DNA of 64,000 bases from assembly GCF_001618865.1 (NCBI RefSeq), contig NZ_CP015136.1, forward strand, positions 3,197,001 to 3,261,000. Direction: 5' to 3'. Of the stretch, positions 1 through 64,000 are shown one piece after another; the first letter of the stretch is position 1; each line of letters begins with the position of its first letter. The stretch is from Luteitalea pratensis (GTDB lineage: Bacteria; Acidobacteriota; Vicinamibacteria; Vicinamibacterales; Vicinamibacteraceae). A program made the position numbers and the translations under genes. The notes under the pieces are model-generated. The model worked only from the letters and a program-made list of their open reading frames with translations. It was not told the origin of the DNA and did not search any database.

Positions 1-1159
1 CGTCCTCGTCGATCCGGACGCCCAACCCCGGCTCGCGGCCCACAGGCACTCCGGCCACGCTCCACTCCAACGCGTCGTGGGCCAGCCTGGCCGACAGTTC
101 GAACACGCCGGGGTTGCATTCGAGCAGGAGGAGATTGGGGGTAGCCGCCGCGAAATGTATGGCAGCGGCGATCTGCGGTCCGAGCCCGATGCTCACATGC
201 GGCGCGACCGGCACCTGGTGCGTGTCGGCGAGCACCGCCAGCTTGCGCGCTTCGGTGATCCCGGAGCGTCCCAGATCAGGTTGCAGCACGCCGATAGCGC
301 CCCGTTCAAAATAGGGCAGCACCTCGAAGCGCGTGCGATAGCTCTCGCCGAGTGCGAGTCGCACCGGGGATCGGCGGGCGAGCCGGGCATGGCCCCGGAC
401 GTCCTCCGGTGCCAACGGCGCCTCGAGCCAGAGCACGTCGAACGCGGCCAGGGCGTGCGCGAAACGCAGCGCCCGCGTCTCGTCCAGCCTCCAGAGCGCA
501 TCGACGGCCAGGCCCACGTCAGAGCCGAGTGCCTCGCGGAGCGCGCGCACCGTGTCGAGACATTCGCGCTCGCCGTGACTGAGAAACAGCTTGAACGCGC
601 CGGCGCCTCCCGCCCGCAGGTGTTGGGCCTCTTCGACACGAGCCTCGACGGAGTCGCCGTGGAGCCCCGAAACGTAGCAGGGTACGGGATCGTGGCAGGG
701 GCCGCCGAGCAGACGCGCCACCGGCTGTCCCGATGTCTTGCCGCAGATGTCCCAGACGGCGATGTCGATCGCGGCGATCGCATCGAGCAGGAAACCGCCG
801 GTATGACCGCGGACGCGCATCGCCGAATAGAGTCGGCTCCACAGACGCTCGGGTGCGAGCGCGTCTTCGCCGATGGCGAGCGGCCCGAGCAGCACCTCGA
901 TGATCGTGCGGGGGATCTCCGGTCCCACCGGCGCCTGCGCTTCACCCCACCCGACGACGCCGTCGGACGTCTCGACGCGGACGAGCATCGTCTCGAGGTC
1001 GTCCGAATACACGGTGGGGTACGTCGCGGCGCGGCGATAGCGCGTCCGCGACGAGGGATCGAGCGTGACAGGCGAGCCCGCGGTACCGGAGGCCCGGGAC
1101 GAGTCGCGTGGCAGGCGGATGGCAAATGCCTCGACTCGCGCGATCGACGTGCCGTTCAT
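1..1159 (-). CDS. Enolase-superfamily (mandelate racemase/muconate lactonizing type) dehydratase, 3' end cut by window
   Basis: About 386 residues are visible and the frame is still open at base 1, so only the last few residues are missing. The protein reads as a mandelate-racemase-like sugar-acid dehydratase: an N-terminal capping domain, then a TIM barrel with a Lys near residue 189 (FKLF), metal ligands Asp ~218 (AVDAL), Glu ~246 (WLEAPL) and Glu ~271 (LGESYR), and His ~320 in PHVSIG. The end reads PGLGVRID, typical of the family C-terminus. The ATG at 1159 overlaps the stop of the GntR gene (ATGA), so the two are translationally coupled. It is a paralog of the enzyme at 16383-17594 on the other side of the locus. 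Probable role: cytosolic dehydration of an aldonic or aldaric acid from the glycan imported by the divergent operon. The exact substrate cannot be read from the sequence. Confidence 0.88.
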   Translation of the reverse strand, partial: MNGTSIARVEAFAIRLPRDSSRASGTAGSPVTLDPSSRTRYRRAATYPTVYSDDLETMLVRVETSDGVVGWGEAQAPVGPEIPRTIIEVLLGPLAIGEDALAPERLWSRLYSAMRVRGHTGGFLLDAIAAIDIAVWDICGKTSGQPVARLLGGPCHDPVPCYVSGLHGDSVEARVEEAQHLRAGGAGAFKLFLSHGERECLDTVRALREALGSDVGLAVDALWRLDETRALRFAHALAAFDVLWLEAPLAPEDVRGHARLARRSPVRLALGESYRTRFEVLPYFERGAIGVLQPDLGRSGITEARKLAVLADTHQVPVAPHVSIGLGPQIAAAIHFAAATPNLLLLECNPGVFELSARLAHDALEWSVAGVPVGREPGLGVRIDED

Positions 1160-1845
1160 GCCGCGCCCACTCCCGCCTCGCGGACGTCGTCCACGAGCGC
1201 GGCTCCAGCGCGCCGGATGTGGCGATCGAGCGCAGCGACGAGCGCCGTCGCATCGCGCGCATCGAGCGCCTCGAGAATGGCGCGGTGCTCGCGGCGCTCC
1301 TGATCGAGTCGCGATTGCTCTGGTGACCGGCGCGAGTGGACGCGCGCGACGACCAGGTGGGCATTGAGACTCCGATAGAGGTCGGTCAGGCGCCGGTTGC
1401 CGGTGGTCTCGACGAGCAATGTATGCAGCTCGACGTTCTTCTGCTCGTGCTGCGCCCGCTCGCGGTCGGTCGACACCGGGCGCTCCAGCGCGTCGACGAT
1501 CGCCGTGAATCGTGACAACAGGTCGGGCGTCAGCCGGCCGATCACGTGCTCGGCCGCGAGGCATTCGAGGGCGCGGCGGATCTCGAACGTCTCGGCGACG
1601 GCGTCGGCGGCCAGTTCCGCGACGAAGGTGCCGCTGCGGGGACGGATCTCCACCAACCCTTCCGCCGCCAGCCGGGTCACCGCGTCCTTGACCGGGGTGG
1701 CGCTCACGCCGAGCTGGTCGGCGAGCGCGCGGACGTCGAGACGGTCGCCCGGGCGGAACCCGCGCCCCAGGATGTTCTCCCGCAAAATGTCGAACACCGA
1801 ATCGCTGGCTCGAGAGCGGGGCAGTCGCGGCAGGCGCTTCATCAT
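1156..1845 (-). CDS. GntR-family regulator with FCD ligand-binding domain
   Basis: This 229-aa protein has a GntR winged helix at about residues 12-75 (ADQLGVSATPVKDAVTRL is the recognition region) followed by an all-helical FCD domain at about 85-215. This is the FadR/UxuR/ExuR-type architecture, whose members usually bind organic or sugar acids. It is the first gene of a leftward unit with the dehydratase at 1-1159 and is divergent from the ten-gene sugar operon starting at 2045. The natural inference is a local repressor of both units that responds to a uronate or a downstream intermediate. Two ATGs are adjacent at the start, and either could be used. The inverted repeat at 1947-1981 is a candidate operator. 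Confidence 0.9.
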   Translation of the reverse strand: MMKRLPRLPRSRASDSVFDILRENILGRGFRPGDRLDVRALADQLGVSATPVKDAVTRLAAEGLVEIRPRSGTFVAELAADAVAETFEIRRALECLAAEHVIGRLTPDLLSRFTAIVDALERPVSTDRERAQHEQKNVELHTLLVETTGNRRLTDLYRSLNAHLVVARVHSRRSPEQSRLDQERREHRAILEALDARDATALVAALDRHIRRAGAALVDDVREAGVGAA

Positions 1846-1946
1846 CGGGCTGGTGGCAGCGGGGGCGCGGACGCCCTACGGCGCCGGCATGACAGGACCG
1901 CTGGGTTCCCCGAACCGGGTGACAGGATGCCACGGCGCAACTGGAT

Positions 1947-1981
1947 TGTAAAATGAGAAATCTGAAATTTTCTACTTTACA
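1947..1981. promoter_or_regulatory. AT-rich imperfect inverted repeat in the divergent promoter, candidate GntR operator
   Basis: TGTAAA at 1947-1952 is mirrored by TTTACA at 1976-1981, and the 14-base arms match at about 10 positions. A smaller palindrome, GAAATTTTC, lies inside at 1964-1972. The patch is strikingly AT-rich in a roughly 66% GC background and lies between the divergent GntR gene and the TonB-receptor operon. Binding by the neighbouring regulator is inferred. Confidence 0.5.
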
Positions 1982-2044
1982 TTCCTCTGCGGGCTGCGAG
2001 ACAGTGCATCACATCCCTCAACGTCAGGCGGCAGGAGACACGCG

Positions 2045-5000
2045 ATGCGCTGGCTCGTTCTCATGGCTCGATCCGTCCATTCGGCTCACCGACCGGCTGT
2101 CATTCGCGCCGACGCCCGCCACCTTGCGGGCACCGGCCTCGTGGCACTTGCCGTCTTGCTCCTGCCGCTGCCAGCAGCCGGGCAGCAGGGACGTGGAAGC
2201 ATCAGCGGCACCGTGACCGACAGTAGCGGCGGCGCGGTCAACGACGCCACCGTGACGATCACCAACGTCGGCACCCAGGCCGCGGTGACCGCACGGACCA
2301 GCGACACCGGCGTCTACACCGCACCCAGCCTGGCGGTCGGCGAATACACCGTCGTCGCCGAGAAGGCCGGCTTCAAGACTGCGGTCGCGACCGGCATCAC
2401 GCTGCAGGTCGACGAGGGCGCCCGTGTCGACCTGCGGGTCGAACCTGGCGAGATCAGCGAGCGCATCGAGGTGCGAGCCGCGACGCCGCTGGTGAACACG
2501 AGCAGCGCCACGGTCGGCAAAGTGGTCGAGAACCGGCGCGTCACCGAGCTGCCACTCAACGGCCGCAATGCGCTCGCCCTGATGGCCCTCGTGCCGAGCG
2601 TCAAGTCCAACTCGGGGCCGACCCAGAGCGGCTTCTCGGATCGTGGTGTCGCCCTCTCGGCGATCAGCATCAACGGCGGCCCGGGCGGCATCAACCAGTA
2701 CGTCCTCGATGGCGCCACGAACAACCAGAGCTACCTGGCCGACATCAACGTCAACCCGGCGGTCGACGCGGTCGAGGAGTTCAAGGTCCAGACCAGCACG
2801 ATGTCGTCCGAGTTCGGTTTCACCGCCGGCGGCGTCGTCAACATCGTCACCAAATCCGGGACCAATCAGTTCAAGGGCAGCCTGTACGACTTCGTACGCA
2901 ACAGTCGCTTCGACGCCAAGAATGCCTTCGCGACCGACAAGCCGCAGTTCGAGTACAACCAGGGAGGCGGAGCCATCGGCGGTCCGATCAAGCTGCCCAG
3001 CCTCTACAACGGCACCAACCGCTCGTTCTTCTTCTTCAACTTCGAAGCCTGGAACTTCTCGCGCGAGCAGCCGACGACCCAGACGGTGCCGACCGATGCA
3101 ATGCGGCGCGGCGATTTCTCCAACCTGCGCGACGCCAGCGGGCGGTTGATCGTCCTGTACGATCCGGCAACGACGCGGGCCAATCCCAATGGCGCGGGAT
3201 TCATCCGCGATCCGTTCCCGAACAACATCATCCCGGCCAACCGGCTCGATCCGGTCGCGCAGAATATTCTCCCCTTCTATCCGCTGGCGAATCGCGATCC
3301 CGACAACCCGTTCACCAACGCGAACAACTGGCGCGACAACCTCGACGAGACGCGCGACATGCGGCAGTGGACGACCAAGGTCGACCACCGGCTGTCGTCG
3401 CAGAACAGCCTCTCGGCGCGCTACAACTACTACCGCCACTATGCCGACGGTGGCTTCTCGCAGTCGCCCTGGCCCGATCCGATCGTCAGGAAGAGATACG
3501 ACACGCTGACCACCCACAACTTCGTCGTCTCCGACACGCACAGCTTCGGCACTGGCCTGCTTCACGAAGTGCGATTGAGCAACGCCCGTCAGGGCTTTCC
3601 GTTCGTCGTTGCCAGCTTCGGCGGCGACTGGCCGGCGCAGCTCGGTCTTCCTTCGAGCGTGCCCGGCGACACCTTTCCGAACATCAGCAACGGGCTCCAG
3701 CCCTTCAACACCGGCACCGCCGGTCAGCGCGATTCGAGCACGTGGCAATTCTTCGACATGCTGACCTGGGTGAAGGGCTCGCACACGCTGAAGCTGGGCA
3801 CCGACCTCCGGCATCAGCAGGCGCTCAACCTGCAGCGCCAGCAGCCGTCCGGCAACTTCAACTTCCCGGCTGGTCTCACCGGCAATCCGCAAAGCCAGGC
3901 CGGCACCGGGTCCGCCTTCGCCACGTTCCTGCTCGGAGCGGTGGGTTTTTCACCCAACTTGAACGCGGCCGCGTTGGCCACGACCCACTTGCCCGAGGAC
4001 CACACGGCCTGGTCGGCAACCGGCTTCGTGCAGGACGACTGGAAGGCGAGTCGCCGGCTCACGGTGAACCTTGGCTTGCGCTACGACTATCAGGCGCCGC
4101 CGAAGGAACGCAGCTGCGCCACGTCGAACTTCAACCCGTTCGCGACCAATCCCGAGAATGGCCTGCTCGGGCGCATGGAGTACGCCTGCGTCGACTACGG
4201 CGGCACGTTCCTTGAGCCAGACACCAACGACTTCGCGCCGCGCGTCGGCTTTGCCTACGACCTGCTCGGCACCGGCCGCACCGTCGTCCGCGGCGGCTAC
4301 GGCCTGTTCTACGCGACGAACTTCCATCGCGACTACTTCGGCGCGACCAACGGCTTCGCCAATACGTCGACTCAATACAACCCGCCGGGCGGAAACGCGA
4401 ACCTGGCGGCCTTCCGCCTCCAGGACGGCTTCCCGACGCCGGTCATCGAGCCACTCGGCGCCGCGCTCGGACCGAGCGCCTTCCTCGGCGGCGGCGTCAG
4501 CTACGACGAGCCCAACGGCAAGAACATCGCGTCACATCAGTGGACGCTGTCGTTTCAGCAGCAGGTGTTCGGCAACTGGTTGCTCGAGGCGGCGTACAGC
4601 GCCAACCGGGCGACCCATCTGATCTCGGGCGGCTATGACCTGAACCAGCTCGATCCGCAGTACTACTCGCTTGGCCTCGCGCTCCAGGACCAGGTGCCCA
4701 ACCCATACGCCGGCCGCGTGCCCGGTGGCTTCGGTGCGCCCACCATCAGCCGCTTGCAGTCGCTGCGCCCGTATCCCTACTACGCCAACATCAACGTCCG
4801 GAACCCGCACCAGGGATTCTCTGAGTATCACGCGCTTCTGCTCAGCGCGGAGAAGCGGCTCTCGGACGGCTTCGTGTTGCTTACCTCTTACACCTTTGGC
4901 AAGCTGATGAGCGACAGCGTCGTCATCCCGATCAACTTCGGGCCTGTCGAGCAGGTTACAACCGTCGGCTATCAGAACGGCAAGTTCGACCGGCGCGCGG

Positions 5001-5566
5001 AGCGATCACTCGATCCGACCGACGTGCGTCATCGTCTCGTGATCAGCGGCGTCTATGAGCTGCCCTTCGGCCCAGACAAGCCGTGGCTCACGAGTGGCGT
5101 CGCCTCGCACATTCTCGGGGGCTGGCAGATCAACTCGGTCACCACCATCCAGGGCGGCCTGCCGCTCGTCATACGCGGCGCGAACAACCAGCGCGCCGAC
5201 CGGCCCGATTATCTTGGCGGGGCTGAACTCGATGATCCGACAGCCGCGCGCTGGTTCAACACCGACGCGTTCGTGAACCCACCGAACTTCGAACTCGGAG
5301 ACGTCAGCCGGACCCTGCCGGACGCGCGCACACCGGGCGTCTTCAACATCGACCTCTCGCTCCTGAAACAGGTCTCGATTCGCGGGCGGGTGAAGCTCCA
5401 GCTCAGAGCCGAAGCCTTCAACGTCACCAATACCGTCAACCTGGGCTTTCCGAACACATCGTTCCAGGCAGGTCCCGACGGGCGCAACGTCAACTCGAGC
5501 TTCGGCCTAATCAGCTCCTCCCGGGATGCCCGCATCCTGCAGTTCGGCGCCCGGCTGGTGTTCTGA
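2045..5566 (+). CDS. TonB-dependent outer-membrane receptor, Oar-like, with carboxypeptidase-regulatory domain
   Basis: This 1173-aa protein has a long basic N-terminus and a hydrophobic signal segment at about residues 30-45 ending near PAAGQQ. A CarboxypepD_reg-like beta-sandwich follows (GSISGTVTDSSGGAV onward, ~51-130), then a plug-like region (~135-260) with VENRRVTELPLNGRN and DGATNNQSY, then a long beta-barrel ending in a terminal phenylalanine (FGARLVF), as in outer-membrane barrels. This is the standard acidobacterial Oar/SusC-like receptor. The start is supported by GGAG seven bases upstream of ATG 2045. As first gene of the ten-gene operon it probably imports oligosaccharides released from a uronic-acid-containing glycan. 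No SusD partner is visible. Confidence 0.93.
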   Translation: MRWLVLMARSVHSAHRPAVIRADARHLAGTGLVALAVLLLPLPAAGQQGRGSISGTVTDSSGGAVNDATVTITNVGTQAAVTARTSDTGVYTAPSLAVGEYTVVAEKAGFKTAVATGITLQVDEGARVDLRVEPGEISERIEVRAATPLVNTSSATVGKVVENRRVTELPLNGRNALALMALVPSVKSNSGPTQSGFSDRGVALSAISINGGPGGINQYVLDGATNNQSYLADINVNPAVDAVEEFKVQTSTMSSEFGFTAGGVVNIVTKSGTNQFKGSLYDFVRNSRFDAKNAFATDKPQFEYNQGGGAIGGPIKLPSLYNGTNRSFFFFNFEAWNFSREQPTTQTVPTDAMRRGDFSNLRDASGRLIVLYDPATTRANPNGAGFIRDPFPNNIIPANRLDPVAQNILPFYPLANRDPDNPFTNANNWRDNLDETRDMRQWTTKVDHRLSSQNSLSARYNYYRHYADGGFSQSPWPDPIVRKRYDTLTTHNFVVSDTHSFGTGLLHEVRLSNARQGFPFVVASFGGDWPAQLGLPSSVPGDTFPNISNGLQPFNTGTAGQRDSSTWQFFDMLTWVKGSHTLKLGTDLRHQQALNLQRQQPSGNFNFPAGLTGNPQSQAGTGSAFATFLLGAVGFSPNLNAAALATTHLPEDHTAWSATGFVQDDWKASRRLTVNLGLRYDYQAPPKERSCATSNFNPFATNPENGLLGRMEYACVDYGGTFLEPDTNDFAPRVGFAYDLLGTGRTVVRGGYGLFYATNFHRDYFGATNGFANTSTQYNPPGGNANLAAFRLQDGFPTPVIEPLGAALGPSAFLGGGVSYDEPNGKNIASHQWTLSFQQQVFGNWLLEAAYSANRATHLISGGYDLNQLDPQYYSLGLALQDQVPNPYAGRVPGGFGAPTISRLQSLRPYPYYANINVRNPHQGFSEYHALLLSAEKRLSDGFVLLTSYTFGKLMSDSVVIPINFGPVEQVTTVGYQNGKFDRRAERSLDPTDVRHRLVISGVYELPFGPDKPWLTSGVASHILGGWQINSVTTIQGGLPLVIRGANNQRADRPDYLGGAELDDPTAARWFNTDAFVNPPNFELGDVSRTLPDARTPGVFNIDLSLLKQVSIRGRVKLQLRAEAFNVTNTVNLGFPNTSFQAGPDGRNVNSSFGLISSSRDARILQFGARLVF

Positions 5567-5568
5567 TC

Positions 5569-7836
5569 GTGGCCCTGGTCTTCAGCCTGCGGGCCGCGGC
5601 TCGGCGCCTTTGGCGGACCCTGTCTGGTGCAGCGGCACTGGCAGTGCTGCTGACCGAGGCTCACGCGCAGGGCCACGTTGCGCCCTGGACGACGCCGATC
5701 GTCGTCGAAGCGCCGACCTTCCGCGTCCGGATCGATCCCGCCGGATTCCGCTACGGCATCGAGCGCCGCGATGGCACCGTCCTCGCCGCGCCACACGCCG
5801 AGTCCGGGTTGCAGATCCGCACCGAAAGCGGTGGCGGCGCCGTGGTGTCGACGAGCAACGCTGCAGTGAGCCCACGCGGGCTGGACGCGACAGTCCGCAC
5901 GGCCGATGGCATCGAAGCGCGAGTGGCGATGACCATCGAGCCCTCGGGCTTCCGTCTCTCGGTGAAGCCGGCCGCCGATGGGCGCTACACGATCGTGGCC
6001 CGCACGAGCGGCGTCGGCCCCGCCTTCGGCCTGGCCGACCACGCCGCCTTCAAGCGCACGACGACCGAGCTCACGGGCTTCGAGCTCGAGCGGTTCCGCG
6101 CGGGCAGTGCTGGCTCCGGTGCCGTTCGCCTCGTCAGCAACTTCATCATCGCCCCTCGCCAGGGCGTCGCGCACGTGAACGTCCACCCCGGCCTGAAGGT
6201 CGTCAGGGTCACCGCCGCCGAGCAGGCGCAGGGGAGCCGCGACGTCCGCGAGCTGACGGCGCTGCACTACTTCGTCGGCACGCCGCAGGAGATCTACCAG
6301 CGGTTCCTGGACGTCCGCAATGCGAGCGGCTACAAGGTGTACAAGCCGAAGTACGAGTGGTTCGGCGTCGGGTGGGAGGCGTGGGGGGCACTCGCCTGGG
6401 ACACCAACCAGCGCACGGTGACCGAGAACGTCACGCGCTATCTCGATGCGGGCTTCCCGCTGCGGTGGATGGTCATCGGCTCGGGATTCTGGCCTCGTCA
6501 CGATCCGCGCTTCCACGCGACCACGAGCTTCGGGCTGTGGGATCCGTCTCTCTATCCCGATCCGAAGGGCCTCATCGACACGTTCCATCGCCGAGGCCTG
6601 AAGGTCACCCTCGGGCTGCGCATCGCGTTCATTCCGGACGGACCCTTCGCCGCCGAGGGCGTGCAGCGCGGGTTCTTCCTGACCGACAACGACAAGCCGG
6701 CGCTGTTCACCATCGGCTTCCCGCGGGTGCCCGTGCACCTGCTCGACGCGTTCAAGCCTGGCGCGGTCGACTGGTACCTGGCCCTGTGCCAGAAGTGGCT
6801 CGACTACGGCATCGACGGGTTCAAGGAAGATCTGTACGGCTTTGGCAAGTACGACCTGCGCGACGACAAGATCGACCCGGTGAACGCGGCGCTGATGGAC
6901 CGCGGCGCCTATGTCATGGGGCGCAACGCGTATCTTGGTTCGCCAGCCGATCTCCATCGGTACAACGACTTCAACTATTGGGAAACCCAGGATCGCGGGC
7001 CCATCAACGGGCTGGCGCTGGCCTACAGCGGTTTCCCCTACGTCTACCCGGACATCGTCGGCGGCACGATAGCGGCCACCGAGACCCAGGGGAAGCGGAC
7101 GATCCCGGACGCGGCGCTGAAGCAATACCTGATGCGCAACGCGCGCTACGCGTCCGTGCATCCCTCGATGGCCGTCGGCTACGGCCCCTGGAACCTCGAG
7201 GACGATCAGGTGAGCCGGATCATGCTCGAGTCGACATTGCTGCATGCGCGGCTGCATCCCTACATCTACAGCGCGGCCGTGCAGACCCATCGCACCGGGT
7301 TTCCCTTCACCATGACGCCGCTGCCGCTGGCCTTTCCTGACGATCCAGCCGTGTACGCGCTCGAGAACACCACGCGCCGCGGGTACCAGTGGCTGATTGG
7401 CGACGCGCTGATGGCGATTCCGCTCTACGGCGACGACTACGCCACCGCGAACACGCGCGACGTGTACCTGCCGCGGGGACGATGGATCGACTACGACACC
7501 GGCACTGCCTATGAGGGCCCGACGACGCTGTCGGCGCACGCAATTCCCGTGACCCGCAACCCGCTGCTCGTGGGCGGCACCGGAGTGGTCGTCGAGGAGC
7601 GTGATGGGCGGCTTGTCGCACGCATCTACCCCGTAACGTCGAAGGCGTCGACGACCTTTCACCATCGCGACGGGCGCGACACGTCGGTACGCATCGAGGT
7701 GGAGTCCTGGCGCCAACCGGCGGTGGTCACTGGCGGTGGTGTGTCAGTAGAGGCGGTGCACGACGGCGTTGCGCTGACCTTCCCTATCGAGCCGGGCGCG
7801 AGCTACGTCGTGCGATCAGCGGCGGCGCGGCCGTAA
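5569..7836 (+). CDS. Glycoside hydrolase family 31 (alpha-glycosidase/alpha-xylosidase type), secreted
   Basis: The start is a GTG two bases after the receptor stop. The 755-aa product begins with a signal peptide (hydrophobic ~15-30, cleavage near AHAQ). It has GH31 features: WMVIGSGFWP, then GIDGFKEDLYGF, where the second Asp (about D421) matches the nucleophile position of the KTDF motif of YicI-type alpha-xylosidases. Further on is a conserved Asp (about D475, ETQDRG) that could be the acid/base, followed by GFPYVYPDIVGG, close to the family G(I/F)P(F/Y)...D(I/V)GG block. A C-terminal beta domain completes it. Probably a periplasmic exo-acting alpha-glycosidase that trims side chains of the imported oligosaccharide. 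Specificity is not predictable, and GH31 also includes lyases and transglycosylases. Confidence 0.88.
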   Translation: MALVFSLRAAARRLWRTLSGAAALAVLLTEAHAQGHVAPWTTPIVVEAPTFRVRIDPAGFRYGIERRDGTVLAAPHAESGLQIRTESGGGAVVSTSNAAVSPRGLDATVRTADGIEARVAMTIEPSGFRLSVKPAADGRYTIVARTSGVGPAFGLADHAAFKRTTTELTGFELERFRAGSAGSGAVRLVSNFIIAPRQGVAHVNVHPGLKVVRVTAAEQAQGSRDVRELTALHYFVGTPQEIYQRFLDVRNASGYKVYKPKYEWFGVGWEAWGALAWDTNQRTVTENVTRYLDAGFPLRWMVIGSGFWPRHDPRFHATTSFGLWDPSLYPDPKGLIDTFHRRGLKVTLGLRIAFIPDGPFAAEGVQRGFFLTDNDKPALFTIGFPRVPVHLLDAFKPGAVDWYLALCQKWLDYGIDGFKEDLYGFGKYDLRDDKIDPVNAALMDRGAYVMGRNAYLGSPADLHRYNDFNYWETQDRGPINGLALAYSGFPYVYPDIVGGTIAATETQGKRTIPDAALKQYLMRNARYASVHPSMAVGYGPWNLEDDQVSRIMLESTLLHARLHPYIYSAAVQTHRTGFPFTMTPLPLAFPDDPAVYALENTTRRGYQWLIGDALMAIPLYGDDYATANTRDVYLPRGRWIDYDTGTAYEGPTTLSAHAIPVTRNPLLVGGTGVVVEERDGRLVARIYPVTSKASTTFHHRDGRDTSVRIEVESWRQPAVVTGGGVSVEAVHDGVALTFPIEPGASYVVRSAAARP

Positions 7837-7837
7837 G

Positions 7838-9400
7838 ATGCGCCGCGGAGGTTGTCCAGACATGCCAAGCCCCCTCATTCCACGTGCGGTCACGCCAGCC
7901 GTCACCGGGCATCGCCGGCCGCGGACGCGCCTGGTGGTGTTCGCGGCGCTGCTGCTCGCGACGGTGGTCGACGTGCCAGGGCTCGGCGCGCAATCGGCGC
8001 GCGCGCCGCAACCTGCGCCGTCAACCGCCGCGGCCCAGACGCCAACCCCGCGTCCGCAGATCGGCGGCATCTTTCCGCATCTGTCGGTCGTATCGGAGCA
8101 TGAGCCGCGGTCCGAAGCCGGCATTGGCGCGCTCGTCCCCTGGGCCGATCGTCTCTGGTTTGTCGGCTACGTGGCTCACATCGCCGGCGCCGGCCTCGGG
8201 CTATACGAGGTGGACGCGACCATGGAGATGCGCCGCCATCCGGCCAGCGTCACCGGAACGTTCGCCAACCGGTTGATTCACAATCCGTCGAACCAGGCGA
8301 TCATCGGGCCCCACATCATCGACACCAAGGGCGTGGTCCGCACCTTCCCGGAGATGGCGAAACATCGTCTCGCCGCGACGATGGAGCACCTGACCGATCC
8401 GGCCCAGCTGGTCTACTTCCTGACGATGGAAGGACTGCTGTTCGAGGCGAACGTGAAGACGCTCGAGGCCAGGCAGCTGTTCGATCTCGTGAAGGTGCTG
8501 GAGCTGCCGGCGGGAACGCGTCCACATTTCAAGAGCGCCTACACCGATGCCGGTCGCGTCGTTGTCGCCAACAACACCTATGACGAGCGCGACTTCAAGC
8601 GCGAGCTCGCCGGCGGGCGACTGGCCGAGTGGGATGGCAAGACGTGGACGATTCTCGAGCGCAAGCCGTTCGTCGAGGTGATGGGGAAGGCCTGGGCGCC
8701 CGACACCTTCGGCCGGCCCATCTACGCCACCGGCTGGGATCGAGCGTCGGCCATCCTCAAGGTGTTCCGCAATGGGGCCTGGAGCACGTACCGTCTGCCC
8801 AAGGGCGGGCAGACGTTCGATCACGCCTGGAACACCGAGTGGATGCGCATCCGCGAGGTGCAGACCGAGCGATTCCTGATGGACCTTCACGGCCTCTTCT
8901 ACGAGCTGCCGTCGCTCTCGTACGACGGTCGCGTGTGGGGGATTCTGCCTGTCGCGCGACACCTCAGGATGGTTCCGGACTTCTGCTCGTGGCGCGGCCT
9001 GCTCGTGCTCGGTGGCGACCAGACCGATCGCAGCGTCGGCCAGCCGCAGTCGGGGCTCTGGTTCGGTCACCAGGACGAACTGTGGGGGTGGGGGAAGCCG
9101 CAGGGCTGGGGCGGGCCCTGGTGGGAGGATCGCGTCGAAGCAAACGCGCTGTCCGACCCGTTCCTGATGACCGGCTTCGACAAGAAGGTGCTGCACCTGT
9201 CGCAGCAGGGCGCGCCGAGCGTGAAGGTCACCGTCGAAGTCGACTTCATGGGCAACGGTCGCTGGCACACGTACGCGGAACTGAGTGTGCCCGACGGCGG
9301 CTACGTGCACCACGAGTTCCCGGCCGGCTTCTCCGCGCACTGGGTTCGCCTGAAGGTGAGCCAGGCGGCCACGATGACCGCGCAGTTCGTCTACTCGTGA
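7838..9400 (+). CDS. Secreted protein of unknown function in the glycan operon
   Basis: This 520-aa protein starts one base after the GH31 stop. An internal ATG at 7862 is an alternative start. A signal peptide is evident (VVFAALLLATVV, cleavage near LGAQS), followed by a Pro/Ala-rich linker (~48-70). The mature part is rich in short beta-strand-like segments and aromatic residues (WADRLWFVGYV, WDRASAILKVF, LWFGHQDELWGW), suggesting a propeller-like fold, and ends in a beta-sandwich-like stretch (VTVEVDFMGNGRWHTY). I do not recognise a catalytic family. Its position between GH31 and GH2 suggests an accessory glycan-binding protein or an undescribed carbohydrate-active enzyme. That role rests on context only. 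Confidence 0.8.
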   Translation: MRRGGCPDMPSPLIPRAVTPAVTGHRRPRTRLVVFAALLLATVVDVPGLGAQSARAPQPAPSTAAAQTPTPRPQIGGIFPHLSVVSEHEPRSEAGIGALVPWADRLWFVGYVAHIAGAGLGLYEVDATMEMRRHPASVTGTFANRLIHNPSNQAIIGPHIIDTKGVVRTFPEMAKHRLAATMEHLTDPAQLVYFLTMEGLLFEANVKTLEARQLFDLVKVLELPAGTRPHFKSAYTDAGRVVVANNTYDERDFKRELAGGRLAEWDGKTWTILERKPFVEVMGKAWAPDTFGRPIYATGWDRASAILKVFRNGAWSTYRLPKGGQTFDHAWNTEWMRIREVQTERFLMDLHGLFYELPSLSYDGRVWGILPVARHLRMVPDFCSWRGLLVLGGDQTDRSVGQPQSGLWFGHQDELWGWGKPQGWGGPWWEDRVEANALSDPFLMTGFDKKVLHLSQQGAPSVKVTVEVDFMGNGRWHTYAELSVPDGGYVHHEFPAGFSAHWVRLKVSQAATMTAQFVYS

Positions 9401-9407
9401 GGGCGAC

Positions 9408-11591
9408 GTGAACACGAGCCGACTGTGGGTCGCGACCGGAGCACTGCTGGCAGCGTCGGCGCTGGCGACGCGTGCCGCTCCATTCCTCGCCACGCACGCT
9501 CGATCTGCCACGTCCCTGTCCGCGGCACAGCCGACTGCATCGGCACGTACGGCCGTGAGCCTCAACGGCGAATGGCACTTTGCCGTCGACCCCGCCGGCG
9601 AGGGAGAGCGCGATCGCTGGTTTGCGCCGGACCTCGACCAACGCCGGTGGGATCGCGTCGACGTGCCGCATTGCTGGCCAGTCGATCCCCGCTACCAGTA
9701 CACGGGCCGTGCGTGGTACCGACGGTCGTTCACACCGCCGGAGCCCATCGGCAGCCGGCACGCGCGCATCGAGTTCGACGCCGTGTTCGCCCGCGCCCGC
9801 GTGTGGCTCAATGGGACGCTGGTCGGCGCGCACGAGGGCGGTTACACGCCATTCGGATTCGACGTCACAGACCTGCTGAAGAGCGGCCAGCCGAACGTCG
9901 TGGCCGTCGAGGCCGACAACAGCTGGAGCACCAGGACGATGCCGGGCGCGCGCCCGGGAACCGACCCGTCGGTGCGCGTCTATCCCTGGTGGGACTACGG
10001 CGGTATCGTCCGTCCGGTCGCCCTGGTCGTGTCGCCGCCGGTGTACATCCAGAAGCAGCGGATCACGACGACGCCTGATCTTGCGAGCGGTGCCGCCGCG
10101 ATCGAAGTAGCGGTCTGGGTGCGCAACACGACAGCCCAGCGCGCGTCGTCGCGCCTCCGGATGACCATCGTCCGGCTCGATGGCGATCGCGAGTTCGCAC
10201 TCGACACACCCGCCGCCCGCTGGGAAGCTTCGGCCGAGACGCTGGCCGGCGAGACCAAGGCCGTGACGGTGCGCACCACGCTACCCAAGGGCGCGGTCCA
10301 GCTGTGGGGCCTCGACACGCCGACGTTGTACAAGCTGCGCGCCGAGCTGATCACCGAGTCGGCCCCGGCCACGGCCGATCTGCACGACGCGACGTTCGGG
10401 ATTCGCCGGTTCGAAGTGCGCGGCGAAGAACTGCACTTGAACGGCCGGGCGGTGCGCCTCGGCGGCGCCAATCGCCCGAGCGACGATCCGGTGTTCGGCC
10501 TGATCGAGCCGGCTGCCGTCGTCGAGCGCGACGTCAGGCTGATGAAGGCGGCGGGCATGGAACTGCAGCGCATCAATCACCATGCACCACCGCCCGCGTT
10601 GCTCGACCTCGCAGATCGCCTGGGAATGTTGATCGTGCCCGAGGCCGCCAACTGGCAGTTGCAGCCCTCGCAGATGGACGATCCGGCGATGCGCGCCGAC
10701 TTCGAGCGTCAGATGCGCGAACTCGTCGAACGCGACTGGAACCACCCGTCGGTGGTCGCGTGGAGCGTCGGCAACGAGTATCCGTCCGACACGCCGTCCG
10801 GCGTGCGATGGACCAGGGACATGGCGGCGTTCGTCCGTACCATCGATCGGTCGCGGCCGATCACGTTTGCGAGCTATCGCGCTTTCAGAGCCGATCTCGC
10901 CAGGCCCGAAGACGAGGGGTCGCACTACGTGGACTTTGTCAGCATCAACAGCTACGCCCCGGCGGAGCGCCTCGGCGCGGTGCTCGATCTCGTACACCAG
11001 CGCTATCCAGGCAAACCGATCGTCATCAGCGAGTTCGGTGTGCGCGAGGACAAGGTCGCCAGCCGGGACGAGAGACGACGCTACTTCAGTCAGGCGGCCG
11101 CGGTCCTGCGTCAGCGTCCATTCGTCGCCGGCGCGTCGGTATGGACCTTCCAGGACTATCGCAGCCGATTCCCCGACACGGCGCCAAACGGGTACCGGCC
11201 CTGGGGCCTGGTCGGTCCCGACCGGGCGCCGCGCGACGCGTACCACGTCGTCGCGACCGAGTTCGCGACGGTGCGCATCGCGGCGGCGCCCATGTCCTTG
11301 GCCGGCGGACGTCTCATCGCTCGCGTCGAAGTGCAGGCGCGCCCGGATTTCCCCTCGCGTCGCATCAGCGGCCTGACGCTCCGGATCGTTGCAAAAGACA
11401 GCGCCAATCCGCGTGTCGAGACCGCGCTGCCGGACCTCGCGCCCGGCGAACGGATCCAACGCGTCCTCGCGGTCGCGGCCCCCACGTCGGCGGCCGAACT
11501 GTCGCTCGAGATCGTCAGGCGTGACGGCAGCGTGATGCATCGCCTGGCCGCGATCGATCGCCTGACGCCGCGCCAGCAGGTGTCTCAATGA
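9408..11591 (+). CDS. Glycoside hydrolase family 2 (beta-galactosidase/beta-glucuronidase type)
   Basis: A GTG start lies seven bases after the previous stop. The 727-aa product has a signal-like N-terminus, a GH2 sugar-binding domain (~45-200, with the WYRRSF and FDAVFARARVWLNG blocks), an immunoglobulin-like domain (~220-325) and a TIM barrel (~330-620). The catalytic pair is visible: the acid/base Glu is about E457 in WSVGNEYPS and the nucleophile is about E542 in VISEFGV. GH2 enzymes remove beta-linked galactose, glucuronate or mannose. The neighbouring unsaturated-uronyl hydrolase and hexuronate-type transporter make beta-glucuronidase a reasonable guess but not a proven one. It overlaps the SDR gene by four bases (ATGA). 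Confidence 0.93.
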   Translation: MNTSRLWVATGALLAASALATRAAPFLATHARSATSLSAAQPTASARTAVSLNGEWHFAVDPAGEGERDRWFAPDLDQRRWDRVDVPHCWPVDPRYQYTGRAWYRRSFTPPEPIGSRHARIEFDAVFARARVWLNGTLVGAHEGGYTPFGFDVTDLLKSGQPNVVAVEADNSWSTRTMPGARPGTDPSVRVYPWWDYGGIVRPVALVVSPPVYIQKQRITTTPDLASGAAAIEVAVWVRNTTAQRASSRLRMTIVRLDGDREFALDTPAARWEASAETLAGETKAVTVRTTLPKGAVQLWGLDTPTLYKLRAELITESAPATADLHDATFGIRRFEVRGEELHLNGRAVRLGGANRPSDDPVFGLIEPAAVVERDVRLMKAAGMELQRINHHAPPPALLDLADRLGMLIVPEAANWQLQPSQMDDPAMRADFERQMRELVERDWNHPSVVAWSVGNEYPSDTPSGVRWTRDMAAFVRTIDRSRPITFASYRAFRADLARPEDEGSHYVDFVSINSYAPAERLGAVLDLVHQRYPGKPIVISEFGVREDKVASRDERRRYFSQAAAVLRQRPFVAGASVWTFQDYRSRFPDTAPNGYRPWGLVGPDRAPRDAYHVVATEFATVRIAAAPMSLAGGRLIARVEVQARPDFPSRRISGLTLRIVAKDSANPRVETALPDLAPGERIQRVLAVAAPTSAAELSLEIVRRDGSVMHRLAAIDRLTPRQQVSQ

Positions 11592-12364
11592 GGCTGGCCG
11601 GTCAGGTCGCAATCGTGACCGGGGCCGGGTCTGGCATCGGCCGTGCCTCGGCCCTCCGGTTCGCTCGCGAGGGCGCTTGTGTGACCGTCGTCGACCTCGA
11701 CGCCTCGGCCGCCGACGCCGTCGCCGCTGAGATTGTCGGTGAGGGCGGCGCAGCGTTCGGCGTCGCCGGCGACGCATCGCGAGAAGACGACGTCGCGACG
11801 ATGGTGGAGCGCACGGTGCAGGCGTACGGCTCGCCAACCGTGCTCGTGAACAGCGCCGCGACGACGTCGTTCGGCACACTGGCGGAGTCGGCGGTGCAGG
11901 AACTCGATCGCGTCATGCGCGTCAACGTCGGCAGTGCCTGGATCTGCGCGCGTGCCGTCATTCCGCTGATGCGGGCGGCGGGCGGCGGCGCCATCGTCAA
12001 CCTGTCGTCGATCACCGGGATCGTCGGCGCGCCTGGCATGGCCGCCTATTCGACGTCGAAAGGCGCCATCATCACGTTGACGAGGACGCTCGCGCTCGAA
12101 CTGGCGGAAGAGGGCATTCGCGTGAATTGCATCTGTCCGGCATCGATCGACACCCCGATGCTTCAGGCGTCTTTCGATCGGCAGGCCGATCCGCAGGCCG
12201 CGCGCGCCCGAAACGTGAAGCGGCATCCGCTGGGGCGGCTGGGCACGGCGGAGGATGTTGCGAACCTGGCGTTGTTCCTGGCGTCGGACGAAGCCGCGTT
12301 CATCACCGGCGGCACGTACGTCGTCGACGGCGGTGCGCTGCTCGCGCGCCGGTGGCAGGAGTAG
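11588..12364 (+). CDS. Short-chain dehydrogenase/reductase (classical SDR)
   Basis: This 258-aa protein shows the full SDR signature: the Rossmann motif TGAGSGIG at residues 10-17, an acidic Asp after beta-2 (VVDLDA) favouring NAD(H), NSAAT in place of the usual NNAG, Ser in SSITG, and the catalytic YSTSK (Y154, K158). The C-terminal GGTYVVDGG is typical. It is cytosolic and translationally coupled to the GH2 gene through ATGA. In this context it probably oxidises or reduces a sugar, a sugar acid or a 2-keto-3-deoxy intermediate made by the enolase-superfamily dehydratases. The Asn-to-Ser change in the NNAG motif is a small deviation worth noting. Confidence 0.93.
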   Translation: MRLAGQVAIVTGAGSGIGRASALRFAREGACVTVVDLDASAADAVAAEIVGEGGAAFGVAGDASREDDVATMVERTVQAYGSPTVLVNSAATTSFGTLAESAVQELDRVMRVNVGSAWICARAVIPLMRAAGGGAIVNLSSITGIVGAPGMAAYSTSKGAIITLTRTLALELAEEGIRVNCICPASIDTPMLQASFDRQADPQAARARNVKRHPLGRLGTAEDVANLALFLASDEAAFITGGTYVVDGGALLARRWQE

Positions 12365-12368
12365 GCGG

Positions 12369-15326
12369 ATGAGACGCGGACGTGTCGGGCTGGCGGTCGG
12401 CCTCGCGGTCGCTCTGACCAGCGGTGGGTCGGTCTGGGGCGCGAGGGCTGCGGCAGACGCGGAGCTGCGCATCGAGAACGCGCGCTATCGTATCGTCGTC
12501 GAGCAGAGACGCGGTGCGCCCGCCGCACTGGTCGTGAGCCGCCTCGATCAACCGGGCGTGTCCCGGCGTCTGACGCCGGACGTGCGCGTGTTGATGACGA
12601 GGACCGACCCGGGCTACCGGGCGATGAGTCTCGGCGAGGAGGTCGTGCTCACGGCCGGATGGAAGCCCGCGGCGCCGCCTCCTCACGAGACCGAGCTGTT
12701 TGCGGGCGTGCCGGGGCAGAAACCGGCGCCGGTTAGCAACGAGAGCGATCTGTTCGCCGTCGCCTCGCCGCGGCAGCATCGGGCGACCGGCGTCACGGTG
12801 AAGGATGCGCAGACGCTGACCTTCTCGTTCAAGGCCGACCCGTCCTACGACGTCGCGCTCGCGATAGCGCTCGAGCCTGGGACTGCCGCGCCGATCATCG
12901 ACACGTCGGTGACGCCTCGGGTCGCAGGCTTCTATTCCGCTGCGTTCGGCGGCGTGGGGGGCCGCGAATCGGCCACGCTCGACTTCGTCTACCAGCCACT
13001 GGTCTGGTCCTGGCGGCGCTTTCCCGCCAAGTCATACCTCACGCCGGAGTCGATGGCGACAACCGCAGCGACGTTTGTGACGGCGGGGGGCCTGACGGAG
13101 GGCGTGGCGGCCGATCCGGCGGAGATCCCGTATCGCTTCGCCACGTTCCAGAACTCGCGCTTCGGGCTGACCCTACGCGACGTCGACGGCCGGGCGCGAC
13201 CGATGCTGTTTGCGCCGGTGCTCGGCGGCGAAGGGTCGCAGCGCGCGGCGGGCGAGCGGTTCGCGTTCAAAACGCGGTACGTGCTCGCGGCCGGCGACTG
13301 GTACGCCGGTCTCCAGCACGTCCTGCGCGACGTCTTCGCCTATCGCGCCGAACGGCAGAACGCGGCGATCTCGCTGAACGACACGCTCGACAACATGATC
13401 GCGTTTGCGATGGACGACGCGTATTCGGGCTGGGTGCCTGAGCTCAAGGGCTTCGACTACAAGTGGGACGTGCCGGGGACGGTGAAGGTGGTCTCGGCGC
13501 TGCACGCGTTGGGTGTGGCGCTGGTGACCGGCGATCGCGAGATCTATAACAGGCGGGCGCTGCCGCTCATCGAGTACGTGATGTCGCGCGAGAAGTACCT
13601 CTACGCGACCGACGAGGCGATCACCTACCAGAACCCGTCGCATTTCCTGCGGGGCCCGTGCGTCGAGATCGGCGAGCTGGCCGGCCTGTTCGCCATGACC
13701 GGCGGCAAGTCAGTGGGCTTCAAGCGTGAAGCGGAGCGTCTCTTCGGCAAGCCGCGACGCCTCAACCTGCTGACCGACACCGGCGGCGGTACCTGGCAGG
13801 ACGCGCTGGCCATGTACCGCATCACCGGGGAGCAATCCTGGCTGCAGAAGGCTCGCAGCGGCGCGGACGCGCATGTCAAGGCGGAGATCGACACGCTGCC
13901 AGGTGACTTCACGACCAACTCGGCGCTCGTCGACAAGCAGGCAGCCTTCTATATCGATTACGGGCCGCGTTGGTTCGATCTGTACGAGATATACGAGGCC
14001 ACCGGTGAGCGGCGCTACCTCGATGCTGCGATTACCTCGGCACGAGCCATGCTGCTGATGCTGCGTTCACAGCCGTTCGCGCCGGCGACGACCATGCTCG
14101 TCAACCAGGGAGGACGAGTCCCGGGCGTCGTCAACTGGCAGCGTGTGCCGAACCCGAAGAGCGGCCCGAACGAGCCCACCTGGATTCGTGTCCCTCGCGA
14201 TACGACGACTGCCGTGCCGGAGCAGCGCCTGCCAGCCTGGCGCACGTCGCTCGTCGGCTTACCGCCCGAGCAAGGGCGCACGTATGGTCTGGGGCCGATC
14301 ATGCTGACCCATCACGCGGCCTGGTTGATGCGTCTGGCCCACCATGCAAACGACCCGCTGCTTCGCGAGGCGGCCGAGAACGCCGTCCTTGGACGCTACG
14401 CCAACTTCCCCGGCTATTACTTCACGTCGTTCGAGACCAACGTCTATCAGCGGGCCGACTACCCGCTGCATTCGTACCAGGATCTGAAGTACAACGCGAT
14501 CTTCTACAACCATGTCTGGCCGCACATCGCGCTCCTCGTCGACTACCTGGTGAGCGACGCCTTCGCCCGGTCGGGCGGCCGCGTCGATTTCCCGTCGGCC
14601 TACGCGCCCGGCTATGCCTTCCTCACGAGCAAGGTCTACGGGCACCGGCTGGGGCGCATCAACGATGACAAGGACGTGGCCCTCTGGCTGCCGCGGCGGG
14701 CGGCGAGCTTCTCGACACCGGCGGTGAACCACCTGTTTGGCGTTGGCTCGGCCGACCTGCATCTGGTCCTGATGAACACGTCGACGGACGCCCAGGACGT
14801 GACCGTGAGGCTCGATCCCGACGTCGTCCCCTGGGATGCCGGCGTCCGCTACGACGTGGCGCTGACTGGAAGTGCGTCGGGTAACACGACGTCGATCGAT
14901 GGCGTGCTGCGCGTGCCCGTGGCCGGCAGGGGCTTCACGGTGGCGACGATTCGCAAGCTGGCGGTCGACCCGGCCTTCCAGCGGCGCGTCGTGACGGCGC
15001 TGCCTCAGCCGCCTTCAGATCGCGGGTTCTCGCGGGTCGAGACGGGCGTGCCGGCGATCGGAACGCTTACCGGCATGCTGCTCAGCGTCGTCCCTGAGTT
15101 TGCCGACGCCTTCGTCTACATGGATGCCACCGAGAAGGATGCGCGCGACGTCGAGTTCCGATATCGCCAGGGCGATGACGAGTGGACCGTCGTTCGCGAC
15201 ACGGCGTACCCCTTCGAACTGAGTGTGCACGTCGGCGATCCCTCGCGGGCGCTCGAGGTGAGGGTCACGGCGACCGATCATCGTGGCACCACGCACACCG
15301 GTCCGGCGCTCGTGCTGGCGCGCTAA
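12369..15326 (+). CDS. Large secreted protein of unknown function, possible helical-toroid carbohydrate-active enzyme
   Basis: ATG 12369, four bases after the SDR stop, gives 985 aa. The N-terminus is a clear signal peptide (basic MRRGR, hydrophobic core, cleavage near WGARA or ARAAA). Residues ~20-330 look like a beta-rich domain. Residues ~340-760 are helical with repeated aromatic and acidic motifs (FAMDDAYSGWVPELKG, DTGGGTWQDALAMYRITG, YIDYGPRWFDLYEIYEATG), the texture of an alpha/alpha toroid such as lyases or GH88-like enzymes. The C-terminal ~200 residues look beta-rich again. I cannot assign a CAZy family. The adjacent GH88/GH105 enzyme normally acts on polysaccharide-lyase products and no recognised lyase is present here, so this is the best candidate for the missing lyase. 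That is inference from context. Confidence 0.85.
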   Translation: MRRGRVGLAVGLAVALTSGGSVWGARAAADAELRIENARYRIVVEQRRGAPAALVVSRLDQPGVSRRLTPDVRVLMTRTDPGYRAMSLGEEVVLTAGWKPAAPPPHETELFAGVPGQKPAPVSNESDLFAVASPRQHRATGVTVKDAQTLTFSFKADPSYDVALAIALEPGTAAPIIDTSVTPRVAGFYSAAFGGVGGRESATLDFVYQPLVWSWRRFPAKSYLTPESMATTAATFVTAGGLTEGVAADPAEIPYRFATFQNSRFGLTLRDVDGRARPMLFAPVLGGEGSQRAAGERFAFKTRYVLAAGDWYAGLQHVLRDVFAYRAERQNAAISLNDTLDNMIAFAMDDAYSGWVPELKGFDYKWDVPGTVKVVSALHALGVALVTGDREIYNRRALPLIEYVMSREKYLYATDEAITYQNPSHFLRGPCVEIGELAGLFAMTGGKSVGFKREAERLFGKPRRLNLLTDTGGGTWQDALAMYRITGEQSWLQKARSGADAHVKAEIDTLPGDFTTNSALVDKQAAFYIDYGPRWFDLYEIYEATGERRYLDAAITSARAMLLMLRSQPFAPATTMLVNQGGRVPGVVNWQRVPNPKSGPNEPTWIRVPRDTTTAVPEQRLPAWRTSLVGLPPEQGRTYGLGPIMLTHHAAWLMRLAHHANDPLLREAAENAVLGRYANFPGYYFTSFETNVYQRADYPLHSYQDLKYNAIFYNHVWPHIALLVDYLVSDAFARSGGRVDFPSAYAPGYAFLTSKVYGHRLGRINDDKDVALWLPRRAASFSTPAVNHLFGVGSADLHLVLMNTSTDAQDVTVRLDPDVVPWDAGVRYDVALTGSASGNTTSIDGVLRVPVAGRGFTVATIRKLAVDPAFQRRVVTALPQPPSDRGFSRVETGVPAIGTLTGMLLSVVPEFADAFVYMDATEKDARDVEFRYRQGDDEWTVVRDTAYPFELSVHVGDPSRALEVRVTATDHRGTTHTGPALVLAR

Positions 15327-15342
15327 GAAGACGGCGCCACCG

Positions 15343-16386
15343 ATGAGCGCGACCAGTTACTTCCATCCAGATCGTCCGGATGCACTGCTTCGGACAGTCG
15401 CGGCGTGCACGATGCGCTGGCCGTTTCGTCTCTGGGCCTTTGGCGAGGCGGTGGCACTCCGCGGTCTGCTCGCGTCCAGTCGGGCCACCGGCGCCGAGGA
15501 GCCGCTCGGCTTCGTGCGCGCGCTGCTGCGCACCTATGTCGGGCGGGGCGTCGGCCGGAGCGCCGAGGAGCATGTGGCACCGGGCGCCGAGCTGCTGGCG
15601 CTTCACGCGCTGGATGGTGAGTCCACCTGGCTCGACGCCGCGCGGGCGCTCTCCCGGCTACACATGGCCACGCCACCCGGACCAGCCGGTGTGCGATACC
15701 TGCGCCCCGACCTGCCCGGCTGGCGCCGTCAGATCTGGGTCGATTCGATGGACGGGGGGCCGCCGTTTCTGGCCCGTCTCGCGCAGGTGACCGGCGATGA
15801 CACGTACGCGCACGAGGCCACGACGACACTGCTCGCGTACGCCCGGCTCCTGCAGGACGAGCGAAGCGGGTTGTTCGTGCACGGCTTCGAGGAGCACTGC
15901 GGCAGGAACGGACAACTCTGGGCGCGAGGGAACGGGTGGGCGGCGATGGGCCTGGTCGAGACACTCGCGTGGGTGCCGGGCGAGGCGCGACTGGCGGCCG
16001 AACTGCGGCAACGACTCGCCGCGCTTCTCGACGGACTTGCGGTGCTGCAGCAGTCGTCTGGGCTGTGGCCGACGGTGCTCGACCGACCTGAGTCGCCGCC
16101 CGAGACGACCCTGGCGGTGATGACCACGACCGCGATCGATCGTGCGCGCCAGGCCGGTGTGTTGCCGGGGAACTCGCACGAGTCGATGCGCGCCCGAGCG
16201 CAGGCCGCCGTGCTCGAGCAGGTATCGGCCTCGGGCGCACTCGGGCTCGTGTCTGACGCGACACCGATCGGCGAACTGCGGATGTATGTCACGCGACCGT
16301 TCGGTGTCTTCCCATGGGGGCAGGGCCCGCTGCTGCTCATGCTGGCAGGACCCCCCTCCACTTCGGAGCCTGGGAAGAGGCCATGA
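15343..16386 (+). CDS. GH88/GH105-type unsaturated uronyl hydrolase
   Basis: ATG 15343, 16 bases after the previous stop, gives 347 aa, a normal length for the family. It is an alpha/alpha toroid with the WVDSM motif (Asp ~134, the candidate proton donor) followed by PFLARLAQVTGD, and the diagnostic WARGNGWAAMGL block at residues 193-204. These match unsaturated glucuronyl and rhamnogalacturonyl hydrolases (YteR/UGL-like), which remove the 4,5-unsaturated uronic acid that polysaccharide lyases leave at the non-reducing end. No signal peptide is seen, so it probably acts in the cytosol on imported oligosaccharides. The stop overlaps the next start (ATGA). It is the strongest evidence that the locus handles lyase products of a uronic-acid polymer. 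Confidence 0.88.
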   Translation: MSATSYFHPDRPDALLRTVAACTMRWPFRLWAFGEAVALRGLLASSRATGAEEPLGFVRALLRTYVGRGVGRSAEEHVAPGAELLALHALDGESTWLDAARALSRLHMATPPGPAGVRYLRPDLPGWRRQIWVDSMDGGPPFLARLAQVTGDDTYAHEATTTLLAYARLLQDERSGLFVHGFEEHCGRNGQLWARGNGWAAMGLVETLAWVPGEARLAAELRQRLAALLDGLAVLQQSSGLWPTVLDRPESPPETTLAVMTTTAIDRARQAGVLPGNSHESMRARAQAAVLEQVSASGALGLVSDATPIGELRMYVTRPFGVFPWGQGPLLLMLAGPPSTSEPGKRP

Positions 16387-17594
16387 AGATCACCCGCATC
16401 GAGACCTTTGCCGTGCAGGCGCCGCCGTCGGATGCGCGGCCGTACTGGGGGAGCCGCGCATGGGGACGCCCCAGCACCGCCGCCGCGCCCGAGATCTCGG
16501 CCGAGTACCCGACGCCGATCCGCCGGCGCTACCTCTACTCGGCGACGATCGACACCGTGATCGTCCGGTTGACGACCGACACCGGGCTCGTCGGTCATGG
16601 CGAGGCCAAGGCGCCGGTGGCGCCGCAGGCGACCAAGGCGATCATCGATCTGCTTCTGGCCGATCTCGTGCGCGGCGCCGACCCGCGCGACGTCACCGTG
16701 CTGTGGGAGCGGATGTACGCCGGCATGCGGGTGCGCGGCCACCGCGCCGGCTTCTATCTCGAGGCGATGAGCGGCATCGACATCGCGCTCTGGGATCTGG
16801 CGGCGCAGGCGGCGGGTGTGCCCATCGCGTCGCTCCTGGGCGGCGTGTTCCGCGATCCCATCCGCGTCTACGCGTCGGGTCTGCCGGCGCTCGATCTCGA
16901 TGCCGACGACGAGGCGCTCGAGGCGCTCGTCCAGGAGGCGCTCCGGCTGCGTGCCCAGGGCTACACAGGCCTCAAGATGGCCCTCGGCAAGGGGATCGCC
17001 GGCGATCTGCGCAGCGTGCGCGCCGTGCGCGAACGCCTGGGTGCGGACTTCCTCATCTACACGGATGCCGCCGGGGTGTACGACAGAGCGCAGGCGCTCA
17101 GGTTGGGGCGGCAACTCGAGGAGCTTGGCGCTGCCTGGCTCGAGATGCCCATTCCACCAGAGGACGTCGAGGGCTACGGCGTCCTGGCCCAGGCCCTGAC
17201 GCTGCCGATTGCGCTCGACTCACTGTCGTCGCGCTATGAGGTCGCCGCGTTCGTGCAATGCCGCGGTCTCGACGTGGTGCAGCCAGACGTCTGTCGCGCT
17301 GGCGGCATCACCGAGTGCCGGCGGATTGCGGAGCTTGCCGACGCCTTCGGCCTCGCGTTTGCGCCGCACGTCAGCATCGGATCGGCCGTGCACATCGCGG
17401 CGACCATGCACCTGGCGGCGGCGATGCCCAATACCATGACCAGCGAGTACTGGATTGGCGACAACCCGATTGGCAACGCCTGGCTGACCGAGCCGATCCA
17501 GGTCGAGGCGGGCTACGTGTCGCTGCCCCGCCGCCCGGGGCTCGGCCTCGCCTTTGCCCCCGACGCGCTGGATCGCTGGGCGGACCCGCGATGA
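16383..17594 (+). CDS. Enolase-superfamily (mandelate racemase/muconate lactonizing type) dehydratase, second paralog
   Basis: ATG 16383, inside the ATGA overlap with the GH88/GH105 gene, gives 403 aa beginning KITRIETFAV, a typical family start. Visible catalytic features are Lys198 (GLKMALGKG), metal ligands Asp228 (YTDAAG) and Glu254 (WLEMPIPPED), and His329 (PHVSIGS). Where the paralog at 1-1159 has LGESYR for the third metal ligand, this protein has ALDSLSSR (Asp279), one residue shorter, so that ligand may be Asp rather than Glu. Probable role: cytosolic dehydration of an acid sugar. Two paralogs in one regulon suggest two different acid sugars are processed, or that one has changed function. 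Confidence 0.92.
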   Translation: MKITRIETFAVQAPPSDARPYWGSRAWGRPSTAAAPEISAEYPTPIRRRYLYSATIDTVIVRLTTDTGLVGHGEAKAPVAPQATKAIIDLLLADLVRGADPRDVTVLWERMYAGMRVRGHRAGFYLEAMSGIDIALWDLAAQAAGVPIASLLGGVFRDPIRVYASGLPALDLDADDEALEALVQEALRLRAQGYTGLKMALGKGIAGDLRSVRAVRERLGADFLIYTDAAGVYDRAQALRLGRQLEELGAAWLEMPIPPEDVEGYGVLAQALTLPIALDSLSSRYEVAAFVQCRGLDVVQPDVCRAGGITECRRIAELADAFGLAFAPHVSIGSAVHIAATMHLAAAMPNTMTSEYWIGDNPIGNAWLTEPIQVEAGYVSLPRRPGLGLAFAPDALDRWADPR

Positions 17595-18889
17595 CACCTT
17601 CCGCGTCGCACGCCGGCCCCTCACCGGGGCTCCGAAGCATCCCCAACCTGCGCTGGTGGATCGTCGGGATCCTCTTCCTGTCGACGGTCATCAATTACGT
17701 CGATCGCCAGACGCTGTCGGTGCTCGCGCGCACCATCCAGGACGATCTCGGCATCTCCGACAGCGGCTACGCCCGCATTGTCCAGGCGTTCCTGCTGGCG
17801 TACACGATCTCCTATCTCGTATCCGGACGGATCACCGACTGGCTCGGCACGCGCGTCAGCATGGCGGCGTTCATCGTCTGGTGGTCGCTGGCGAACATCG
17901 GGACGGCCTTCGCTTCCTCGATCTTCACGCTGGGACTCTGGCGACTGCTCCTAGGTGTCGGAGAGCCGGGCAACTGGACGGTGGGTCCCAAGGCGCTGTC
18001 CGAGTGGTTCCCAGCTCGCGAGCGCGGCCTTGCCTACGGCATCTTCACCATGGGGGCGACGATTGGCGCGACCGTCGCGCCACCGCTGATCGCCTGGCTC
18101 GCACTCTCGTATGGATGGCGGGGCGCCTTCGTCGTCACCGGGGTGCTCGGGCTGCTGTGGGTGATTCCCTGGCTCTGGCTGTACCGGCCACCGCACGAGC
18201 ACCCTCGACTGACCGACGCGGAGCGCGTTCTCGTGCCGCCTGCGCCGACATCGACAACTGGCGGCGCCGAGTGGACGCTGTGGCGCACGCTGCTCACCCA
18301 GCGGGACACGTGGCTGCTGCTCGGCACACGCGTACTGACCGATCCGGTCTGGTACTTCTACCTGTTCTGGTTTCCGAAGTACCTCACGGACACTCGCGGG
18401 CTGTCGCTGATCGAAGTCGGGCGCGTCGCATGGGTCGTGTATCTGGCGGCTGATCTCGGGGCGCTCGGCGGCGGCTGGCTCTCGGGCCGCCTGATCGACC
18501 GTGGCTACGCGCCCGTGGCGGCGCGCAAGCTGGTGCTGCGGATTGCCGCGACGACGATCCTCGTCGGTCCCCTGGTCGCATGGGCCCCGTCGATACCGCT
18601 GGTCCTGTTGTGCGCCGCCGTCGTCGCCTGCTCACAGCTCGCGTGGCAGGTCACGATCGGAGCGCTCATCGTCGATCGGTATCCGCCTGCGTCGGTGGCG
18701 ACGGCGTTCGGGATTGTCGCTGCCGGCAGCGGGTTCGGCGGCATGGTCTCGACCGGCGTTGTTGGATATCTGGTCAGCAACTACTCGTACGTGCCCGTGT
18801 TTGTCACGATGGCGCTGCTGCACCCGCTGGCGCTGGCGCTCGTCTGGTTCCTGCGCGGTGACCGTACGGCCGAGGGTGCGGCACCATGA
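17591..18889 (+). CDS. MFS transporter, anion:cation symporter (ACS) family, hexuronate-transporter-like
   Basis: The start is ATG 17591, overlapping the dehydratase stop, giving 432 aa with about 12 hydrophobic segments. The N-terminal block LRWWIVGILFLSTVINYVDR followed by LSVLARTIQ is the ACS-family signature (compare ExuT, GudP and GarP), and there is a conserved RITDWLGTR loop between TM2 and TM3. WFPARERGLAYGIFTMGATIG is another family block. It should be an inner-membrane proton symporter for a hexuronate or aldonate liberated by the glycosidases. The next gene starts within its stop (ATGA at 18886). Function is inferred from family and context. Confidence 0.93.
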   Translation: MTPSASHAGPSPGLRSIPNLRWWIVGILFLSTVINYVDRQTLSVLARTIQDDLGISDSGYARIVQAFLLAYTISYLVSGRITDWLGTRVSMAAFIVWWSLANIGTAFASSIFTLGLWRLLLGVGEPGNWTVGPKALSEWFPARERGLAYGIFTMGATIGATVAPPLIAWLALSYGWRGAFVVTGVLGLLWVIPWLWLYRPPHEHPRLTDAERVLVPPAPTSTTGGAEWTLWRTLLTQRDTWLLLGTRVLTDPVWYFYLFWFPKYLTDTRGLSLIEVGRVAWVVYLAADLGALGGGWLSGRLIDRGYAPVAARKLVLRIAATTILVGPLVAWAPSIPLVLLCAAVVACSQLAWQVTIGALIVDRYPPASVATAFGIVAAGSGFGGMVSTGVVGYLVSNYSYVPVFVTMALLHPLALALVWFLRGDRTAEGAAP

Positions 18890-19962
18890 ACCCGTATCAG
18901 GCCTGTACGCACGAGCGCAATTTCGGCAGTCGCCTGCGCGAGATCGTCTGGCGCGGCCACCGCTGCGTGATCCTGGAGAACGAGCGGCTCCGCGTGCTCG
19001 TCGTCGCCGACAAGGGCGCCGACGTGCTCGAGTTCCTTTACAAGCCGCTCGACGTCGAACTGCTATGGCACTCGTACCACGGCCTGCGCCGGGCCGGACC
19101 AGAGCGGGCTTCGTCGCCGCTTCCCGAGGGGCCGTTCCGCGATCAGTTCGCCGGCGGCTGGTACGAGATGCTGCCCAACGGTCCCGAACCGAGCGTGCAT
19201 CGCGGCGCGTCCTTTGGCTTCCACGGCGAGGCGACCTTTCTGCCGTGGGACTATCGCATCGTCACCGACGAGCCTGAGAGGGTTGTCGTCACGTTCTCGG
19301 TGCGCCTTGTGCGTCTGCCGATCTACGTCGAGAAGACACTGACGCTCGCACAGGGCGCGTCGACGCTGGTCATCGATGAACGGCTCGTCAGCGAGGCGGG
19401 GCACACGATCGAAGTGCTGTGGGGACAGCATCCGACGTTCGGCTGGCCATTTCTCGAAGCCGGATGTCGCGTGTTCCTGCCGCCGTGCCGCGCGCGGGTT
19501 GGGGCGGCGCCACCGTCGGGTCACCGGCTGCGTCCGGATCAGGAGGCGCCCTGGCCGCATCTGGCTGGCGTCGACGGGTCGGTCGTCGATCTGTCGATCG
19601 TTCCCGGTCCGGACGCGCGTTCGCACGACTTCGTGCGACTGGACGACCTGAGCGACGGGTGGTACGCGATCGTCAATCCGCACCGCGGCCTCGGCTTCGC
19701 CTTGCGGTGGGATCCCGCATTGTTTCCGACGCTCGGACTCTGGCAGCTCCTGCGCGGCGGCGTCGACTATCCCTGGTACGGCCAGCCGTACCTCATGGCG
19801 CTGGAGCCCGCCTGCGACCTGCCGTCGCTGGCCGGCGCGGCGGCGCGCGGCGCGGCGATCCGCCTGGAGCCGGGCGCGCCGGTGACGACGCGGTTCGAGG
19901 CGACGGTGTTCACCGGCCTCGCCGAAGTCCTGTCGGTCGGGAAGGATGGAAACGTTCGCTGA
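18886..19962 (+). CDS. DUF4432/aldose-1-epimerase-like protein
   Basis: This 358-aa protein has the galactose-mutarotase-like beta-supersandwich texture. The N-terminal GHRCVILENERLRVLVVADKGADV resembles DUF4432 and aldose epimerase starts, followed by GLRRAGPE, FHGEATFLPW (His ~111), LWGQHPTFGWPF (His ~187) and a C-terminal FEATVFTGL strand. Proteins of this group occur in sugar-acid loci, probably handling anomers or keto/aldo interconversion of acid sugars. It is the last gene of the operon. The next recognisable sequence is the left end of an IS element only about 20 bp downstream, so the operon's natural 3' border may have been lost. An AGCACC/GGTGCT hairpin (19975-19989) without a T-tract lies at that junction. 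Confidence 0.85.
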   Translation: MNPYQACTHERNFGSRLREIVWRGHRCVILENERLRVLVVADKGADVLEFLYKPLDVELLWHSYHGLRRAGPERASSPLPEGPFRDQFAGGWYEMLPNGPEPSVHRGASFGFHGEATFLPWDYRIVTDEPERVVVTFSVRLVRLPIYVEKTLTLAQGASTLVIDERLVSEAGHTIEVLWGQHPTFGWPFLEAGCRVFLPPCRARVGAAPPSGHRLRPDQEAPWPHLAGVDGSVVDLSIVPGPDARSHDFVRLDDLSDGWYAIVNPHRGLGFALRWDPALFPTLGLWQLLRGGVDYPWYGQPYLMALEPACDLPSLAGAAARGAAIRLEPGAPVTTRFEATVFTGLAEVLSVGKDGNVR

Positions 19963-19984
19963 CGTCGGGGTCCGAGCACCCGCG

Positions 19985-21044
19985 GTGCTGTGCGCCAGGA
20001 CATTCGGCACGCCGCCGCGCGAGTTGTCGCCAGGCTGCCAGAGGTCGCGTGTACCTTGGGCATTGAGCGGGCGGCGATGATCAGTCATGCCCACTGCACT
20101 CCGCCGACAGCAGCGCTATGACCATCGGCTCCGGGAACTCGTCCGACGCACGGGCGAGCTCCGCATCGCCACGAATCGCGGTGTCCCGCTATCGAGCGGC
20201 GCGGGCGTGGCTTTGCGCTTCACCGAATCAGGTCGTGGGTCTACGGGGAACGGACTCACGGACTCAGAACTTCGCCAGGATCCGGTCGCTCGACGGCGCC
20301 CGAGCCTATTTGCATGCCGTGACTGACAACTTTTCGCGCCGGATTCTGGCGTGGCACGTGGCCGGTGCGTTCGTACCGGGCAACAGCGTCGCCGTACTCC
20401 TGTCAACGCCAGTCAACGCGCTACGCCCTCAGAACATGTGCCAATCGTGCTGGCGGACGCAGGTGTGGCGAACGTGAACGCGCAGATCGACGCACTGCTC
20501 GCCACGGGCGTGCTGCGGCGTCTGCTGGCCATGACGGAGCTGAAATTCTCGAACTCGATGATCGAAGCTGGTGGCGTTCCCTCAAGCATCACTGGCTTTT
20601 CCTGCACGCGCTCGACAGCGTCGCGACGGTGCGCCGGTTGGTGGCGTTCTGCGTCGACGAACACAATCGCGTGCTGCCGCAGTCGGCATTTCGCGGCCAA
20701 ACGCCGGACGAGATGTATTGCGGGATAGGGGACACGATCCCGGCGGAACTCGCGTCACGCGGGGACGCCGCGCGCCGAGCACGCCTGCAGGCCAACCGAT
20801 CTGCCAGCTGTGAGACGTGTCGGGCCCTCCATACGGCGGTGTGAACATCCGACACGGTCGCGGCAACCGAACCTCAGCGCTCGTGCCGGTCAAGCGCGAC
20901 GCCACCGGACTGGTCGCGCCGCCGCGCGGGGACCGCAGAAGGCAGAGCGATGTCAGGGATTCAGGTCACATGCCGCAGCCGCCCGTTCTCGGCATCGACG
21001 ACGAGAACTCGCGCAGGAAAGTGCAGAATGTCCGTGCAGTCAGC
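19985..21044 (+). mobile_element. Internally deleted IS element, copy A, with both terminal inverted repeats
   Basis: The left terminal repeat (19985-20031; GGACATT then CGCGCGAGTTGTCG) and right terminal repeat (21000-21044; GAACTCGCGC then GAATGTCC) are ~45-bp imperfect inverted copies. Between them is a broken rve-type transposase gene (20087-20844) followed by about 150 bp of noncoding 3' sequence. Copy B at 39864-41069 is a sister element with a different set of deletions. The family resembles IS3/IS481-group elements by its transposase. The exact family cannot be fixed here. Confidence 0.75.
20087..20844 (+). pseudogene. Transposase (HTH plus rve integrase core), internally deleted and frameshifted
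   Basis: The reading starts at ATG 20087 (RRQQRYDHRLRELVRRTGEL, an N-terminal helix-turn-helix), shifts frame near 20190, and jumps near 20283 directly to the integrase core (LDGARAYLHAVTDNFSRRIL). It shifts again near 20440 and near 20570 before the C-terminal part (SLKHHWLFLHALDSVATV onward), which ends at the stop at 20842-20844. The segment between the HTH and the first catalytic Asp, present in copy B (40200-40680), is missing. It cannot encode an active enzyme. Confidence 0.85.
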
Positions 21045-21049
21045 CGGCT

Positions 21050-21095
21050 GACGAGCACTGCGCGCGAGAATTCGGAATGTCCCCTGGAGACAGCC
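21050..21095 (+). repeat. Second, tandem copy of the IS right-end repeat
   Basis: Directly after copy A's right end lies another right-end sequence (GACGAGCACTGCGCGCGAG, then GAATGTCCCC). It is five bases downstream and clearly diverged, so it comes from a separate insertion or slippage event. It sits just upstream of the toxin-antitoxin pair. Confidence 0.65.
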
Positions 21096-21164
21096 CCGCG
21101 GTTTCTTCGATGCCGCCTAGCAGCAGCTTGCGGCCGATGCCAAATGGCTGCATAATCATGCCAC

Positions 21165-21698
21165 ATGGCAATCGAGGGAGTCCTAAGACGCCGTCGCTCC
21201 GCTTCGAGTGAGAGCCAAGAGCAGGGTGCTGATCTAACGGAGGAACTCCGTCGCTTCCGAAACTTGCTAATGCACGGCCATCTTGGCCCGCACGACTATG
21301 CTGGTCTCCTCGGCTTTTCGAGTGTGGATCTGTTCAAACTCCTCGCCGAAGTCGATCGTGGAATCCCCTATCGCGCCTTCGAACGACTACGGCGAAATAC
21401 GTCGTGGGAAGTTGAGATGCTTGCGTTCTTGCTCGCTATCCCTCAGCGCACTCTCGCGCGACGCAAGCAAGAGGGACGCTTTCATCCGGACGAATCTGAT
21501 CGTCTCTTGCGCGCGTCCCGCATCTTTGGTCGGGCGTTGCAGCTATTCGAAGGAAATTCGAAGGAGGCATCGGCTTGGCTGGAGCGGCCGTTGCCGGCGC
21601 TCGGGAACTTGCGGCCGATCGACCTTGCGAGGACTGAAGTTGGCGCACTTGAAGTGGAGCGTGTGATTCTCGCCCTCGAACATGGTGTCTTCCTCTGA
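21165..21698 (+). CDS. Xre/MbcA/ParS-type antitoxin
   Basis: This 177-aa protein has a charged N-terminus, a helix-turn-helix-like middle (~45-75, DYAGLLGFSSVDLFKLL) and a C-terminal toxin-binding domain (~105-177). The latter contains the family block SKEASAWLERPLPALG followed by PIDLARTEVGALEVERVI. This is the Xre-like antitoxin of RES-Xre systems: it neutralises the RES toxin and usually represses its own promoter. The toxin gene begins two bases after its stop. The pair has visibly lower GC and more AT-rich codons than flanking genes and sits between IS ends, consistent with horizontal acquisition. Confidence 0.9.
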   Translation: MAIEGVLRRRRSASSESQEQGADLTEELRRFRNLLMHGHLGPHDYAGLLGFSSVDLFKLLAEVDRGIPYRAFERLRRNTSWEVEMLAFLLAIPQRTLARRKQEGRFHPDESDRLLRASRIFGRALQLFEGNSKEASAWLERPLPALGNLRPIDLARTEVGALEVERVILALEHGVFL

Positions 21699-21700
21699 CA

Positions 21701-22165
21701 ATGATCGCCGCTTGGCGAATCATCAAGGCCCGACACGTCTCATCGGCCTTCAGCGGTGAAGGAGCGCGACTGGCAGGTGGGCGCTGGAATTCGAAAGGGA
21801 TCGCGGTCGCTTACACCGCAGGGAGCCAGTCGCTCGCAACTCTCGAAATGCTCGTACATCTCGGTGCAGGTGCGGCGCTTCAGTCATACGTGCTGATTCG
21901 CAGCGATTTCGATGAGGCGCTTGTCACCGAGGTTGACGCGACGGCCCTTCCTTCATCGTGGCGATCGTTTCCTGCTCCAGCGGCGTTAGCGGCCATCGGC
22001 GATGCGTGGGTAAGTAGTGTCACCTCGGCCGTTCTGAGAGTTCCTAGCGTGATTGTACCGTCGGAAGCCAACTATCTCTTCAACCCGCAGCATTCCCAGT
22101 TCAACGCGATTCAAGTTGGAACCCCGACTACTTTCTCCTTCGACCCACGTTTCGTTCTGCCCTGA
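21701..22165 (+). CDS. RES-domain toxin
   Basis: This 154-aa protein has RES-family landmarks: ARLAGGRWNSKG at residues ~22-33 (conserved Arg and GGRWN), the Tyr of VAYTA (~38), and LATLEMLVHL (~45-54, conserved Glu), then a C-terminal VPSEANYLFNPQH block carrying the conserved Ser. RES toxins degrade NAD+ and thereby arrest growth. It forms an operon with the Xre antitoxin directly upstream. Length is normal and the frame is intact, so the module may still be active. The IS5 left end begins 27 bp after the stop codon. Confidence 0.92.
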   Translation: MIAAWRIIKARHVSSAFSGEGARLAGGRWNSKGIAVAYTAGSQSLATLEMLVHLGAGAALQSYVLIRSDFDEALVTEVDATALPSSWRSFPAPAALAAIGDAWVSSVTSAVLRVPSVIVPSEANYLFNPQHSQFNAIQVGTPTTFSFDPRFVLP

Positions 22166-22191
22166 AGCGAAGTCACGGTCGCAGCGTTGGT

Positions 22192-22607
22192 GGGCGTTGG
22201 TGCATGGCTGCGGGCCGCCCGGTCAGTGGGTCGGCGGTTGGAGCCGCTGGCGTGTCGACCGCCCACGTCGCATGATCGTGCGATGAAGTCGCGCGTGTAT
22301 CCGGCGTACAAGACGCACTATCGGGTGGGGAATTGGCGGGTGTACGAGCGCGCCCTTGTCGGGTAGGGGCGACGTGACGCTGTGGTTCTCGCCTGACGCC
22401 AAGGCGGCGTGGGGCGTGACGCCGTCCGGCCGACCTGGCGGGCAGCAGCGGTTTTCGGATCTGCCGATCCAGACCGCCCTGACACTCCGCTGTCAGCGGT
22501 GGGTGAAGGGGAGTGGGCCGCCGTGAAACATGGCGGCAATGGCACGCGAGGCTGGAAGAAACTCCATCTGGGTGTCGACCGCTTCGGCGTGGTCCCCATA
22601 TCGCGGC
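22192..22607 (+). mobile_element. IS5-family fragment with left end and deleted transposase
   Basis: The left terminal repeat GGGCGTTGGTGCATGGCT lies at 22192-22209, and the transposase ATG at 22283 (SRVYPAYKTHYRVGNWRV). The frame breaks near 22366, and an internal deletion near 22490 joins the N-terminal part to the GEGEWAAVKHGG segment. The element stops abruptly near 22607, where the sequence becomes the ABC permease on the opposite strand. No right end is present. Confidence 0.8.
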
Positions 22608-23390
22608 GCACGAAGATCGCGAGGCCAAGGGCGCTCAGCACCGCCGAGAGTGCTGCGAGCACGAGCATGGCACGAGGGCTGGCGCCGTAGCTCGGGACGA
22701 GCGGCTTGCTCAGCTCGAAGTAATGCACAGGGGAGAGCTGGCCGATCCAAGCGCCGCCCGGCACGGTGCGGCCCGCGCTCGTCATCACCACCGAGAGCCC
22801 GAGGAGCGCCCCCGTGATTCCGGCCGCGGTTCGGCGCGCGCGTGTGAACTGGGACGCCAGCAGCGCCATCGAGCCGAACACCCCCGCCAGCAGCGACGCG
22901 TTGAGACCGAACAGGAGTGCCGCTCTCAGTGGCAGGCCGGTGTTCGCGACCTGCCCGCCTGCGAATGCCATGAGTGCGATCAGCGCCCCATCAACAGGAG
23001 CGCGGTCGCCATGGCGGCGAGCTTCTCCGTGGCGACCCGCAGCCTTGACCGAGGAACTGAGAGCAGCACATCGAGAGCACCGGACTCCTCCTCGCCGCGA
23101 AGCGTTTGGCTGACCGCGAGCAACGCCCAGATGCCCAGCAGCGGCAGCACGAGCGACAGGCGCCAGGTTGCATAGCCGCCAGGGCTGAGCACGTCCACGG
23201 GCTCGGCAAACAGGCGCATCGCCGGATGCCGCACCAGCGCGAGCACTTCCGCCCGGGCTCCCATGTCAGCCAGCAGCGGGGGGACGACAACGAAGACGAG
23301 CGGCGTCAGCACGCCGATCCCCAGTCCCCAACTGACGATGGCGACGCGGCAGTCGCGCAGCGTTTTGAGGAAGATGCTACGAAACCACAC
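22608..23390 (-). pseudogene. ABC-2 permease, frameshifted and 3'-truncated by an IS5 fragment
   Basis: Reading begins at GTG 23390, overlapping the 3' end of the ATPase gene by 14 bases (WFRSIFLKTLRDCRVAIVSW). It has several hydrophobic segments (VLTPLVFVVVPPLL, LSLVLPLLGIWALLAVS). The frame is lost at about 22988, where one base is missing: one frame ends ALLLMG then stop, while the homologous continuation (ALIALMAFAGG) is in the next frame. It then runs on as an ABC-2-type membrane domain to FVRRDMG near 22608, where IS5 sequence replaces the last few residues and the stop codon. The protein would have been the membrane partner of the ATPase at 23377. Whether the frameshift is biological or a sequencing error is open, but the truncation is independent of it. 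Confidence 0.82.
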
Positions 23391-24309
23391 GGTTCGTGTC
23401 CTGTCCGGCCGCCATGTGCTCGTCCCGGTAGTAGCGCAGGAAAATGTCCTCCAAACTCGGCTCGCGGCTGACGAGGTTGACCAGCCGATACGGTGCGGCG
23501 GCCTTGACCACGGCATCCACTTCGCCCTGGACGGTGAGGCGCAGCGTGCGTCCGTCGGGCAGCGCCTCCACGCGCTCCAGCCCCACCAGCCCCTGGAACG
23601 CGTCGACCGGCGGCGCGCCGGCGAACGTCAGCTCCAGTTCGTGGTGCTTGATGTCCTTCAGTTCAGCGACGCCACCGACCCGCACCAGCCGCCCCTCGCG
23701 GACGATCGCCACTCGGTCGCACATCGACTCCACTTCCGTGAGGATGTGCGACGAGAGGAAGACTGTGCGCCCTTCGGCGCGGGCTTCAGCGACGATCTGT
23801 TGGAACTCCTGCTGGTTGAGCGGGTCGAGACCGCTCGTCGGCTCGTCGAGGATCAGCACGCGCGGGCGGTGCATGCACGCCTGGATCAACCCCACCTTCT
23901 GCTTGTTGCCATGTGAGTAATGCCGGAACTGGCGACTGGTGTCGAGGTCCAACCGCGCGACGAGCCGTTCGAGATGTGTCTGATCCACGCCGCCGCGGAG
24001 GTTGGCGAAATAGGCGAGGATCTGCCCGCCCGTCAGGTCGGGATCGAGGGCGAGCTCGCCAGGCAAGTAGCCCACCAGCCGCTTGACTTCGACTGACTGT
24101 CGCCAGCAGTCCAGTCCGGCGATGCGGGCGCCGCCGCCACTCGCAAAGGGCAACCCCATGAGCAGACGAATGGTGGTCGTCTTGCCGGCGCCATTCGGCC
24201 CCAGGAAACCGAAGGTCTCGCCCTCCGTCACCTGGAAGGACACGTCGATAACGCCACGCTTGCCCCCATAGTGCTTGGTCAGCCCAGACACCTCGATGAT
24301 GGCCGTCAT
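23377..24309 (-). CDS. ABC transporter ATP-binding protein (ABC-2 exporter type)
   Basis: This 310-aa protein has Walker A GPNGAGKTT (~37-45), a Q-loop region near 85, the signature position occupied by YSHGNKQK (~131-138, a common variant in this subfamily), Walker B VLILDEPTSGLD (~151-162), and the switch His in LSSHIL. A C-terminal extension of about 90 residues is typical of ABC-2/CcmA-like ATPases. It would power export through the permease encoded next to it. That permease is broken, so the transporter is probably non-functional as a unit, although the ATPase frame is intact. Substrate is unknown. Confidence 0.93.
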   Translation of the reverse strand: MTAIIEVSGLTKHYGGKRGVIDVSFQVTEGETFGFLGPNGAGKTTTIRLLMGLPFASGGGARIAGLDCWRQSVEVKRLVGYLPGELALDPDLTGGQILAYFANLRGGVDQTHLERLVARLDLDTSRQFRHYSHGNKQKVGLIQACMHRPRVLILDEPTSGLDPLNQQEFQQIVAEARAEGRTVFLSSHILTEVESMCDRVAIVREGRLVRVGGVAELKDIKHHELELTFAGAPPVDAFQGLVGLERVEALPDGRTLRLTVQGEVDAVVKAAAPYRLVNLVSREPSLEDIFLRYYRDEHMAAGQDTNRVVS

Positions 24310-24834
24310 AGCTCATCGCCTCCGTGCTGCGGCCTTGGACGGTCGGGCCTGTCGTAGTCGTACGCGAGATCGTTTTGGATCGATCTCGCGAAGGTCAGCC
24401 GGCCTCACCGTCCCGACGCTGCTGGCAAGCCTGCATCCACTGGCACGGACGGTAACGCGCACCGCTCCGCTCAGCACCGGGACAAACCGCCGTACCGGCC
24501 GCACTTCCATGGCGACGCTCCTGAGGACTCGTTGAGCGTAGCGGTCCGATAGTACTCTTCTGAAGCAGGAAACTCTGGCACGTCTGACCTTCCAGGCGGT
24601 ACGCAGGAACTGATTCACAGCTCGATCGGAGACATCGTGAATCGAGTCGGCAAAACCGGCGAGGCCAACCAGAAGCGCGCGGCGAACGCCGGCCACCCGT
24701 TCGCCCGTGTTGGACGACAAGACGAAGGGTAAGTCGACGGGCCTCCGAGTGGTGGCAAAAGACCCCGCGCAGGGGAATGTCTGCGCCACACGGAGGCGTT
24801 GCGGACTCAACATCACGGGTGGTCTAGGCTATCG
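24310..24834. other. 525-bp gap with no recognisable gene
   Basis: Open frames exist on both strands, but none has a recognisable domain, a convincing ribosome-binding site or natural composition. It presumably carries the promoter of the leftward ABC genes. ABC-2 operons often have a TetR- or GntR-type regulator here, and none is seen. Confidence 0.5.
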
Positions 24835-25362
24835 CTACCGACCAACGCGCCACAGGGACGCCGTGACGATGTTCCGCGCCGGCGCCATCACAGCATCTTT
24901 TACTTCGTCACCGTGGGCGACGATCACGAAGGCGGTCTCGACGGGAGACGGAGCCCCCGGAAAGTAGATGAGCGACGTGCCGGAGCAATTGGCGTGGACT
25001 TCGTACGTGCTGTATGCCTGCACGTTCTGCCGAAATCCCGTAATCTCACCGTGACCGTTGTCTATTTGGGTGAATTGACCATCGCCGTCATACGTGCGGA
25101 GGGCGGTGCCGACGAATGACTCAGTGACTCCGGGGTCGAGTCCGCGGCTGCCGGAGACGAGGATGCCGTAGTCGCCTTGGAGTGTACGGTTGGTGCACTC
25201 TGGAGGGCCGTCCTTGTTCGCCGCCGTCGCCGTGTCCGAGAGGCTCAGGCCAACGATGACCGCAAGGCCGGTCGCCATCGCGACGGCTCCCGCTCGGCGT
25301 ATGGACGGTGCTCTCGGGCTGACGCGATTACTCTCCGCAAAGGCCGTCTCGTGAAGTCGCAT
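24835..25362 (-). CDS. Small secreted protein of unknown function
   Basis: This 175-aa protein has a signal-peptide-like segment (AVAMATGLAVIVGLSLS, cleavage near ATAAN), followed by CTNRTLQGDYGILVSGSRG and strand-like repeats ending WRVGR. The NxTLxGxYG phrase recurs in many secreted orphan proteins of Acidobacteriota and Proteobacteria and probably marks a small beta-barrel or lipocalin-like fold. Two Cys (one near the mature start, one in NCSGTS) could pair. AAGGAG eight bases upstream supports ATG 25362. It is divergent from the sigma/kinase pair. Function unknown. Confidence 0.7.
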   Translation of the reverse strand: MRLHETAFAESNRVSPRAPSIRRAGAVAMATGLAVIVGLSLSDTATAANKDGPPECTNRTLQGDYGILVSGSRGLDPGVTESFVGTALRTYDGDGQFTQIDNGHGEITGFRQNVQAYSTYEVHANCSGTSLIYFPGAPSPVETAFVIVAHGDEVKDAVMAPARNIVTASLWRVGR

Positions 25363-25535
25363 GATGATTCTCCTTGTTCGGGATCTCCGCTTCGGAATCC
25401 TCGCCGAACCGGCTCTTGCCGGTTCCTACTCTTGGAGGCGAGAACGACGGCGAAAAAGGTCAAGACCTTCCAAAGGGGCCGAGAAGCACGGGCCCTTTTC
25501 AACCTGGGCCATTCGGGCAGGTGTAGACTGGGCGC

Positions 25536-26114
25536 ATTTCCAGTCACGGGCACGACCCCACCGCTCTGCTGCAGGCATGGGGCCGAGGGGAGATGGCGGC
25601 GCTCGACCGGTTGCTGCCCCTCGTCCACGGCGAGCTGCGCCGCTTGGCCGGGCGCCATATGCGTCACGAGCGTGTCGGCCACACGCTCCAGGCGTCCGCG
25701 CTGGTCAACGAGGCATATCTCCGGCTGATCGAAGTCAAGCAGGTCCCTTGGCAGAATCGTGTCCATTTCTTTGCGATGGCTTCGCGCCTCATGCGGCGAA
25801 TTCTGGTGGATGCCGCGCGCGCAAAGGGCTATCAGAAGCGCGATGGGGGACTGAAGGTGTCACTTGACGAGGCCGTCGCCGTCGCGGACACGCCCTCCCA
25901 GAATTTCGTGGCACTCGACGACGCCTTGAACGCGTTGGAGGCGATCGATCCCCGGAAGTGTCAGGTGGTCGAGATGCGCTTCTTCGCCGGAATGAGCCTG
26001 GAGGAGACGGCAGAGGCGCTTCACCTCTCGGTTGGCACCATCAAGCGCGACTGGCGGCTGGCAAAAGCTTGGTTGGCGCGCGAATTGGACGATTCTCCAC
26101 GTGACAACCCCTGA
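25536..26114 (+). CDS. ECF-like RNA polymerase sigma factor paired with a Ser/Thr kinase
   Basis: The sigma-2 region (ELRRLAGRHMRHERVGHTLQ, then LVNEAYLRL) and sigma-4 region (CQVVEMRFFAGMSLEETA, then VGTIKRDW) identify an ECF sigma of the type common in Acidobacteriota and Planctomycetes next to protein kinases. Homology-like sequence (HDPTALLQAWGRGEMAAL) continues upstream of the first ATG (25593), with an in-frame stop at 25524-25526 and no ATG, GTG or TTG between. The only plausible upstream start is ATT 25536. Either a rare ATT start is used, or the original start was mutated and translation now begins at 25593 (173 aa), cutting into region 2. The kinase gene overlaps the 3' end by 14 bases, so the two are co-expressed. 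Confidence 0.85.
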   Translation: MSSHGHDPTALLQAWGRGEMAALDRLLPLVHGELRRLAGRHMRHERVGHTLQASALVNEAYLRLIEVKQVPWQNRVHFFAMASRLMRRILVDAARAKGYQKRDGGLKVSLDEAVAVADTPSQNFVALDDALNALEAIDPRKCQVVEMRFFAGMSLEETAEALHLSVGTIKRDWRLAKAWLARELDDSPRDNP

Positions 26115-29010
26115 GCGCTGGGCGCGGGTCGAGCGGCTGTATCACGAGGCCCTCGCGCGCGGCGCGCACGAACGTGAGGCGTTGCTGGCAGACGCGTGCG
26201 CGGGCGATGACGCATTGCGCCGAGAGATCGAGTCCCTGCTGGCGCATGACGGTGGCGCCGCGTTCCTGAGTACCCCGGCCGTGGCGAATGGAATCGGCGG
26301 GGGGATCCGGATCGGCCAGGCGCTAGGGCCGTATGTGATCTCCGCGCAGATTGGCGAAGGCGGCATGGGGGAGGTCTACCGAGCCCGTGATGCGACGCTC
26401 GATCGCGAGGTGGCGATCAAGGTCCTGCCGGAGGCATTCGCTGCCGATGCGGACCGCGTTGCACGGTTTCAGCGCGAAGCCCGCACCCTGGCCTCGTTGG
26501 ACCATCCAAACATCGCGATCATTCACGGACTCGAGCAGGCGGGCGATGTCCACGCGCTCGTCATGGAGTTGGTGCCCGGCGACGATCTGTCGCAGCGAAT
26601 CGTGCGTGGCGCCATTCCGATCAACGAAGCGCTGCCGATCGCGAAACAGATCGCCGAGGCGCTCGAAGCCGCGCACGAGCGTGGGATTATCCATCGCGAC
26701 CTCAAGCCCGCGAACATCAAGGTCCGAGCCGATGGCACAGTGAAGGTGCTCGACTTCGGGCTGGCGAAAGTGATGGAACGATTAGGCGCTGAGTCCGACG
26801 GGCCGCAGCCACCGCCTCTGACCGTACCGGGAATGACGCAAGCGGGAATGATCCTGGGCACCGCAGCCTACATGAGCCCCGAGCAGGCGCGCGGTTGGCC
26901 CGTCGACAAGCGCACCGACATCTGGGCCTTCGGATGCGTCTTATACGAAATCCTGACTGGCCGTGCAGTGTTTACCGGCGACACGCTGTCGGACACCATC
27001 ACCGCGATTCTCGACCGCGAGCCACACTGGAAGGCGCTGCCGGAGCACACCCCATCGAGCGTACGCCGGTTGCTGCGGCGCTGCCTCGAGAAAGATCCGA
27101 AGCGCCGGCTGCCCGACATCGCCGACGCCCGACTCGAGATCGACGAAGCGGAGACCACTCGGTCCGACGCCCGCGACTCCGGCCAGACGGTGTCGTCCCG
27201 CATCGCCCGTATCGCGACACGTGAGCGCGTCGGATGGATCATCGCGGCCGCGTGCCTAACAGGACTCGTCGCGATGTTGGCCTTCAATCGCGCCGGGCCC
27301 GGTGATCGGGCGCCAGCCGACACCCCCAGCTACAGCACGTCGATCGTGCTTCCTGCCGGTGTGAACTTGTGGTCGGGCAATCCGCCGGGGCGCTTTGTGC
27401 TCTCCCCCGATGGCCGGCGGCTCGCGATGGTCGCCTCGGATTCGACTGGCCGTTCCATGCTGTGGGTACGGCCTCTCGATAGTCGCGTCGCGCAAGCGCT
27501 TGGCGGCACCGAAGGCGCCACCTACCCGTTCTGGTCCGCGGACTCCCGCTTCATCGCCTTTCTGGCCCAGAACAAACTGAAGACGATCGGCATCGCCGGC
27601 GGCGAAGTCGTCACGTTGTGCGACGCATCGTTCGAGTCGACCGGGGCCTGGAACCGCGACGACGTCATTCTCTTCACTCCGAGGGGGAACTCGCCACTCT
27701 TTCGGGTGTCAGCATCGGGCGGCACGACGACGCCGGTCACGACCCTCGAGACGGCGAGCGGTGACGTTCAGCACTCGTTCCCGTTCTTTCTCCCGGACGG
27801 CCGCCACTTTCTCTATTTCGTGGTGGGGAGCCAGGCCAGCCGCACGGTCCCGCGCGGAGTGTATGTCGGCGCACTCGATTCGACGGCGCCGGGCAAACTG
27901 ATCGAGCCGGGCGGGTCGAACGCCAAATATGCGAACGGCTATCTGCTCTTCCTGCGGAACGGCGCGTTGCTGGCGCAGCCCTTCGATGTCGGTCGTCTCG
28001 AACTCCAAGGCACACCCGCGTCTCTCGTCGATCACGTCCAGACGACCGGGTCCTCCGCCTCAGATATGGCTGGAGTGTTTACCGTCTCCGAGACCGGGCT
28101 GCTCGCGTATCAGGCTGGTTCTGTGGTCCGTTCCCAGCTCACGTGGTTTGATCGCGCGGGCACCCGCCTCGCCACACTCGGCGATCCAGCGGACTACGTT
28201 GACGTGGCGCTGTCGCCTGACAACACGCGCGTGGCGGTCAGCCTCCTGGACCTGGAGATCGGCACTCGGGATCTCTGGATCTTTGATGTCGCGCGCCGGC
28301 TGGGCGAGCGTTTTACGTACGAGTCCGGCGACGACTTCGGGCCGAACTGGTCCCGCCCTGGTGGCGAGCGTATCTTCTTTAGCTCGCTGCGAAAAGGAAG
28401 GATCGACCTGTACGAGAAACCGTCGAGCGGTTCGGGCAGCGAAACGCTTCTGCTCAAGGACGACCTCGGGAAGTTCAACGCGAGCGCGTCCCCGGACGGT
28501 CGATTCCTGGTGTACGTGGGCGGTGGCGGCGTCATTCAACAAAGCGATATCTGGGTGCTGCCTCTGTCTGGCGAGAAGAAGCCTGCGCCGTTCCAGGAAT
28601 CGAGGTTCCGCGAGTCGCAGGGTCAGTTCTCTCCCGATGGACGATGGATCGCTTTCATGTCAACCAAGTCCGGAACACCGCAGGTCTACGTGGCAGCCTT
28701 TCCCGGGCGCGACTCCGAGCGGCAGGTGTCAACCGCTGGCGGAGGCTGGCCGCGCTGGAACCGCAATGGCAAAGAACTGTTCTACCTGGCGCTCGACAAC
28801 ACGTTGATGGTCACGCCAGTGAATGGGCAGACGTCACGCTTCGATGTCGGCACCGGCCGGCCACTATTCGTCATCCATCCACGTCCGGCACGGGTCGATG
28901 CCTATCCGTACGACGTCACAGCGGACGGTCATCGGGTACTCGTCAATACGTTCGTCGAAGAAGTCACGCCGCCGATCACGCTCATCGTCAACTGGGAACA
29001 CAAGCGCTGA
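26101..29010 (+). CDS. Ser/Thr protein kinase with transmembrane segment and C-terminal TolB/PD40 propeller
   Basis: GTG 26101 gives 969 aa and places the start inside the sigma gene. An N-terminal helical segment (PERWARVERLYHEAL) typical of these kinases is followed by the kinase domain: glycine loop IGEGGMGEVY (~84-93), catalytic Lys ~107 (AIKVL), HRDLKPAN (His ~198) and DFGLAK (Asp ~218). All key residues are present. A transmembrane helix lies at ~377-395, and the rest is a periplasmic beta-propeller with repeated LSPDGRRLA and SPDGRW blades. It is probably a membrane sensor kinase whose propeller binds a signal and which may control the partner sigma factor. That link is inferred from the conserved gene pairing. 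Confidence 0.93.
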   Translation: MTTPERWARVERLYHEALARGAHEREALLADACAGDDALRREIESLLAHDGGAAFLSTPAVANGIGGGIRIGQALGPYVISAQIGEGGMGEVYRARDATLDREVAIKVLPEAFAADADRVARFQREARTLASLDHPNIAIIHGLEQAGDVHALVMELVPGDDLSQRIVRGAIPINEALPIAKQIAEALEAAHERGIIHRDLKPANIKVRADGTVKVLDFGLAKVMERLGAESDGPQPPPLTVPGMTQAGMILGTAAYMSPEQARGWPVDKRTDIWAFGCVLYEILTGRAVFTGDTLSDTITAILDREPHWKALPEHTPSSVRRLLRRCLEKDPKRRLPDIADARLEIDEAETTRSDARDSGQTVSSRIARIATRERVGWIIAAACLTGLVAMLAFNRAGPGDRAPADTPSYSTSIVLPAGVNLWSGNPPGRFVLSPDGRRLAMVASDSTGRSMLWVRPLDSRVAQALGGTEGATYPFWSADSRFIAFLAQNKLKTIGIAGGEVVTLCDASFESTGAWNRDDVILFTPRGNSPLFRVSASGGTTTPVTTLETASGDVQHSFPFFLPDGRHFLYFVVGSQASRTVPRGVYVGALDSTAPGKLIEPGGSNAKYANGYLLFLRNGALLAQPFDVGRLELQGTPASLVDHVQTTGSSASDMAGVFTVSETGLLAYQAGSVVRSQLTWFDRAGTRLATLGDPADYVDVALSPDNTRVAVSLLDLEIGTRDLWIFDVARRLGERFTYESGDDFGPNWSRPGGERIFFSSLRKGRIDLYEKPSSGSGSETLLLKDDLGKFNASASPDGRFLVYVGGGGVIQQSDIWVLPLSGEKKPAPFQESRFRESQGQFSPDGRWIAFMSTKSGTPQVYVAAFPGRDSERQVSTAGGGWPRWNRNGKELFYLALDNTLMVTPVNGQTSRFDVGTGRPLFVIHPRPARVDAYPYDVTADGHRVLVNTFVEEVTPPITLIVNWEHKR

Positions 29011-29082
29011 CACGTGTCATCCCAGCGGGCAAGGCCCTCTCGGATTTGCGCGGTTGCGTGTGTAACTTGGCCGACATCGATT

Positions 29083-29121
29083 CAGGACGCGGCAGGCAAG
29101 CCTCGCCTCGGCCTCCCGACC
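29083..29121 (-). repeat. 39-bp scrap of an IS5 transposase 3' end
   Basis: The segment AGGACGCGGCAGGCAAG followed by CGCCTCGGCCTCCCGACC is the reverse complement of the end of the IS5 transposase seen intact at 32760-32800. Nothing else of the element remains nearby, except that the stretch to 29373 is made of similar debris. Confidence 0.6.
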
Positions 29122-29325
29122 TCCCGTTTCGGCAGGTCTGGAGCGCCGCGGCGGCCCTGCGCTGGCGGCTCGATGCGGAGCAACAGCCCCAGCGTTAGTT
29201 CCCCGTACCACTCCGGCGATAGCTGTGACCCGAGGTCACACGGCGTGCTGCGTTCGACGACATTCTGCTCTCTCCCGCGCAACGTCCGCGGCATGCTCGC
29301 GGTACTCGACCTTCCCGTCGTGGCT

Positions 29326-29373
29326 GGCGAGAACTCGCACGCGACAGTTCGAAATGTCTGTGAAGACGGCCCG
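29326..29373 (+). repeat. Solo right-end repeat of the copy A/B IS family
   Basis: GGCGAGAACTCGCACGCGA, then GAAATGTCTGTGAAGACGGC, matches the right-end consensus with a few changes. No transposase is next to it. Confidence 0.6.
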
Positions 29374-29526
29374 GCGGCGGGCACGGTGTGCCGCGTCCCA
29401 AAGGCGATGGTGCGCGTGCCCCGCCGTCATGTCCGCGAATGCCAAGCGCCGGCGAAGGCCTGACGACGGATGCGAGTTCAGAATGGAACTCACCTTGGAC
29501 CGCGGCTGATTCAAACCTCTCTCAGA

Positions 29527-29748
29527 CTAGCGGAAGCCGTCAGCGACCATGATGTCGCTCTCCCAGTGGTCCGTCGCGTTCGCTAGCGCCGAACGGCTAT
29601 CGCGACGGCCCACGAGGCCACTCAGACCAGCGATTCGAGAAACCTGAAACGCCAACCGCCCGAGCCGATGCACGGGGTGGTCGTCAAATGAATAGAAGTC
29701 GATCGCGTCCGCATCTCGGTCGATGGTCAGAAAGGCCACGGCGGGGGA
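29527..29748 (-). pseudogene. Remnant of a TolB/PD40 propeller C-terminus
   Basis: The leftward frame reads AFLTIDRDADAIDFYSFD, then LGRLAFQVSRIAGLS, and ends TDHWESDIMVADGFR before a stop at 29527. The final strand plus an (E)SDIMVxxxFR ending is the usual C-terminus of PD40-propeller kinases and HTH-PD40 regulators in this phylum. The SPDGRW-like blade motif expected before it is garbled, consistent with a small frameshift. No upstream domain remains. Confidence 0.5.
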
Positions 29749-29828
29749 GGGCAGTCGTGCCGCGCACGGCTGGCGGGCGATGTTCGGAGCGATTTCGTTA
29801 CTGAAAAGACTGGACGCCCAGGCAGCGC

Positions 29829-29872
29829 CATGGACGCGTAAGGACCGCTGTGGACGATTAGTTAGGCGGCCT
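29829..29872 (+). repeat. Short degenerate copy of the att-like repeat
   Basis: CATGGACGCGTAAGGACC, then GTGGACGATTAGTTAGGCGGC, is a diverged copy of the left part of the repeats at 45241 and 62461 (CATGGACGCCTGTGGAC, then GTGGACGATTAGTGGAGGCGG). It stops where the tRNA-like 3' end begins. The rest of 29122-29959 shows only the debris listed here. Confidence 0.5.
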
Positions 29873-29959
29873 TCAGCACCGCTCCATGCCAAACGACCGT
29901 CCGTCTTCGGAAGTCTTCCCGAGGCCGCAGTGTTTCGCAGTCGAGCCAGCCTATTGCGT

Positions 29960-30370
29960 TCAGGCGCGATCCCACACCGTGTGCTGCGTGAACGGTCTCA
30001 ACTGCGAGTCGAATCCCTTCGTCGTCGCGGTCATCGTCTGTCCGTCCTCTGCCACGGCATAGGTGCCTTCGCCGGCCAGCGAGCCGTCCTCTCGCTTGGC
30101 TTCGGCGCGGATCGTGTTTCCGTTCGGGCGCGTCGTGACCGACGCCAGTCCTGGAAAGCCGTCGACGGGGTAGGCGACGCCGTCCGGGCGCAAGCGCTGC
30201 GCTTGCTCCTCGCAACGTTTGCCCGTCGCGCCGACGCCCGCGGCGAGCAGCACGTACGTGCCGTCCGCCTCCTGCTCCCACGTCATGGTGGCCTCCGAGG
30301 GCGTGTGGTTGGCGTCGAATGCGGACCGTCTCGGGTTGAGGGTCCACGTCCCCACGAATGGATCGCTCAT
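29960..30370 (-). CDS. Small lipocalin-like protein of unknown function
   Basis: This 136-aa protein has no signal peptide. It starts DPFVGTWTLNPRRSAFD, a phrase common to a family of small beta-barrel-like proteins in Acidobacteriota, and continues with alternating strands (TMTWEQEADGTYVLLAAG, TRPNGNTIRAEAK, GEGTYAVAEDGQTMTATTKG). AGGAGG five bases upstream of ATG 30370 makes the start secure. It is divergent from the winged-helix gene at 30448, with only 77 bp between, so the two may share a promoter region. Function unknown. Confidence 0.8.
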   Translation of the reverse strand: MSDPFVGTWTLNPRRSAFDANHTPSEATMTWEQEADGTYVLLAAGVGATGKRCEEQAQRLRPDGVAYPVDGFPGLASVTTRPNGNTIRAEAKREDGSLAGEGTYAVAEDGQTMTATTKGFDSQLRPFTQHTVWDRA

Positions 30371-30447
30371 GGCAACCTCCTGTCGAACAGGTATACGCGG
30401 GGCCGTGTGCCGGCGTCCCGAAGGATCGCCTAAGATTCGGTTAAACC

Positions 30448-31560
30448 GTGGCTGGTAGTCCTGAGGTGTACGAGTGCGGTCCGTATGCGCTCGATGGGCA
30501 CGAGCGGAGGCTGTGCAACGCCGGGCAGGTGGTGGCGCTCAGGCCAAAGGCGCACGATGTGCTCGTGGCGCTCGTCCGCCGTGCTGGCACGCTGGTGACC
30601 AAGCGCGAGCTGCTCGATCTGATCTGGCGCGATGTCTCCGTGGAGGAAGGTGTCCTCGCCGTGGACGTCTCCTCGCTTCGCAAGAGCCTTGGTGAGTGCG
30701 GGGTGGCGGGCACCTACATCGAGACCGTGCCGCGGGCTGGTTATCGGTTTTCCGAGGCAGTCAGGCGGACGAGGGTTCCCGCCGAACCGCTGTCGATGAA
30801 GTGGCCGATCGGGGTGCTGCCAGCTCGACCCGAGGTGTCTTAACTGATCGGACGTGGCCGCGCCTGCCTCATGACCGCCTCGCGCTCGGACATCCCGCGC
30901 GCCGTGGAGGCATTCCGGTCCGCGATCGCGCTCGATCCCGATTACGCAGCCGCCCACGCGGGGTTGGCCGTCGCTCATTGCGCGGAGGCTGAGCTGCGCC
31001 TGGCGGCACCGCAGGTCGCGTACCCGTCGGCTCGCGCCGCGGCCCTTCGCGCGCTCGCCATGGAAGCGTCCAACGCCGACGCGCAGGTCGCGTTGGGCAC
31101 CGTCCTGTTCCTCAGCGACTGGAACTGGAACGGCGCGCGGCGGAGCCTCGAACGCGCGCTCGAGCTCAATGAGGGCGATCTCGACCGGCACATGGCGGAG
31201 TCGCTCACGCACGCACGAGCCGCGCGGGCGCCGCTGGACCTGCTCGAAGACCTGCGGCGCACGTACGACACTCGGGGCCGCGCTGGCATCGTCGAGTTCG
31301 CGCTGCGCGCCAATGCGAACGGCCCACCCATGCAGCTCGCGCTGCTCCATGGCGAAGCCGGCAACCTGGATGAGGCGTTTGCGCATCTCGACGCCGCGAT
31401 CGCGAGCCGCGATCCGGCGCTCGTGCACGTCGCTGTCGCACCGCAATGGGATTGCCTGCGCGGCGATGCGCGTTTTCACGAGCGCCTCAGCGATGTGGGA
31501 CTCGATGCCGCCGCGGATCGTTGTCGGCGTTACCTCCAGCAGCATGCCCAGGGCCCGTGA
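30448..31560 (+). pseudogene. Winged-helix (OmpR/CadC-type) plus TPR regulator split by one in-frame stop codon
   Basis: Start codon 30448 (GTG or a nearby alternative). Residues 1-110 form an OmpR/ToxR-type winged helix (ALRPKAHDVLVALVRRAG, then YIETVPRAGYRF). An in-frame TAA at 30841-30843 ends this at 131 aa. The same frame continues directly as a TPR protein (LIGRGRACLMTASRSDIPRA, then AVEAFRSAIALDPDYAAAHAG) to the stop at 31558-31560. A single G-to-T change (GAA to TAA) would explain the break. The TPR part also looks shortened, with ELNEGDLDRHMAE joining what should be separated repeats. The first half could still make a DNA-binding fragment, and ATG 30871 could start the second half. 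Confidence 0.75.
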
Positions 31561-31595
31561 GCATCCGCCGGCGCGTGTGTAAGGAGTTCGCGTTC

Positions 31596-31702
31596 GAGAA
31601 AGTTCTACAAGTACCGCCCAATTCTCGTGCGCTGGATCGTGGGAAGGACGGGGACGTGCGAAGGATCGATATCCCAGATCGGAACGTACCCCAGAGAAAT
31701 AC
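31596..31702 (+). repeat. Diverged copy of the 62240-62372 repeat
   Basis: GAAAGTTCTACAAGTACC, GGAAGGACGGGGACGTGCG, then CAGATCGGAACGTACCCC and AGAAATACCC match the order of elements at 62240-62372 (AGTTCCACAAGTAC, GGAAGGACGGGACCGTACG, CCAGATTGGAACGTACCCCC). The TACCCCC motifs are partly eroded. It ends two bases before an IS left end, suggesting the IS inserted at its edge. Confidence 0.55.
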
Positions 31703-31980
31703 CCGTGCTGTGCCCATCGACATTCGGTTCGTTTCCGCGCGAGTTGTCGTCGCGACCGACGACGCCTGTAGGGCCTTTGCGGCGGTAATCGGCAGGGTAC
31801 CGGATGATGCTCCGCATGCCGATCGACGCGCCGCCCGCAGCAACGCTATGACCATCGGCTCCGGGATCTGGTCCAACGTACCGTGACTTGCGCATCGCCA
31901 CGCAGCGCGGCGTCCCTCGATCGACGGCTCGTGGGTGGCTGGCCCTGGCGCCGACGGTGGTGGTCAGTGTCAATGTTGTC

Positions 31981-32894
31981 GGCGTTGGTGCATGGCTGCT
32001 GCGGACCCTCCCGTCCGTGGGTCGGCGGTTGGAGGCGGTGGCGTGTCGACCCCGCTCGCCGCATGATCGTGCGATGAAGTCGCGCGTGCATCCCACGTAC
32101 AAGACGCACTATCGGGTGGGGAATTGGCGGGTGTACGAACGCGCCCTCGTCAGTCGGGGCGACGTGACGCTGTGGCTTTCCCCAGACGCCAGAGCGGCGT
32201 GGGCAGTTTCGCCGTGCGGTCGCCCAGGCGGGCAGCAGCGCTTTTCGGATCTGGCGATCGAGACCGCCATGACGCTCAGAGTCGTCTTCCGCTTGCCACT
32301 GTGTCAGACGGAGGGCTTCGTCCGATCGATCCTGACCGTGATGCGTGCCGGTCTCACTGCGCCGGACCACACGACGCTCTCACGACGAGGGCAGTTGCTG
32401 GAGGTCGCGCTGCACAACATCCCGGCCACGGGACCACTGCATCTGATCTGGTTGGGGCGACCGCTGGCGACGTCGCCAGCGTCACGGCGGACGCCGCCTA
32501 CGACACCGTCGCCTTCTATGAGGCCGCGAGTGCGCGACACGCGCAGGTGGTCGTGCCGCCGACCCGGACGGCAAGGGTGTCGCGCCGCGGTCCACGCTCG
32601 GAGGCTCGCGATTGCACGATCAGCGACGTGGAAACGCTCGGGCGGCAGCAATGGGAGAAGGCCTCGGGCTACCACCGGCAGGCCCGCGTGGAGAACGCCT
32701 TCTTCCGCTACAAGTCCATAATTGGCGATAGTCTTCGCGCTCGGAGTCGAGGTGGTCGGGAGGCCGAGGCGGGCCTTGCCTGCCGCGTCCTCAACCGGAT
32801 GACCGCGCTTGGCAGGCCCGAGTCGTCTGGGATCAGTCGGTGAAGCCGTGTTTGGGGGGCCGCGAGTCCCGTGTGAGCCATGCACCAACGCCCC
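31981..32894 (+). mobile_element. IS5-family element with both ends, internally deleted
   Basis: Left end GGCGTTGGTGCATGGCT begins at 31981, and the inverted right end AGCCATGCACCAACGCCC lies at 32877-32894. At about 914 bp it is shorter than the sister copy at 61032-62060 because the central catalytic segment is missing. It sits inside the older IS copy D. Confidence 0.82.
32074..32843 (+). pseudogene. IS5-family transposase, internal deletion
   Basis: ATG 32074 opens a frame reading SRVHPTYKTHYRVGNWRVYE through SILTVMRAGLTAPDHTTLSR to GPLHLI (about residue 125). The segment carrying the first catalytic Asp (the DSTGL / GEGEWAAxxHG block, seen degraded at 61440-61550) is then deleted. Reading resumes out of frame with GATAGDVASVTADAAYDT, then QARVENAFFRYKSIIGD and the stop at 32841-32843. 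The catalytic triad is incomplete, so it is inactive. Confidence 0.85.
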
Positions 32895-33065
32895 TGCACG
32901 CCGTCAAGGGTGCGCGCACGTCATCCCGCCGCGAGGAATCCTGCGTTTCTGCATCTGTCACCGAACCGGTTCTACGCCTGGCGACGCCGGCAGCATCTGC
33001 GGCGACATGCGGTAGGATGACGTCGTCGCTTTCGCTTTTCTTAGACTGTTCGACGCCGTCGCTCG

Positions 33066-35636
<2,571 letters not shown>

Positions 35637-35641
35637 TCGCT

Positions 35642-36256
35642 TCAACGGAATTCAATGCTGACGTGAGGGAACAGATGGACACCGTTCCGAAACTTTTCCG
35701 TGACTTCGACGAAGAACGAACGGCCATCCGTGAGCGTGCCGGAGGCCACCAACGTTTCGTTTCCACCGCGCTGGCCGCGAATGTCGTTGCGGATTGATTC
35801 GAGGAAGAAGGATGCGGAACCTACGGTGAGCGAGGGCAAGGCGGCCAACTCGCCGATCGTCAGCACGTCATCGGCGACCGCGCCCTGCAGCTCGGGCCAT
35901 CGGACGAACCATACGGGAACAGCGCCCGTCCCACGAAAGAGTGAGCTGGCGGGATACGGATCGGCGAGGCTAACCCAGGTGGTCCGGCCCGCGATGTGGA
36001 GCTGGCACAGGGACGGGTTGCCCGAGAAGTCCAGGAAGTCCAGAAGGTTGAATTCTTCTGGAATGCACTCCGGCGATCGATAGAAGACGATGGCGGCCCA
36101 CTCGTCGGTGTGTGGCTGGAACCCGCGATCCAGATCGGCATAGATGGGAGGTTCAATGTCGCCGGGGATGAGCACATGAATTTGCGCCCGAGCGGGAGCG
36201 GAGATTGCGAGAACGGTCAGCGTCGCTGCGGCCATGAGTAAGGTTCCTGTTCGCAT
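35642..36256 (-). CDS. Secreted protein of unknown function
   Basis: This 204-aa protein has a textbook signal peptide (MRTGTLLMAAATLTVLAISA, cleavage at ARAQ). The mature part includes HVLIPGDIEPPIYADLDR, one Cys pair candidate (SPECIPEE and SLCQLH), an aromatic strand (VPVWFVRWPEL) and a C-terminal VHLFPHVSIEFR. No family is recognised. GAGGAG six bases upstream supports ATG 36256. It converges on the kinase gene with only five bases between stops, so no separate terminators fit between them. Confidence 0.75.
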   Translation of the reverse strand: MRTGTLLMAAATLTVLAISAPARAQIHVLIPGDIEPPIYADLDRGFQPHTDEWAAIVFYRSPECIPEEFNLLDFLDFSGNPSLCQLHIAGRTTWVSLADPYPASSLFRGTGAVPVWFVRWPELQGAVADDVLTIGELAALPSLTVGSASFFLESIRNDIRGQRGGNETLVASGTLTDGRSFFVEVTEKFRNGVHLFPHVSIEFR

Positions 36257-36408
36257 GATGGTCTCCTCGCGCCCAATTCGCAGCCACTGAAAGCCTGTGC
36301 CTTCAGTAGCGCCATGGCGTAACGAGAGGGTATGTGGTGCACGGCCGCAAGTCGCAGGAGCGAGGTCGCAGTTCTTCAGGATTAGTTCAGGAGTTGGGGG
36401 CCGACCTG

Positions 36409-37056
36409 ATGCGCGTTGCTTTCGATCAGTTCGTGCTCGACACGGGGACTCGGGAGCTCCGCCGCATCGGTCGGCCTGTGAATCTCACGCCGAAGGCCTT
36501 CGAGCTCCTCTCGATTCTGATCGCGAATCGACCACGAGTGGTCACAAAGACTGAGCTGCAGGAGCGTTTGTGGCCCGACAGATTCGTCGTCGACAAGAAT
36601 CTGGCGAACCTCATCTCAGAGATACGGGACGCGCTCGGCGACGATCCGTCCAATCCGCGCTTCGTCCGGACCGCGCACCGAATCGGCTATGCCTTCCGGC
36701 ACCGCGGCGGGACCGACGATCCTTTGAAAAGAGCGCCCGCCGCCGACCGCATCTATCGACTGATCGTCGATGGCCAATCCCTCACGTTGCAGGAGGGCGA
36801 GTATGTGGTTGGACGGGATCCGGACGCTGACGTGTACCTGGATTCACCAAGCGTGTCGCGGCGCCACGCCGTGATCAGCATTGCGGGACCGCGCGCGACG
36901 GTCGAGGACCTTGGCAGCAGGAACGGTACGTTCATCGGAGAGACACGGATCGACAAAGTCTCGAGCCTCGACCACGGAGATGCGATCCGAGTGGGCGCCG
37001 TCATGTTGATTTTCCACTCGGTGAGCGCGCCAGCGTCGACGAAGTCAGTCCGCTGA
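36409..37056 (+). CDS. Winged-helix (OmpR type) plus FHA domain protein
   Basis: ATG 36409 gives 215 aa. A longer in-frame start at 36334 adds 25 residues without domain support. Residues ~1-100 form an OmpR/PhoB-type winged helix (VNLTPKAFELLSILIANRPR, then RFVRTAHRIGYAF). Residues ~130-205 form an FHA domain with the phosphothreonine-binding landmarks GRDPDADVYL, SRRHAVI and LGSRNGTFIG. There is no receiver domain. The pairing of a DNA-binding domain with a phospho-Thr reader next to a Ser/Thr kinase suggests transcription directly gated by kinase activity. Domain identities are solid, the pathway link is inference. Confidence 0.9.
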   Translation: MRVAFDQFVLDTGTRELRRIGRPVNLTPKAFELLSILIANRPRVVTKTELQERLWPDRFVVDKNLANLISEIRDALGDDPSNPRFVRTAHRIGYAFRHRGGTDDPLKRAPAADRIYRLIVDGQSLTLQEGEYVVGRDPDADVYLDSPSVSRRHAVISIAGPRATVEDLGSRNGTFIGETRIDKVSSLDHGDAIRVGAVMLIFHSVSAPASTKSVR

Positions 37057-37193
37057 TCTCCTGCCGGCGGTCAACTCAGCGATCGCGTAAAACGGCCAAC
37101 AGCACGCGTGGGGCTCGCACCACCGCGGAAAGGTCTGCGTTGTCCACGGTCTCGCGATTCCATTTTCGAACGTCTCGTTCGAGAACACTTACC

Positions 37194-37433
37194 GTGCTGT
37201 GCGCCAGGACATTCCGCCCGCCGCAGCGCGAGTTGTCGCCAGGCTGCCGGGGACTCCGTGTGCCTTTGCCATCGGATAGCGATGATGACGGCATGACCAC
37301 CTCAATCCGCCGGCAGCAGCGCTATGACCATCGACTACGGGAACTGGGTTCGGCGCACGGGCGAGCTCCGCCTTGCCACAGATCGCGGCGTCCCACCATC
37401 AACGGCGCGTGGGTGGCTCGGCGCTTCGGCTAA
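37194..37433 (+). mobile_element. 5' remnant of the copy A/B IS family, copy E
   Basis: The left end lies at 37194-37240 and the transposase start at ATG 37293 (IRRQQRYDHRLRELGSAHGR), with a frameshift before the HTH is complete and a stop by 37433. The remaining 37434-37526 shows no homology I can name. It borders the two-gene passenger module on its left side. Confidence 0.75.
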
Positions 37434-37526
37434 TGCCGTCGTGAGTGTGCACGGACAGCAGCACTCCCGCGCGTGCCAGAGTCGGCGGAGATCTGGGCGC
37501 CGCGTTTCTATCCGTACGGCAGGCTT

Positions 37527-38669
37527 TTAGCGGCCGACTTCCTGCCATTGGTTCGACTTGGCCGACGCCAGCACCGCATCGCACACGCGGGTGGTTTCCA
37601 GGGCTTCGCGGAAGGTGGGGCTGGTCGACTTGTTGCCCGCCAGGTTGGCGAGGAAATCGGCAACGTGGTGGACGAACGAATGCTCGTACCCGATCTGCAA
37701 TCCGGGCACCCACCAGTTCTTCATGTACGGCTGATCGCCATCCGTGATGTGGATGGACTTCCAGCCGCGCAGCTTGCTCTCGTCGCGATGATCGAACCAG
37801 TCCAGGCGATGCAGGTCGTGCAGATCCCATTTGATGGAAGCATGCTCGCCGTTGATCTCGAAGGTGTACAGGGCCTTGTGCCCGCGCGCGTAACGCGTGG
37901 ACTCGAAGAGGCCGAGCGAACCGTTCTGGAAGCGGGCCAGGAAGGCGCAGGCGTCATCGATATTGACCTTCTCGACTTTGCCGGTCACGGTGTGCCTGCG
38001 TTCCTTGATGAAGGTCTCGGTCATGCCCGAAACGCCGTTCAGGGAGCCGTTGAGCCAGATGGCGGTATCAATGCAATGCGCCAACAGGTCGCCGGTCACG
38101 CCGGAACCCGCCGCCGCCGCGTCCAGGCGCCAGAGGCCCGCGCCGCCCTGAGGCAGATCGGCCGAGATGGTCCAATCCTGCAGGAAGTTGGCGCGGTAAT
38201 GGAAAATGCGGCCGAGACGGCCTTCGTCGATGAGCTGCTTGGCCATGGTGACCGCCGGGATGCGGCGGTAGTTGTACCAGACGGTGTTGAGCACCTTGGC
38301 GCCTTCGACGGCCGCGACCATCTTCTCACCTTGGGCGGTGTCAAGGGCGAGCGGCTTCTCGCACATGATCATCTTGCCGGCCTGGGCGGCCGCGATGGCG
38401 ATCTCCATGTGGCTGTCGTTGGGCGTGCAGATGTCGATGACGTCGATATCCTTGCGCTCGACGAGCTTGGGCCAATCGGTCTCGATGGATTCGTAGCCCC
38501 ACGTGTCTGCGAAGGCGCGGGTGTTGGCCTCGCTGCGGCCGCAGATGGCCTTGAGGACGGGCTGATGTTCGTTCTCGAAGAAGTTCGAGACCTTGCGGAA
38601 CGCATTGCTATGGGTGCGGCCCATGAAGCCGTACCCGACCATGCCTACGTTGAGGTTCTTCTTGAACAT
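37527..38669 (-). CDS. Gfo/Idh/MocA-family NAD(P)-dependent oxidoreductase
   Basis: ATG 38669 is chosen because GAGGT lies seven bases upstream and the Rossmann motif follows at once ([18 protein letters not shown]). This gives 380 aa. The conserved CEKPLALD block (~95-102, Lys of EKP) and a C-terminal alpha/beta domain ([15 protein letters not shown], with a candidate catalytic Asp/His pair) identify Gfo/Idh/MocA. It probably oxidises a cyclitol or sugar hydroxyl in the cytosol. It follows the TIM-barrel isomerase with ten bases between, a classic inositol/keto-sugar pair. Base composition is visibly less GC-rich, with more AAG, TTC and AAC codons than flanking genes, and the pair is enclosed by IS remnants, suggesting acquisition. 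Confidence 0.92.
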
Positions 38670-38679
38670 GTGCTTTACC

Positions 38680-39714
38680 TCAGTTCCAGCCGTGCTTTTC
38701 CCGGACCGCATTCATCGCGCCCAGGATCTTGTTCCAGGTCTCCGGCTGTTCCATCGCCGAGTTGGGGAACATGCAGCCGTCCCAGCACATGTGCTTGATG
38801 TCGATGTGCTGCTTGTTGTTGTCGCGCAGCCAGAAACCCGCATGGTAGGGGATGTCCAGCTTGCCGTTCTTATCATCCACGGGGCAGTGGCGCCCGGTCT
38901 TGTCGTGGGAACCGGAACCGAACGCGGTCGCGTCGTTCTGCGCCACGTGGAAATCCTTGACCCAGGGGCGCAGTTTGTCGGTGAGGGCCTTGTAGCCCTT
39001 GTCGAACGCGTCCTTCTCCCAGTTGAATCCCTTGGGTACCAGCGCGTCCTCTTCGGCGTTGTAGCCGAGCATGAACAGCAGGGTATGCGCCATGTCCGCC
39101 TGGATGCCGACAGTCTGGGGATGGCCCACGCCTTCGAGCAGCTCCAGCAGCGACTTCCAGCCATGCATGCCGCCCCAGCAGATCTCGCCTTCGATGGCGA
39201 GCTTCTCGCCGAAGCTCTCGGCGATGCGGGCCGCTTCCTTGATGGTCGCGATGTTGCGCTTCTGGTTCTCGATCGGATCCTTGGCGAAGTTGGCAGGGCT
39301 GTTGGCGGTATCAATGCGAATGATCCCGTACTTGCGGATGCCGATATCGTTCAGCTTCTTGCCAATGGCGCAGGACTTGGTGAGCGCGGACAGGTAGTTC
39401 TTGCGATCCTCTTCGGTGCCGAAGGCGCCACCGCCGCCCCAGATGGGCGCGACCAGCGAACCGATCACGAGGCCTTTGGAACCGACCTTCTCGGCCAGCT
39501 TCTTGAGATCGTCGTCGGTGCTGTCCAAGTCGGTGTGCGGGAGGGAGAGAAACAGATCGATGCCGTCGAACGTGACGCCGTCCACGGAGGCGTTGGCCGT
39601 CAGCTCGATCATGCGATCCTGGGAAATGACCGGGTCCGCGCCGGGCTCTGTGCCGCCCTTTCCGACCATTCCCGGCCAGGCCGCGTTGTGTAGTTTTGGA
39701 AATGCATTTGCCAT
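38680..39714 (-). CDS. Sugar phosphate isomerase/epimerase-like TIM-barrel protein
   Basis: The start is placed at ATG 39714 because GGAGG lies just upstream. An ATG at 39735 would add seven residues. This 344-aa protein belongs to the xylose-isomerase-like TIM-barrel group: [25 protein letters not shown] (metal-ligand Glu), [11 protein letters not shown] (Asp/His pair) and KDFHVAQND (His) are the usual metal-binding strands. The likely reaction is isomerisation or epimerisation of a keto-sugar or inosose, handing on to the Gfo/Idh enzyme downstream. Only the isolated two-gene unit is present and no transporter accompanies it. Composition matches its partner rather than the chromosome. Confidence 0.88.
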
Positions 39715-39785
39715 GATGACCTCCACGCTGTTCATGGGTGCGAATCTCGGGTAGCACGACTGTTTGCCCGTGGCAAAGGAACCGA

Positions 39786-39830
39786 GCTGCCTGCACGGAC
39801 ATTGTGGAGTCTGACGCGCGAGTTCTCGTC
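39786..39830 (-). repeat. Solo IS right-end repeat in inverted orientation
   Basis: GCTGCCTGCACGGACATTG, then CGCGCGAGTTCTCGTC, is the reverse complement of the right-end consensus (it carries the CTCG and TGCAnGCAGC features of right ends, not left ends). It lies 70 bp upstream of the isomerase start and 33 bp before the left end of copy B. Confidence 0.65.
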
Positions 39831-39863
39831 ATCCTGTCGACCAAGGCGACCGCGGGAAGCAAC

Positions 39864-41069
39864 CGTGCTGTGCGCCAGGACATTCGGCACGCCGCCGCGA
39901 GAGTTGTCGCCAGGCTGCCAGAGGTCGCGTGTACCTTGGGCATTGAGCGGGCGGCGATGATCAGGTATGCCCACCCCCTTCCGCCGACAGCAGCGCTATG
40001 ACCATCGACTCCGGGAACTCGTCCGACGCACGGGCCAGCTCCGCATCGCCACGAATCGCGCTGTCCCGCGATCGACGGCGCGTGCGTGGCTCTGCGCTTC
40101 GCCGCATCAGGTGGTGGGTCTACGGGGAACAGACCTCACGGACTCAGAACTTCGCCAGGAGATCCTGACGCTGCAGCGACGTGTCGAGAAGCTGGCGGCC
40201 CTGCTCCGGCTCGCGCTTCTCGTGCGACCACGCGGCGAGCGATGGCTCACCGGCGAGCGTCTGCCGGACGGACCTGCCAAGGCGCGGATGCCGCGCGGCC
40301 GATCGCGCCCGCACGTGCATGCCGCTGCGAGGGAGCCTGCGGTTCCTGCAACTGTCGCCGAGCCGGTTTCACGCCTGGCGCCGCCGGCAGCGCGCGTGTG
40401 TGCTCGATGATCAGGCATCATGTCCCCGTTCCTCACCGCAGCGACTCACGCGGCGAGATCGAGGCGATGGTGACCTCGGCGGCCTACCGTCACGTGCCGA
40501 CGCGGACGCGTGCGGTCCTCGCGCAGCGACTCGGCACCGTCTGCGCCTCGCCCTCGACGTGGTATCGGCTCGTGCGGAGGCACGGATGGCGACGCCCGCG
40601 GCTGCGCGTGCATCCGAGGAAGCCGAAGATGGGTGTGCGGACGACACGCCCCGACGAGATGTGGCACATCGACGCCACGGTGATCCGTCTCCTCGACGGC
40701 ACCCGCGCCTACGTGCACGCCGTCATCGACAACTTCTCGCGACGGATTTCTGGCGTGGCATGTGGCCGGTGCGTTCGCCCCAGGCAACAGCGTCGCGTCC
40801 TCCTCGCGGCGTCGCAGCGCGTCACCGTCTCACAAGGGGTCCCAGTAGTGTTGGCCGACGCCGGTGTAGAGAACGTCAACGCCCAGATCGCCGCACTGCT
40901 GGCCACGGGCGTGCTGCGGCGTCTGCTCGCCATGACGGAGCTGAAGGTCTCCAACTCGATGATCGAAGCCTGGTGGAGCAGGCCCGGCCTCCGACGCCGT
41001 CCTGCACCCGCCCGAACCTTCGATGGCGAGAACTCGCGCGCGAGATGGTTGAATGTCCTTGGAAACAGC
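39864..41069 (+). mobile_element. Internally deleted IS element, copy B, with both ends
   Basis: Left end 39864-39910 and right end 41025-41069 enclose most of a broken transposase. It shares long stretches with copy A (39864-40180 with 19985-20290 is nearly identical) but keeps the middle that copy A lost and lacks the C-terminus that copy A kept. Together the two copies allow reconstruction of the ancestral gene. Confidence 0.78.
39967..40980 (+). pseudogene. Transposase (HTH plus rve integrase core), frameshifted and C-terminally truncated
   Basis: From ATG 39967 the HTH (QQRYDHRLRELVRRTGQLRI) and a coiled segment (LRQEILTLQRRVEKLAALLR) are intact. Frame shifts occur near 40290 and 40410. 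The core then reads YRHVPTRTRAVLAQRLGT, TTRPDEMWHIDATVIRLLDG (first catalytic Asp) and HAVIDNFSRRI, with another shift near 40745, then VVLADAGVENVNAQIAALLA (second Asp) and SNSMIEAWW (catalytic Glu). Homology stops at ~40980, so the ~90-residue tail seen in copy A is gone. Confidence 0.85.
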
Positions 41070-41147
41070 AGGGTCAACGGCGAGGACACCCTAACGGCGC
41101 TCGCTCCACCTTCGCGAAGGTGTCCACGAGATCAAACCGCCGAAATG

Positions 41148-43652
41148 TCATCTGGACGCGTTGGTGATCGCGAGACCGAGGAGGCTCGGGCCTCGCCACC
41201 TCACGAACGACGCCCGCGCGAGTTGGGCCTGCTCACGCGCCCGTTCGAGGAGTTGCTGGACGTCTCCTCTGGGGCGAATCGGGTCGAGCCATCGATCGCG
41301 CTCGAATGCGTGGTGGCACCAGAAGCCGCCCTCGACGACGCGCTGCAGTTCGCGCGCGGCACGGTCGCCCTCGCCAAGACGCGCGAACGTGCGGGCCAGG
41401 TAGTACAGGGCCTCGGCATCAATCTGCAACGCCGAGGCGCTTTCCAGAGCGGCGAGGCTTTTGTCGCGATCGTTCTCGAGCAGCGCGCGCAGGGAGGCCA
41501 GATAGGGGCGAATGCGGCTTTCGGTGGTCTCGCCTTCGCGCCGGCGCAGCGCTGCCACTGCCTCTCGTTCGCGGCCGAGCGAGGCCAGCGCGAGGCCCTG
41601 CATGTAGCCGATGTCGCCATAGGTCTCGGCGAGCGCCCGCCTGTACTCCCCTTTCATCCACCAGGTGTGGTGAATGCTCGTGGGCACGGTCGGATCCAGC
41701 GAGCGAGTGCGAGCGTGGGCAGCCACCGACTCGTCGAGCAGGCCGCAAAACCGCAGCGCGGGCACAAGCCCAGCGTACAGGTCGGGATCGTTCGGCCGGA
41801 TTACCAACCGTTCGAGGAGCAGCCGCATGGCGTCGTCGGCGCGGCCGACATCGATCAGGAGCTCTGCATGGAAGCTGTGGCCGACCGCCAGATCCGGATT
41901 CAGCGCCAGCGCTCGCTCGAACGCCTCCCGGGCACTGGCTAGGCAGGCCTTGGACTCGTCGGCAGACGCGGAGAACTTCCCGATCAGGCGTTCGCACCGC
42001 GCGAGGCGTGCCCAGGCTGGGGCGTACAGCGGGTCGGCGTCGAGACACGCACGGTAGAGGTCGCGTGCCTCGTGCCAATGGCTGACCTCGTAGGCCAGCT
42101 GGTTCGCACGGAGATAAAACGCGTACCCGCCGGCACTGTTCGGCACATCACGCCGGAGCTGCGCTCCGACATGCGTTGCCACGACGCTGCCTGGTAGCGT
42201 GAGCGCGACGTGGGCCGCCACTGCGTCCTGCAGCTCGAACATCTCCTGCAACGTAGCGACGCGCGCGTCCGACCACATCACGGTTCCGGCCGGTATCGCC
42301 AGCAGCTGCAGTCGGACAGCAATGCGACCCTCGACACACGCCAGCGTGCCGGTCAGGGCAAACTGCGCGGCCATCGCGTCGGCAAGTGTCACGAGGTCGG
42401 CGTCGGCCCCGCCATGCCGCTGGACGGCCAGCGGCGCCCGCACGGCAATAGTGTGCCGATCGGCCAGTGACGCGGCAATTGCGTCTGGCAGGCTGAATGC
42501 GAGGAAGTCGGCGTCGGGATGGCTTCGCAGGATTCTGAGTGGCATGACGACAATCGCATCGCACCCGGGAATCGGCGACGTTGCCCTAGTGACTTCCATC
42601 GGGTGCTCCCGCACCGCGAGGAGATCGCGGTGCATGTCGCGGGTCGTGTCGTACCGTCTGGATGGCTCCTTCTCCATGCACCGCTGGATGGCTATGCAAA
42701 GCGTCGGCGGCATCTGCGGACACACGCGGCCGAGCGCGTCAGGCTGATCGTTGATCACGGCCGCGGCAGTTTCGATGAGCGAGCGGCGCGCGAAGGCGGG
42801 GCGTCCGGTCGCCAGTTCGTACAGCAACGCACCGAAGGAGAACTGATCGGATCGGAAGTCGACCTGCTCGGCGCGTGCCTGTTCTGGCGACATGTATTGC
42901 GGGGTGCCCATGATGAGGCCCTGCCTGGTCCGCCACTGCACTGCGTCATCGTGATCGTGCTGGCCGGCCAACTTGGCGAGTCCGAAATCGAGCACCTTCA
43001 CGTAGCCATCGGGCCGGATCATGACGTTCTCCGGCTTGATGTCGCGATGCAGCACACCGCTAAGGTGCGCGGCCATCAGCGCGGACGAGATCTGCACCGC
43101 CACGTCGATCAGGTCGCGCATCGGCAGCGCGCCGGCGCCCATTAGGCGCTGACGCAGAGTCAGCCCCTCGACGTATTCGGTGACGATGAACGGGCGGCCG
43201 TCGTGGTCGCCGATGTCGTGCACGACGAGGATGTGAGGGTGGTTCAGCGATGAAAGCGCGAGGGCTTCGACGCGGAATCGTCGCAGTCGTTCCGTGTCGT
43301 GTGCAAGGTTGATCGCCAGCAACTTCAATGCGACCGGCCGGTTCAACTTTGCGTCGTGGGCCTTGTAGACCTCGCCCATGCCACCCCTGCCGAGGAGCTC
43401 CTCGATCCGATAGATCGAGACGATCTGCCCGACGAGGGCGTCGGGCGGCACATCGATCATCGTGAGCGCCGGCGGCACGACGGATGTCGGGGCGCGGTCG
43501 TGCGCGGCAAGCAATCGCTCCACCTGCTGACACACCTCCGCATCGTGCGCGCAGGCGTCGGCCACGTACGTACTCCGAGCCGCACCTTCGAGCTCCATTG
43601 CCCTCTGGAGCACCGCCTTTACGCGCGTCCTGTCCTCGGGGTGAGCGTCCAT
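41148..43652 (-). CDS. Ser/Thr protein kinase with TolB-like and TPR C-terminus
   Basis: This 834-aa protein has an N-terminal ~75 residues like other kinases of this group, then glycine loop LGRGGMGEVY (~88-97), Lys110 (ALKLL), HRDIKPEN (202-209) and DFGLAK (222-227), all intact. Unlike the other three kinases, no transmembrane helix is visible. The C-terminal half has a TolB/FlgO-like segment (~370-480, FLAFSLPDAIAASLADRH) and then TPR-type helices (~500-830, GDRAARELQRVVEGGFW near the end). A cytoplasmic kinase that senses through protein contacts is likely. The sigma-factor gene lies 18 bases upstream in the same direction. Copy B of the IS ends 78 bp beyond its stop. Confidence 0.93.
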   Translation of the reverse strand: MDAHPEDRTRVKAVLQRAMELEGAARSTYVADACAHDAEVCQQVERLLAAHDRAPTSVVPPALTMIDVPPDALVGQIVSIYRIEELLGRGGMGEVYKAHDAKLNRPVALKLLAINLAHDTERLRRFRVEALALSSLNHPHILVVHDIGDHDGRPFIVTEYVEGLTLRQRLMGAGALPMRDLIDVAVQISSALMAAHLSGVLHRDIKPENVMIRPDGYVKVLDFGLAKLAGQHDHDDAVQWRTRQGLIMGTPQYMSPEQARAEQVDFRSDQFSFGALLYELATGRPAFARRSLIETAAAVINDQPDALGRVCPQMPPTLCIAIQRCMEKEPSRRYDTTRDMHRDLLAVREHPMEVTRATSPIPGCDAIVVMPLRILRSHPDADFLAFSLPDAIAASLADRHTIAVRAPLAVQRHGGADADLVTLADAMAAQFALTGTLACVEGRIAVRLQLLAIPAGTVMWSDARVATLQEMFELQDAVAAHVALTLPGSVVATHVGAQLRRDVPNSAGGYAFYLRANQLAYEVSHWHEARDLYRACLDADPLYAPAWARLARCERLIGKFSASADESKACLASAREAFERALALNPDLAVGHSFHAELLIDVGRADDAMRLLLERLVIRPNDPDLYAGLVPALRFCGLLDESVAAHARTRSLDPTVPTSIHHTWWMKGEYRRALAETYGDIGYMQGLALASLGREREAVAALRRREGETTESRIRPYLASLRALLENDRDKSLAALESASALQIDAEALYYLARTFARLGEGDRAARELQRVVEGGFWCHHAFERDRWLDPIRPRGDVQQLLERAREQAQLARASFVRWRGPSLLGLAITNASR

Positions 43653-43670
43653 GACCCGCGACGAACCTTT

Positions 43671-44176
43671 CTAGCCGGTCAGTGCCTTGTGAAGCCAGCT
43701 TTCGCAAATGGCCCAAACGCGCTTGACAGTCCTGGGCGAAATGTCTAGAACGTCCGCAGTTTCCTCGACGGCTATGCCGCCGAAGAAGCGCAGCCCTACG
43801 ACGCGGGCCTGCTGCTCGTCCAGCCGCACGAGTTGCTCCGGCGCGACGTCCATGGCCACGATGTCCACCGTGTCTTGCGAAACGACAACGTCATCGTGAA
43901 GCGATGTCACCGGGACGCCACCTCCGCACTGGTCTCGCATGTACGCACGGGCGTGGTCGACCAGAAGCCGGCGCATCATGGTCGCCGCCATCGCGACGAA
44001 GTGGCCGCGTTCGCGGACCTGCATCCGATCGACAGCCGCGAGTCCCGGTACGCCTCATGGACCAGCGCCGCCGTCTGCAGCGTGTGGCCGGCACGCTCGC
44101 TGCGCATGTAGTGATGGGCTAGCCGTCGGAACTCGCCGTAGCGCGCCAAGACCACCGCATCGATCGCGCGCTCCAT
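43671..44176 (-). pseudogene. ECF-like sigma factor with a single frameshift
   Basis: From ATG 44176 the N-terminal sigma-2 part reads YGEFRRLAHHYMRSERAGH, TLQTAALVHEAY and then goes out of frame. The continuation (RMQVRERGHFVAMAATMMRR, LRFFGGIAVEETADVLDISP, then RTVKRVW) is in another frame and ends at 43671. The shift falls in a CGGG run near 44044: restoring one base would give EAYRGLAAVDRMQVRERGHF. As written, neither fragment has both region 2 and region 4. It is otherwise a normal partner of the kinase directly downstream. A one-base assembly error cannot be excluded. Confidence 0.78.
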
Positions 44177-44434
44177 CGCTGATACTACTGGGACATCATC
44201 CTGCGCATCACGCTATGAAGAGTCGACGTGCCTCGTGACGGGCCGCCGGTTCTGCCAAGACAGGCAGACGTCGAGAACGCCTGTCGCTCATGGTGTCGCC
44301 CAGCCTCGACCACCTCGTGCTCGGCGATGCGGTCGGCGTGTGTTGTCGGTCGGTGCGGGGCGATGATACCGCAGAGTGGCCGATTCGGGGCCAGAGGGGG
44401 CGCGTATCTCGTGAGTGACCTCTGGAGGAACATC
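44177..44434. other. Divergent intergenic region without a gene
   Basis: This 258-bp stretch lies between the leftward sigma/kinase unit and the rightward VOC gene. It has no recognisable coding sequence. It must contain both promoters, but no consensus I can name with confidence. Confidence 0.5.
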
Positions 44435-45196
44435 ATGACCATAGCCATTTCGACGCCCGGTATCCACCACCTCGCACTGCGGTCAACGAATCTCCTGCGG
44501 TCGCGACGCTTCTACGGCGACACCCTGGGCTTTCCTGTTGTGCACGAGAGCACGACGTTGTTCCTGTTCCTGGCCGGCAGCACGGCAGTCGCGGTTCGCG
44601 GCCCGGAAGAGGGGACGCCCGCCAACGACGTGTTTAACCCCTTCCGCGCAGGGCTTGATCACGTCGCGCTGGGATGCACCGACGAGAAGGAACTCGAGCG
44701 CGTGGCGAAAGCGCTTGCCGACGCTGCCGTCGAGAACACGGGAGTGAGGCTGGACCCGCTTTTCGACCGGCGATATGTCGCCTTCAAGGATCCGGACCGG
44801 ATCGCGTGGGAGCTGTACATGGCGCCGAACCCGCGCCTGGCCGCCGTCGATGCCTATTTCGAGGGATTGCGGCGCGGAAACGTCGACCAGGTGCCCTTCT
44901 CGCCCTCGGTTCGGTTCCAAGGGCCGCTCGGACCGCGAATCGACGGTGCAGAAGACGTGCGACAGTTCCTCCGGGGGGTCTTCCCCATCATCAAGGACGT
45001 TCGCATCCAGCAGATGATGAGCGAGGGCGAATGCGTCGCTACGCGGTTTGAGCTCGACACCGTCCACGGCACCATCCCCGCGTTCGACTGGTTCCGCGTG
45101 GTGGATGGCCTGATCGTCGAGGCGCGCCCTTACTATGACCCGCGGCCGATTACGTCGGCAATGGAGGCGGCAGCACTTGAGCTTAACGATAGCTAA
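44435..45196 (+). CDS. VOC (glyoxalase-fold) domain fused to a SnoaL/NTF2-like domain
   Basis: ATG 44435 has GGAGG six bases upstream, giving 253 aa. Residues ~8-125 are a VOC/glyoxalase-fold domain (IHHLALRSTNLLRSRRFY, with the first metal-ligand His, then LDHVALGCTD and the Glu in IAWELYMAP). Residues ~135-245 look like a SnoaL/NTF2-like cone (AAVDAYFEGLRRGNVDQVPF, then FDWFRVVDGLIVEARPYYDP). VOC domains bind metal and act as lyases, dioxygenases or resistance proteins; NTF2-like domains bind small hydrophobic ligands. The fusion suggests one protein acting on a small polar/aromatic compound, but no substrate can be named. No partner genes. Confidence 0.85.
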   Translation: MTIAISTPGIHHLALRSTNLLRSRRFYGDTLGFPVVHESTTLFLFLAGSTAVAVRGPEEGTPANDVFNPFRAGLDHVALGCTDEKELERVAKALADAAVENTGVRLDPLFDRRYVAFKDPDRIAWELYMAPNPRLAAVDAYFEGLRRGNVDQVPFSPSVRFQGPLGPRIDGAEDVRQFLRGVFPIIKDVRIQQMMSEGECVATRFELDTVHGTIPAFDWFRVVDGLIVEARPYYDPRPITSAMEAAALELNDS

Positions 45197-45240
45197 TGCG
45201 TTGTCGCGTCGCTGCAACGCCAGGCACCTCGAGTCGTCAG

Positions 45241-45570
45241 GCAGAGCTGGACGTCCATGGACCGCCATGGACGCCTGTGGACTGCTGTGGACGATTGGTG
45301 GAGGCGGCGGGAGTCGAACGACAATAGTCTAAGCAACTGGCATTCATCGACTTATGTATTGTTGCTGCTGAGATCCGTACCCCCAGATGTCCCCCCACAC
45401 TGGGATTGATACTTTTTGTCAGCGCGCACTCGCCGGCAATGCCTTGAGGCGCAAGGACGTCCACGTCAATCGCTGGCACCTTGGCTGAGCTGCGGGCCAG
45501 CCAGGCGCGCTCCCCATGTCGACACTTGATTCCACTCGCGGCTGATCCCGCGACACGCCTGCGGCAGAAC
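45241..45570 (+). repeat. Att-like repeat, copy 1, containing a tRNA/tmRNA-like 3' end
   Basis: This stretch is matched over about 310 bp by 62461-62776. It contains short CCATGG/TGGACGCC repeats, then at 45296-45319 the reverse complement of GTTCGACTCCCGCCGCC followed by TCCACCA, which has the form of a T-loop, acceptor strand and CCA of a tRNA or tmRNA 3' end. TACCCCC-type motifs follow (45378-45400). There is no complete tRNA. The 5' half of the T-stem is not present, as expected for an integrase crossover remnant. Confidence 0.65.
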
Positions 45571-45622
45571 CATGTCTGGGATCGGCGGCATTCTCGAGGT
45601 GGTCGCCGCTCGCATCCTCGCG

Positions 45623-45666
45623 GACGAGAATTCACGCGCGAAGTTCGAAGCGTCCTCGGACAGCCC
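45623..45666 (+). repeat. Solo right-end repeat of the copy A/B IS family
   Basis: GACGAGAATTCACGCGCGA, then GAAGCGTCCTCGGACAGCCC, is a diverged right end. The ~70 bp before it (GGCAGAACCATGTCTGGGA) resemble the 3' noncoding part of the IS seen at 57540-57600. The att-like repeat directly precedes it. Confidence 0.55.
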
Positions 45667-45804
45667 TGCTGTATCTGACGGTGCGGGCTTGTGCGATCAG
45701 GCCAATGGCCTCGCCACGGCGAATGTGGTTCGATCAGACTGCCGAATAGAGTGGCGACGATCCGCCAATGTTTTGCCAACACGGCTCGGAGTACCTTGCG
45801 CGAC

Positions 45805-46284
45805 ATGTACAAACGACGACATGCTGCACTGTTCATGTTCCTTGCCCTCTTCGTGAGCGGTATCGCGGACGCGCGTCAGGCGAGGTCCGACGCTGAGGAG
45901 CGCGCTCTTTCATCGATCGTCGAGCGTTGGACGGCAGCCCGCAATGCCAATGATGCCGAGGCGATGCGGCCACTATTCGCCGAAGCGGTCGACCGTGTCA
46001 GCCTGCCGGACGGCATGGTGCAGTCCACCACGCGCGACGAGCTGCTCAAGTTCTTCGCAGACGGCTTCAAGGGCAGTGCAAAGGGCACATATGCGAAGAC
46101 AATGAAGGTCCGACCGATCCTCTTCTCCGATGCCACCGGCATAGTCGACCACACCTACACCATGTACAACCCGGATGGATCGGAGATCGGCGTCGGCCAC
46201 TCGACGTTCGTTGCGCTGAAGGTCGGCGCCGAATGGAAGGTCGTTGCGGTGCGCTTTGTGTCGGCGTGGGGCACACGACGCTAG
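45805..46284 (+). CDS. Secreted SnoaL/DUF4440-like (NTF2-fold) protein
   Basis: ATG 45805 gives 159 aa starting with a signal peptide (MYKRRHAALFMFLALFVSG, cleavage near ADAR). An upstream ATG at 45691 would put 38 unlikely residues before it. The body reads SSIVERWTAARNANDAEAMR, then FFADGFKGSAKGTYAKTMKV and SDATGIVDHTYTMYNPDG, the helix-then-sheet pattern of SnoaL/DUF4440 proteins, which form ligand-binding cones. It could be a small-molecule carrier or an enzyme; no catalytic set is evident. It is flanked by IS and att debris. Confidence 0.75.
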   Translation: MYKRRHAALFMFLALFVSGIADARQARSDAEERALSSIVERWTAARNANDAEAMRPLFAEAVDRVSLPDGMVQSTTRDELLKFFADGFKGSAKGTYAKTMKVRPILFSDATGIVDHTYTMYNPDGSEIGVGHSTFVALKVGAEWKVVAVRFVSAWGTRR

Positions 46285-46296
46285 ACTAGCGTCGTG
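46274..46296 (+). terminator. Perfect 11-bp inverted repeat over the stop codon
   Basis: CACGACGCTAG (46274-46284) and CTAGCGTCGTG (46286-46296) are perfect inverted copies with a one-base spacer, overlapping the TAG of the SnoaL-like gene. No T-tract follows. It could be a terminator stem, or the palindrome may mark the insertion end of the IS630 fragment that starts twelve bases later. Confidence 0.4.
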
Positions 46297-46307
46297 CGGC
46301 CGAAATC

Positions 46308-46555
46308 TTAGCGGTTGTCTTGTGCCGATCGCGCCCGCGCGACCTTCGCGAGGATGCCCTTCGCCGACGCGGTCCAGATGAAAGCTTGAGCTGGTCATTG
46401 TGCTGACCGACGTAGTCGCCGATGGCCATGATCAGTTCCTCGACATCGCGAAATACGCCACGCCGCAAACGTCGCTGCGTGAGGTCGCGGAAGAAGCGTT
46501 CGACCATGTTGAGCCAGGAGCTGCTGGCCGGCGTGAAGTACACGTGGAATCGCGG
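46308..46555 (-). pseudogene. IS630-family transposase C-terminal fragment, frameshifted
   Basis: The frame reads FHVYFTPASSSWLNMVERFF, then LTQRRLRRGVFRDVEELIMA and YVGQHN, the IS630/Tc1 DDE C-terminal block (its catalytic Glu is in MVERFF). After DQLK the frame shifts by one and continues AFIWTASAKGILAKVARARS to the TAA at 46308-46310. N-terminal and first catalytic regions are absent. The IS5 fragment at 46563 abuts its broken 5' side. Confidence 0.85.
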
Positions 46556-46562
46556 CGTTGTT

Positions 46563-46748
46563 GGGCGTTGGTGCATGGTGTGGACCGTCCCTGAGGGAGG
46601 CGGCTGTCGAGCGTTGGGGTGGTGGGCGGCCCACGCCGCATGATCTGGTGATGAAGTCGCGGGTGCATCCCACGTACAAGACGCACTATCGGGTCGGCAA
46701 TTGGCGGGTGTACGAGCGCGCCCTCGTCAGTCGGGGCGACGTGACCCT
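46563..46748 (+). mobile_element. IS5-family 5' fragment
   Basis: The left end GGGCGTTGGTGCATGG is at 46563-46578, followed by the transposase start at ATG 46651 (SRVHPTYKTHYRVGNWRVYE to SRGDVTL). Homology stops near 46748. No right end. Confidence 0.8.
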
Positions 46749-47039
46749 GGCTCGATGCGGCAGCCGCAGCAGGTCGCCCCATACCTGAACCGAAAGGCCG
46801 GCGCCTGCTGTACGCCTAGGCAGCCACCGGAACTGGGCGCGTCAAGAGTCCGCTTCGCCGCTGCGCGCCCTTGACCCGCCCCGGCGCGCTCTCGGGGATC
46901 GCAATTACCGGAGCGACGGGGTACAGGACGACTTTTGTGTCGGCTAACGCCTGCGACAACCGGCGCCTACGGAACGTGGAAGATGAAAGACCCGCTGATT
47001 TGCGCGTCCGGTCCATCGCATTGCAAGGTCGCGCCCGCG
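46749..47039. other. Gap of 291 bp without a recognisable gene
   Basis: No domain, repeat or convincing start site is visible between the IS5 fragment and the leftward RidA-like gene that ends at 47040. Both strands are open over parts of it, but with unnatural composition. Confidence 0.45.
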
Positions 47040-47900
47040 TTAAATATTGATCGTGAGTTCCATTCGTGTCGCTCGAACGTCTACCTCTATTTCGCTCCCG
47101 ACCACCGGCGGCTGCGCGTGATACCACTGCACACCAATCCGCGCCGCCTCGCCCAGCTTCGGCAGTATCAAGCTCGCCATGAGGGGGTGCATGTCGTACA
47201 CGGTATAAAGCTGTGTGCCCGTCACATCGCCCCATCTGAGCCCGAGGAGTCGCAGCCGGCCCTCGAGCTCCTCTAACACGAAGGCCGTCTTCTGGCGCAG
47301 CCCTTCGAGGGACGTATCTCCAGCGGCCACGACCTCTGGCCGGGAGGCGAGGTTGCGCACCTCGGCCACCGCGGCCACCACGAAGGTCGGTGACGGCTTC
47401 GGCTCGGTACGTGACAGCGGCACGGTGTAGGAGAAGGCGTAGATCTGATGCTCGCCCATGCCCGCCATCGCCACGTTGGTGCGTGTCATGGGCACGCTGT
47501 GGCCGACTAGGAGCCCGGCCATGCGCATACGCTCAATGTAAGCGCTGTTGAACGCGGCGAACTCGGCGCGAGTGGTCTGGTGCCCAGATCGGAGTTCTAG
47601 CCCGCACAAGGCGTGCAGGGGCCGTCCCACCTCCGGCAGGTATTTCTCGATAGCGGTCAACCCTTCAGAGAGCGGGCGAGGGCGGCGCAAGGTGGCTCGC
47701 ACTATTTCAAAACCGTCGGAGGGGAGCGCCGCGAGGCTAAGGAACGGTACCCCGGGCAAGAACCTGTAGCCGCCGCGCGTATTAGGAATCAATCTATCGC
47801 TCTGGGCCAGGACAGCAAGGGCCGGCGCGGGGGCAAATGCCGGAGCACTCATGGCAAATGCCCCAGACCCGATCAACCACTCTCGACGTGATGACTTCAT
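47040..47900 (-). CDS. Tat-exported RidA/YjgF-like protein
   Basis: This 286-aa protein begins with a twin-arginine signal (SSRREWLIGSGAFAMSAPAF). The C-terminal third (LRWGDVTGTQLYTVYDMHPL, then IGVQWYHAQPPVVGSEIEVD) has the RidA/YjgF trimer-fold ending, including the conserved region before the last strand. The middle (GMGEHQIYAFSYTVPLSRTE) would be a second RidA-like half. RidA proteins deaminate reactive imines; here the exported location and larger size suggest another small-molecule role. AGGAAC five bases upstream supports ATG 47900. It stands alone; neighbours are debris. Confidence 0.72.
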   Translation of the reverse strand: MKSSRREWLIGSGAFAMSAPAFAPAPALAVLAQSDRLIPNTRGGYRFLPGVPFLSLAALPSDGFEIVRATLRRPRPLSEGLTAIEKYLPEVGRPLHALCGLELRSGHQTTRAEFAAFNSAYIERMRMAGLLVGHSVPMTRTNVAMAGMGEHQIYAFSYTVPLSRTEPKPSPTFVVAAVAEVRNLASRPEVVAAGDTSLEGLRQKTAFVLEELEGRLRLLGLRWGDVTGTQLYTVYDMHPLMASLILPKLGEAARIGVQWYHAQPPVVGSEIEVDVRATRMELTINI

Positions 47901-47936
47901 AGTGTTCCTAGTTCCTAACGTGCTCGGGCAGCAGAC

Positions 47937-48080
47937 TAGCGGGTTTGCTCGACTTCGCGTACGAAGCGAGCGCGGTGACGGTACAGATGGAGTGCTGGCA
48001 GCGCGCCTGCCAATGCGATCAGCGTGAGACCAGTCGGCATGATCCCATTCGCGTGAAACACCACGCGTCGACGCAGTCCC
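47937..48080 (-). pseudogene. Possible C-terminal scrap of a membrane protein
   Basis: The leftward frame reads GIMPTGLTLIALAGALPALH, then LYRHRARFVREVEQTR and stop at 47937. The one hydrophobic helix with a basic tail resembles the end of a membrane protein. No start site or upstream domain is present, so it is weakly supported. Confidence 0.25.
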
Positions 48081-48093
48081 CGTTCCCGGGGGC

Positions 48094-48798
48094 TCATCGG
48101 GCAGGCTGCCCGACGCCCGAGGTCTGCATGTAGTGCAGCACCACGTTGACGAGCGCCTTGACTCCGGTCTTCAGGTATTGCTCGTCCACCGCAAACAACG
48201 GCGAGTGGTTTGGCGCACCCGCTCGGTCGGCGTACGGTGACGCGTTCAGAAACCAGTAGAAGCCCGGCGCCGCGGCAGCAAAGGCGGCGAAATCATCCGC
48301 GGCAAGCCCCGGTGGCATCTCCAGGACCCGGCCCGCACCGGCCGCACGCTCGAGCGCGGGGAGCATGCGCAAGGTCAAGTCGGGGTTGTTGTAGAGGACC
48401 GCTGTGGTGCGGTTGATCTTCACGTCCGCAGTGAGGCCAGACGCTTCAGACACCTTTTGCGCCATGCGCGTCACAGCCTCGTGCACTTGCGTGCGCGTCA
48501 CTTCATTGAGCGTCCGGATGGTGCCTGAAAACGTGGCCTCTTCGGGAATGATGTTGATGCGGTTGCCGGCGTTGATCTGCCCGACCGAGATCACCGCCAC
48601 GCCTTCGGACAAGTTGGCCTGTCGGCTGACGATGGACTGCAAGTTGGTGATGATCTGCGCCGCAGTGACGATGGGGTCCTTGGTCAACCAGGGGCTGTGA
48701 CCCGCGCCGCCGACGCCCTTCACCGTAATGTAGAAGAACGCGGAGATACCGTTGTCTGACGTGCCCCGATAAACGATGCTCCTCTTAGGCCTCGGCAA
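48094..48798 (-). pseudogene. M20-family amidohydrolase/peptidase, C-terminal half only
   Basis: About 234 codons are open. The sequence from ITVKGVGGAGHSPWLTKDPI through SVGQINAGNRINIIPEEATF and SGTIRTLNE is the dimerisation domain and second half of an M20D (IAA-amino acid hydrolase-like) enzyme, and LAADDFAAFAAAAPGFYWFL carries the C-terminal metal/active-site region. The N-terminal metal-binding part (the first ~190 residues with its His and Glu ligands) is missing, and the first codons here (MPRPKRSIVYRG) look like foreign sequence. It cannot be catalytic. Confidence 0.82.
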
Positions 48799-49163
48799 TC
48801 GCAGACACCGCGATCTTCATGCCCTTCACCGGGATCGGGAGAACCGAACCCTCGCGAGCGGGCTTCTGTCATCGTTCACGAAAAACAGCCGCTGCCCCGA
48901 CCAGCCGCTCGGACGCGGCGACCACTCGTCCTCGGACACGCGCGGCCTGGGCGCTGGCTGCGCTCGCGCTTCGTCTCCCTACGCGCCACCCACTCCGACA
49001 ACAATGGATTGATCGTCGGGAGCTCGCCTTACGCGATCTGCGAGATCGTGGACAACCCAGACGGCGAGGGATTGCGGCGGATCACCGCGGACCGCGAGCG
49101 GAGGCCCAGGCGTGTACGCCGCCTCGATCTTGCCGGGGATCGCGCCCAAGAGACTGCTGAGCG
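48799..49163. other. Junction debris between M20 fragment and IS5 fragment
   Basis: There is no intact gene. A short leftward run (LPIPVKGMKIAVSAIAEA then stop, ~48790-48850) vaguely resembles the tail of a RidA-type protein but is too short to call. The rest matches nothing I can name. Confidence 0.35.
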
Positions 49164-49167
49164 GCGA

Positions 49168-49328
49168 TGGGCGGGTGTACGAACGCGCCCTTGTCAGTCG
49201 GGGCGACGTGACGCTGTGGCTGTCGCCTGAGGCCAGGGCTGCCTGGATCGTTCCGCCATCCGGTCGACCGGGCGGGCAGCAGCGGTTCTCGGATCTGGCG
49301 ATGGAGACCGCCCTGACGCTCCGGGTAG
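49168..49328 (+). mobile_element. IS5-family transposase fragment
   Basis: The frame reads GRVYERALVSRGDVTLWLSP, EARAAWIVPPSGRPGGQQRF, then SDLAMETALTLRV, identical in order to residues ~18-75 of the IS5 transposase at 32074. Neither IS end is present. It borders the kinase-propeller fragment. Confidence 0.75.
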
Positions 49329-49429
49329 GTTGCCACCGACCGTTAGCGAGGTCCACTGCTCGCAGTACGAAGCCGCGTCGTCGATTGACTCGCCGGTCGC
49401 CATCATGCAGCAACCGCTGCCAGCGGTGC

Positions 49430-49980
49430 TCAGTTCTTGGCCACGCGCGCTTTCAACTCTTCAACCCAGCTCAGAACAACCACGAGACTGCCCCGGGTCG
49501 CGTTGTCAGGCAGGCTACGGTCCGCCCCAGGCGCGTCCTTTATGAACAAGAACCGCTGGCGGTCGGGCCACACATCGTAGCTGCGTCCCTGACTGGCGGA
49601 GAAGTATTGCTTCGTGGAGAACAGCTCCGCCGATGACACCACGCCGGGCTCGGGTGATGTGCGAATGGTCACACTGGTCAGCATTCCCGAAGCAGCGATG
49701 TAAAAGAGCTCGCGTCCGTTCTGTGCCCACACCGGTTGCGTGCCCAGTGACACGAGCCGGCGCTTGCTGCCCACATCTGGAAACGGGCTGATGTAGATCT
49801 CCCTGCGGCCGGCCCCGTCCGACTGCTGGTAGGCGAGCCATCGTCCGTCAGGTGAGAGGTCCGCCGGGCCCTCGGTGAACGCTGTGGTGAGCAGCGGCCT
49901 AGTCTCTTTCTTTCCGTCGAGCGTCAGCACGCTCACGTCGTTGTTTCCCGGGTATGAAGAGTCCGACACGTGGGTGTTGG
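49430..49980 (-). pseudogene. C-terminal propeller fragment of a Ser/Thr kinase
   Basis: About 180 codons of PD40 propeller remain: NNDVSVLTLDGKKETRPLL, then ADLSPDGRWLAYQQSD, ISPFPDVGSKRRLVSLGTQP and VWAQNGRELFYIAASG, closing with VVVLSWVEELKARVAKN. The ending (VVLNWxEELK) is typical of kinase-PD40 proteins. The kinase domain is missing: at ~49980 the sequence switches to a gamma-glutamyltransferase start in a different frame. Confidence 0.82.
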
Positions 49981-49984
49981 ATTT

Positions 49985-50178
49985 TCGCCGGCGTTCCCGC
50001 CGCGCCGCATGACCTGTGCGCCGACTTCGGAGGCGATCGATTGATCCGAGGCGACCATGCCTCCACGCGCGCGCTGGGGCATGCCGACCTGGGCCGTCAC
50101 AGGCGCCATGAGACCGACCAGACTCACAACGATCAGGTTAGGAAGGACCAGCAGCCAACCGGGCGGGATCAAGCGCAT
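49985..50178 (-). pseudogene. Gamma-glutamyltransferase N-terminal fragment
   Basis: ATG 50178 (GGAG seven bases upstream) opens MRLIPPGWLLVLPNLIVVSL, a signal-like helix, then RARGGMVASDQSIASEVGAQ and VMRRGGNAG, the hallmark N-terminal block of gamma-glutamyltransferases (GMVAS...ASxxGxxxLRxGGNAxDAA). It ends after GGNAG, where the sequence changes to kinase-propeller coding in another frame. About 500 residues including the catalytic Thr are lost. It would have been co-transcribed with the PAP2-type gene that stops 62 bp upstream. Confidence 0.8.
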
Positions 50179-50239
50179 GTCAGAGCTCCATCGAAACAGA
50201 CAGGGCCGGGGACTGGTGGTCTTCCAGCCGCGCAGCGCT

Positions 50240-51547
50240 TCACCAACGACGCAGCCTGCCCTGACGGTCGGCGTCGAGCACGGCGCGCGCGACGGTCCGT
50301 CCGAGGGCCAGCCCAATGTCGTTGTCGAACCGATAGTGGACGCCGGCATACAGGCGCGACTCCGCGCCTTCGGCCGCCATCCTCGACGCTTCGGCCGCGT
50401 CCTCCGGCAACAGCGCGCCGATGGCCGTCTCGGCCGCGCCGGCGCCACATGCGTGGCCGGACGGATACGACGGGTGGTTCGGCAACCCCATGCCTTCTGG
50501 AAACGACGCCGCCGGATTTCGCTGGGACGGACGCATGAACCAGTAGTGGTACTTCGCCTCCCAGCAGGCCAGTGACGCGTCGATCAACGCGATATTCAAG
50601 ATCGCCAGGATGCGTGACGCATCGCCGCTGCTGACACGACGCCGGTCGATCGCGTCCGTTGTGAAGGCATTCCAGCGCACGAAGCCCGGCGTGACCCACT
50701 TCCGCGCAACGTCGGCCTGCTCCGGCGTCCGCTGGCGGCCAATCGCCACGACTTCGTCGAGCGCGTCGCGGAACTGCGCCGACTCGTACGCCGGTGGGGG
50801 AGGGGGCCGGAACTGATCGATTCGCATCATCACCCAGGGTCGGGCCTTCGGCCAGGCGGCTCCAATGGGCTCGACGCCCGGCGCACTCTGCCACATGCCG
50901 GGTTCGGTCGGCGTCGTGCCGTGCCACTCGGCGTCGAGGCCATCACTCGCGATCCACGCCAGCAGCCTCGCTGCCGCCTCTCGTCCAATTCGTTGTCCGA
51001 CATCGATGGCGCCAGTGGCTTCGTGCCGCGTGCACGCCTCCACGTCGGCGGCGAGCGCCGCATCGATGGCGCGTCTCGCGTCAGCGTCTGGCATCAGGGC
51101 CGCCAGGACCCCTGCCGAGGCCGTCGCGACGGCTGTGTCGAGTGAGGCGCCCGGGGCGGCGCCCACCGCCATTGTGGCTTCGTACTGCGACGCGCTCAGC
51201 GTCACGTACAGACGCATCGTCATGGCCATCCGTGCGGACACGGACGCGGTCGCGCGCCGCCGGGTGTCGTACTCGCCGCTCAGCCGTGCCGCCAGCCGGT
51301 TCCAGCGGACGGAGGTCGTACTCTCGGCGCCGACGCCAGATTCCGGTTGCTGAGCGCCAACCGCTCCCACCGGCTGCGTCGTCTGTGCCGGTGTGGGCCC
51401 CATGGTCGCAAGCATGACCGCCATCGCCAGAGTAGCTGCCCGGGAGCGTGGGGAGCGGCACGTGTGTCCGCGCGTGCCTCCGGTGTGTGTGCGCAGAACG
51501 AGCCGTGTGTGCAGTTGCACGAGCGCCTCCTCGAGGCGTTCGCTCAA
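50240..51547 (-). CDS. Vanadium haloperoxidase/PAP2-superfamily protein, exported
   Basis: 435 aa from ATG 51547. An ATG at ~51421 (MAVMLATMGPTPAQ) would place the signal peptide at the very start. The three phosphatase/haloperoxidase motifs are clear in order: KYHYWFMRPSQ (~330), HPSYPSGHA (~358) and SRLYAGVHYRFDND (~392-405), giving the Lys, Arg, Ser-Gly-His and Arg-His residues that bind phosphate or vanadate. The length and spacing suit bacterial vanadium-dependent haloperoxidase-like proteins rather than short lipid phosphatases. Function as a peroxidase or a phosphatase cannot be decided. A broken gamma-glutamyltransferase follows in the same direction. Confidence 0.88.
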   Translation of the reverse strand: MSERLEEALVQLHTRLVLRTHTGGTRGHTCRSPRSRAATLAMAVMLATMGPTPAQTTQPVGAVGAQQPESGVGAESTTSVRWNRLAARLSGEYDTRRRATASVSARMAMTMRLYVTLSASQYEATMAVGAAPGASLDTAVATASAGVLAALMPDADARRAIDAALAADVEACTRHEATGAIDVGQRIGREAAARLLAWIASDGLDAEWHGTTPTEPGMWQSAPGVEPIGAAWPKARPWVMMRIDQFRPPPPPAYESAQFRDALDEVVAIGRQRTPEQADVARKWVTPGFVRWNAFTTDAIDRRRVSSGDASRILAILNIALIDASLACWEAKYHYWFMRPSQRNPAASFPEGMGLPNHPSYPSGHACGAGAAETAIGALLPEDAAEASRMAAEGAESRLYAGVHYRFDNDIGLALGRTVARAVLDADRQGRLRRW

Positions 51548-51629
51548 TCGCGTCGGTCCGCCTCATAAACGGATCACGTGCAATCTGCCGTCAAACAGGG
51601 CCACGAACTGGCCCGGCCGCGCGCGTCTG

Positions 51630-54572
51630 TCACTCCAGGGGAATGCGAAACAGGTTACGGTGCGACACCAGCTTGGCGTACACGTACGTGTCGAGGTCGG
51701 CTCCGAAACTGACAGCGCCTCGAATGACGCGGACGCCCGGCGTTGCGGCGACCTCCGCTTCTTCGACGAGCCGACCCTGCCGAAAGAGCGGCGGCAACAA
51801 CTCGCCCGCGGGGATGGGGACCAGATACGTCGAACGGTGCTCGGCGTCGGAGAAACCTGAGAAGATGACACTCAGGTACCGCCCGTCCCCGACCCACTTC
51901 ACGAAGCACGCGCCGCAGAGCGGCGCTCTCGACGTCACGCTGCCTCCACGCGGATACAGGACGATCGGAGCGCGAACCTTACCGACCGCGGTGTCATCGG
52001 TCACCACGAGCCACCGGCCGTCTGGAGACACCGCGACGAGCGAGACGACAGGCTTGGAGAGTGCCTTGCGTGCGGGTGTGCCCTCCCGCCGACCGACGAA
52101 CACGTACGTGTTGGCGCCTTCGTATGCGAGAAACAAGACGCCGTCGTCAGTGACAGCGAGGCTCTTCCCGACGTCATCGGCCATCTGTCGAGGTGCAGAG
52201 CGTCCGTCCAGGGCCGCCCGCCAGAGCGTCGCCTTCAGCGTGTCGCCGACCGTCACGAAGTACACCTCGTTCGAATCGGCATCGACCGCGTACCTCAGGA
52301 TCGCATCCGACAACGCCAGCCGCCGCCGCACGCCGTTGTCCGCGTTCACCGCCCATAACTCGCCGCGCGTCGCCTGAGATGCGCCAGGGCGCTGGTTCGC
52401 GAGGTAGTAGACCGTTCGTCCATCGCGTGAGAACGTCGGAAGGAAACTGTGCCCCTGCTCGGACAGCGGACGTTCGCCACGTCGGTCCTTCATCCAGATG
52501 GTGCTGGTGCCAGTCCCGACCGACGTAATCAGCGAGCGGCCGTCCGGCGCCATCGCGATGCCCTCCTCTTCGGCGGGGCCGGCCGTAATTTGTTCCGGCG
52601 TGCCATCGGGAAACGCCTGCCGCCAGAGATGGAAGGCGCCGCCCGCATTGGCGCTGAGGTACATCCACCGGCCGTCGGGCGACCAGGCCGCCGACGTGCA
52701 GCTGGCGCGCGGGGGGCCGACAGCGCGTCCCCGGGAACGGCCGTCGAAGGGGACCAGGCGGCAGGGCAGCCAGACCGATGCCTCCATCTCCGCCACGAGG
52801 ACCCAGCGCCGGTCGGGCGACAGGTACGCGCGATGCGCCATGCCCGTTCGCGGCGGGAGGTACACGCTGCGCGGTGAGCGACGCTGGTCGTCGCTGGTCA
52901 CGATCGACATGTGAATGCCTCTTCCTATCTCCGAGAAGAGCAGCGCGTCCCGTGAGATCCAGCTCAGGCCCGAGGCGTTCAGAACGAACGGTCCCGCCGT
53001 GCCGCCGGAGAGCGGAACCCGCCACGTGTCCCACCCCCACGCGGCATCGATGCGGGTGTACGCAATCTCCTGCGTATCCGGAGAGAAGACGGGCGACATC
53101 TTCATCCGATTGTCATCGGTCAGCGCGCGCGGTTCCCCATCCGGAAGGCGCATGACGTACACCTGCCCCAGAGTCGAAAACGTCCGGGGCCCACGGAGGA
53201 ACGTCAACAACTGACCGTCGGCGGACAGCGCGGGTTCCGTGGCGGAGTCCGAGAAGTTGGTGACCTGCACCCACTCGGGTGCGAGCGACGGGGACCTGCG
53301 CTCGCGTGAGGTCACCAGGGAGGCCGCGGCGACAACGGCCAGACCGAGCAGTGCGGCGGTGGCGTAGAACGGCCGCCGTGCGCGTGCGGCCGAAACTCGG
53401 TCCAAGTCGTTGAGGAGTTCACCAGCGGTTTGATGCCGGTCTGCCGGGGTGTGCGCCAGGGCTTTGCGCAGCACGCGGCGGACCGCACGCGGCAAACCGC
53501 GAGCCTGCGTCCGCGAGGCGACGGGATCCGCCAGGCAATCCTGCGGCGGTCCGAGAGCGCGTTCGACGGACGGCGCTTTGCCGGTGACCATCTCGAGCAG
53601 GACGAGGCCCACCGAAAAGAGGTCGCTCCTCGCATCCAAACCCAGCCCGCGCGCCTGCTCCGGCGACATGTAACCGGGCGTACCCGCGATCGACCCTGGC
53701 CTGGTCAGCGGGTCGATCGGCGTCGCCGGTCCAGCGTCGTCCAACGCGTCGTCAGACGGTGCCGCGCTGGTTGTTGCCAGGCCAAAGTCGAGAATCTTGG
53801 CCTGACCCGTGGACGTCACGAAGATATTCGCGGGCTTGATATCCCGATGGACAATGCCCGCCGCGTGAGCGGCTTGCAGTCCGCGCACGATCTGTCGACC
53901 CAGATCGAGGACGCGATTGACGGTCAGCGGTCCCCGGGCAATCAATGCGTCGAGCGTCTGCCCATCCAGCAATTCCATGACGAGATACGGCTCGCCGTGA
54001 TACGCACCGATGTCGTAGACCGTGCAGATGTTCGGATGATTCAACGCCGACGCGGCGCGCGCCTCACGCATGAAGCGATGAATGCGCGAGGGTTCCAGCG
54101 CCACCGGCGAGAGCAGCTTGAGCGCGACCAGCCGATTCAGCCGCGTATCGGCCGCCTTGTACACCTGACCCATGCCGCCCGCGCCGAGAAGGTCTAGAAC
54201 GCGGTACGGCCCGACGCCGTCGCCCGCCTTCAGGCTGACCGCGGATTGCCCTGACGAACCGGCTGTTCGAGGCACATTCTGGCGGACGCTATCAGCGCTC
54301 TCGGGCAAGTCGACGCCGCTATTTCGCGCCCGTTCGACCAACACCTCGCGCAACAGACGACTGCGTTCCTGTCCCAGCCACTCGGCAACGTCGAGCTCCG
54401 AATTCAGCAACCCGGGCCCGCAGGCGTCACGAGCGAGCAGCGACTCGACTTCGATCCGCACCTCGGGGTCATTCGCGCACGCCTCATCGAGAAAATCCGC
54501 GCGCGCGCCCGGCGCGTACTCAGCGGCCTCGTGGAAGAGACTCTTCACCCGCTGCCATCGAGCCGGGCTCAT
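51630..54572 (-). CDS. Ser/Thr protein kinase with transmembrane segment and TolB/PD40 propeller
   Basis: ATG 54572, overlapping the sigma stop (ATGA), gives 980 aa. The N-terminal helical segment (PARWQRVKSLFHEAAEY) is followed by the kinase domain: LGAGGMGQVY (~129-138), Lys152 (ALKLL), HRDIKPAN (242-249) and DFGLAT (262-267). The usual DFGLAK Lys is replaced by Thr, which is common and harmless. A transmembrane helix lies at ~400-420 and the propeller takes up the rest (FSPDTQEIAYTR, WSPDGRWMYLS, VSPDGRWLVV). As with the kinase at 26101, it is translationally coupled to an intact ECF sigma gene, implying a functional pair. The 82 bp after its stop (51548-51629) has no gene. Confidence 0.93.
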   Translation of the reverse strand: MSPARWQRVKSLFHEAAEYAPGARADFLDEACANDPEVRIEVESLLARDACGPGLLNSELDVAEWLGQERSRLLREVLVERARNSGVDLPESADSVRQNVPRTAGSSGQSAVSLKAGDGVGPYRVLDLLGAGGMGQVYKAADTRLNRLVALKLLSPVALEPSRIHRFMREARAASALNHPNICTVYDIGAYHGEPYLVMELLDGQTLDALIARGPLTVNRVLDLGRQIVRGLQAAHAAGIVHRDIKPANIFVTSTGQAKILDFGLATTSAAPSDDALDDAGPATPIDPLTRPGSIAGTPGYMSPEQARGLGLDARSDLFSVGLVLLEMVTGKAPSVERALGPPQDCLADPVASRTQARGLPRAVRRVLRKALAHTPADRHQTAGELLNDLDRVSAARARRPFYATAALLGLAVVAAASLVTSRERRSPSLAPEWVQVTNFSDSATEPALSADGQLLTFLRGPRTFSTLGQVYVMRLPDGEPRALTDDNRMKMSPVFSPDTQEIAYTRIDAAWGWDTWRVPLSGGTAGPFVLNASGLSWISRDALLFSEIGRGIHMSIVTSDDQRRSPRSVYLPPRTGMAHRAYLSPDRRWVLVAEMEASVWLPCRLVPFDGRSRGRAVGPPRASCTSAAWSPDGRWMYLSANAGGAFHLWRQAFPDGTPEQITAGPAEEEGIAMAPDGRSLITSVGTGTSTIWMKDRRGERPLSEQGHSFLPTFSRDGRTVYYLANQRPGASQATRGELWAVNADNGVRRRLALSDAILRYAVDADSNEVYFVTVGDTLKATLWRAALDGRSAPRQMADDVGKSLAVTDDGVLFLAYEGANTYVFVGRREGTPARKALSKPVVSLVAVSPDGRWLVVTDDTAVGKVRAPIVLYPRGGSVTSRAPLCGACFVKWVGDGRYLSVIFSGFSDAEHRSTYLVPIPAGELLPPLFRQGRLVEEAEVAATPGVRVIRGAVSFGADLDTYVYAKLVSHRNLFRIPLE

Positions 54573-55135
54573 GTCGCCCCCTCGGTTTCGAGCGCGCGCT
54601 GCAGCCATGCCTTGGCCATGCGCCAGTCACGCTTGACCGTCCGAGGAGAGATGCCGAGGGCATCTGCGGTCTCCTCGACCGTCAGCCCGCCGAAGAAGCG
54701 CAACTCAACGATGTGACTCTGCTGCGGATCAACCTGCTCCAGTGCCTCCAACGCCCGGTCCATCGCTACAAGCGCGATGTCTCTGGGCGGCGAGGCGGCC
54801 ATCTCTGGATGGAGTGCCACTCTGATCGCACCACCCCCACGCTTGTCCGCGGAACGTCGCCGTGCATGCGCCACCAGGATGCGACGGATGAGGTGGGAGG
54901 CGATCGCGAAGAAATGCGTGCGGCTCTGCCATCGCACGTACCGCTGATCCACCAGCTGCAGGTAGGCGTCGTGGACGATCGCGGTGGTTTGGAGCGTATG
55001 CCCCGGCCGTTCGTGGCGTAGGTGATGGTGCGCGAGACGACGCAGGTCGTCATAGACCGCGTCGAGCAGCTCGTCTCGCGCGTGCTGGTCACCCTCTCCC
55101 CACGCCACGAGCAAACGGGTGATGTGTGAGGACAT
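54569..55135 (-). CDS. ECF-like RNA polymerase sigma factor paired with a Ser/Thr kinase
   Basis: ATG 55135 (SSHITRLLVAWGEGDQHARD, the family start) gives 188 aa; the longer upstream open frame adds 60 residues without homology. Region 2 (YDDLRRLAHHHLRHERPGH, TLQTTAIVHDAYLQL) and region 4 (SHIVELRFFGGLTVEETADA, LGISPRTVKRDW) are both complete, unlike the frameshifted sigma at 43671. It should direct RNA polymerase to a small regulon, possibly under control of the kinase encoded in the ATGA overlap. The region 55136-55494 upstream has no recognisable gene and presumably holds this promoter and that of the rightward gene at 55495. Confidence 0.93.
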   Translation of the reverse strand: MSSHITRLLVAWGEGDQHARDELLDAVYDDLRRLAHHHLRHERPGHTLQTTAIVHDAYLQLVDQRYVRWQSRTHFFAIASHLIRRILVAHARRRSADKRGGGAIRVALHPEMAASPPRDIALVAMDRALEALEQVDPQQSHIVELRFFGGLTVEETADALGISPRTVKRDWRMAKAWLQRALETEGAT

Positions 55136-55494
55136 GACAAGAAGCCAAGCCGCTTGTTTGTAGCAGGTCGATTCTAACGCCATCCCGCCGGATAGCGGCC
55201 GGATCGAGTTCCGGGCGAAGACCGACCTCCTCACACTCGCCAATGACAGTGGCCGTCTGCAGCCCGCCTGCCGGTCCCCGGCTCGCCATGGACGCGCCGA
55301 GCGGTGAATGGGCATATTGGGCGGCCAACGCAGTCGCCCCGGTAAAAGCTGATCGGCAGCGTTGGTCCGACGGTATCGTGGCCCCCTTTGGCGTCGATTT
55401 GCACGTTAGAGACGTGAGAGGGCGATCGCGAAACCGCGCTCGAGAGCCGCAAGGCCGCTGAGGTCAGACAGGCCCCATCCCGAGGAGAGGTGCA

Positions 55495-56442
55495 ATGAGC
55501 AACAACGTGGTGTGCCGGATTGCCTTTGGAGTCCTCGTCGGCTCGATGATCCCGGGAACTGCGCACGCGCAGGTGGCCCCGAGGTGGGAGGTCGCGGCTG
55601 CGCCATCGGGCGCCCATGACGAGTTCCGCACATTCGAGGTATGCCCAGGCTGCCTCACCGGGACCGGTGGCATCAACGACCGTGGCTTCATTGGTGCAGC
55701 GCTCATCGCCGCCGACGGGTCCGCGCTGCAAGGCTACGTCTACGACTCGAACGCAGATATTGCAATCGCGATACCGGGCTCGCTCGCGGCGACGGTCCCA
55801 TCGACGAACGGCAGAACGCCGGGTTGGGGGTTCGGGCCAGGCGGGCTTGTGCCGGTGATCGGAGAGCGCGATGGGAGCGCGACCGTACTCGCCGGTTTCC
55901 CGGGCGCCGCTATCACCGCGATTCTGCAGTTCAATCGGGACGGTGCCAGCGTCGGCTGGTCGAGCCAGGATTTCGTCGTTTTGTACTCCTTCGTCCGGTC
56001 CGCGGATGGCGTGTACATTAAGCTGGAGTATCCCGGCCCAGTGGGCCACCTCACATTCGGGACAGTCCTCCTGGGCTGGAACCAGGCGGGGACGATGATC
56101 GGCTATCTGAGCGATCCGACCTTGACGGAATTTGCGGGGCTGATCCGACATCCCGACGGCACCTGGGAGGTGTGGAACGTACCCGGATCGACTTCGACCA
56201 TCGTGTTTGCCATCACCGAGTCAGGAACACTCGCCGGCACTTACAAGGACGCGTCCGGATGGCACGGGTTCGTGTGGACCCGCGGCGTGCTGCAGACCGT
56301 CGACGCTCCGGGAGCCACGCACACCGCCATCAGCGGCATCAACAATCAGGGTGACCTCGTGGGAAATACGTTTACCGGCGAATCGCCGGTGCTGTCGCTG
56401 CCGACGACTGCCTTCGTTGCGACTCGGCAGGGCGGGCGCTGA
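55495..56442 (+). CDS. Secreted HAF-repeat-like protein of unknown function
   Basis: This 315-aa protein has a signal peptide (VCRIAFGVLVGSMIPG, cleavage at AHAQ). The mature chain has repeating strands with ITESGTLAGTYKDASGWHGF, NNQGDLVGN and GINDRGFIGA phrases: the (I)N..G.(I/V)(V/A)G.......GF pattern of HAF-type extracellular repeats, which usually build a beta-propeller. Two Cys in EVCPGCLTG could form a bridge. GAGGAG lies upstream of ATG 55495. It precedes the truncated hydrolase by 31 bp on the same strand and may be co-transcribed. Role unknown. Confidence 0.78.
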   Translation: MSNNVVCRIAFGVLVGSMIPGTAHAQVAPRWEVAAAPSGAHDEFRTFEVCPGCLTGTGGINDRGFIGAALIAADGSALQGYVYDSNADIAIAIPGSLAATVPSTNGRTPGWGFGPGGLVPVIGERDGSATVLAGFPGAAITAILQFNRDGASVGWSSQDFVVLYSFVRSADGVYIKLEYPGPVGHLTFGTVLLGWNQAGTMIGYLSDPTLTEFAGLIRHPDGTWEVWNVPGSTSTIVFAITESGTLAGTYKDASGWHGFVWTRGVLQTVDAPGATHTAISGINNQGDLVGNTFTGESPVLSLPTTAFVATRQGGR

Positions 56443-56473
56443 AGTGGCCCCCCGACGCTCCGTGAGGAGGAGC

Positions 56474-57082
56474 ATGCGACGAACTCTCGCCAGTTGTCTG
56501 TGCGGCGTTGTCTTCACAGCTCACACGCGAGCCGCTCATGATGATCGCCCGGCCATCATGGGTCAGCTTGCTGTCGCCCAACAGACCATTACGGTGTTCG
56601 GTCAGCAGGTCGCGTACTACGAAGCAGGGCAAGCAGGGCAAGGTCGAGCAGTCGTGCTCCTGTCGAATTTGGGTTGGGACTCTCACGCCTGGTCGCAGGA
56701 CATGCTGGCTCTGGCGGCTCACTATCGCCTCCTGGCCATCGATATATTGGGAACCGGCAGATCATCCAAGCCCCTGCTCGACTACAAGATGGACACGTGG
56801 ACCGATGCCATCGTCGAGTTGCTTCGTCTCAAGGGCATTCAAAAGGCGACCATCGTTGGGGCGGTGATGGGCGGTGCTCTTGCGGTGCAGTTCACGCTCG
56901 ATCATCCGGAGATGTCGGAAGGATTCGTTTGCGCCGCGTCCAAGAGTGGGCCGGGCGAGCGCGCAGGTGGCATCGCAGTGCTGTCCTGGACGAGCCTCGC
57001 TGGCACGAAGCGCGGCCTGATGGCTGCCTTCTACAACAAATCGTTGATCATGGATGACGTCGTGCGTGCGCGATTCGCGTAA
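56474..57082 (+). pseudogene. Alpha/beta-hydrolase, truncated, with nucleophile Ser replaced
   Basis: ATG 56474 has GAGGAGG immediately upstream. The 202-aa frame has a signal-like start, then TVFGQQVAYYEAGQAGQGRA, LLSNLGWDSHAWSQDM and IDILGTGRSSKPL, the first half of an alpha/beta-hydrolase. The nucleophile elbow reads GAVMGG (~129-134) where GxSxGG is expected, so the Ser is Val. The frame stops at 57082 after VRARFA. Out of frame, the next ~60 bp (QDGRRTIEVFDRLVLGDG) look like its continuation, so a frameshift near 57075 plus loss of the catalytic His region is likely. Non-functional as a hydrolase on this reading. Confidence 0.72.
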
Positions 57083-57189
57083 CCATCAGGATGGTCGCCG
57101 CACGATCGAGGTGTTCGACCGACTGGTGCTCGGCGACGGCGTGCGTCATGCACCTGACCGTTAGTACTAAAAGCTTATAGATATTTTGG

Positions 57190-57474
57190 AGCGGCTGGTC
57201 TCCTCAGCGGGGTGCGCGAGCTGCACGAGGGCGCGCAGCGACGCCGTGGCCGGCAGATGCACGAGGTAGTAGCGGTCGCGGTCGCCGCCGCCGAGTTCCC
57301 GCTCGCACAGCAACCAGACCTCGGGTGCGAGCCGTCGGGATTCGCGCCAGTCGTGGCCCGCGTGACGCGGACCGCGTAGAAGCGCGCGCGCCACGCGGGG
57401 TTCGTGCCGTTGCGCCACGAGACCAGGCGCCATGCGGGACGTGCCCGATACTCGATGCGACGCTGTAGACACCC
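57190..57474 (-). pseudogene. IS701-like transposase fragment
   Basis: The leftward frame reads EVWLLCERELGGGDRDRYYL, then VHLPATASLRALVQLAHPAE, similar to the strand-helix region before the last catalytic Glu in IS701/DDE_5-type transposases. The preceding part is degraded across frames. The 100-bp gap before it (57083-57189) contains an AT-rich TTAGTACTAA palindrome (57161-57170), which may be an IS end. No start or termini. Confidence 0.45.
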
Positions 57475-57657
57475 GACACGGAGCCGGCCACCGGCGTCAC
57501 GGCGCGTCCCGCGCAAGCGCCACGGCCGACGGACTCGTCGCGTTCGCACAATGACGGCAGAACCATGCCCGGCAGTTCCGTCACATGCCACGCTCCGTCT
57601 CACGCATGGATGACGAGAACTCGCGCAGGAAAGTACTGAATGTCCGTGCACGCAGCC
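57475..57657 (+). repeat. 3' end of the copy A/B IS family with right-end repeat
   Basis: This stretch (ACACCCGACACGGAGCC through CACATGCCACGCTCC) parallels 20846-20999 after copy A's transposase, and ends in a good right-end repeat at 57612-57657 (GACGAGAACTCGCGCAGG, then GAATGTCCGTGCACGCAGCC). The IS5 left end starts at the very next base. Confidence 0.65.
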
Positions 57658-57838
57658 GGGCGTTGGTGCACGGCTGCTGCGGACCCTCCCGTCCGTGGGT
57701 CGACGGTTGGAGCCGGTGCCGTCGACCGGCACGCCCGCATGATCGTGCGATGAAGTCGCGCGTGCATCCCACGTACAAGACGCACTATCGGGTGGGAAAT
57801 TGGCGGGTCTACGAACGTGCCCTCGTCAGTCGAGGTTA
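57658..57838 (+). mobile_element. IS5-family 5' fragment joined to an IS right end
   Basis: The left end GGGCGTTGGTGCACGGCT at 57658-57675 directly continues from the other IS's right end. The transposase start is at ATG 57750 (SRVHPTYKTHYRVGNWRVYE) and a stop after VSRG at 57836-57838. The rest is lost. Confidence 0.8.
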
Positions 57839-57916
57839 GGCGGTCGCACCCGTGGACGACCAAACCTTGCTAGGCTCCGCGCCGGCGGCGGGAGTCGTTC
57901 TTCCGGGACCAGAGTG

Positions 57917-57959
57917 ACGAGAACTCGCGCGAGAGTGCAGAATGTCCGTGGACGTAGCT
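57917..57959 (+). repeat. Solo right-end repeat of the copy A/B IS family
   Basis: GACGAGAACTCGCGCGAGA, then GCAGAATGTCCGTGGACG, is a good right-end match with a 3-bp shorter spacer. It lies 43 bp past the 3' end of the HTH-PD40 gene, so that gene's downstream border is IS-derived. Confidence 0.6.
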
Positions 57960-58001
57960 GGGCAACTCGCGCGGGAACGGATGAGAACAGCTCCGATGAA
58001 C

Positions 58002-60188
58002 CTACGGCTGCTCCCAATCGAATGCGTATAGCGCTGTCGAACTGCGGTCCGCGACCACCAGTGGATTGTTGTCGGCGTCCAGTCCCATCCACGGCGCCCC
58101 CACCCACGCCAACAGGGCGAACGGAGGTGCCTCCAGCAGCGTGGAGACGTGCCCGGAGTCAACGGACAGGCAGTCTAGTCGCCCGGTCGCGATGTCGACG
58201 CCGCAGATCGACTCGCCGTCTCGAGTCCAGTTCGGATATGCGAGCTTCATGGGGCCGAGGTCTTCCCACTGCGTGCGATCACGCCGAAGCAGCATGTACC
58301 GAAACCCCGACGGGTGTTCTGCCGCAGCCAGCAGGTCACCCTGGCGCGAGCACTTGGGCCAACGCAGCGTCTCGGCACCCGGCATCCCCGTGACACGCCC
58401 CGTTTTCGGATCGAGCTGCAAGATGCCGGGCGGGGGGCGCGAGAGCGCAAGGCTAAAGACGAGCGTCCCATCGCGCCGCCAGCATGGATCCCAGAAATTG
58501 TCCGCGGGCTTCGGAGAGCGAACGAGCAGTTCGTTGGCCGATCCATCAGCCGCGACGCGATAGATCCCCAGCTGCGGCTCGTCGGGCGTCCGCCCGGCGA
58601 AGACGATCGTTTGCCCATCTGGCGACCACCGCGGAAGATGTGCCTCCAGCGGCTTCGACGTCAACGGCTGGCGCTGGCTGCCATCGGCCCGGCCCTTCCA
58701 CAGCGTACCTTCCGGGTAGCGCACCCAGACCAGCCACTCGCCGTCTGGTGAGGGCTCGACATAGATCGCCGACTCACCGCCCAGCGCCGGGACTAACGCC
58801 TTGGTCTTCGGATCGAGCCGCATCATTTCTCCCCGCCCGAGGCGACCGAACGCGAACAGTTGCCGGCCATCGCGGCTGACACCTGGCGCCCAGAAACTCA
58901 TTGGGCCGACGGTAAGCCGCTCGGGAGTCTTTGTGCGGAAGTCGAGCCAGTTCCGCTCACGTTGCGCGAACAGATCCAGCCGAAAGGCACCGGGGTCTTC
59001 GCGGTCATAGACGAAGTAGCGTCCGTCGGGCGTCCAATCCCCGCGTGAACCCGGCCAGAGAGCGCGAGGCGCACCACGTCCAAGGCCTCTCTCCCATATC
59101 GAATCTCCAAAGGCATTGCGCGAAGCACCTCGGCGGAAGAACCGGAGGCGCGATCCATCCGGTGCCCAGCGCGGACGGATGACGTCGGCCGGCACAGTAC
59201 CGAGATCCCTACTAGTCGATCCGTCGAGCTGCGCGAGGAACAGGCGAGAACGACCCTCCTGGTAATGCCGAAGAAACGCCAGCGTCTTGCCATCTGCTGC
59301 AACGTCCCCCCAGTTTCCGAGGAGGTTCGGTATTCGTCGGGGCGCGGCGCCGGCGGTCGAGACCAGCCAGAGGGGCAGCTCACTCGGGGTGATCTGAATG
59401 GGTCGCGGCTCTGACGCGCCCGTGACTAGCAATGCTGATTGCTCGGGGACGTAGTCAAGGATACGAACCTCGTAGGGAAAGCGCAGGGGGATTTCCACGG
59501 GCTCGCCTCCGGCGATGGGCACCGCATGGAGCGCATAAGAGTCTGTGGCACCCTGCCCGAGCGGTCGCGGCATCGCAAAGTACACGCGCTCGTGATCGCT
59601 TGCCCATGACCAGTTCGCGTAGGGATTGTCGCAAGCCTCACCGGTTCGAAGCCGTCCACCGAACCGCTCCAGGTCGGCCACCAACGGCCGCACCGACAGA
59701 ATTCTCGCAGAGGCCACCGGCCAAGGGAGCAGAGTGGCCAGACCCGCGAGGGTCACGAGTGCGAGCAGAGAGACGAGCCAGGGCCTGTGACTCAACCGAG
59801 CCACAAACCCTCGTCTTTCCCGGTGCACACGCGCATCCAGTGCTCGTTCGGCCGAGATCGATTCTGCCGGCGCAGAAAAGATCGGCCCGGACTCCAGCTC
59901 GAGCGTCTCTCCTCGTAGAGGAACCGCGTCCTCGGAATGGCGTAGCGCGTCGCGCTGGTTGCGCCACAAGTCGAGCTCATGAGTGAGCGCGTAGACCGAT
60001 CCGCCTTTGGCATGGACCAGACGATGCACTGGGAGTCCCTCTTCCTGCTCCCAACGCTGCACGCTCGTGACGCTTCGATTGAGGTAAGCGGCGATCTCTT
60101 TCCAGGATTCGAGTCGGACTGACTCATGGTCGGGCCGCGCCGATGGATCGGTCGAACCGTTGGCAGGCATATCGCTCCCGGACGTCAC
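58002..60188 (-). CDS. HTH-domain protein with transmembrane helix and PD40/TolB propeller
   Basis: This 728-aa protein has an N-terminal MerR/excisionase-like helix-turn-helix (SWKEIAAYLNRSVTSVQRWE, ~28-47), a short linker, one transmembrane helix at ~138-156 (SLLALVTLAGLATLL) and then about 560 residues of six-bladed TolB/PD40-like repeats (DGTLVFSLAL, WSPDGQTIVFAGR, WTPDGRYFVYDR). This is a familiar acidobacterial one-component design: the propeller senses outside and the HTH binds DNA at the membrane. It has no kinase domain. ATG 60170 is an alternative start six residues in. No partner gene is evident; the intergenic region upstream (60189-60440) has no gene I recognise. Confidence 0.9.
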   Translation of the reverse strand: MTSGSDMPANGSTDPSARPDHESVRLESWKEIAAYLNRSVTSVQRWEQEEGLPVHRLVHAKGGSVYALTHELDLWRNQRDALRHSEDAVPLRGETLELESGPIFSAPAESISAERALDARVHRERRGFVARLSHRPWLVSLLALVTLAGLATLLPWPVASARILSVRPLVADLERFGGRLRTGEACDNPYANWSWASDHERVYFAMPRPLGQGATDSYALHAVPIAGGEPVEIPLRFPYEVRILDYVPEQSALLVTGASEPRPIQITPSELPLWLVSTAGAAPRRIPNLLGNWGDVAADGKTLAFLRHYQEGRSRLFLAQLDGSTSRDLGTVPADVIRPRWAPDGSRLRFFRRGASRNAFGDSIWERGLGRGAPRALWPGSRGDWTPDGRYFVYDREDPGAFRLDLFAQRERNWLDFRTKTPERLTVGPMSFWAPGVSRDGRQLFAFGRLGRGEMMRLDPKTKALVPALGGESAIYVEPSPDGEWLVWVRYPEGTLWKGRADGSQRQPLTSKPLEAHLPRWSPDGQTIVFAGRTPDEPQLGIYRVAADGSANELLVRSPKPADNFWDPCWRRDGTLVFSLALSRPPPGILQLDPKTGRVTGMPGAETLRWPKCSRQGDLLAAAEHPSGFRYMLLRRDRTQWEDLGPMKLAYPNWTRDGESICGVDIATGRLDCLSVDSGHVSTLLEAPPFALLAWVGAPWMGLDADNNPLVVADRSSTALYAFDWEQP

Positions 60189-60440
60189 CCATCGTAGCGA
60201 TGAGGGTCGGCGTGGTCAACGGCATTGACCAAGGCTTCAGTGCGGCGGGCGTGGGCGGGGCCACGGCGTGGAGTGCGGTGACGTCGATCGAAACCCCAAA
60301 ACACACCGAATCTCACCAAACAGCACCACGGCGTCCCGCGTGGCGTTTCGTGGCTTGCAGCGTGTGCGGAACTGGCCCGTCATGAGGCGAATCGGCGGCC
60401 TCCTCGGTGCGTCTCGTGGCCGTCGGAAAAGAGGCTTCTC

Positions 60441-60998
60441 ATGAACGGAATGCTCCGGCTGCAGCTCGCCGTTAGTGCGACGCTTCATCTGGCAACGCCC
60501 GTTGCGCTTCCAGGGACCGGTCAGTCGAGCGAGAAATATCCTTCGCTGGTACTGAGCGATGTCGAGTTCGCCCAGGACCCCGGGCGTGGCAATTCCAGCA
60601 TCAACGTGATCAGCGTGGCGGCACCCGCGCGCGGGCTGTCAGTACGTGCGACGTTGCCTTTAGATGTGGTATTCGCGCAACAGCGCCTGTACGAGCCGCC
60701 TGTAACATTGAACTTCGCCGTAGTCACGCCATTCGATGCCGACAATCGCGAAGCGGGTGTGGAGCTGCGCTGCAACTCACGGGCCGTCGCCTCCAGCATC
60801 TGGACGCTCGACGAGAGATCCAACACCGTGCGTGAGTTTCATTGGAAGCTTACTGACGAGAACTGCCTGTACGAACTGGTGGCGATCCTAACGAGAGCGA
60901 AGGACTACTTGTACCTGTACCAGATGGTGCCCAGCAGGGCCTTGCTATCGCACAGAATGCCTGCGCGCCAGTTTGGACGCCGAAGCCGTTTGAACTGA
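60441..60998 (+). CDS. Secreted or periplasmic protein of unknown function
   Basis: ATG 60441 with GAGG six or seven bases upstream gives 185 aa. It has a weak signal peptide (LQLAVSATLHLATPVALPG, cleavage near GTGQ). The rest has SINVISVAAPARGLSVRATL, then PVTLNFAVVTPFD and ELRCNSRAVASSIWTL with two Cys (RCNS and ENCLYE) that could form a bridge. No family is recognised. The basic last ~20 residues (MPARQFGRRSRLN) lie next to the IS5 left end at 61032, so the C-terminus may have been altered by insertion. Moderately supported. Confidence 0.55.
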   Translation: MNGMLRLQLAVSATLHLATPVALPGTGQSSEKYPSLVLSDVEFAQDPGRGNSSINVISVAAPARGLSVRATLPLDVVFAQQRLYEPPVTLNFAVVTPFDADNREAGVELRCNSRAVASSIWTLDERSNTVREFHWKLTDENCLYELVAILTRAKDYLYLYQMVPSRALLSHRMPARQFGRRSRLN

Positions 60999-61031
60999 GC
61001 TGTCCGTTGCTGCGACGGTCTTCCCGCGCGC

Positions 61032-62060
61032 CGGCGTTGGTGCACGGCTGCGGGGCCTCTCATCGGTGGTCCGGAGCCGCTGGCGCATCGGCGCCCACGC
61101 GGCATGATCGTCTGATGATTCCAATGCTGATGCCCTTGTCAGTCGGGGCGTCGTGACGCTGTGGCTGTCCGCAGAGGCCAGGGCTGCGTGGGGAAGTTCC
61201 GCCGTCCCGTCGACCGGGCGCGCAGCCGCGGTTTTCGAATCTGGCGATCGAGTGTCAACGCTATAACGCTCCGACTCGTCTTCCGCTTGCCCCTCCACTC
61301 GGAGGGCTTCGTCGGTCGATCCTCACCGTGATGCGCGCCGGTCTGGAGGCCCCGGACCACGCGACGCTGTCGCGACGGGGGGGGCAGTTGCTGGACGTCG
61401 CGGCACACAACATCCTCGCCACAAGACCCGCTGCATCTGATCGTCGACAGCACAGGCCTCTCAGTGATGGGCGAAGGGGAGTGGGCGGCCGAAACACGGC
61501 TACCGTGGCACGCGAGGCTGGAGGAAGAAGCTCCATCTGGGTGTCGACTGCTCCGGCGTCATCGTCGAGCACCCGCTGACCGAGGCGACGGTCGACGACG
61601 CGACTGTGGGTATCCATCTGATTGGGGCGACAGCTGGCGACGTGACCAGCGTCACGGCTGACGCGGCCTCGGACACGGTCGCGTTCTACGAGGCCGCCGG
61701 CGCGCGCGACGCGCAGGTGGTGGTGCCGTCGACCAGGACGGCGAAGGTATCGCGGACCTCGCTCGAGTGCGCGCGATCGCACGATCACCGACGTGGAAAG
61801 GCTCGGCCGGCGCCACTGGAAGAAGGCCTCTGGCTACCATCGGCAGACCCGCGTCGAGAACGCCTTCTTCCGCTACAAGTCCATCATCGGCGATCGCCTT
61901 CGTGCCCGGAGTCGTGGTGGCCGGGCGGTCGAGGCGTGCCTGGCGTGCCGTGTCCTCAACCGGATGACCGAGCTTGGCAGACCCGAGTCGTCTGCGATCA
62001 GTCGGTGACGTGCCGGGGTTGGGCGAAGAGCGCGCCCAGTGTGAGCCATGCACCAACGCC
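61032..62060 (+). mobile_element. Nearly full-length but dead IS5-family element
   Basis: Left end GGCGTTGGTGCACGGCT (61032-61048) and inverted right end AGCCATGCACCAACGCC (62044-62060) enclose ~1030 bp. The transposase (~61114-62008) has several frameshifts: TLSRRGG, VDSTGLSVMGEGEW and GWRKKLHLGVD-like blocks lie in different frames, then GATAGDVTSVTADAASDT, VVVPSTRTAKVS and QTRVENAFFRYKSIIGD before the stop at 62006-62008. Unlike the 31981 copy, the central catalytic region is still present. It is inactive but is the best reference copy in the window. Confidence 0.85.
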
Positions 62061-62239
62061 CTTCGACGAAATGACGGGCACGCAGGCTCGACCCTACCGT
62101 GAGTTCCAACACTCTGACGGAATTGTGTTGGCTGTCGGCTGGCCCGATCTGGTTGACACCTTCGGACAGGTGGAGACGATGGCCCGCTTGGCCGCGGTCT
62201 TTCCGCAGTGGGCGCGCTTGTAAGAAGTACCCGTTCGAG

Positions 62240-62372
62240 GGAGTTCCACAAGTACGAGTCGTTCTCGTACGCTTGATCGTGAGGAAGGACGGGACCGTAC
62301 GGACGACGGGCACCGATACCCCCAGGGTATCGATACCCCCAGATTGGAACGTACCCCCAGAAATACCCCCAC
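62240..62372 (+). repeat. TACCCCC repeat cluster, copy 1
   Basis: Four phased motifs occur: GATACCCCCAG at 62315-62325 and 62332-62342, GTACCCCCAG at 62351-62360 and AAATACCCCCAC at 62361-62372. Spacing starts at 17 bp, then 19, then about 11. More copies (GTACATC/TACCCCCAC) lie at ~62595-62620 in the neighbouring att-like repeat. The arrangement looks like arm-type binding sites of a tyrosine recombinase (inference). The segment from 62240 has a diverged copy at 31596-31702. Confidence 0.6.
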
Positions 62373-62460
62373 GCATTCATCAATGGGGGCGCGGGGCAGG
62401 CGAGTGGAGTAGCGCCGCGCACGGCTGACAGGAGGAGTTGGCGAGTGTTTCGGCGCGAAT

Positions 62461-62776
62461 CGGCTGGACGCCCATGGATGACCATGGACGCCTGTGGACC
62501 ACTGTGGACGATTAGTGGAGGCGGCGGGAGTCGAACGGCAATACCGTAAACAATTGACATCGAAAGACTTACGTAGTTTTGCTGCTGAGATCCGTACCGC
62601 CAGATGTACCCCCACACTGGGCTCGATACCTTTTGTCAGCGCGCACTTGCCGGCAATGCCTTGACGCGCAAGGAAATTTCCACGTCAATCGATGGGCACC
62701 TTGGCTGGGCTGCGGGCCAGCAGGCGCGCTCCCCATGTCGACTCTTGATTCCGCTCGCGGCTGATCCCGCGCCACG
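62461..62776 (+). repeat. Att-like repeat, copy 2, containing a tRNA/tmRNA-like 3' end
   Basis: Matches 45241-45570 in the same orientation. At 62513-62536 is the reverse complement of GTTCGACTCCCGCCGCC followed by TCCACTA, where copy 1 has CCACCA: the terminal CCA has decayed to CTA. The preceding short repeats and the following GATCCGTACCGCCAGATG segment also match copy 1. No integrase gene lies next to it in this window. Confidence 0.65.
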
Positions 62777-62811
62777 GAATGCTCGCGATAGTCCTCCCTC
62801 CGGTCTTGGCT

Positions 62812-62857
62812 GACGAGACCTCGCGCGCGAGAGGTCGGAATGTCCGTGGACACAGCC
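62812..62857 (+). repeat. Solo right-end repeat of the copy A/B IS family
   Basis: GACGAGACCTCGCGCGCGA, then GGAATGTCCGTGGACACAGCC. One of the best-preserved solo ends. The inverted IS5 right end follows after one base. Confidence 0.7.
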
Positions 62858-62858
62858 C

Positions 62859-62876
62859 GCCATGCACCAACGCCCC
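62859..62876 (+). repeat. Solo IS5 right end joined to another IS end
   Basis: GCCATGCACCAACGCCC is the inverted right terminal repeat of the IS5 family (compare 32877-32894 and 62044-62060). The rest of the element is missing on the left, where the other family's right end lies instead. Confidence 0.65.
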
Positions 62877-62966
62877 GCGGAGACATAGGAGTTCAGCAAC
62901 CCCATGGTCTCCACGAACTTTCCGGGCACGGAGAAGTCGTGTCCGTACCCGTGAACGACCTGCCAT

Positions 62967-64000
62967 TCAGCCAGCATCCCCCGATGTACGCGATCTCCCG
63001 GCCGCCGCTGGTCCACCGAGGCGAGATTCCGCCGCTGGTGGATACCCGGGTCTTGAGGCGCTGAGGTCCGCAGCGTGGCGGCCCGCATGTGTGATCGCCA
63101 GATAGGAGAACTGGATGCCTTTCAGGCTGCGCGGCGGCGCCGGCATCGGCCGCTCCCAGTAAGTCGGACGGATGAAAGGCTTCGGCCGGCGTTGTGCGAG
63201 TGCATGCGTCAGCTCGTGCCTCACATATCTCGACCGCTTGGCCGCGTGTGACCAGCACAGCTGGAAGACGTCAGCCCGCTCGATCAACTCCAGGAGGGCT
63301 GGACCCCACGGTTCGCCCGCCCTGAGCGTCCGCACGTCGCGCAAGTAGACGTCACCTAGCGCCTCGGCGGCGGCCTCGAGTGCCTCGACGATCTGGGCGT
63401 CGTCGTGCGAGTACGAGACGAAGATCTTCCGGTACGGAGTTGCCGTGACAGATGTTGCTGCCGCGGTTGCGGCGTCTCCCGAGACTGGCACGAGGTGCGC
63501 CTGGATCTCCATCTCGCCGACCAGCACCGGCCCGACGTAGAAGGCCACGCGACCATTCACCGCGCCGTTCTTGCGCGGTAGCTCGGGATCCGCCTGCACG
63601 TCGAATTCTACGCGGTGCCAGTCCTTGAGCCACAGGAAAGTGGCGCGCGGCGGATTGAAGCGGCATCCCGTCAGTTCCGGAACGACGGCAATCGCGGCTC
63701 CGCGCCGGATTACAGAGGTCGCCTTGGCATGTGCAGGCGCATGTAACGCGGTGTCGGCACCGAACCGGAGGTTTCGGTCCCTCTCGACCGCCTCGGCCGC
63801 GCTCGGCACGTGTGCGTAGACGAGGACGCTCGACCATGACGTAACGGGGATCTCCTTCGGGTGGTAGGCCGTGAAGTGGACGTCAGTCGGTGCTTCGCCG
63901 CCAAGCAGCAAGGGCTCGTCGGCGGCAGGTTGCGCGCGCGCACGCCGCGTCGCCGCGAAGGATGCGCGAAAGATAATCGATTCCTCTCGAGGTCCCGGGA
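62967..64000 (-). CDS. TIR-domain protein, 5' end beyond window, 3' end altered
   Basis: The frame is open from the right edge (no stop, first codons PGPREESIIFR) to the stop at 62967, at least 344 codons. A TTG at 63911 could start it but is not needed. Residues encoded by ~63900-63470 form a beta-rich N-terminal domain (TSWSSVLVYAHVPSA, FNPPRATFLWLKDWHRVEFD). The TIR domain follows (~63435-63110): KIFVSYSHDD, then LGDVYLRDVRTLRAGEPWGP and ADVFQLCWSHAAKRSRYVRH, FIRPTYWERP. TIR domains act as NAD+ hydrolases or scaffolds in signalling and defence. After KGIQFSYL the expected domain end is replaced by ~45 unrelated residues. No recognised defence neighbour is visible. Confidence 0.85.
   Translation of the reverse strand, partial: PGPREESIIFRASFAATRRARAQPAADEPLLLGGEAPTDVHFTAYHPKEIPVTSWSSVLVYAHVPSAAEAVERDRNLRFGADTALHAPAHAKATSVIRRGAAIAVVPELTGCRFNPPRATFLWLKDWHRVEFDVQADPELPRKNGAVNGRVAFYVGPVLVGEMEIQAHLVPVSGDAATAAATSVTATPYRKIFVSYSHDDAQIVEALEAAAEALGDVYLRDVRTLRAGEPWGPALLELIERADVFQLCWSHAAKRSRYVRHELTHALAQRRPKPFIRPTYWERPMPAPPRSLKGIQFSYLAITHAGRHAADLSASRPGYPPAAESRLGGPAAAGRSRTSGDAG
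62975..63060 (-). pseudogene. Kinase-propeller scrap under the 3' end of the TIR gene
   Basis: In the leftward frame, TRVSTSGGISPRWTSGGREI followed by AYIGG is the blade motif (xxVSxxGGxxPRWxxxGxEIxYxx) of kinase PD40 propellers. It lies in a different frame from the TIR-domain gene, whose last ~45 codons read through it. So it is foreign sequence fused to the 3' end of that gene. Confidence 0.6.

Follow-up and report, generated by a model that had tools for sequence, protein, structure and literature searches.

The 985-aa protein encoded between an SDR oxidoreductase and a GH88/GH105-type protein of Luteitalea pratensis represents, with good support, a new carbohydrate-active family with a helical toroid, since it has no above-cut-off match in Pfam or NCBIfam and none among PDB sequences, its predicted fold includes a toroid and its homologs lie in glycan-degradation neighbourhoods. 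Most likely it is an enzyme breaking acidic complex sugars, and elimination is favoured only slightly over hydrolysis. An earlier note on this DNA had suggested either the missing polysaccharide lyase of the operon or a new CAZyme family: the new family is well supported, whereas the missing lyase is possible but unproven. No strong match to a family of known non-lyase function was found in the three sequence sets. If this family, absent from Pfam and NCBIfam and yet recurrent in glycan-degradation loci, carries out elimination at uronates, GH88/105 enzymes would have a source of substrate of a new kind; if it is hydrolytic, a new GH family is the probable outcome, and either result would help to interpret loci of unknown substrate.

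Gene, operon and homologs

Within the window, i.e. the whole stretch of 64,000 nucleotides that was analysed, the gene is a stop-free reading frame (Table 1). It is a real gene: long homologs in other genomes speak against a chance frame, with 39-54% identity in genome G062, 31% in G202 and 38-49% over the best segment on nine named contigs, the two nearest (in G062 and G297) sharing ~51-54%. Because the longest frame, beginning at 12255, would run into the preceding SDR gene, whose end is at 12364, and the ATG at 12369 is closely preceded by AGGAG, we placed the start at this ATG, which opens a signal-peptide-like N-terminus suggestive of export.

The GH88/GH105-type gene follows directly, its ATG at 15343 coming 16 bases after the stop, and not two genes downstream as had been noted earlier. 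No other gene of this genome matches PF07470 at E ≤ 1e-8, and its product has no signal peptide evident by eye. Pfam and NCBIfam scans revealed no known lyase signature among the ten operon proteins; the former statement to this effect thus stands for the scanned proteins, but the 520-aa neighbour is likewise unclassified.

Table 1. Features of the operon and of the 985-aa protein (window positions).
Feature	Position	Strand	Basis
Outer-membrane beta-barrel protein, TonB-dependent type	2045..5566	+	Pfam/NCBIfam
GH31	5569..7836	+	Pfam; relatives compared
520-aa protein, second unclassified family	7838..9400	+	Scans and homolog searches
GH2, beta-galactosidase/beta-glucuronidase type	9408..11591	+	Pfam; relatives compared
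SDR oxidoreductase	11588..12364	+	Pfam/NCBIfam
985-aa protein, presumed exported, undescribed carbohydrate-active family	12369..15326	+	ORF translation; Pfam/NCBIfam/PDB sequence scans; homologs
Signal-peptide-like N-terminus, residues 1-29	12369..12455	+	Judged by eye from sequence
N-terminal galactose-mutarotase-like beta-sandwich, ~residues 30-325	12456..13343	+	Model; VIA matches 5wzn, 4bze, 3mwx
Helical toroid, ~residues 327-740, presumed catalytic	13347..14588	+	Model, 12 helices counted; VIA matches 3gt5, 6y8f, 2afa
Stretch with invariant E634, T638, R676, Y683, H715, D725 (and near-invariant R655, Y713)	14268..14543	+	39 aligned members
C-terminal beta domains	14601..15323	+	Model; VIA
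GH88/GH105-type protein, 347 aa	15343..16386	+	Pfam/NCBIfam
Enolase-superfamily protein	16314..17594	+	NCBIfam, sub-threshold, best with sugar-acid dehydratases; open frame with provisional start
MFS transporter	17258..18889	+	NCBIfam, sub-threshold, best with the D-galactonate transporter family; open frame with provisional start
DUF4432 protein	18886..19962	+	Pfam

The homologs fall into three clades of ~950, 1140 and 880 aa. Among 195 genomes searched from the family of Chitinophaga barathri, 21 bear homologs, and 11 of these carry all three clade types within ~20 kb. In 39 aligned members R217, R329, S406, S627 and S735 are invariant besides the six invariant residues given in Table 1. Across 66 rows with clade C included (82 rows were found, those <850 aa removed, and the tree was built on 47 of the 66), E634, R655, R676, H715, D725 and S735 are kept in at least 98%.

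The surroundings of the homologs (clustered without L131 and L132, duplicates of loci in the set) are loci of glycan degradation, and the partner genes are mostly other hydrolases (GH29, GH97, GH3, GH2, GH31) together with esterases and sulfatases. A literature search for FAD oxidoreductases in such loci returned nothing.

Predicted fold

A single-sequence model of the 985-aa protein was useless (pLDDT 36), and we used instead an AlphaFold model from a 10-row alignment (pLDDT 73), which supports the fold with medium confidence. The toroid-like middle proposed earlier is borne out by this model and by its matches to toroid proteins. Of the three parts of the protein, the toroid is on average the most conserved, and residues 886-985 resemble CBM56 (VIA match 5t7a, Z 11.0, 91 residues, 2.6 Å). 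An inner-helix active site should show as stronger conservation at the N-terminal ends of every second helix; this pattern was looked for and is absent (mean 0.577 for even and 0.559 for odd helices), as 338 of 924 splits reach the observed difference.

The fold search called for by the earlier note brought up one lyase among the 50 VIA matches listed, namely the PL27 L-rhamnose-alpha-1,4-D-glucuronate lyase BACCELL_00875 (5no8), which superposes loosely on model residues 38-743 (rmsd 9.8 Å, Z 12.8, 442 aligned). This rmsd is the lowest of the nine listed VIA matches with more than 300 aligned residues, the other eight lying at 17.7-22.1 Å. Foldseek TM-scores on query length do not exceed 0.20 among the 50 matches listed, which counts against elimination.

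Elimination weighed against other functions

The reading towards which we lean, tentatively, is that of an exported enzyme of an undescribed family which performs beta-elimination at a uronate and leaves an unsaturated uronyl end for the GH88/105 enzyme. Such an enzyme would most likely act on the side chains of an acidic heteroglycan, at their non-reducing ends. The carboxylate would be bound by the invariant arginine R676, perhaps together with R329 or R655, while base and acid would come from the conserved group H715/Y683/Y713/E634. The product released could be a capping sugar, as with PL27, or water, as with the dehydratases of the GH154/BcGDH type, and a uronate dehydratase, which the earlier note did not consider, fits as well; the unsaturated end would then pass to the adjacent GH88/105 enzyme. 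Support for a missing lyase comes from C. barathri, in which one homolog follows PL8 and GH88 genes in this order and a second is separated by one gene from a heparinase-II/III gene. The position of the gene immediately before the only PF07470 match of its genome also favours elimination, as do the invariant residues and the PL27 match of the fold. With more hesitation, the members might be taken together as a new superfamily, spread over three clades and probably three phyla: secreted exo-lyases or oligosaccharide dehydratases that share a sandwich-toroid core of PL27 type and make unsaturated uronyl ends independently of those lyases and dehydratases whose families are known.

The premise that a GH88/105 enzyme needs a lyase-made end is nevertheless weak for several reasons. 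Uronate dehydratases can also yield substrates for these enzymes (PMC12269599, PMC8511951). A strict pairing was looked for and not found: of the 38 genomes examined, only 2 have a GH88/105 gene (PF07470) at a distance of up to 20 kb from a family member. At E ≤ 1e-8 there is no PF07470 match in G062 (99% complete) or G297 (no completeness value given), which carry the two nearest homologs. KduI was not found in the closed genome of the host, which also counts against elimination, and the sole NCBIfam match (E ≤ 1) of the GH88/105 protein is the beta-galactosidase BglB at 111.8 bits, far from its cut-off of 420. A literature search on GH105 beta-galactosidases brought up no paper that, judged by its title and opening abstract lines, bears on this point. 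Given two RpiB-type isomerase matches in the host, a DhuI-type route may operate, and a route via a DEH-reductase-type SDR may be a further possibility.

Several of these findings would suit a new family of glycoside hydrolases, which we regard as only slightly less likely: an inverting toroid enzyme, in which E634 would be the acid and either E402 or D725 the base, would trim terminal sugars off a heteroglycan that is acidic or rich in galactose, while the GH88/105 protein would serve a separate step or not be an unsaturated-uronide enzyme at all. The invariant E634 and D725 would suit such chemistry equally, which counts against elimination, as do the other hydrolases prevailing among the partner genes. 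Hydrolases, with esterases and sulfatases, are frequent partners across the family, which is in line with hydrolysis. Besides, the GH31 of the window, whose nearest solved relative is the GH31 alpha-galactosidase 8j53, is 50% identical to the GH31 adjoining a clade-B homolog in locus L128, and the window GH2 is 42-44% identical to GH2 genes of L089, L113 and L128. The SDR, sugar-acid-dehydratase-like and galactonate-type MFS genes would fit oxidative aldose use, and together with the sub-threshold BglB match, the lack of a KduI match and the weak sequence links to six-hairpin hydrolases (see below) this is in line with hydrolysis. However, D725 sits within a predicted helix of the model and may be structural, the invariant Arg/His/Tyr residues exceed the needs of a simple hydrolase, and the C. 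barathri homologs lie near the PL8, GH88 and heparinase-II/III genes described above.

It is unlikely that the 520-aa neighbour is the eliminating enzyme, or that there is none and unsaturated substrate comes from other organisms; the family of the 520-aa protein is conserved and unclassified, and has a homolog in G036 near DHDPS-family and MFS genes. Least likely, the 985-aa protein would be a sugar epimerase, an isomerase or a non-catalytic binder: both N-acylglucosamine-2-epimerase-type proteins and GH76 are matched by its toroid (3gt5 Z 14.1, 2afa Z 13.3) and one clade-C member weakly matches a C5-epimerase C-terminus (E 0.0048, below cut-off), yet the size of the protein, its several domains, its apparent export, its occurrence in degradation loci and a strongly conserved polar set in the toroid argue against it.

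Comparison with known families

Toroid lyases of PL8, PL12, PL15, PL17 and PL21 share a conserved catalytic set of Asn, His, Tyr and Arg. Of the Tyr/His/Asn set sought in the earlier note, Tyr and His (with Arg and Glu) are invariant in the 39 members, as seen in His715, Tyr683 and Arg676, but Asn (Asn679) is not; neither of the two outcomes that the note had named as refuting was observed. Pfam lyase models (Lyase_8, Hepar_II_III and the like) match neither the 985-aa protein nor the 39 members, and the same library detects PL8 and heparinase II/III in neighbour genes. A search of the host genome for heparinase II/III gave no match, but neither did its controls, so that it carries no weight. 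Likewise, the four family profiles reached no lyase among PDB chains at E ≤ 10, which is a detection limit and not proof of unrelatedness.

Among six-hairpin toroid proteins, GH76 and AGE-type proteins share the toroid fold (VIA), and GH76, YteR (GH88/105) and GH127 give weak local sequence matches to the family but differ in domain architecture. For GH127 (PF07944) the 985-aa protein scores 13.2 bits against a gathering threshold of 24.9 (E 0.045); 20 of the 39 members give E-values of 1 or lower (the lowest 1.8e-05) and, beyond these 39, one clade-B protein reaches 25.2 bits over 93 residues and one clade-C protein 24.9. As these local matches lie below or just at the cut-off, membership in GH127 was rejected. 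PF07470 does not match the 985-aa protein and hits one of the 39 members at E 0.23. Enzymes of the GH15/GH65/GH94 type have the same domain order, a mutarotase-like sandwich and a toroid, and account for several Foldseek and VIA matches, but GH94-type VIA matches spanning both domains superpose at 17.7-20.7 Å, and enzymes of this type are absent among the PDB sequence matches.

A uronate dehydratase such as GH154/BcGDH would likewise supply a GH88/105 enzyme. According to PMC12269599, GH154 genes co-occur with GH88/105, the two GH154 proteins tested there are dehydratases, and the family is so diverse that two members share 22% identity. No GH154 protein was listed at E ≤ 10 in our PDB profile searches, a result to be read with this diversity in mind and on the assumption that its entries are in the set; the BcGDH fold is absent from the 50 VIA matches listed, and the BcGDH construct has 400 residues compared with 985 here.

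PL27 enzymes partner with GH105-type enzymes. According to PMC8377490, their N-terminal domain is a beta-sandwich, an (alpha/alpha)6 barrel comes next, and they free rhamnose while desaturating GlcA. Our four family profiles did not reach 5NO8 in an hmmsearch of PDB chains at E ≤ 10, at the sensitivity of one-profile HMMER and assuming that the entry is in the sequence set. The superposition with PL27 is loose and without sequence relation, and the 985-aa protein carries ~240 extra C-terminal residues in beta domains; nevertheless, its model shows the same order of beta-sandwich and (alpha/alpha) toroid as 5NO8.

The P0001 gene and its operon

The reading frame of P0001, a 985-aa protein, is open, and its longest form starts at 12255. 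Because this upstream start overruns the end of the SDR gene and AGGAG precedes the ATG at 12369, the latter is a sensible start. By inspection, the predicted N-terminus resembles a Sec signal peptide. The earlier note had placed the gene two genes before the GH88/GH105 gene, which needs correction, as the latter starts 16 bases past the P0001 stop. Within the host genome (one contig, 7,480,314 bases) there is no second copy of P0001, the other match reaching only E 0.09.

Genes of the operon in their order, and two extended P0001 homologs
Feature	Position	Strand
Outer-membrane beta-barrel		
GH31		
520-aa protein, second unclassified family	window 7838-9400	
GH2		
SDR	end 12364	
P0001	12369-15326	+
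GH88/105	start 15343	
Enolase-superfamily protein		
MFS transporter		
DUF4432		
Extended homolog, stretch L014	9809-13384	
Extended homolog, stretch L012	9557-14311	

Among PDB proteins, an alpha-galactosidase is closest to the GH31 protein, and beta-galactosidases and beta-glucuronidases are closest to the GH2 protein. For the 520-aa protein we found no Pfam match and no convincing PDB sequence match; it has homologs in two other genomes among 149 searched of the phylum, one of them near DHDPS-family and MFS genes.

A toroid-based protein family

Our data support well that P0001 represents a new protein family that is carbohydrate-active, built on a toroid and apparently exported. Very probably, this is a carbohydrate-active enzyme family absent from Pfam and NCBIfam, the literature having been compared by words and not by sequences. 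P0001 itself matched nothing in NCBIfam or among PDB sequences and nothing above cut-off in Pfam, where the GH127 catalytic domain came closest (13.2 bits vs 24.9). Similarly, none of seven further members had an NCBIfam match above cut-off. Among 39 members, 20 matched the GH127 Pfam model at E <= 1 (best 1.8e-05), and 13 other families appeared in one or two members each; the same Pfam scans returned no lyase family. Outside this set, one clade-B protein lay barely above the GH127 cut-off and one clade-C protein right at it.

The homologs fall into three size classes of about 950 aa (clade A, including P0001), 1140 aa (clade B) and 880 aa (clade C), which are connected by profile scores and the tree (family alignments A1 vs A3, hhalign E 2.2e-42). 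A pattern scan of species genomes matched 19 stretches and gave 9 homolog loci, in Verrucomicrobiota and Bacteroidota. Homologs were present in 3/297 genomes of the window's phylum (own genome counted), in 16/288 of the phylum to which G299 (the genome that contains stretch L009) belongs, and in 21 of the 195 genomes of the family of Chitinophaga barathri. The family probably spans three phyla, namely Verrucomicrobiota, Bacteroidota and the window's own, taken as Acidobacteriota.

The AlphaFold2 model of P0001 (10-row alignment; mean pLDDT 73.2, pTM 0.75) shows a beta domain at residues ~30-325, twelve toroid-type helices at 336-734 (counted by eye) and then more beta domains. Foldseek alone was weak (best E 3.8e-05; query-length TM <= 0.20 among the 50 matches listed). 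In VIA-align, a re-examination of Foldseek's own list with 50 matches listed, the first part resembled a mutarotase-like sandwich (5wzn, Z 14.3, 208 aligned, 3.6 A). For the helices the matches were toroids of the AGE type and of GH76 (3gt5, Z 14.1, 284 aligned, 4.8 A; also 6y8f, Z 13.5, 260 aligned, 3.9 A), and for the C-terminal end CBM56 (5t7a, Z 11.0, 91 aligned, 2.6 A). More than 300 residues are aligned in nine of the 50 listed matches; among these, the lowest rmsd belongs to the PL27 protein 5no8 (BACCELL_00875; Z 12.8, 442 aligned, model 38-743, 9.8 A), and the remaining eight, which include five GH94-type phosphorylases, lie at 17.7-22.1 A. 5NO8 was not among the PDB sequence matches at E <= 10 to family profiles of 13, 4, 4 and 39 members. 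From these results, we are fairly sure of the modelled fold class, and the likeness to PL27 is suggestive only.

Genomic neighbours and the link to GH88/105

The earlier note proposed P0001 as a candidate for the missing lyase that would serve the GH88/105 enzyme, or for a new CAZyme family. Its premise that GH88/105 enzymes need a lyase is weak: according to two papers, unsaturated ends for these enzymes are also made by dehydratases, namely P29_PDnc in ulvan (PMC8511951) and BcGDH/GH154 in chondroitin (PMC12269599). A lyase is therefore not necessarily required, since two kinds of dehydratase are published and the operon's GH88/105 protein may act otherwise. Judged from its sequence, the latter may act on something other than unsaturated uronides: at E <= 1, NCBIfam matches it only to the beta-galactosidase BglB (111.8 bits vs a cut-off of 420), although GH105, GH88 and YteR proteins are its relatives in the PDB. 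KduI (PF04962) was not found in the own genome (one contig, completeness 100, one PF07470 match), and the same search was positive in 13/15 genomes searched and in 5/14 controls. This absence argues against the lyase path as a caution, not a refutation, because RpiB-type proteins are present and an SDR could substitute for the KduI step.

In favour of a lyase link, P0001 adjoins the host's only match (E <= 1e-8) to PF07470, the GH88/105 model, and in C. barathri a PL8 gene is followed by GH88 and a P0001 homolog, and GH78 rhamnosidase domains are encoded there too; near a second homolog, a heparinase-II/III gene lies next but one. Against it, 34 of the 38 homolog-bearing genomes searched have a PF07470 gene anywhere (45 bear homologs; the seven omitted had partial or clade-C-only matches). 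In just two of the 38, C. barathri and the host itself, does such a gene lie no more than 20 kb from a family member, although short contigs may hide neighbours. Moreover, the nearest homologs (~51-54%) occur in two of the four genomes lacking it. The C. barathri region at 338-436 kb of contig C11 (genome G302; L086, L087, L088) holds five family genes in 100 kb, besides PL8, GH88, GH78, heparinase-II/III and FAD-oxidoreductase genes.

Across 49 stretches (window included, two overlapping; clusters named from members scanned), the commonest neighbours are FAD oxidoreductases (25), SusD-like (14), SusC-like (12) and GH97 (12) proteins, followed by GH3 (8), sulfatases (6) and GH29 (6), the SusC/SusD labels being our own reading. 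In the window's subclade (12 tree rows), the stretches of the 11 other rows include FAD-oxidoreductase genes in 7, GH29 in 5 and sulfatases in 4. The window's GH2 has relatives in three other stretches, a GH31 sharing 50% identity with that of the window is found next to a clade-B homolog (L128), and a 51% identical relative of the MFS gene adjoins a homolog (L006). Separate SGNH genes adjoin homologs of the window's subclade in L011 and L007, whereas the homologs in L014 and L012 themselves carry extra C-terminal sequence with a GDS-type SGNH-esterase motif, seen by eye. In L089 and similar Chitinophagaceae loci, three paralogs (~880, 1140 and 945 aa) cluster with SGNH, GH3, GH97 and GH2 genes.

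Conserved residues and possible chemistry

Mean conservation is higher in the toroid (0.54) than in the C-terminal (0.42) and N-terminal (0.41) parts; a clustering of conserved residues at alternate helix ends of the toroid was tested with negative outcome. Invariant polar columns among the 39 members are R217, R329, S406, S627, E634, T638, R676, Y683, H715, D725 and S735, and E402, R407, R655, W624 and Y713 are near-invariant. When the 880-aa clade is included (66 rows), R676, H715, D725 and S735 are kept at 1.00 and E634 and R655 at 0.98, and clade C departs at Y683, Y713, R217 and R329.

Hydrolysis is a close second choice, as the conserved E634 and D725 would also fit a hydrolase. All remaining readings, with neither elimination by P0001 nor hydrolysis, are together unlikely. 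Elimination, with P0001 as a lyase or dehydratase, is our tentative first choice, favoured only slightly over hydrolysis. In this context, the conserved Tyr and Arg residues of P0001 can be compared with the Tyr/Arg set used by the GH154 dehydratase BcGDH, for which Y229, Y289 and R285 have been proposed (PMC12269599).
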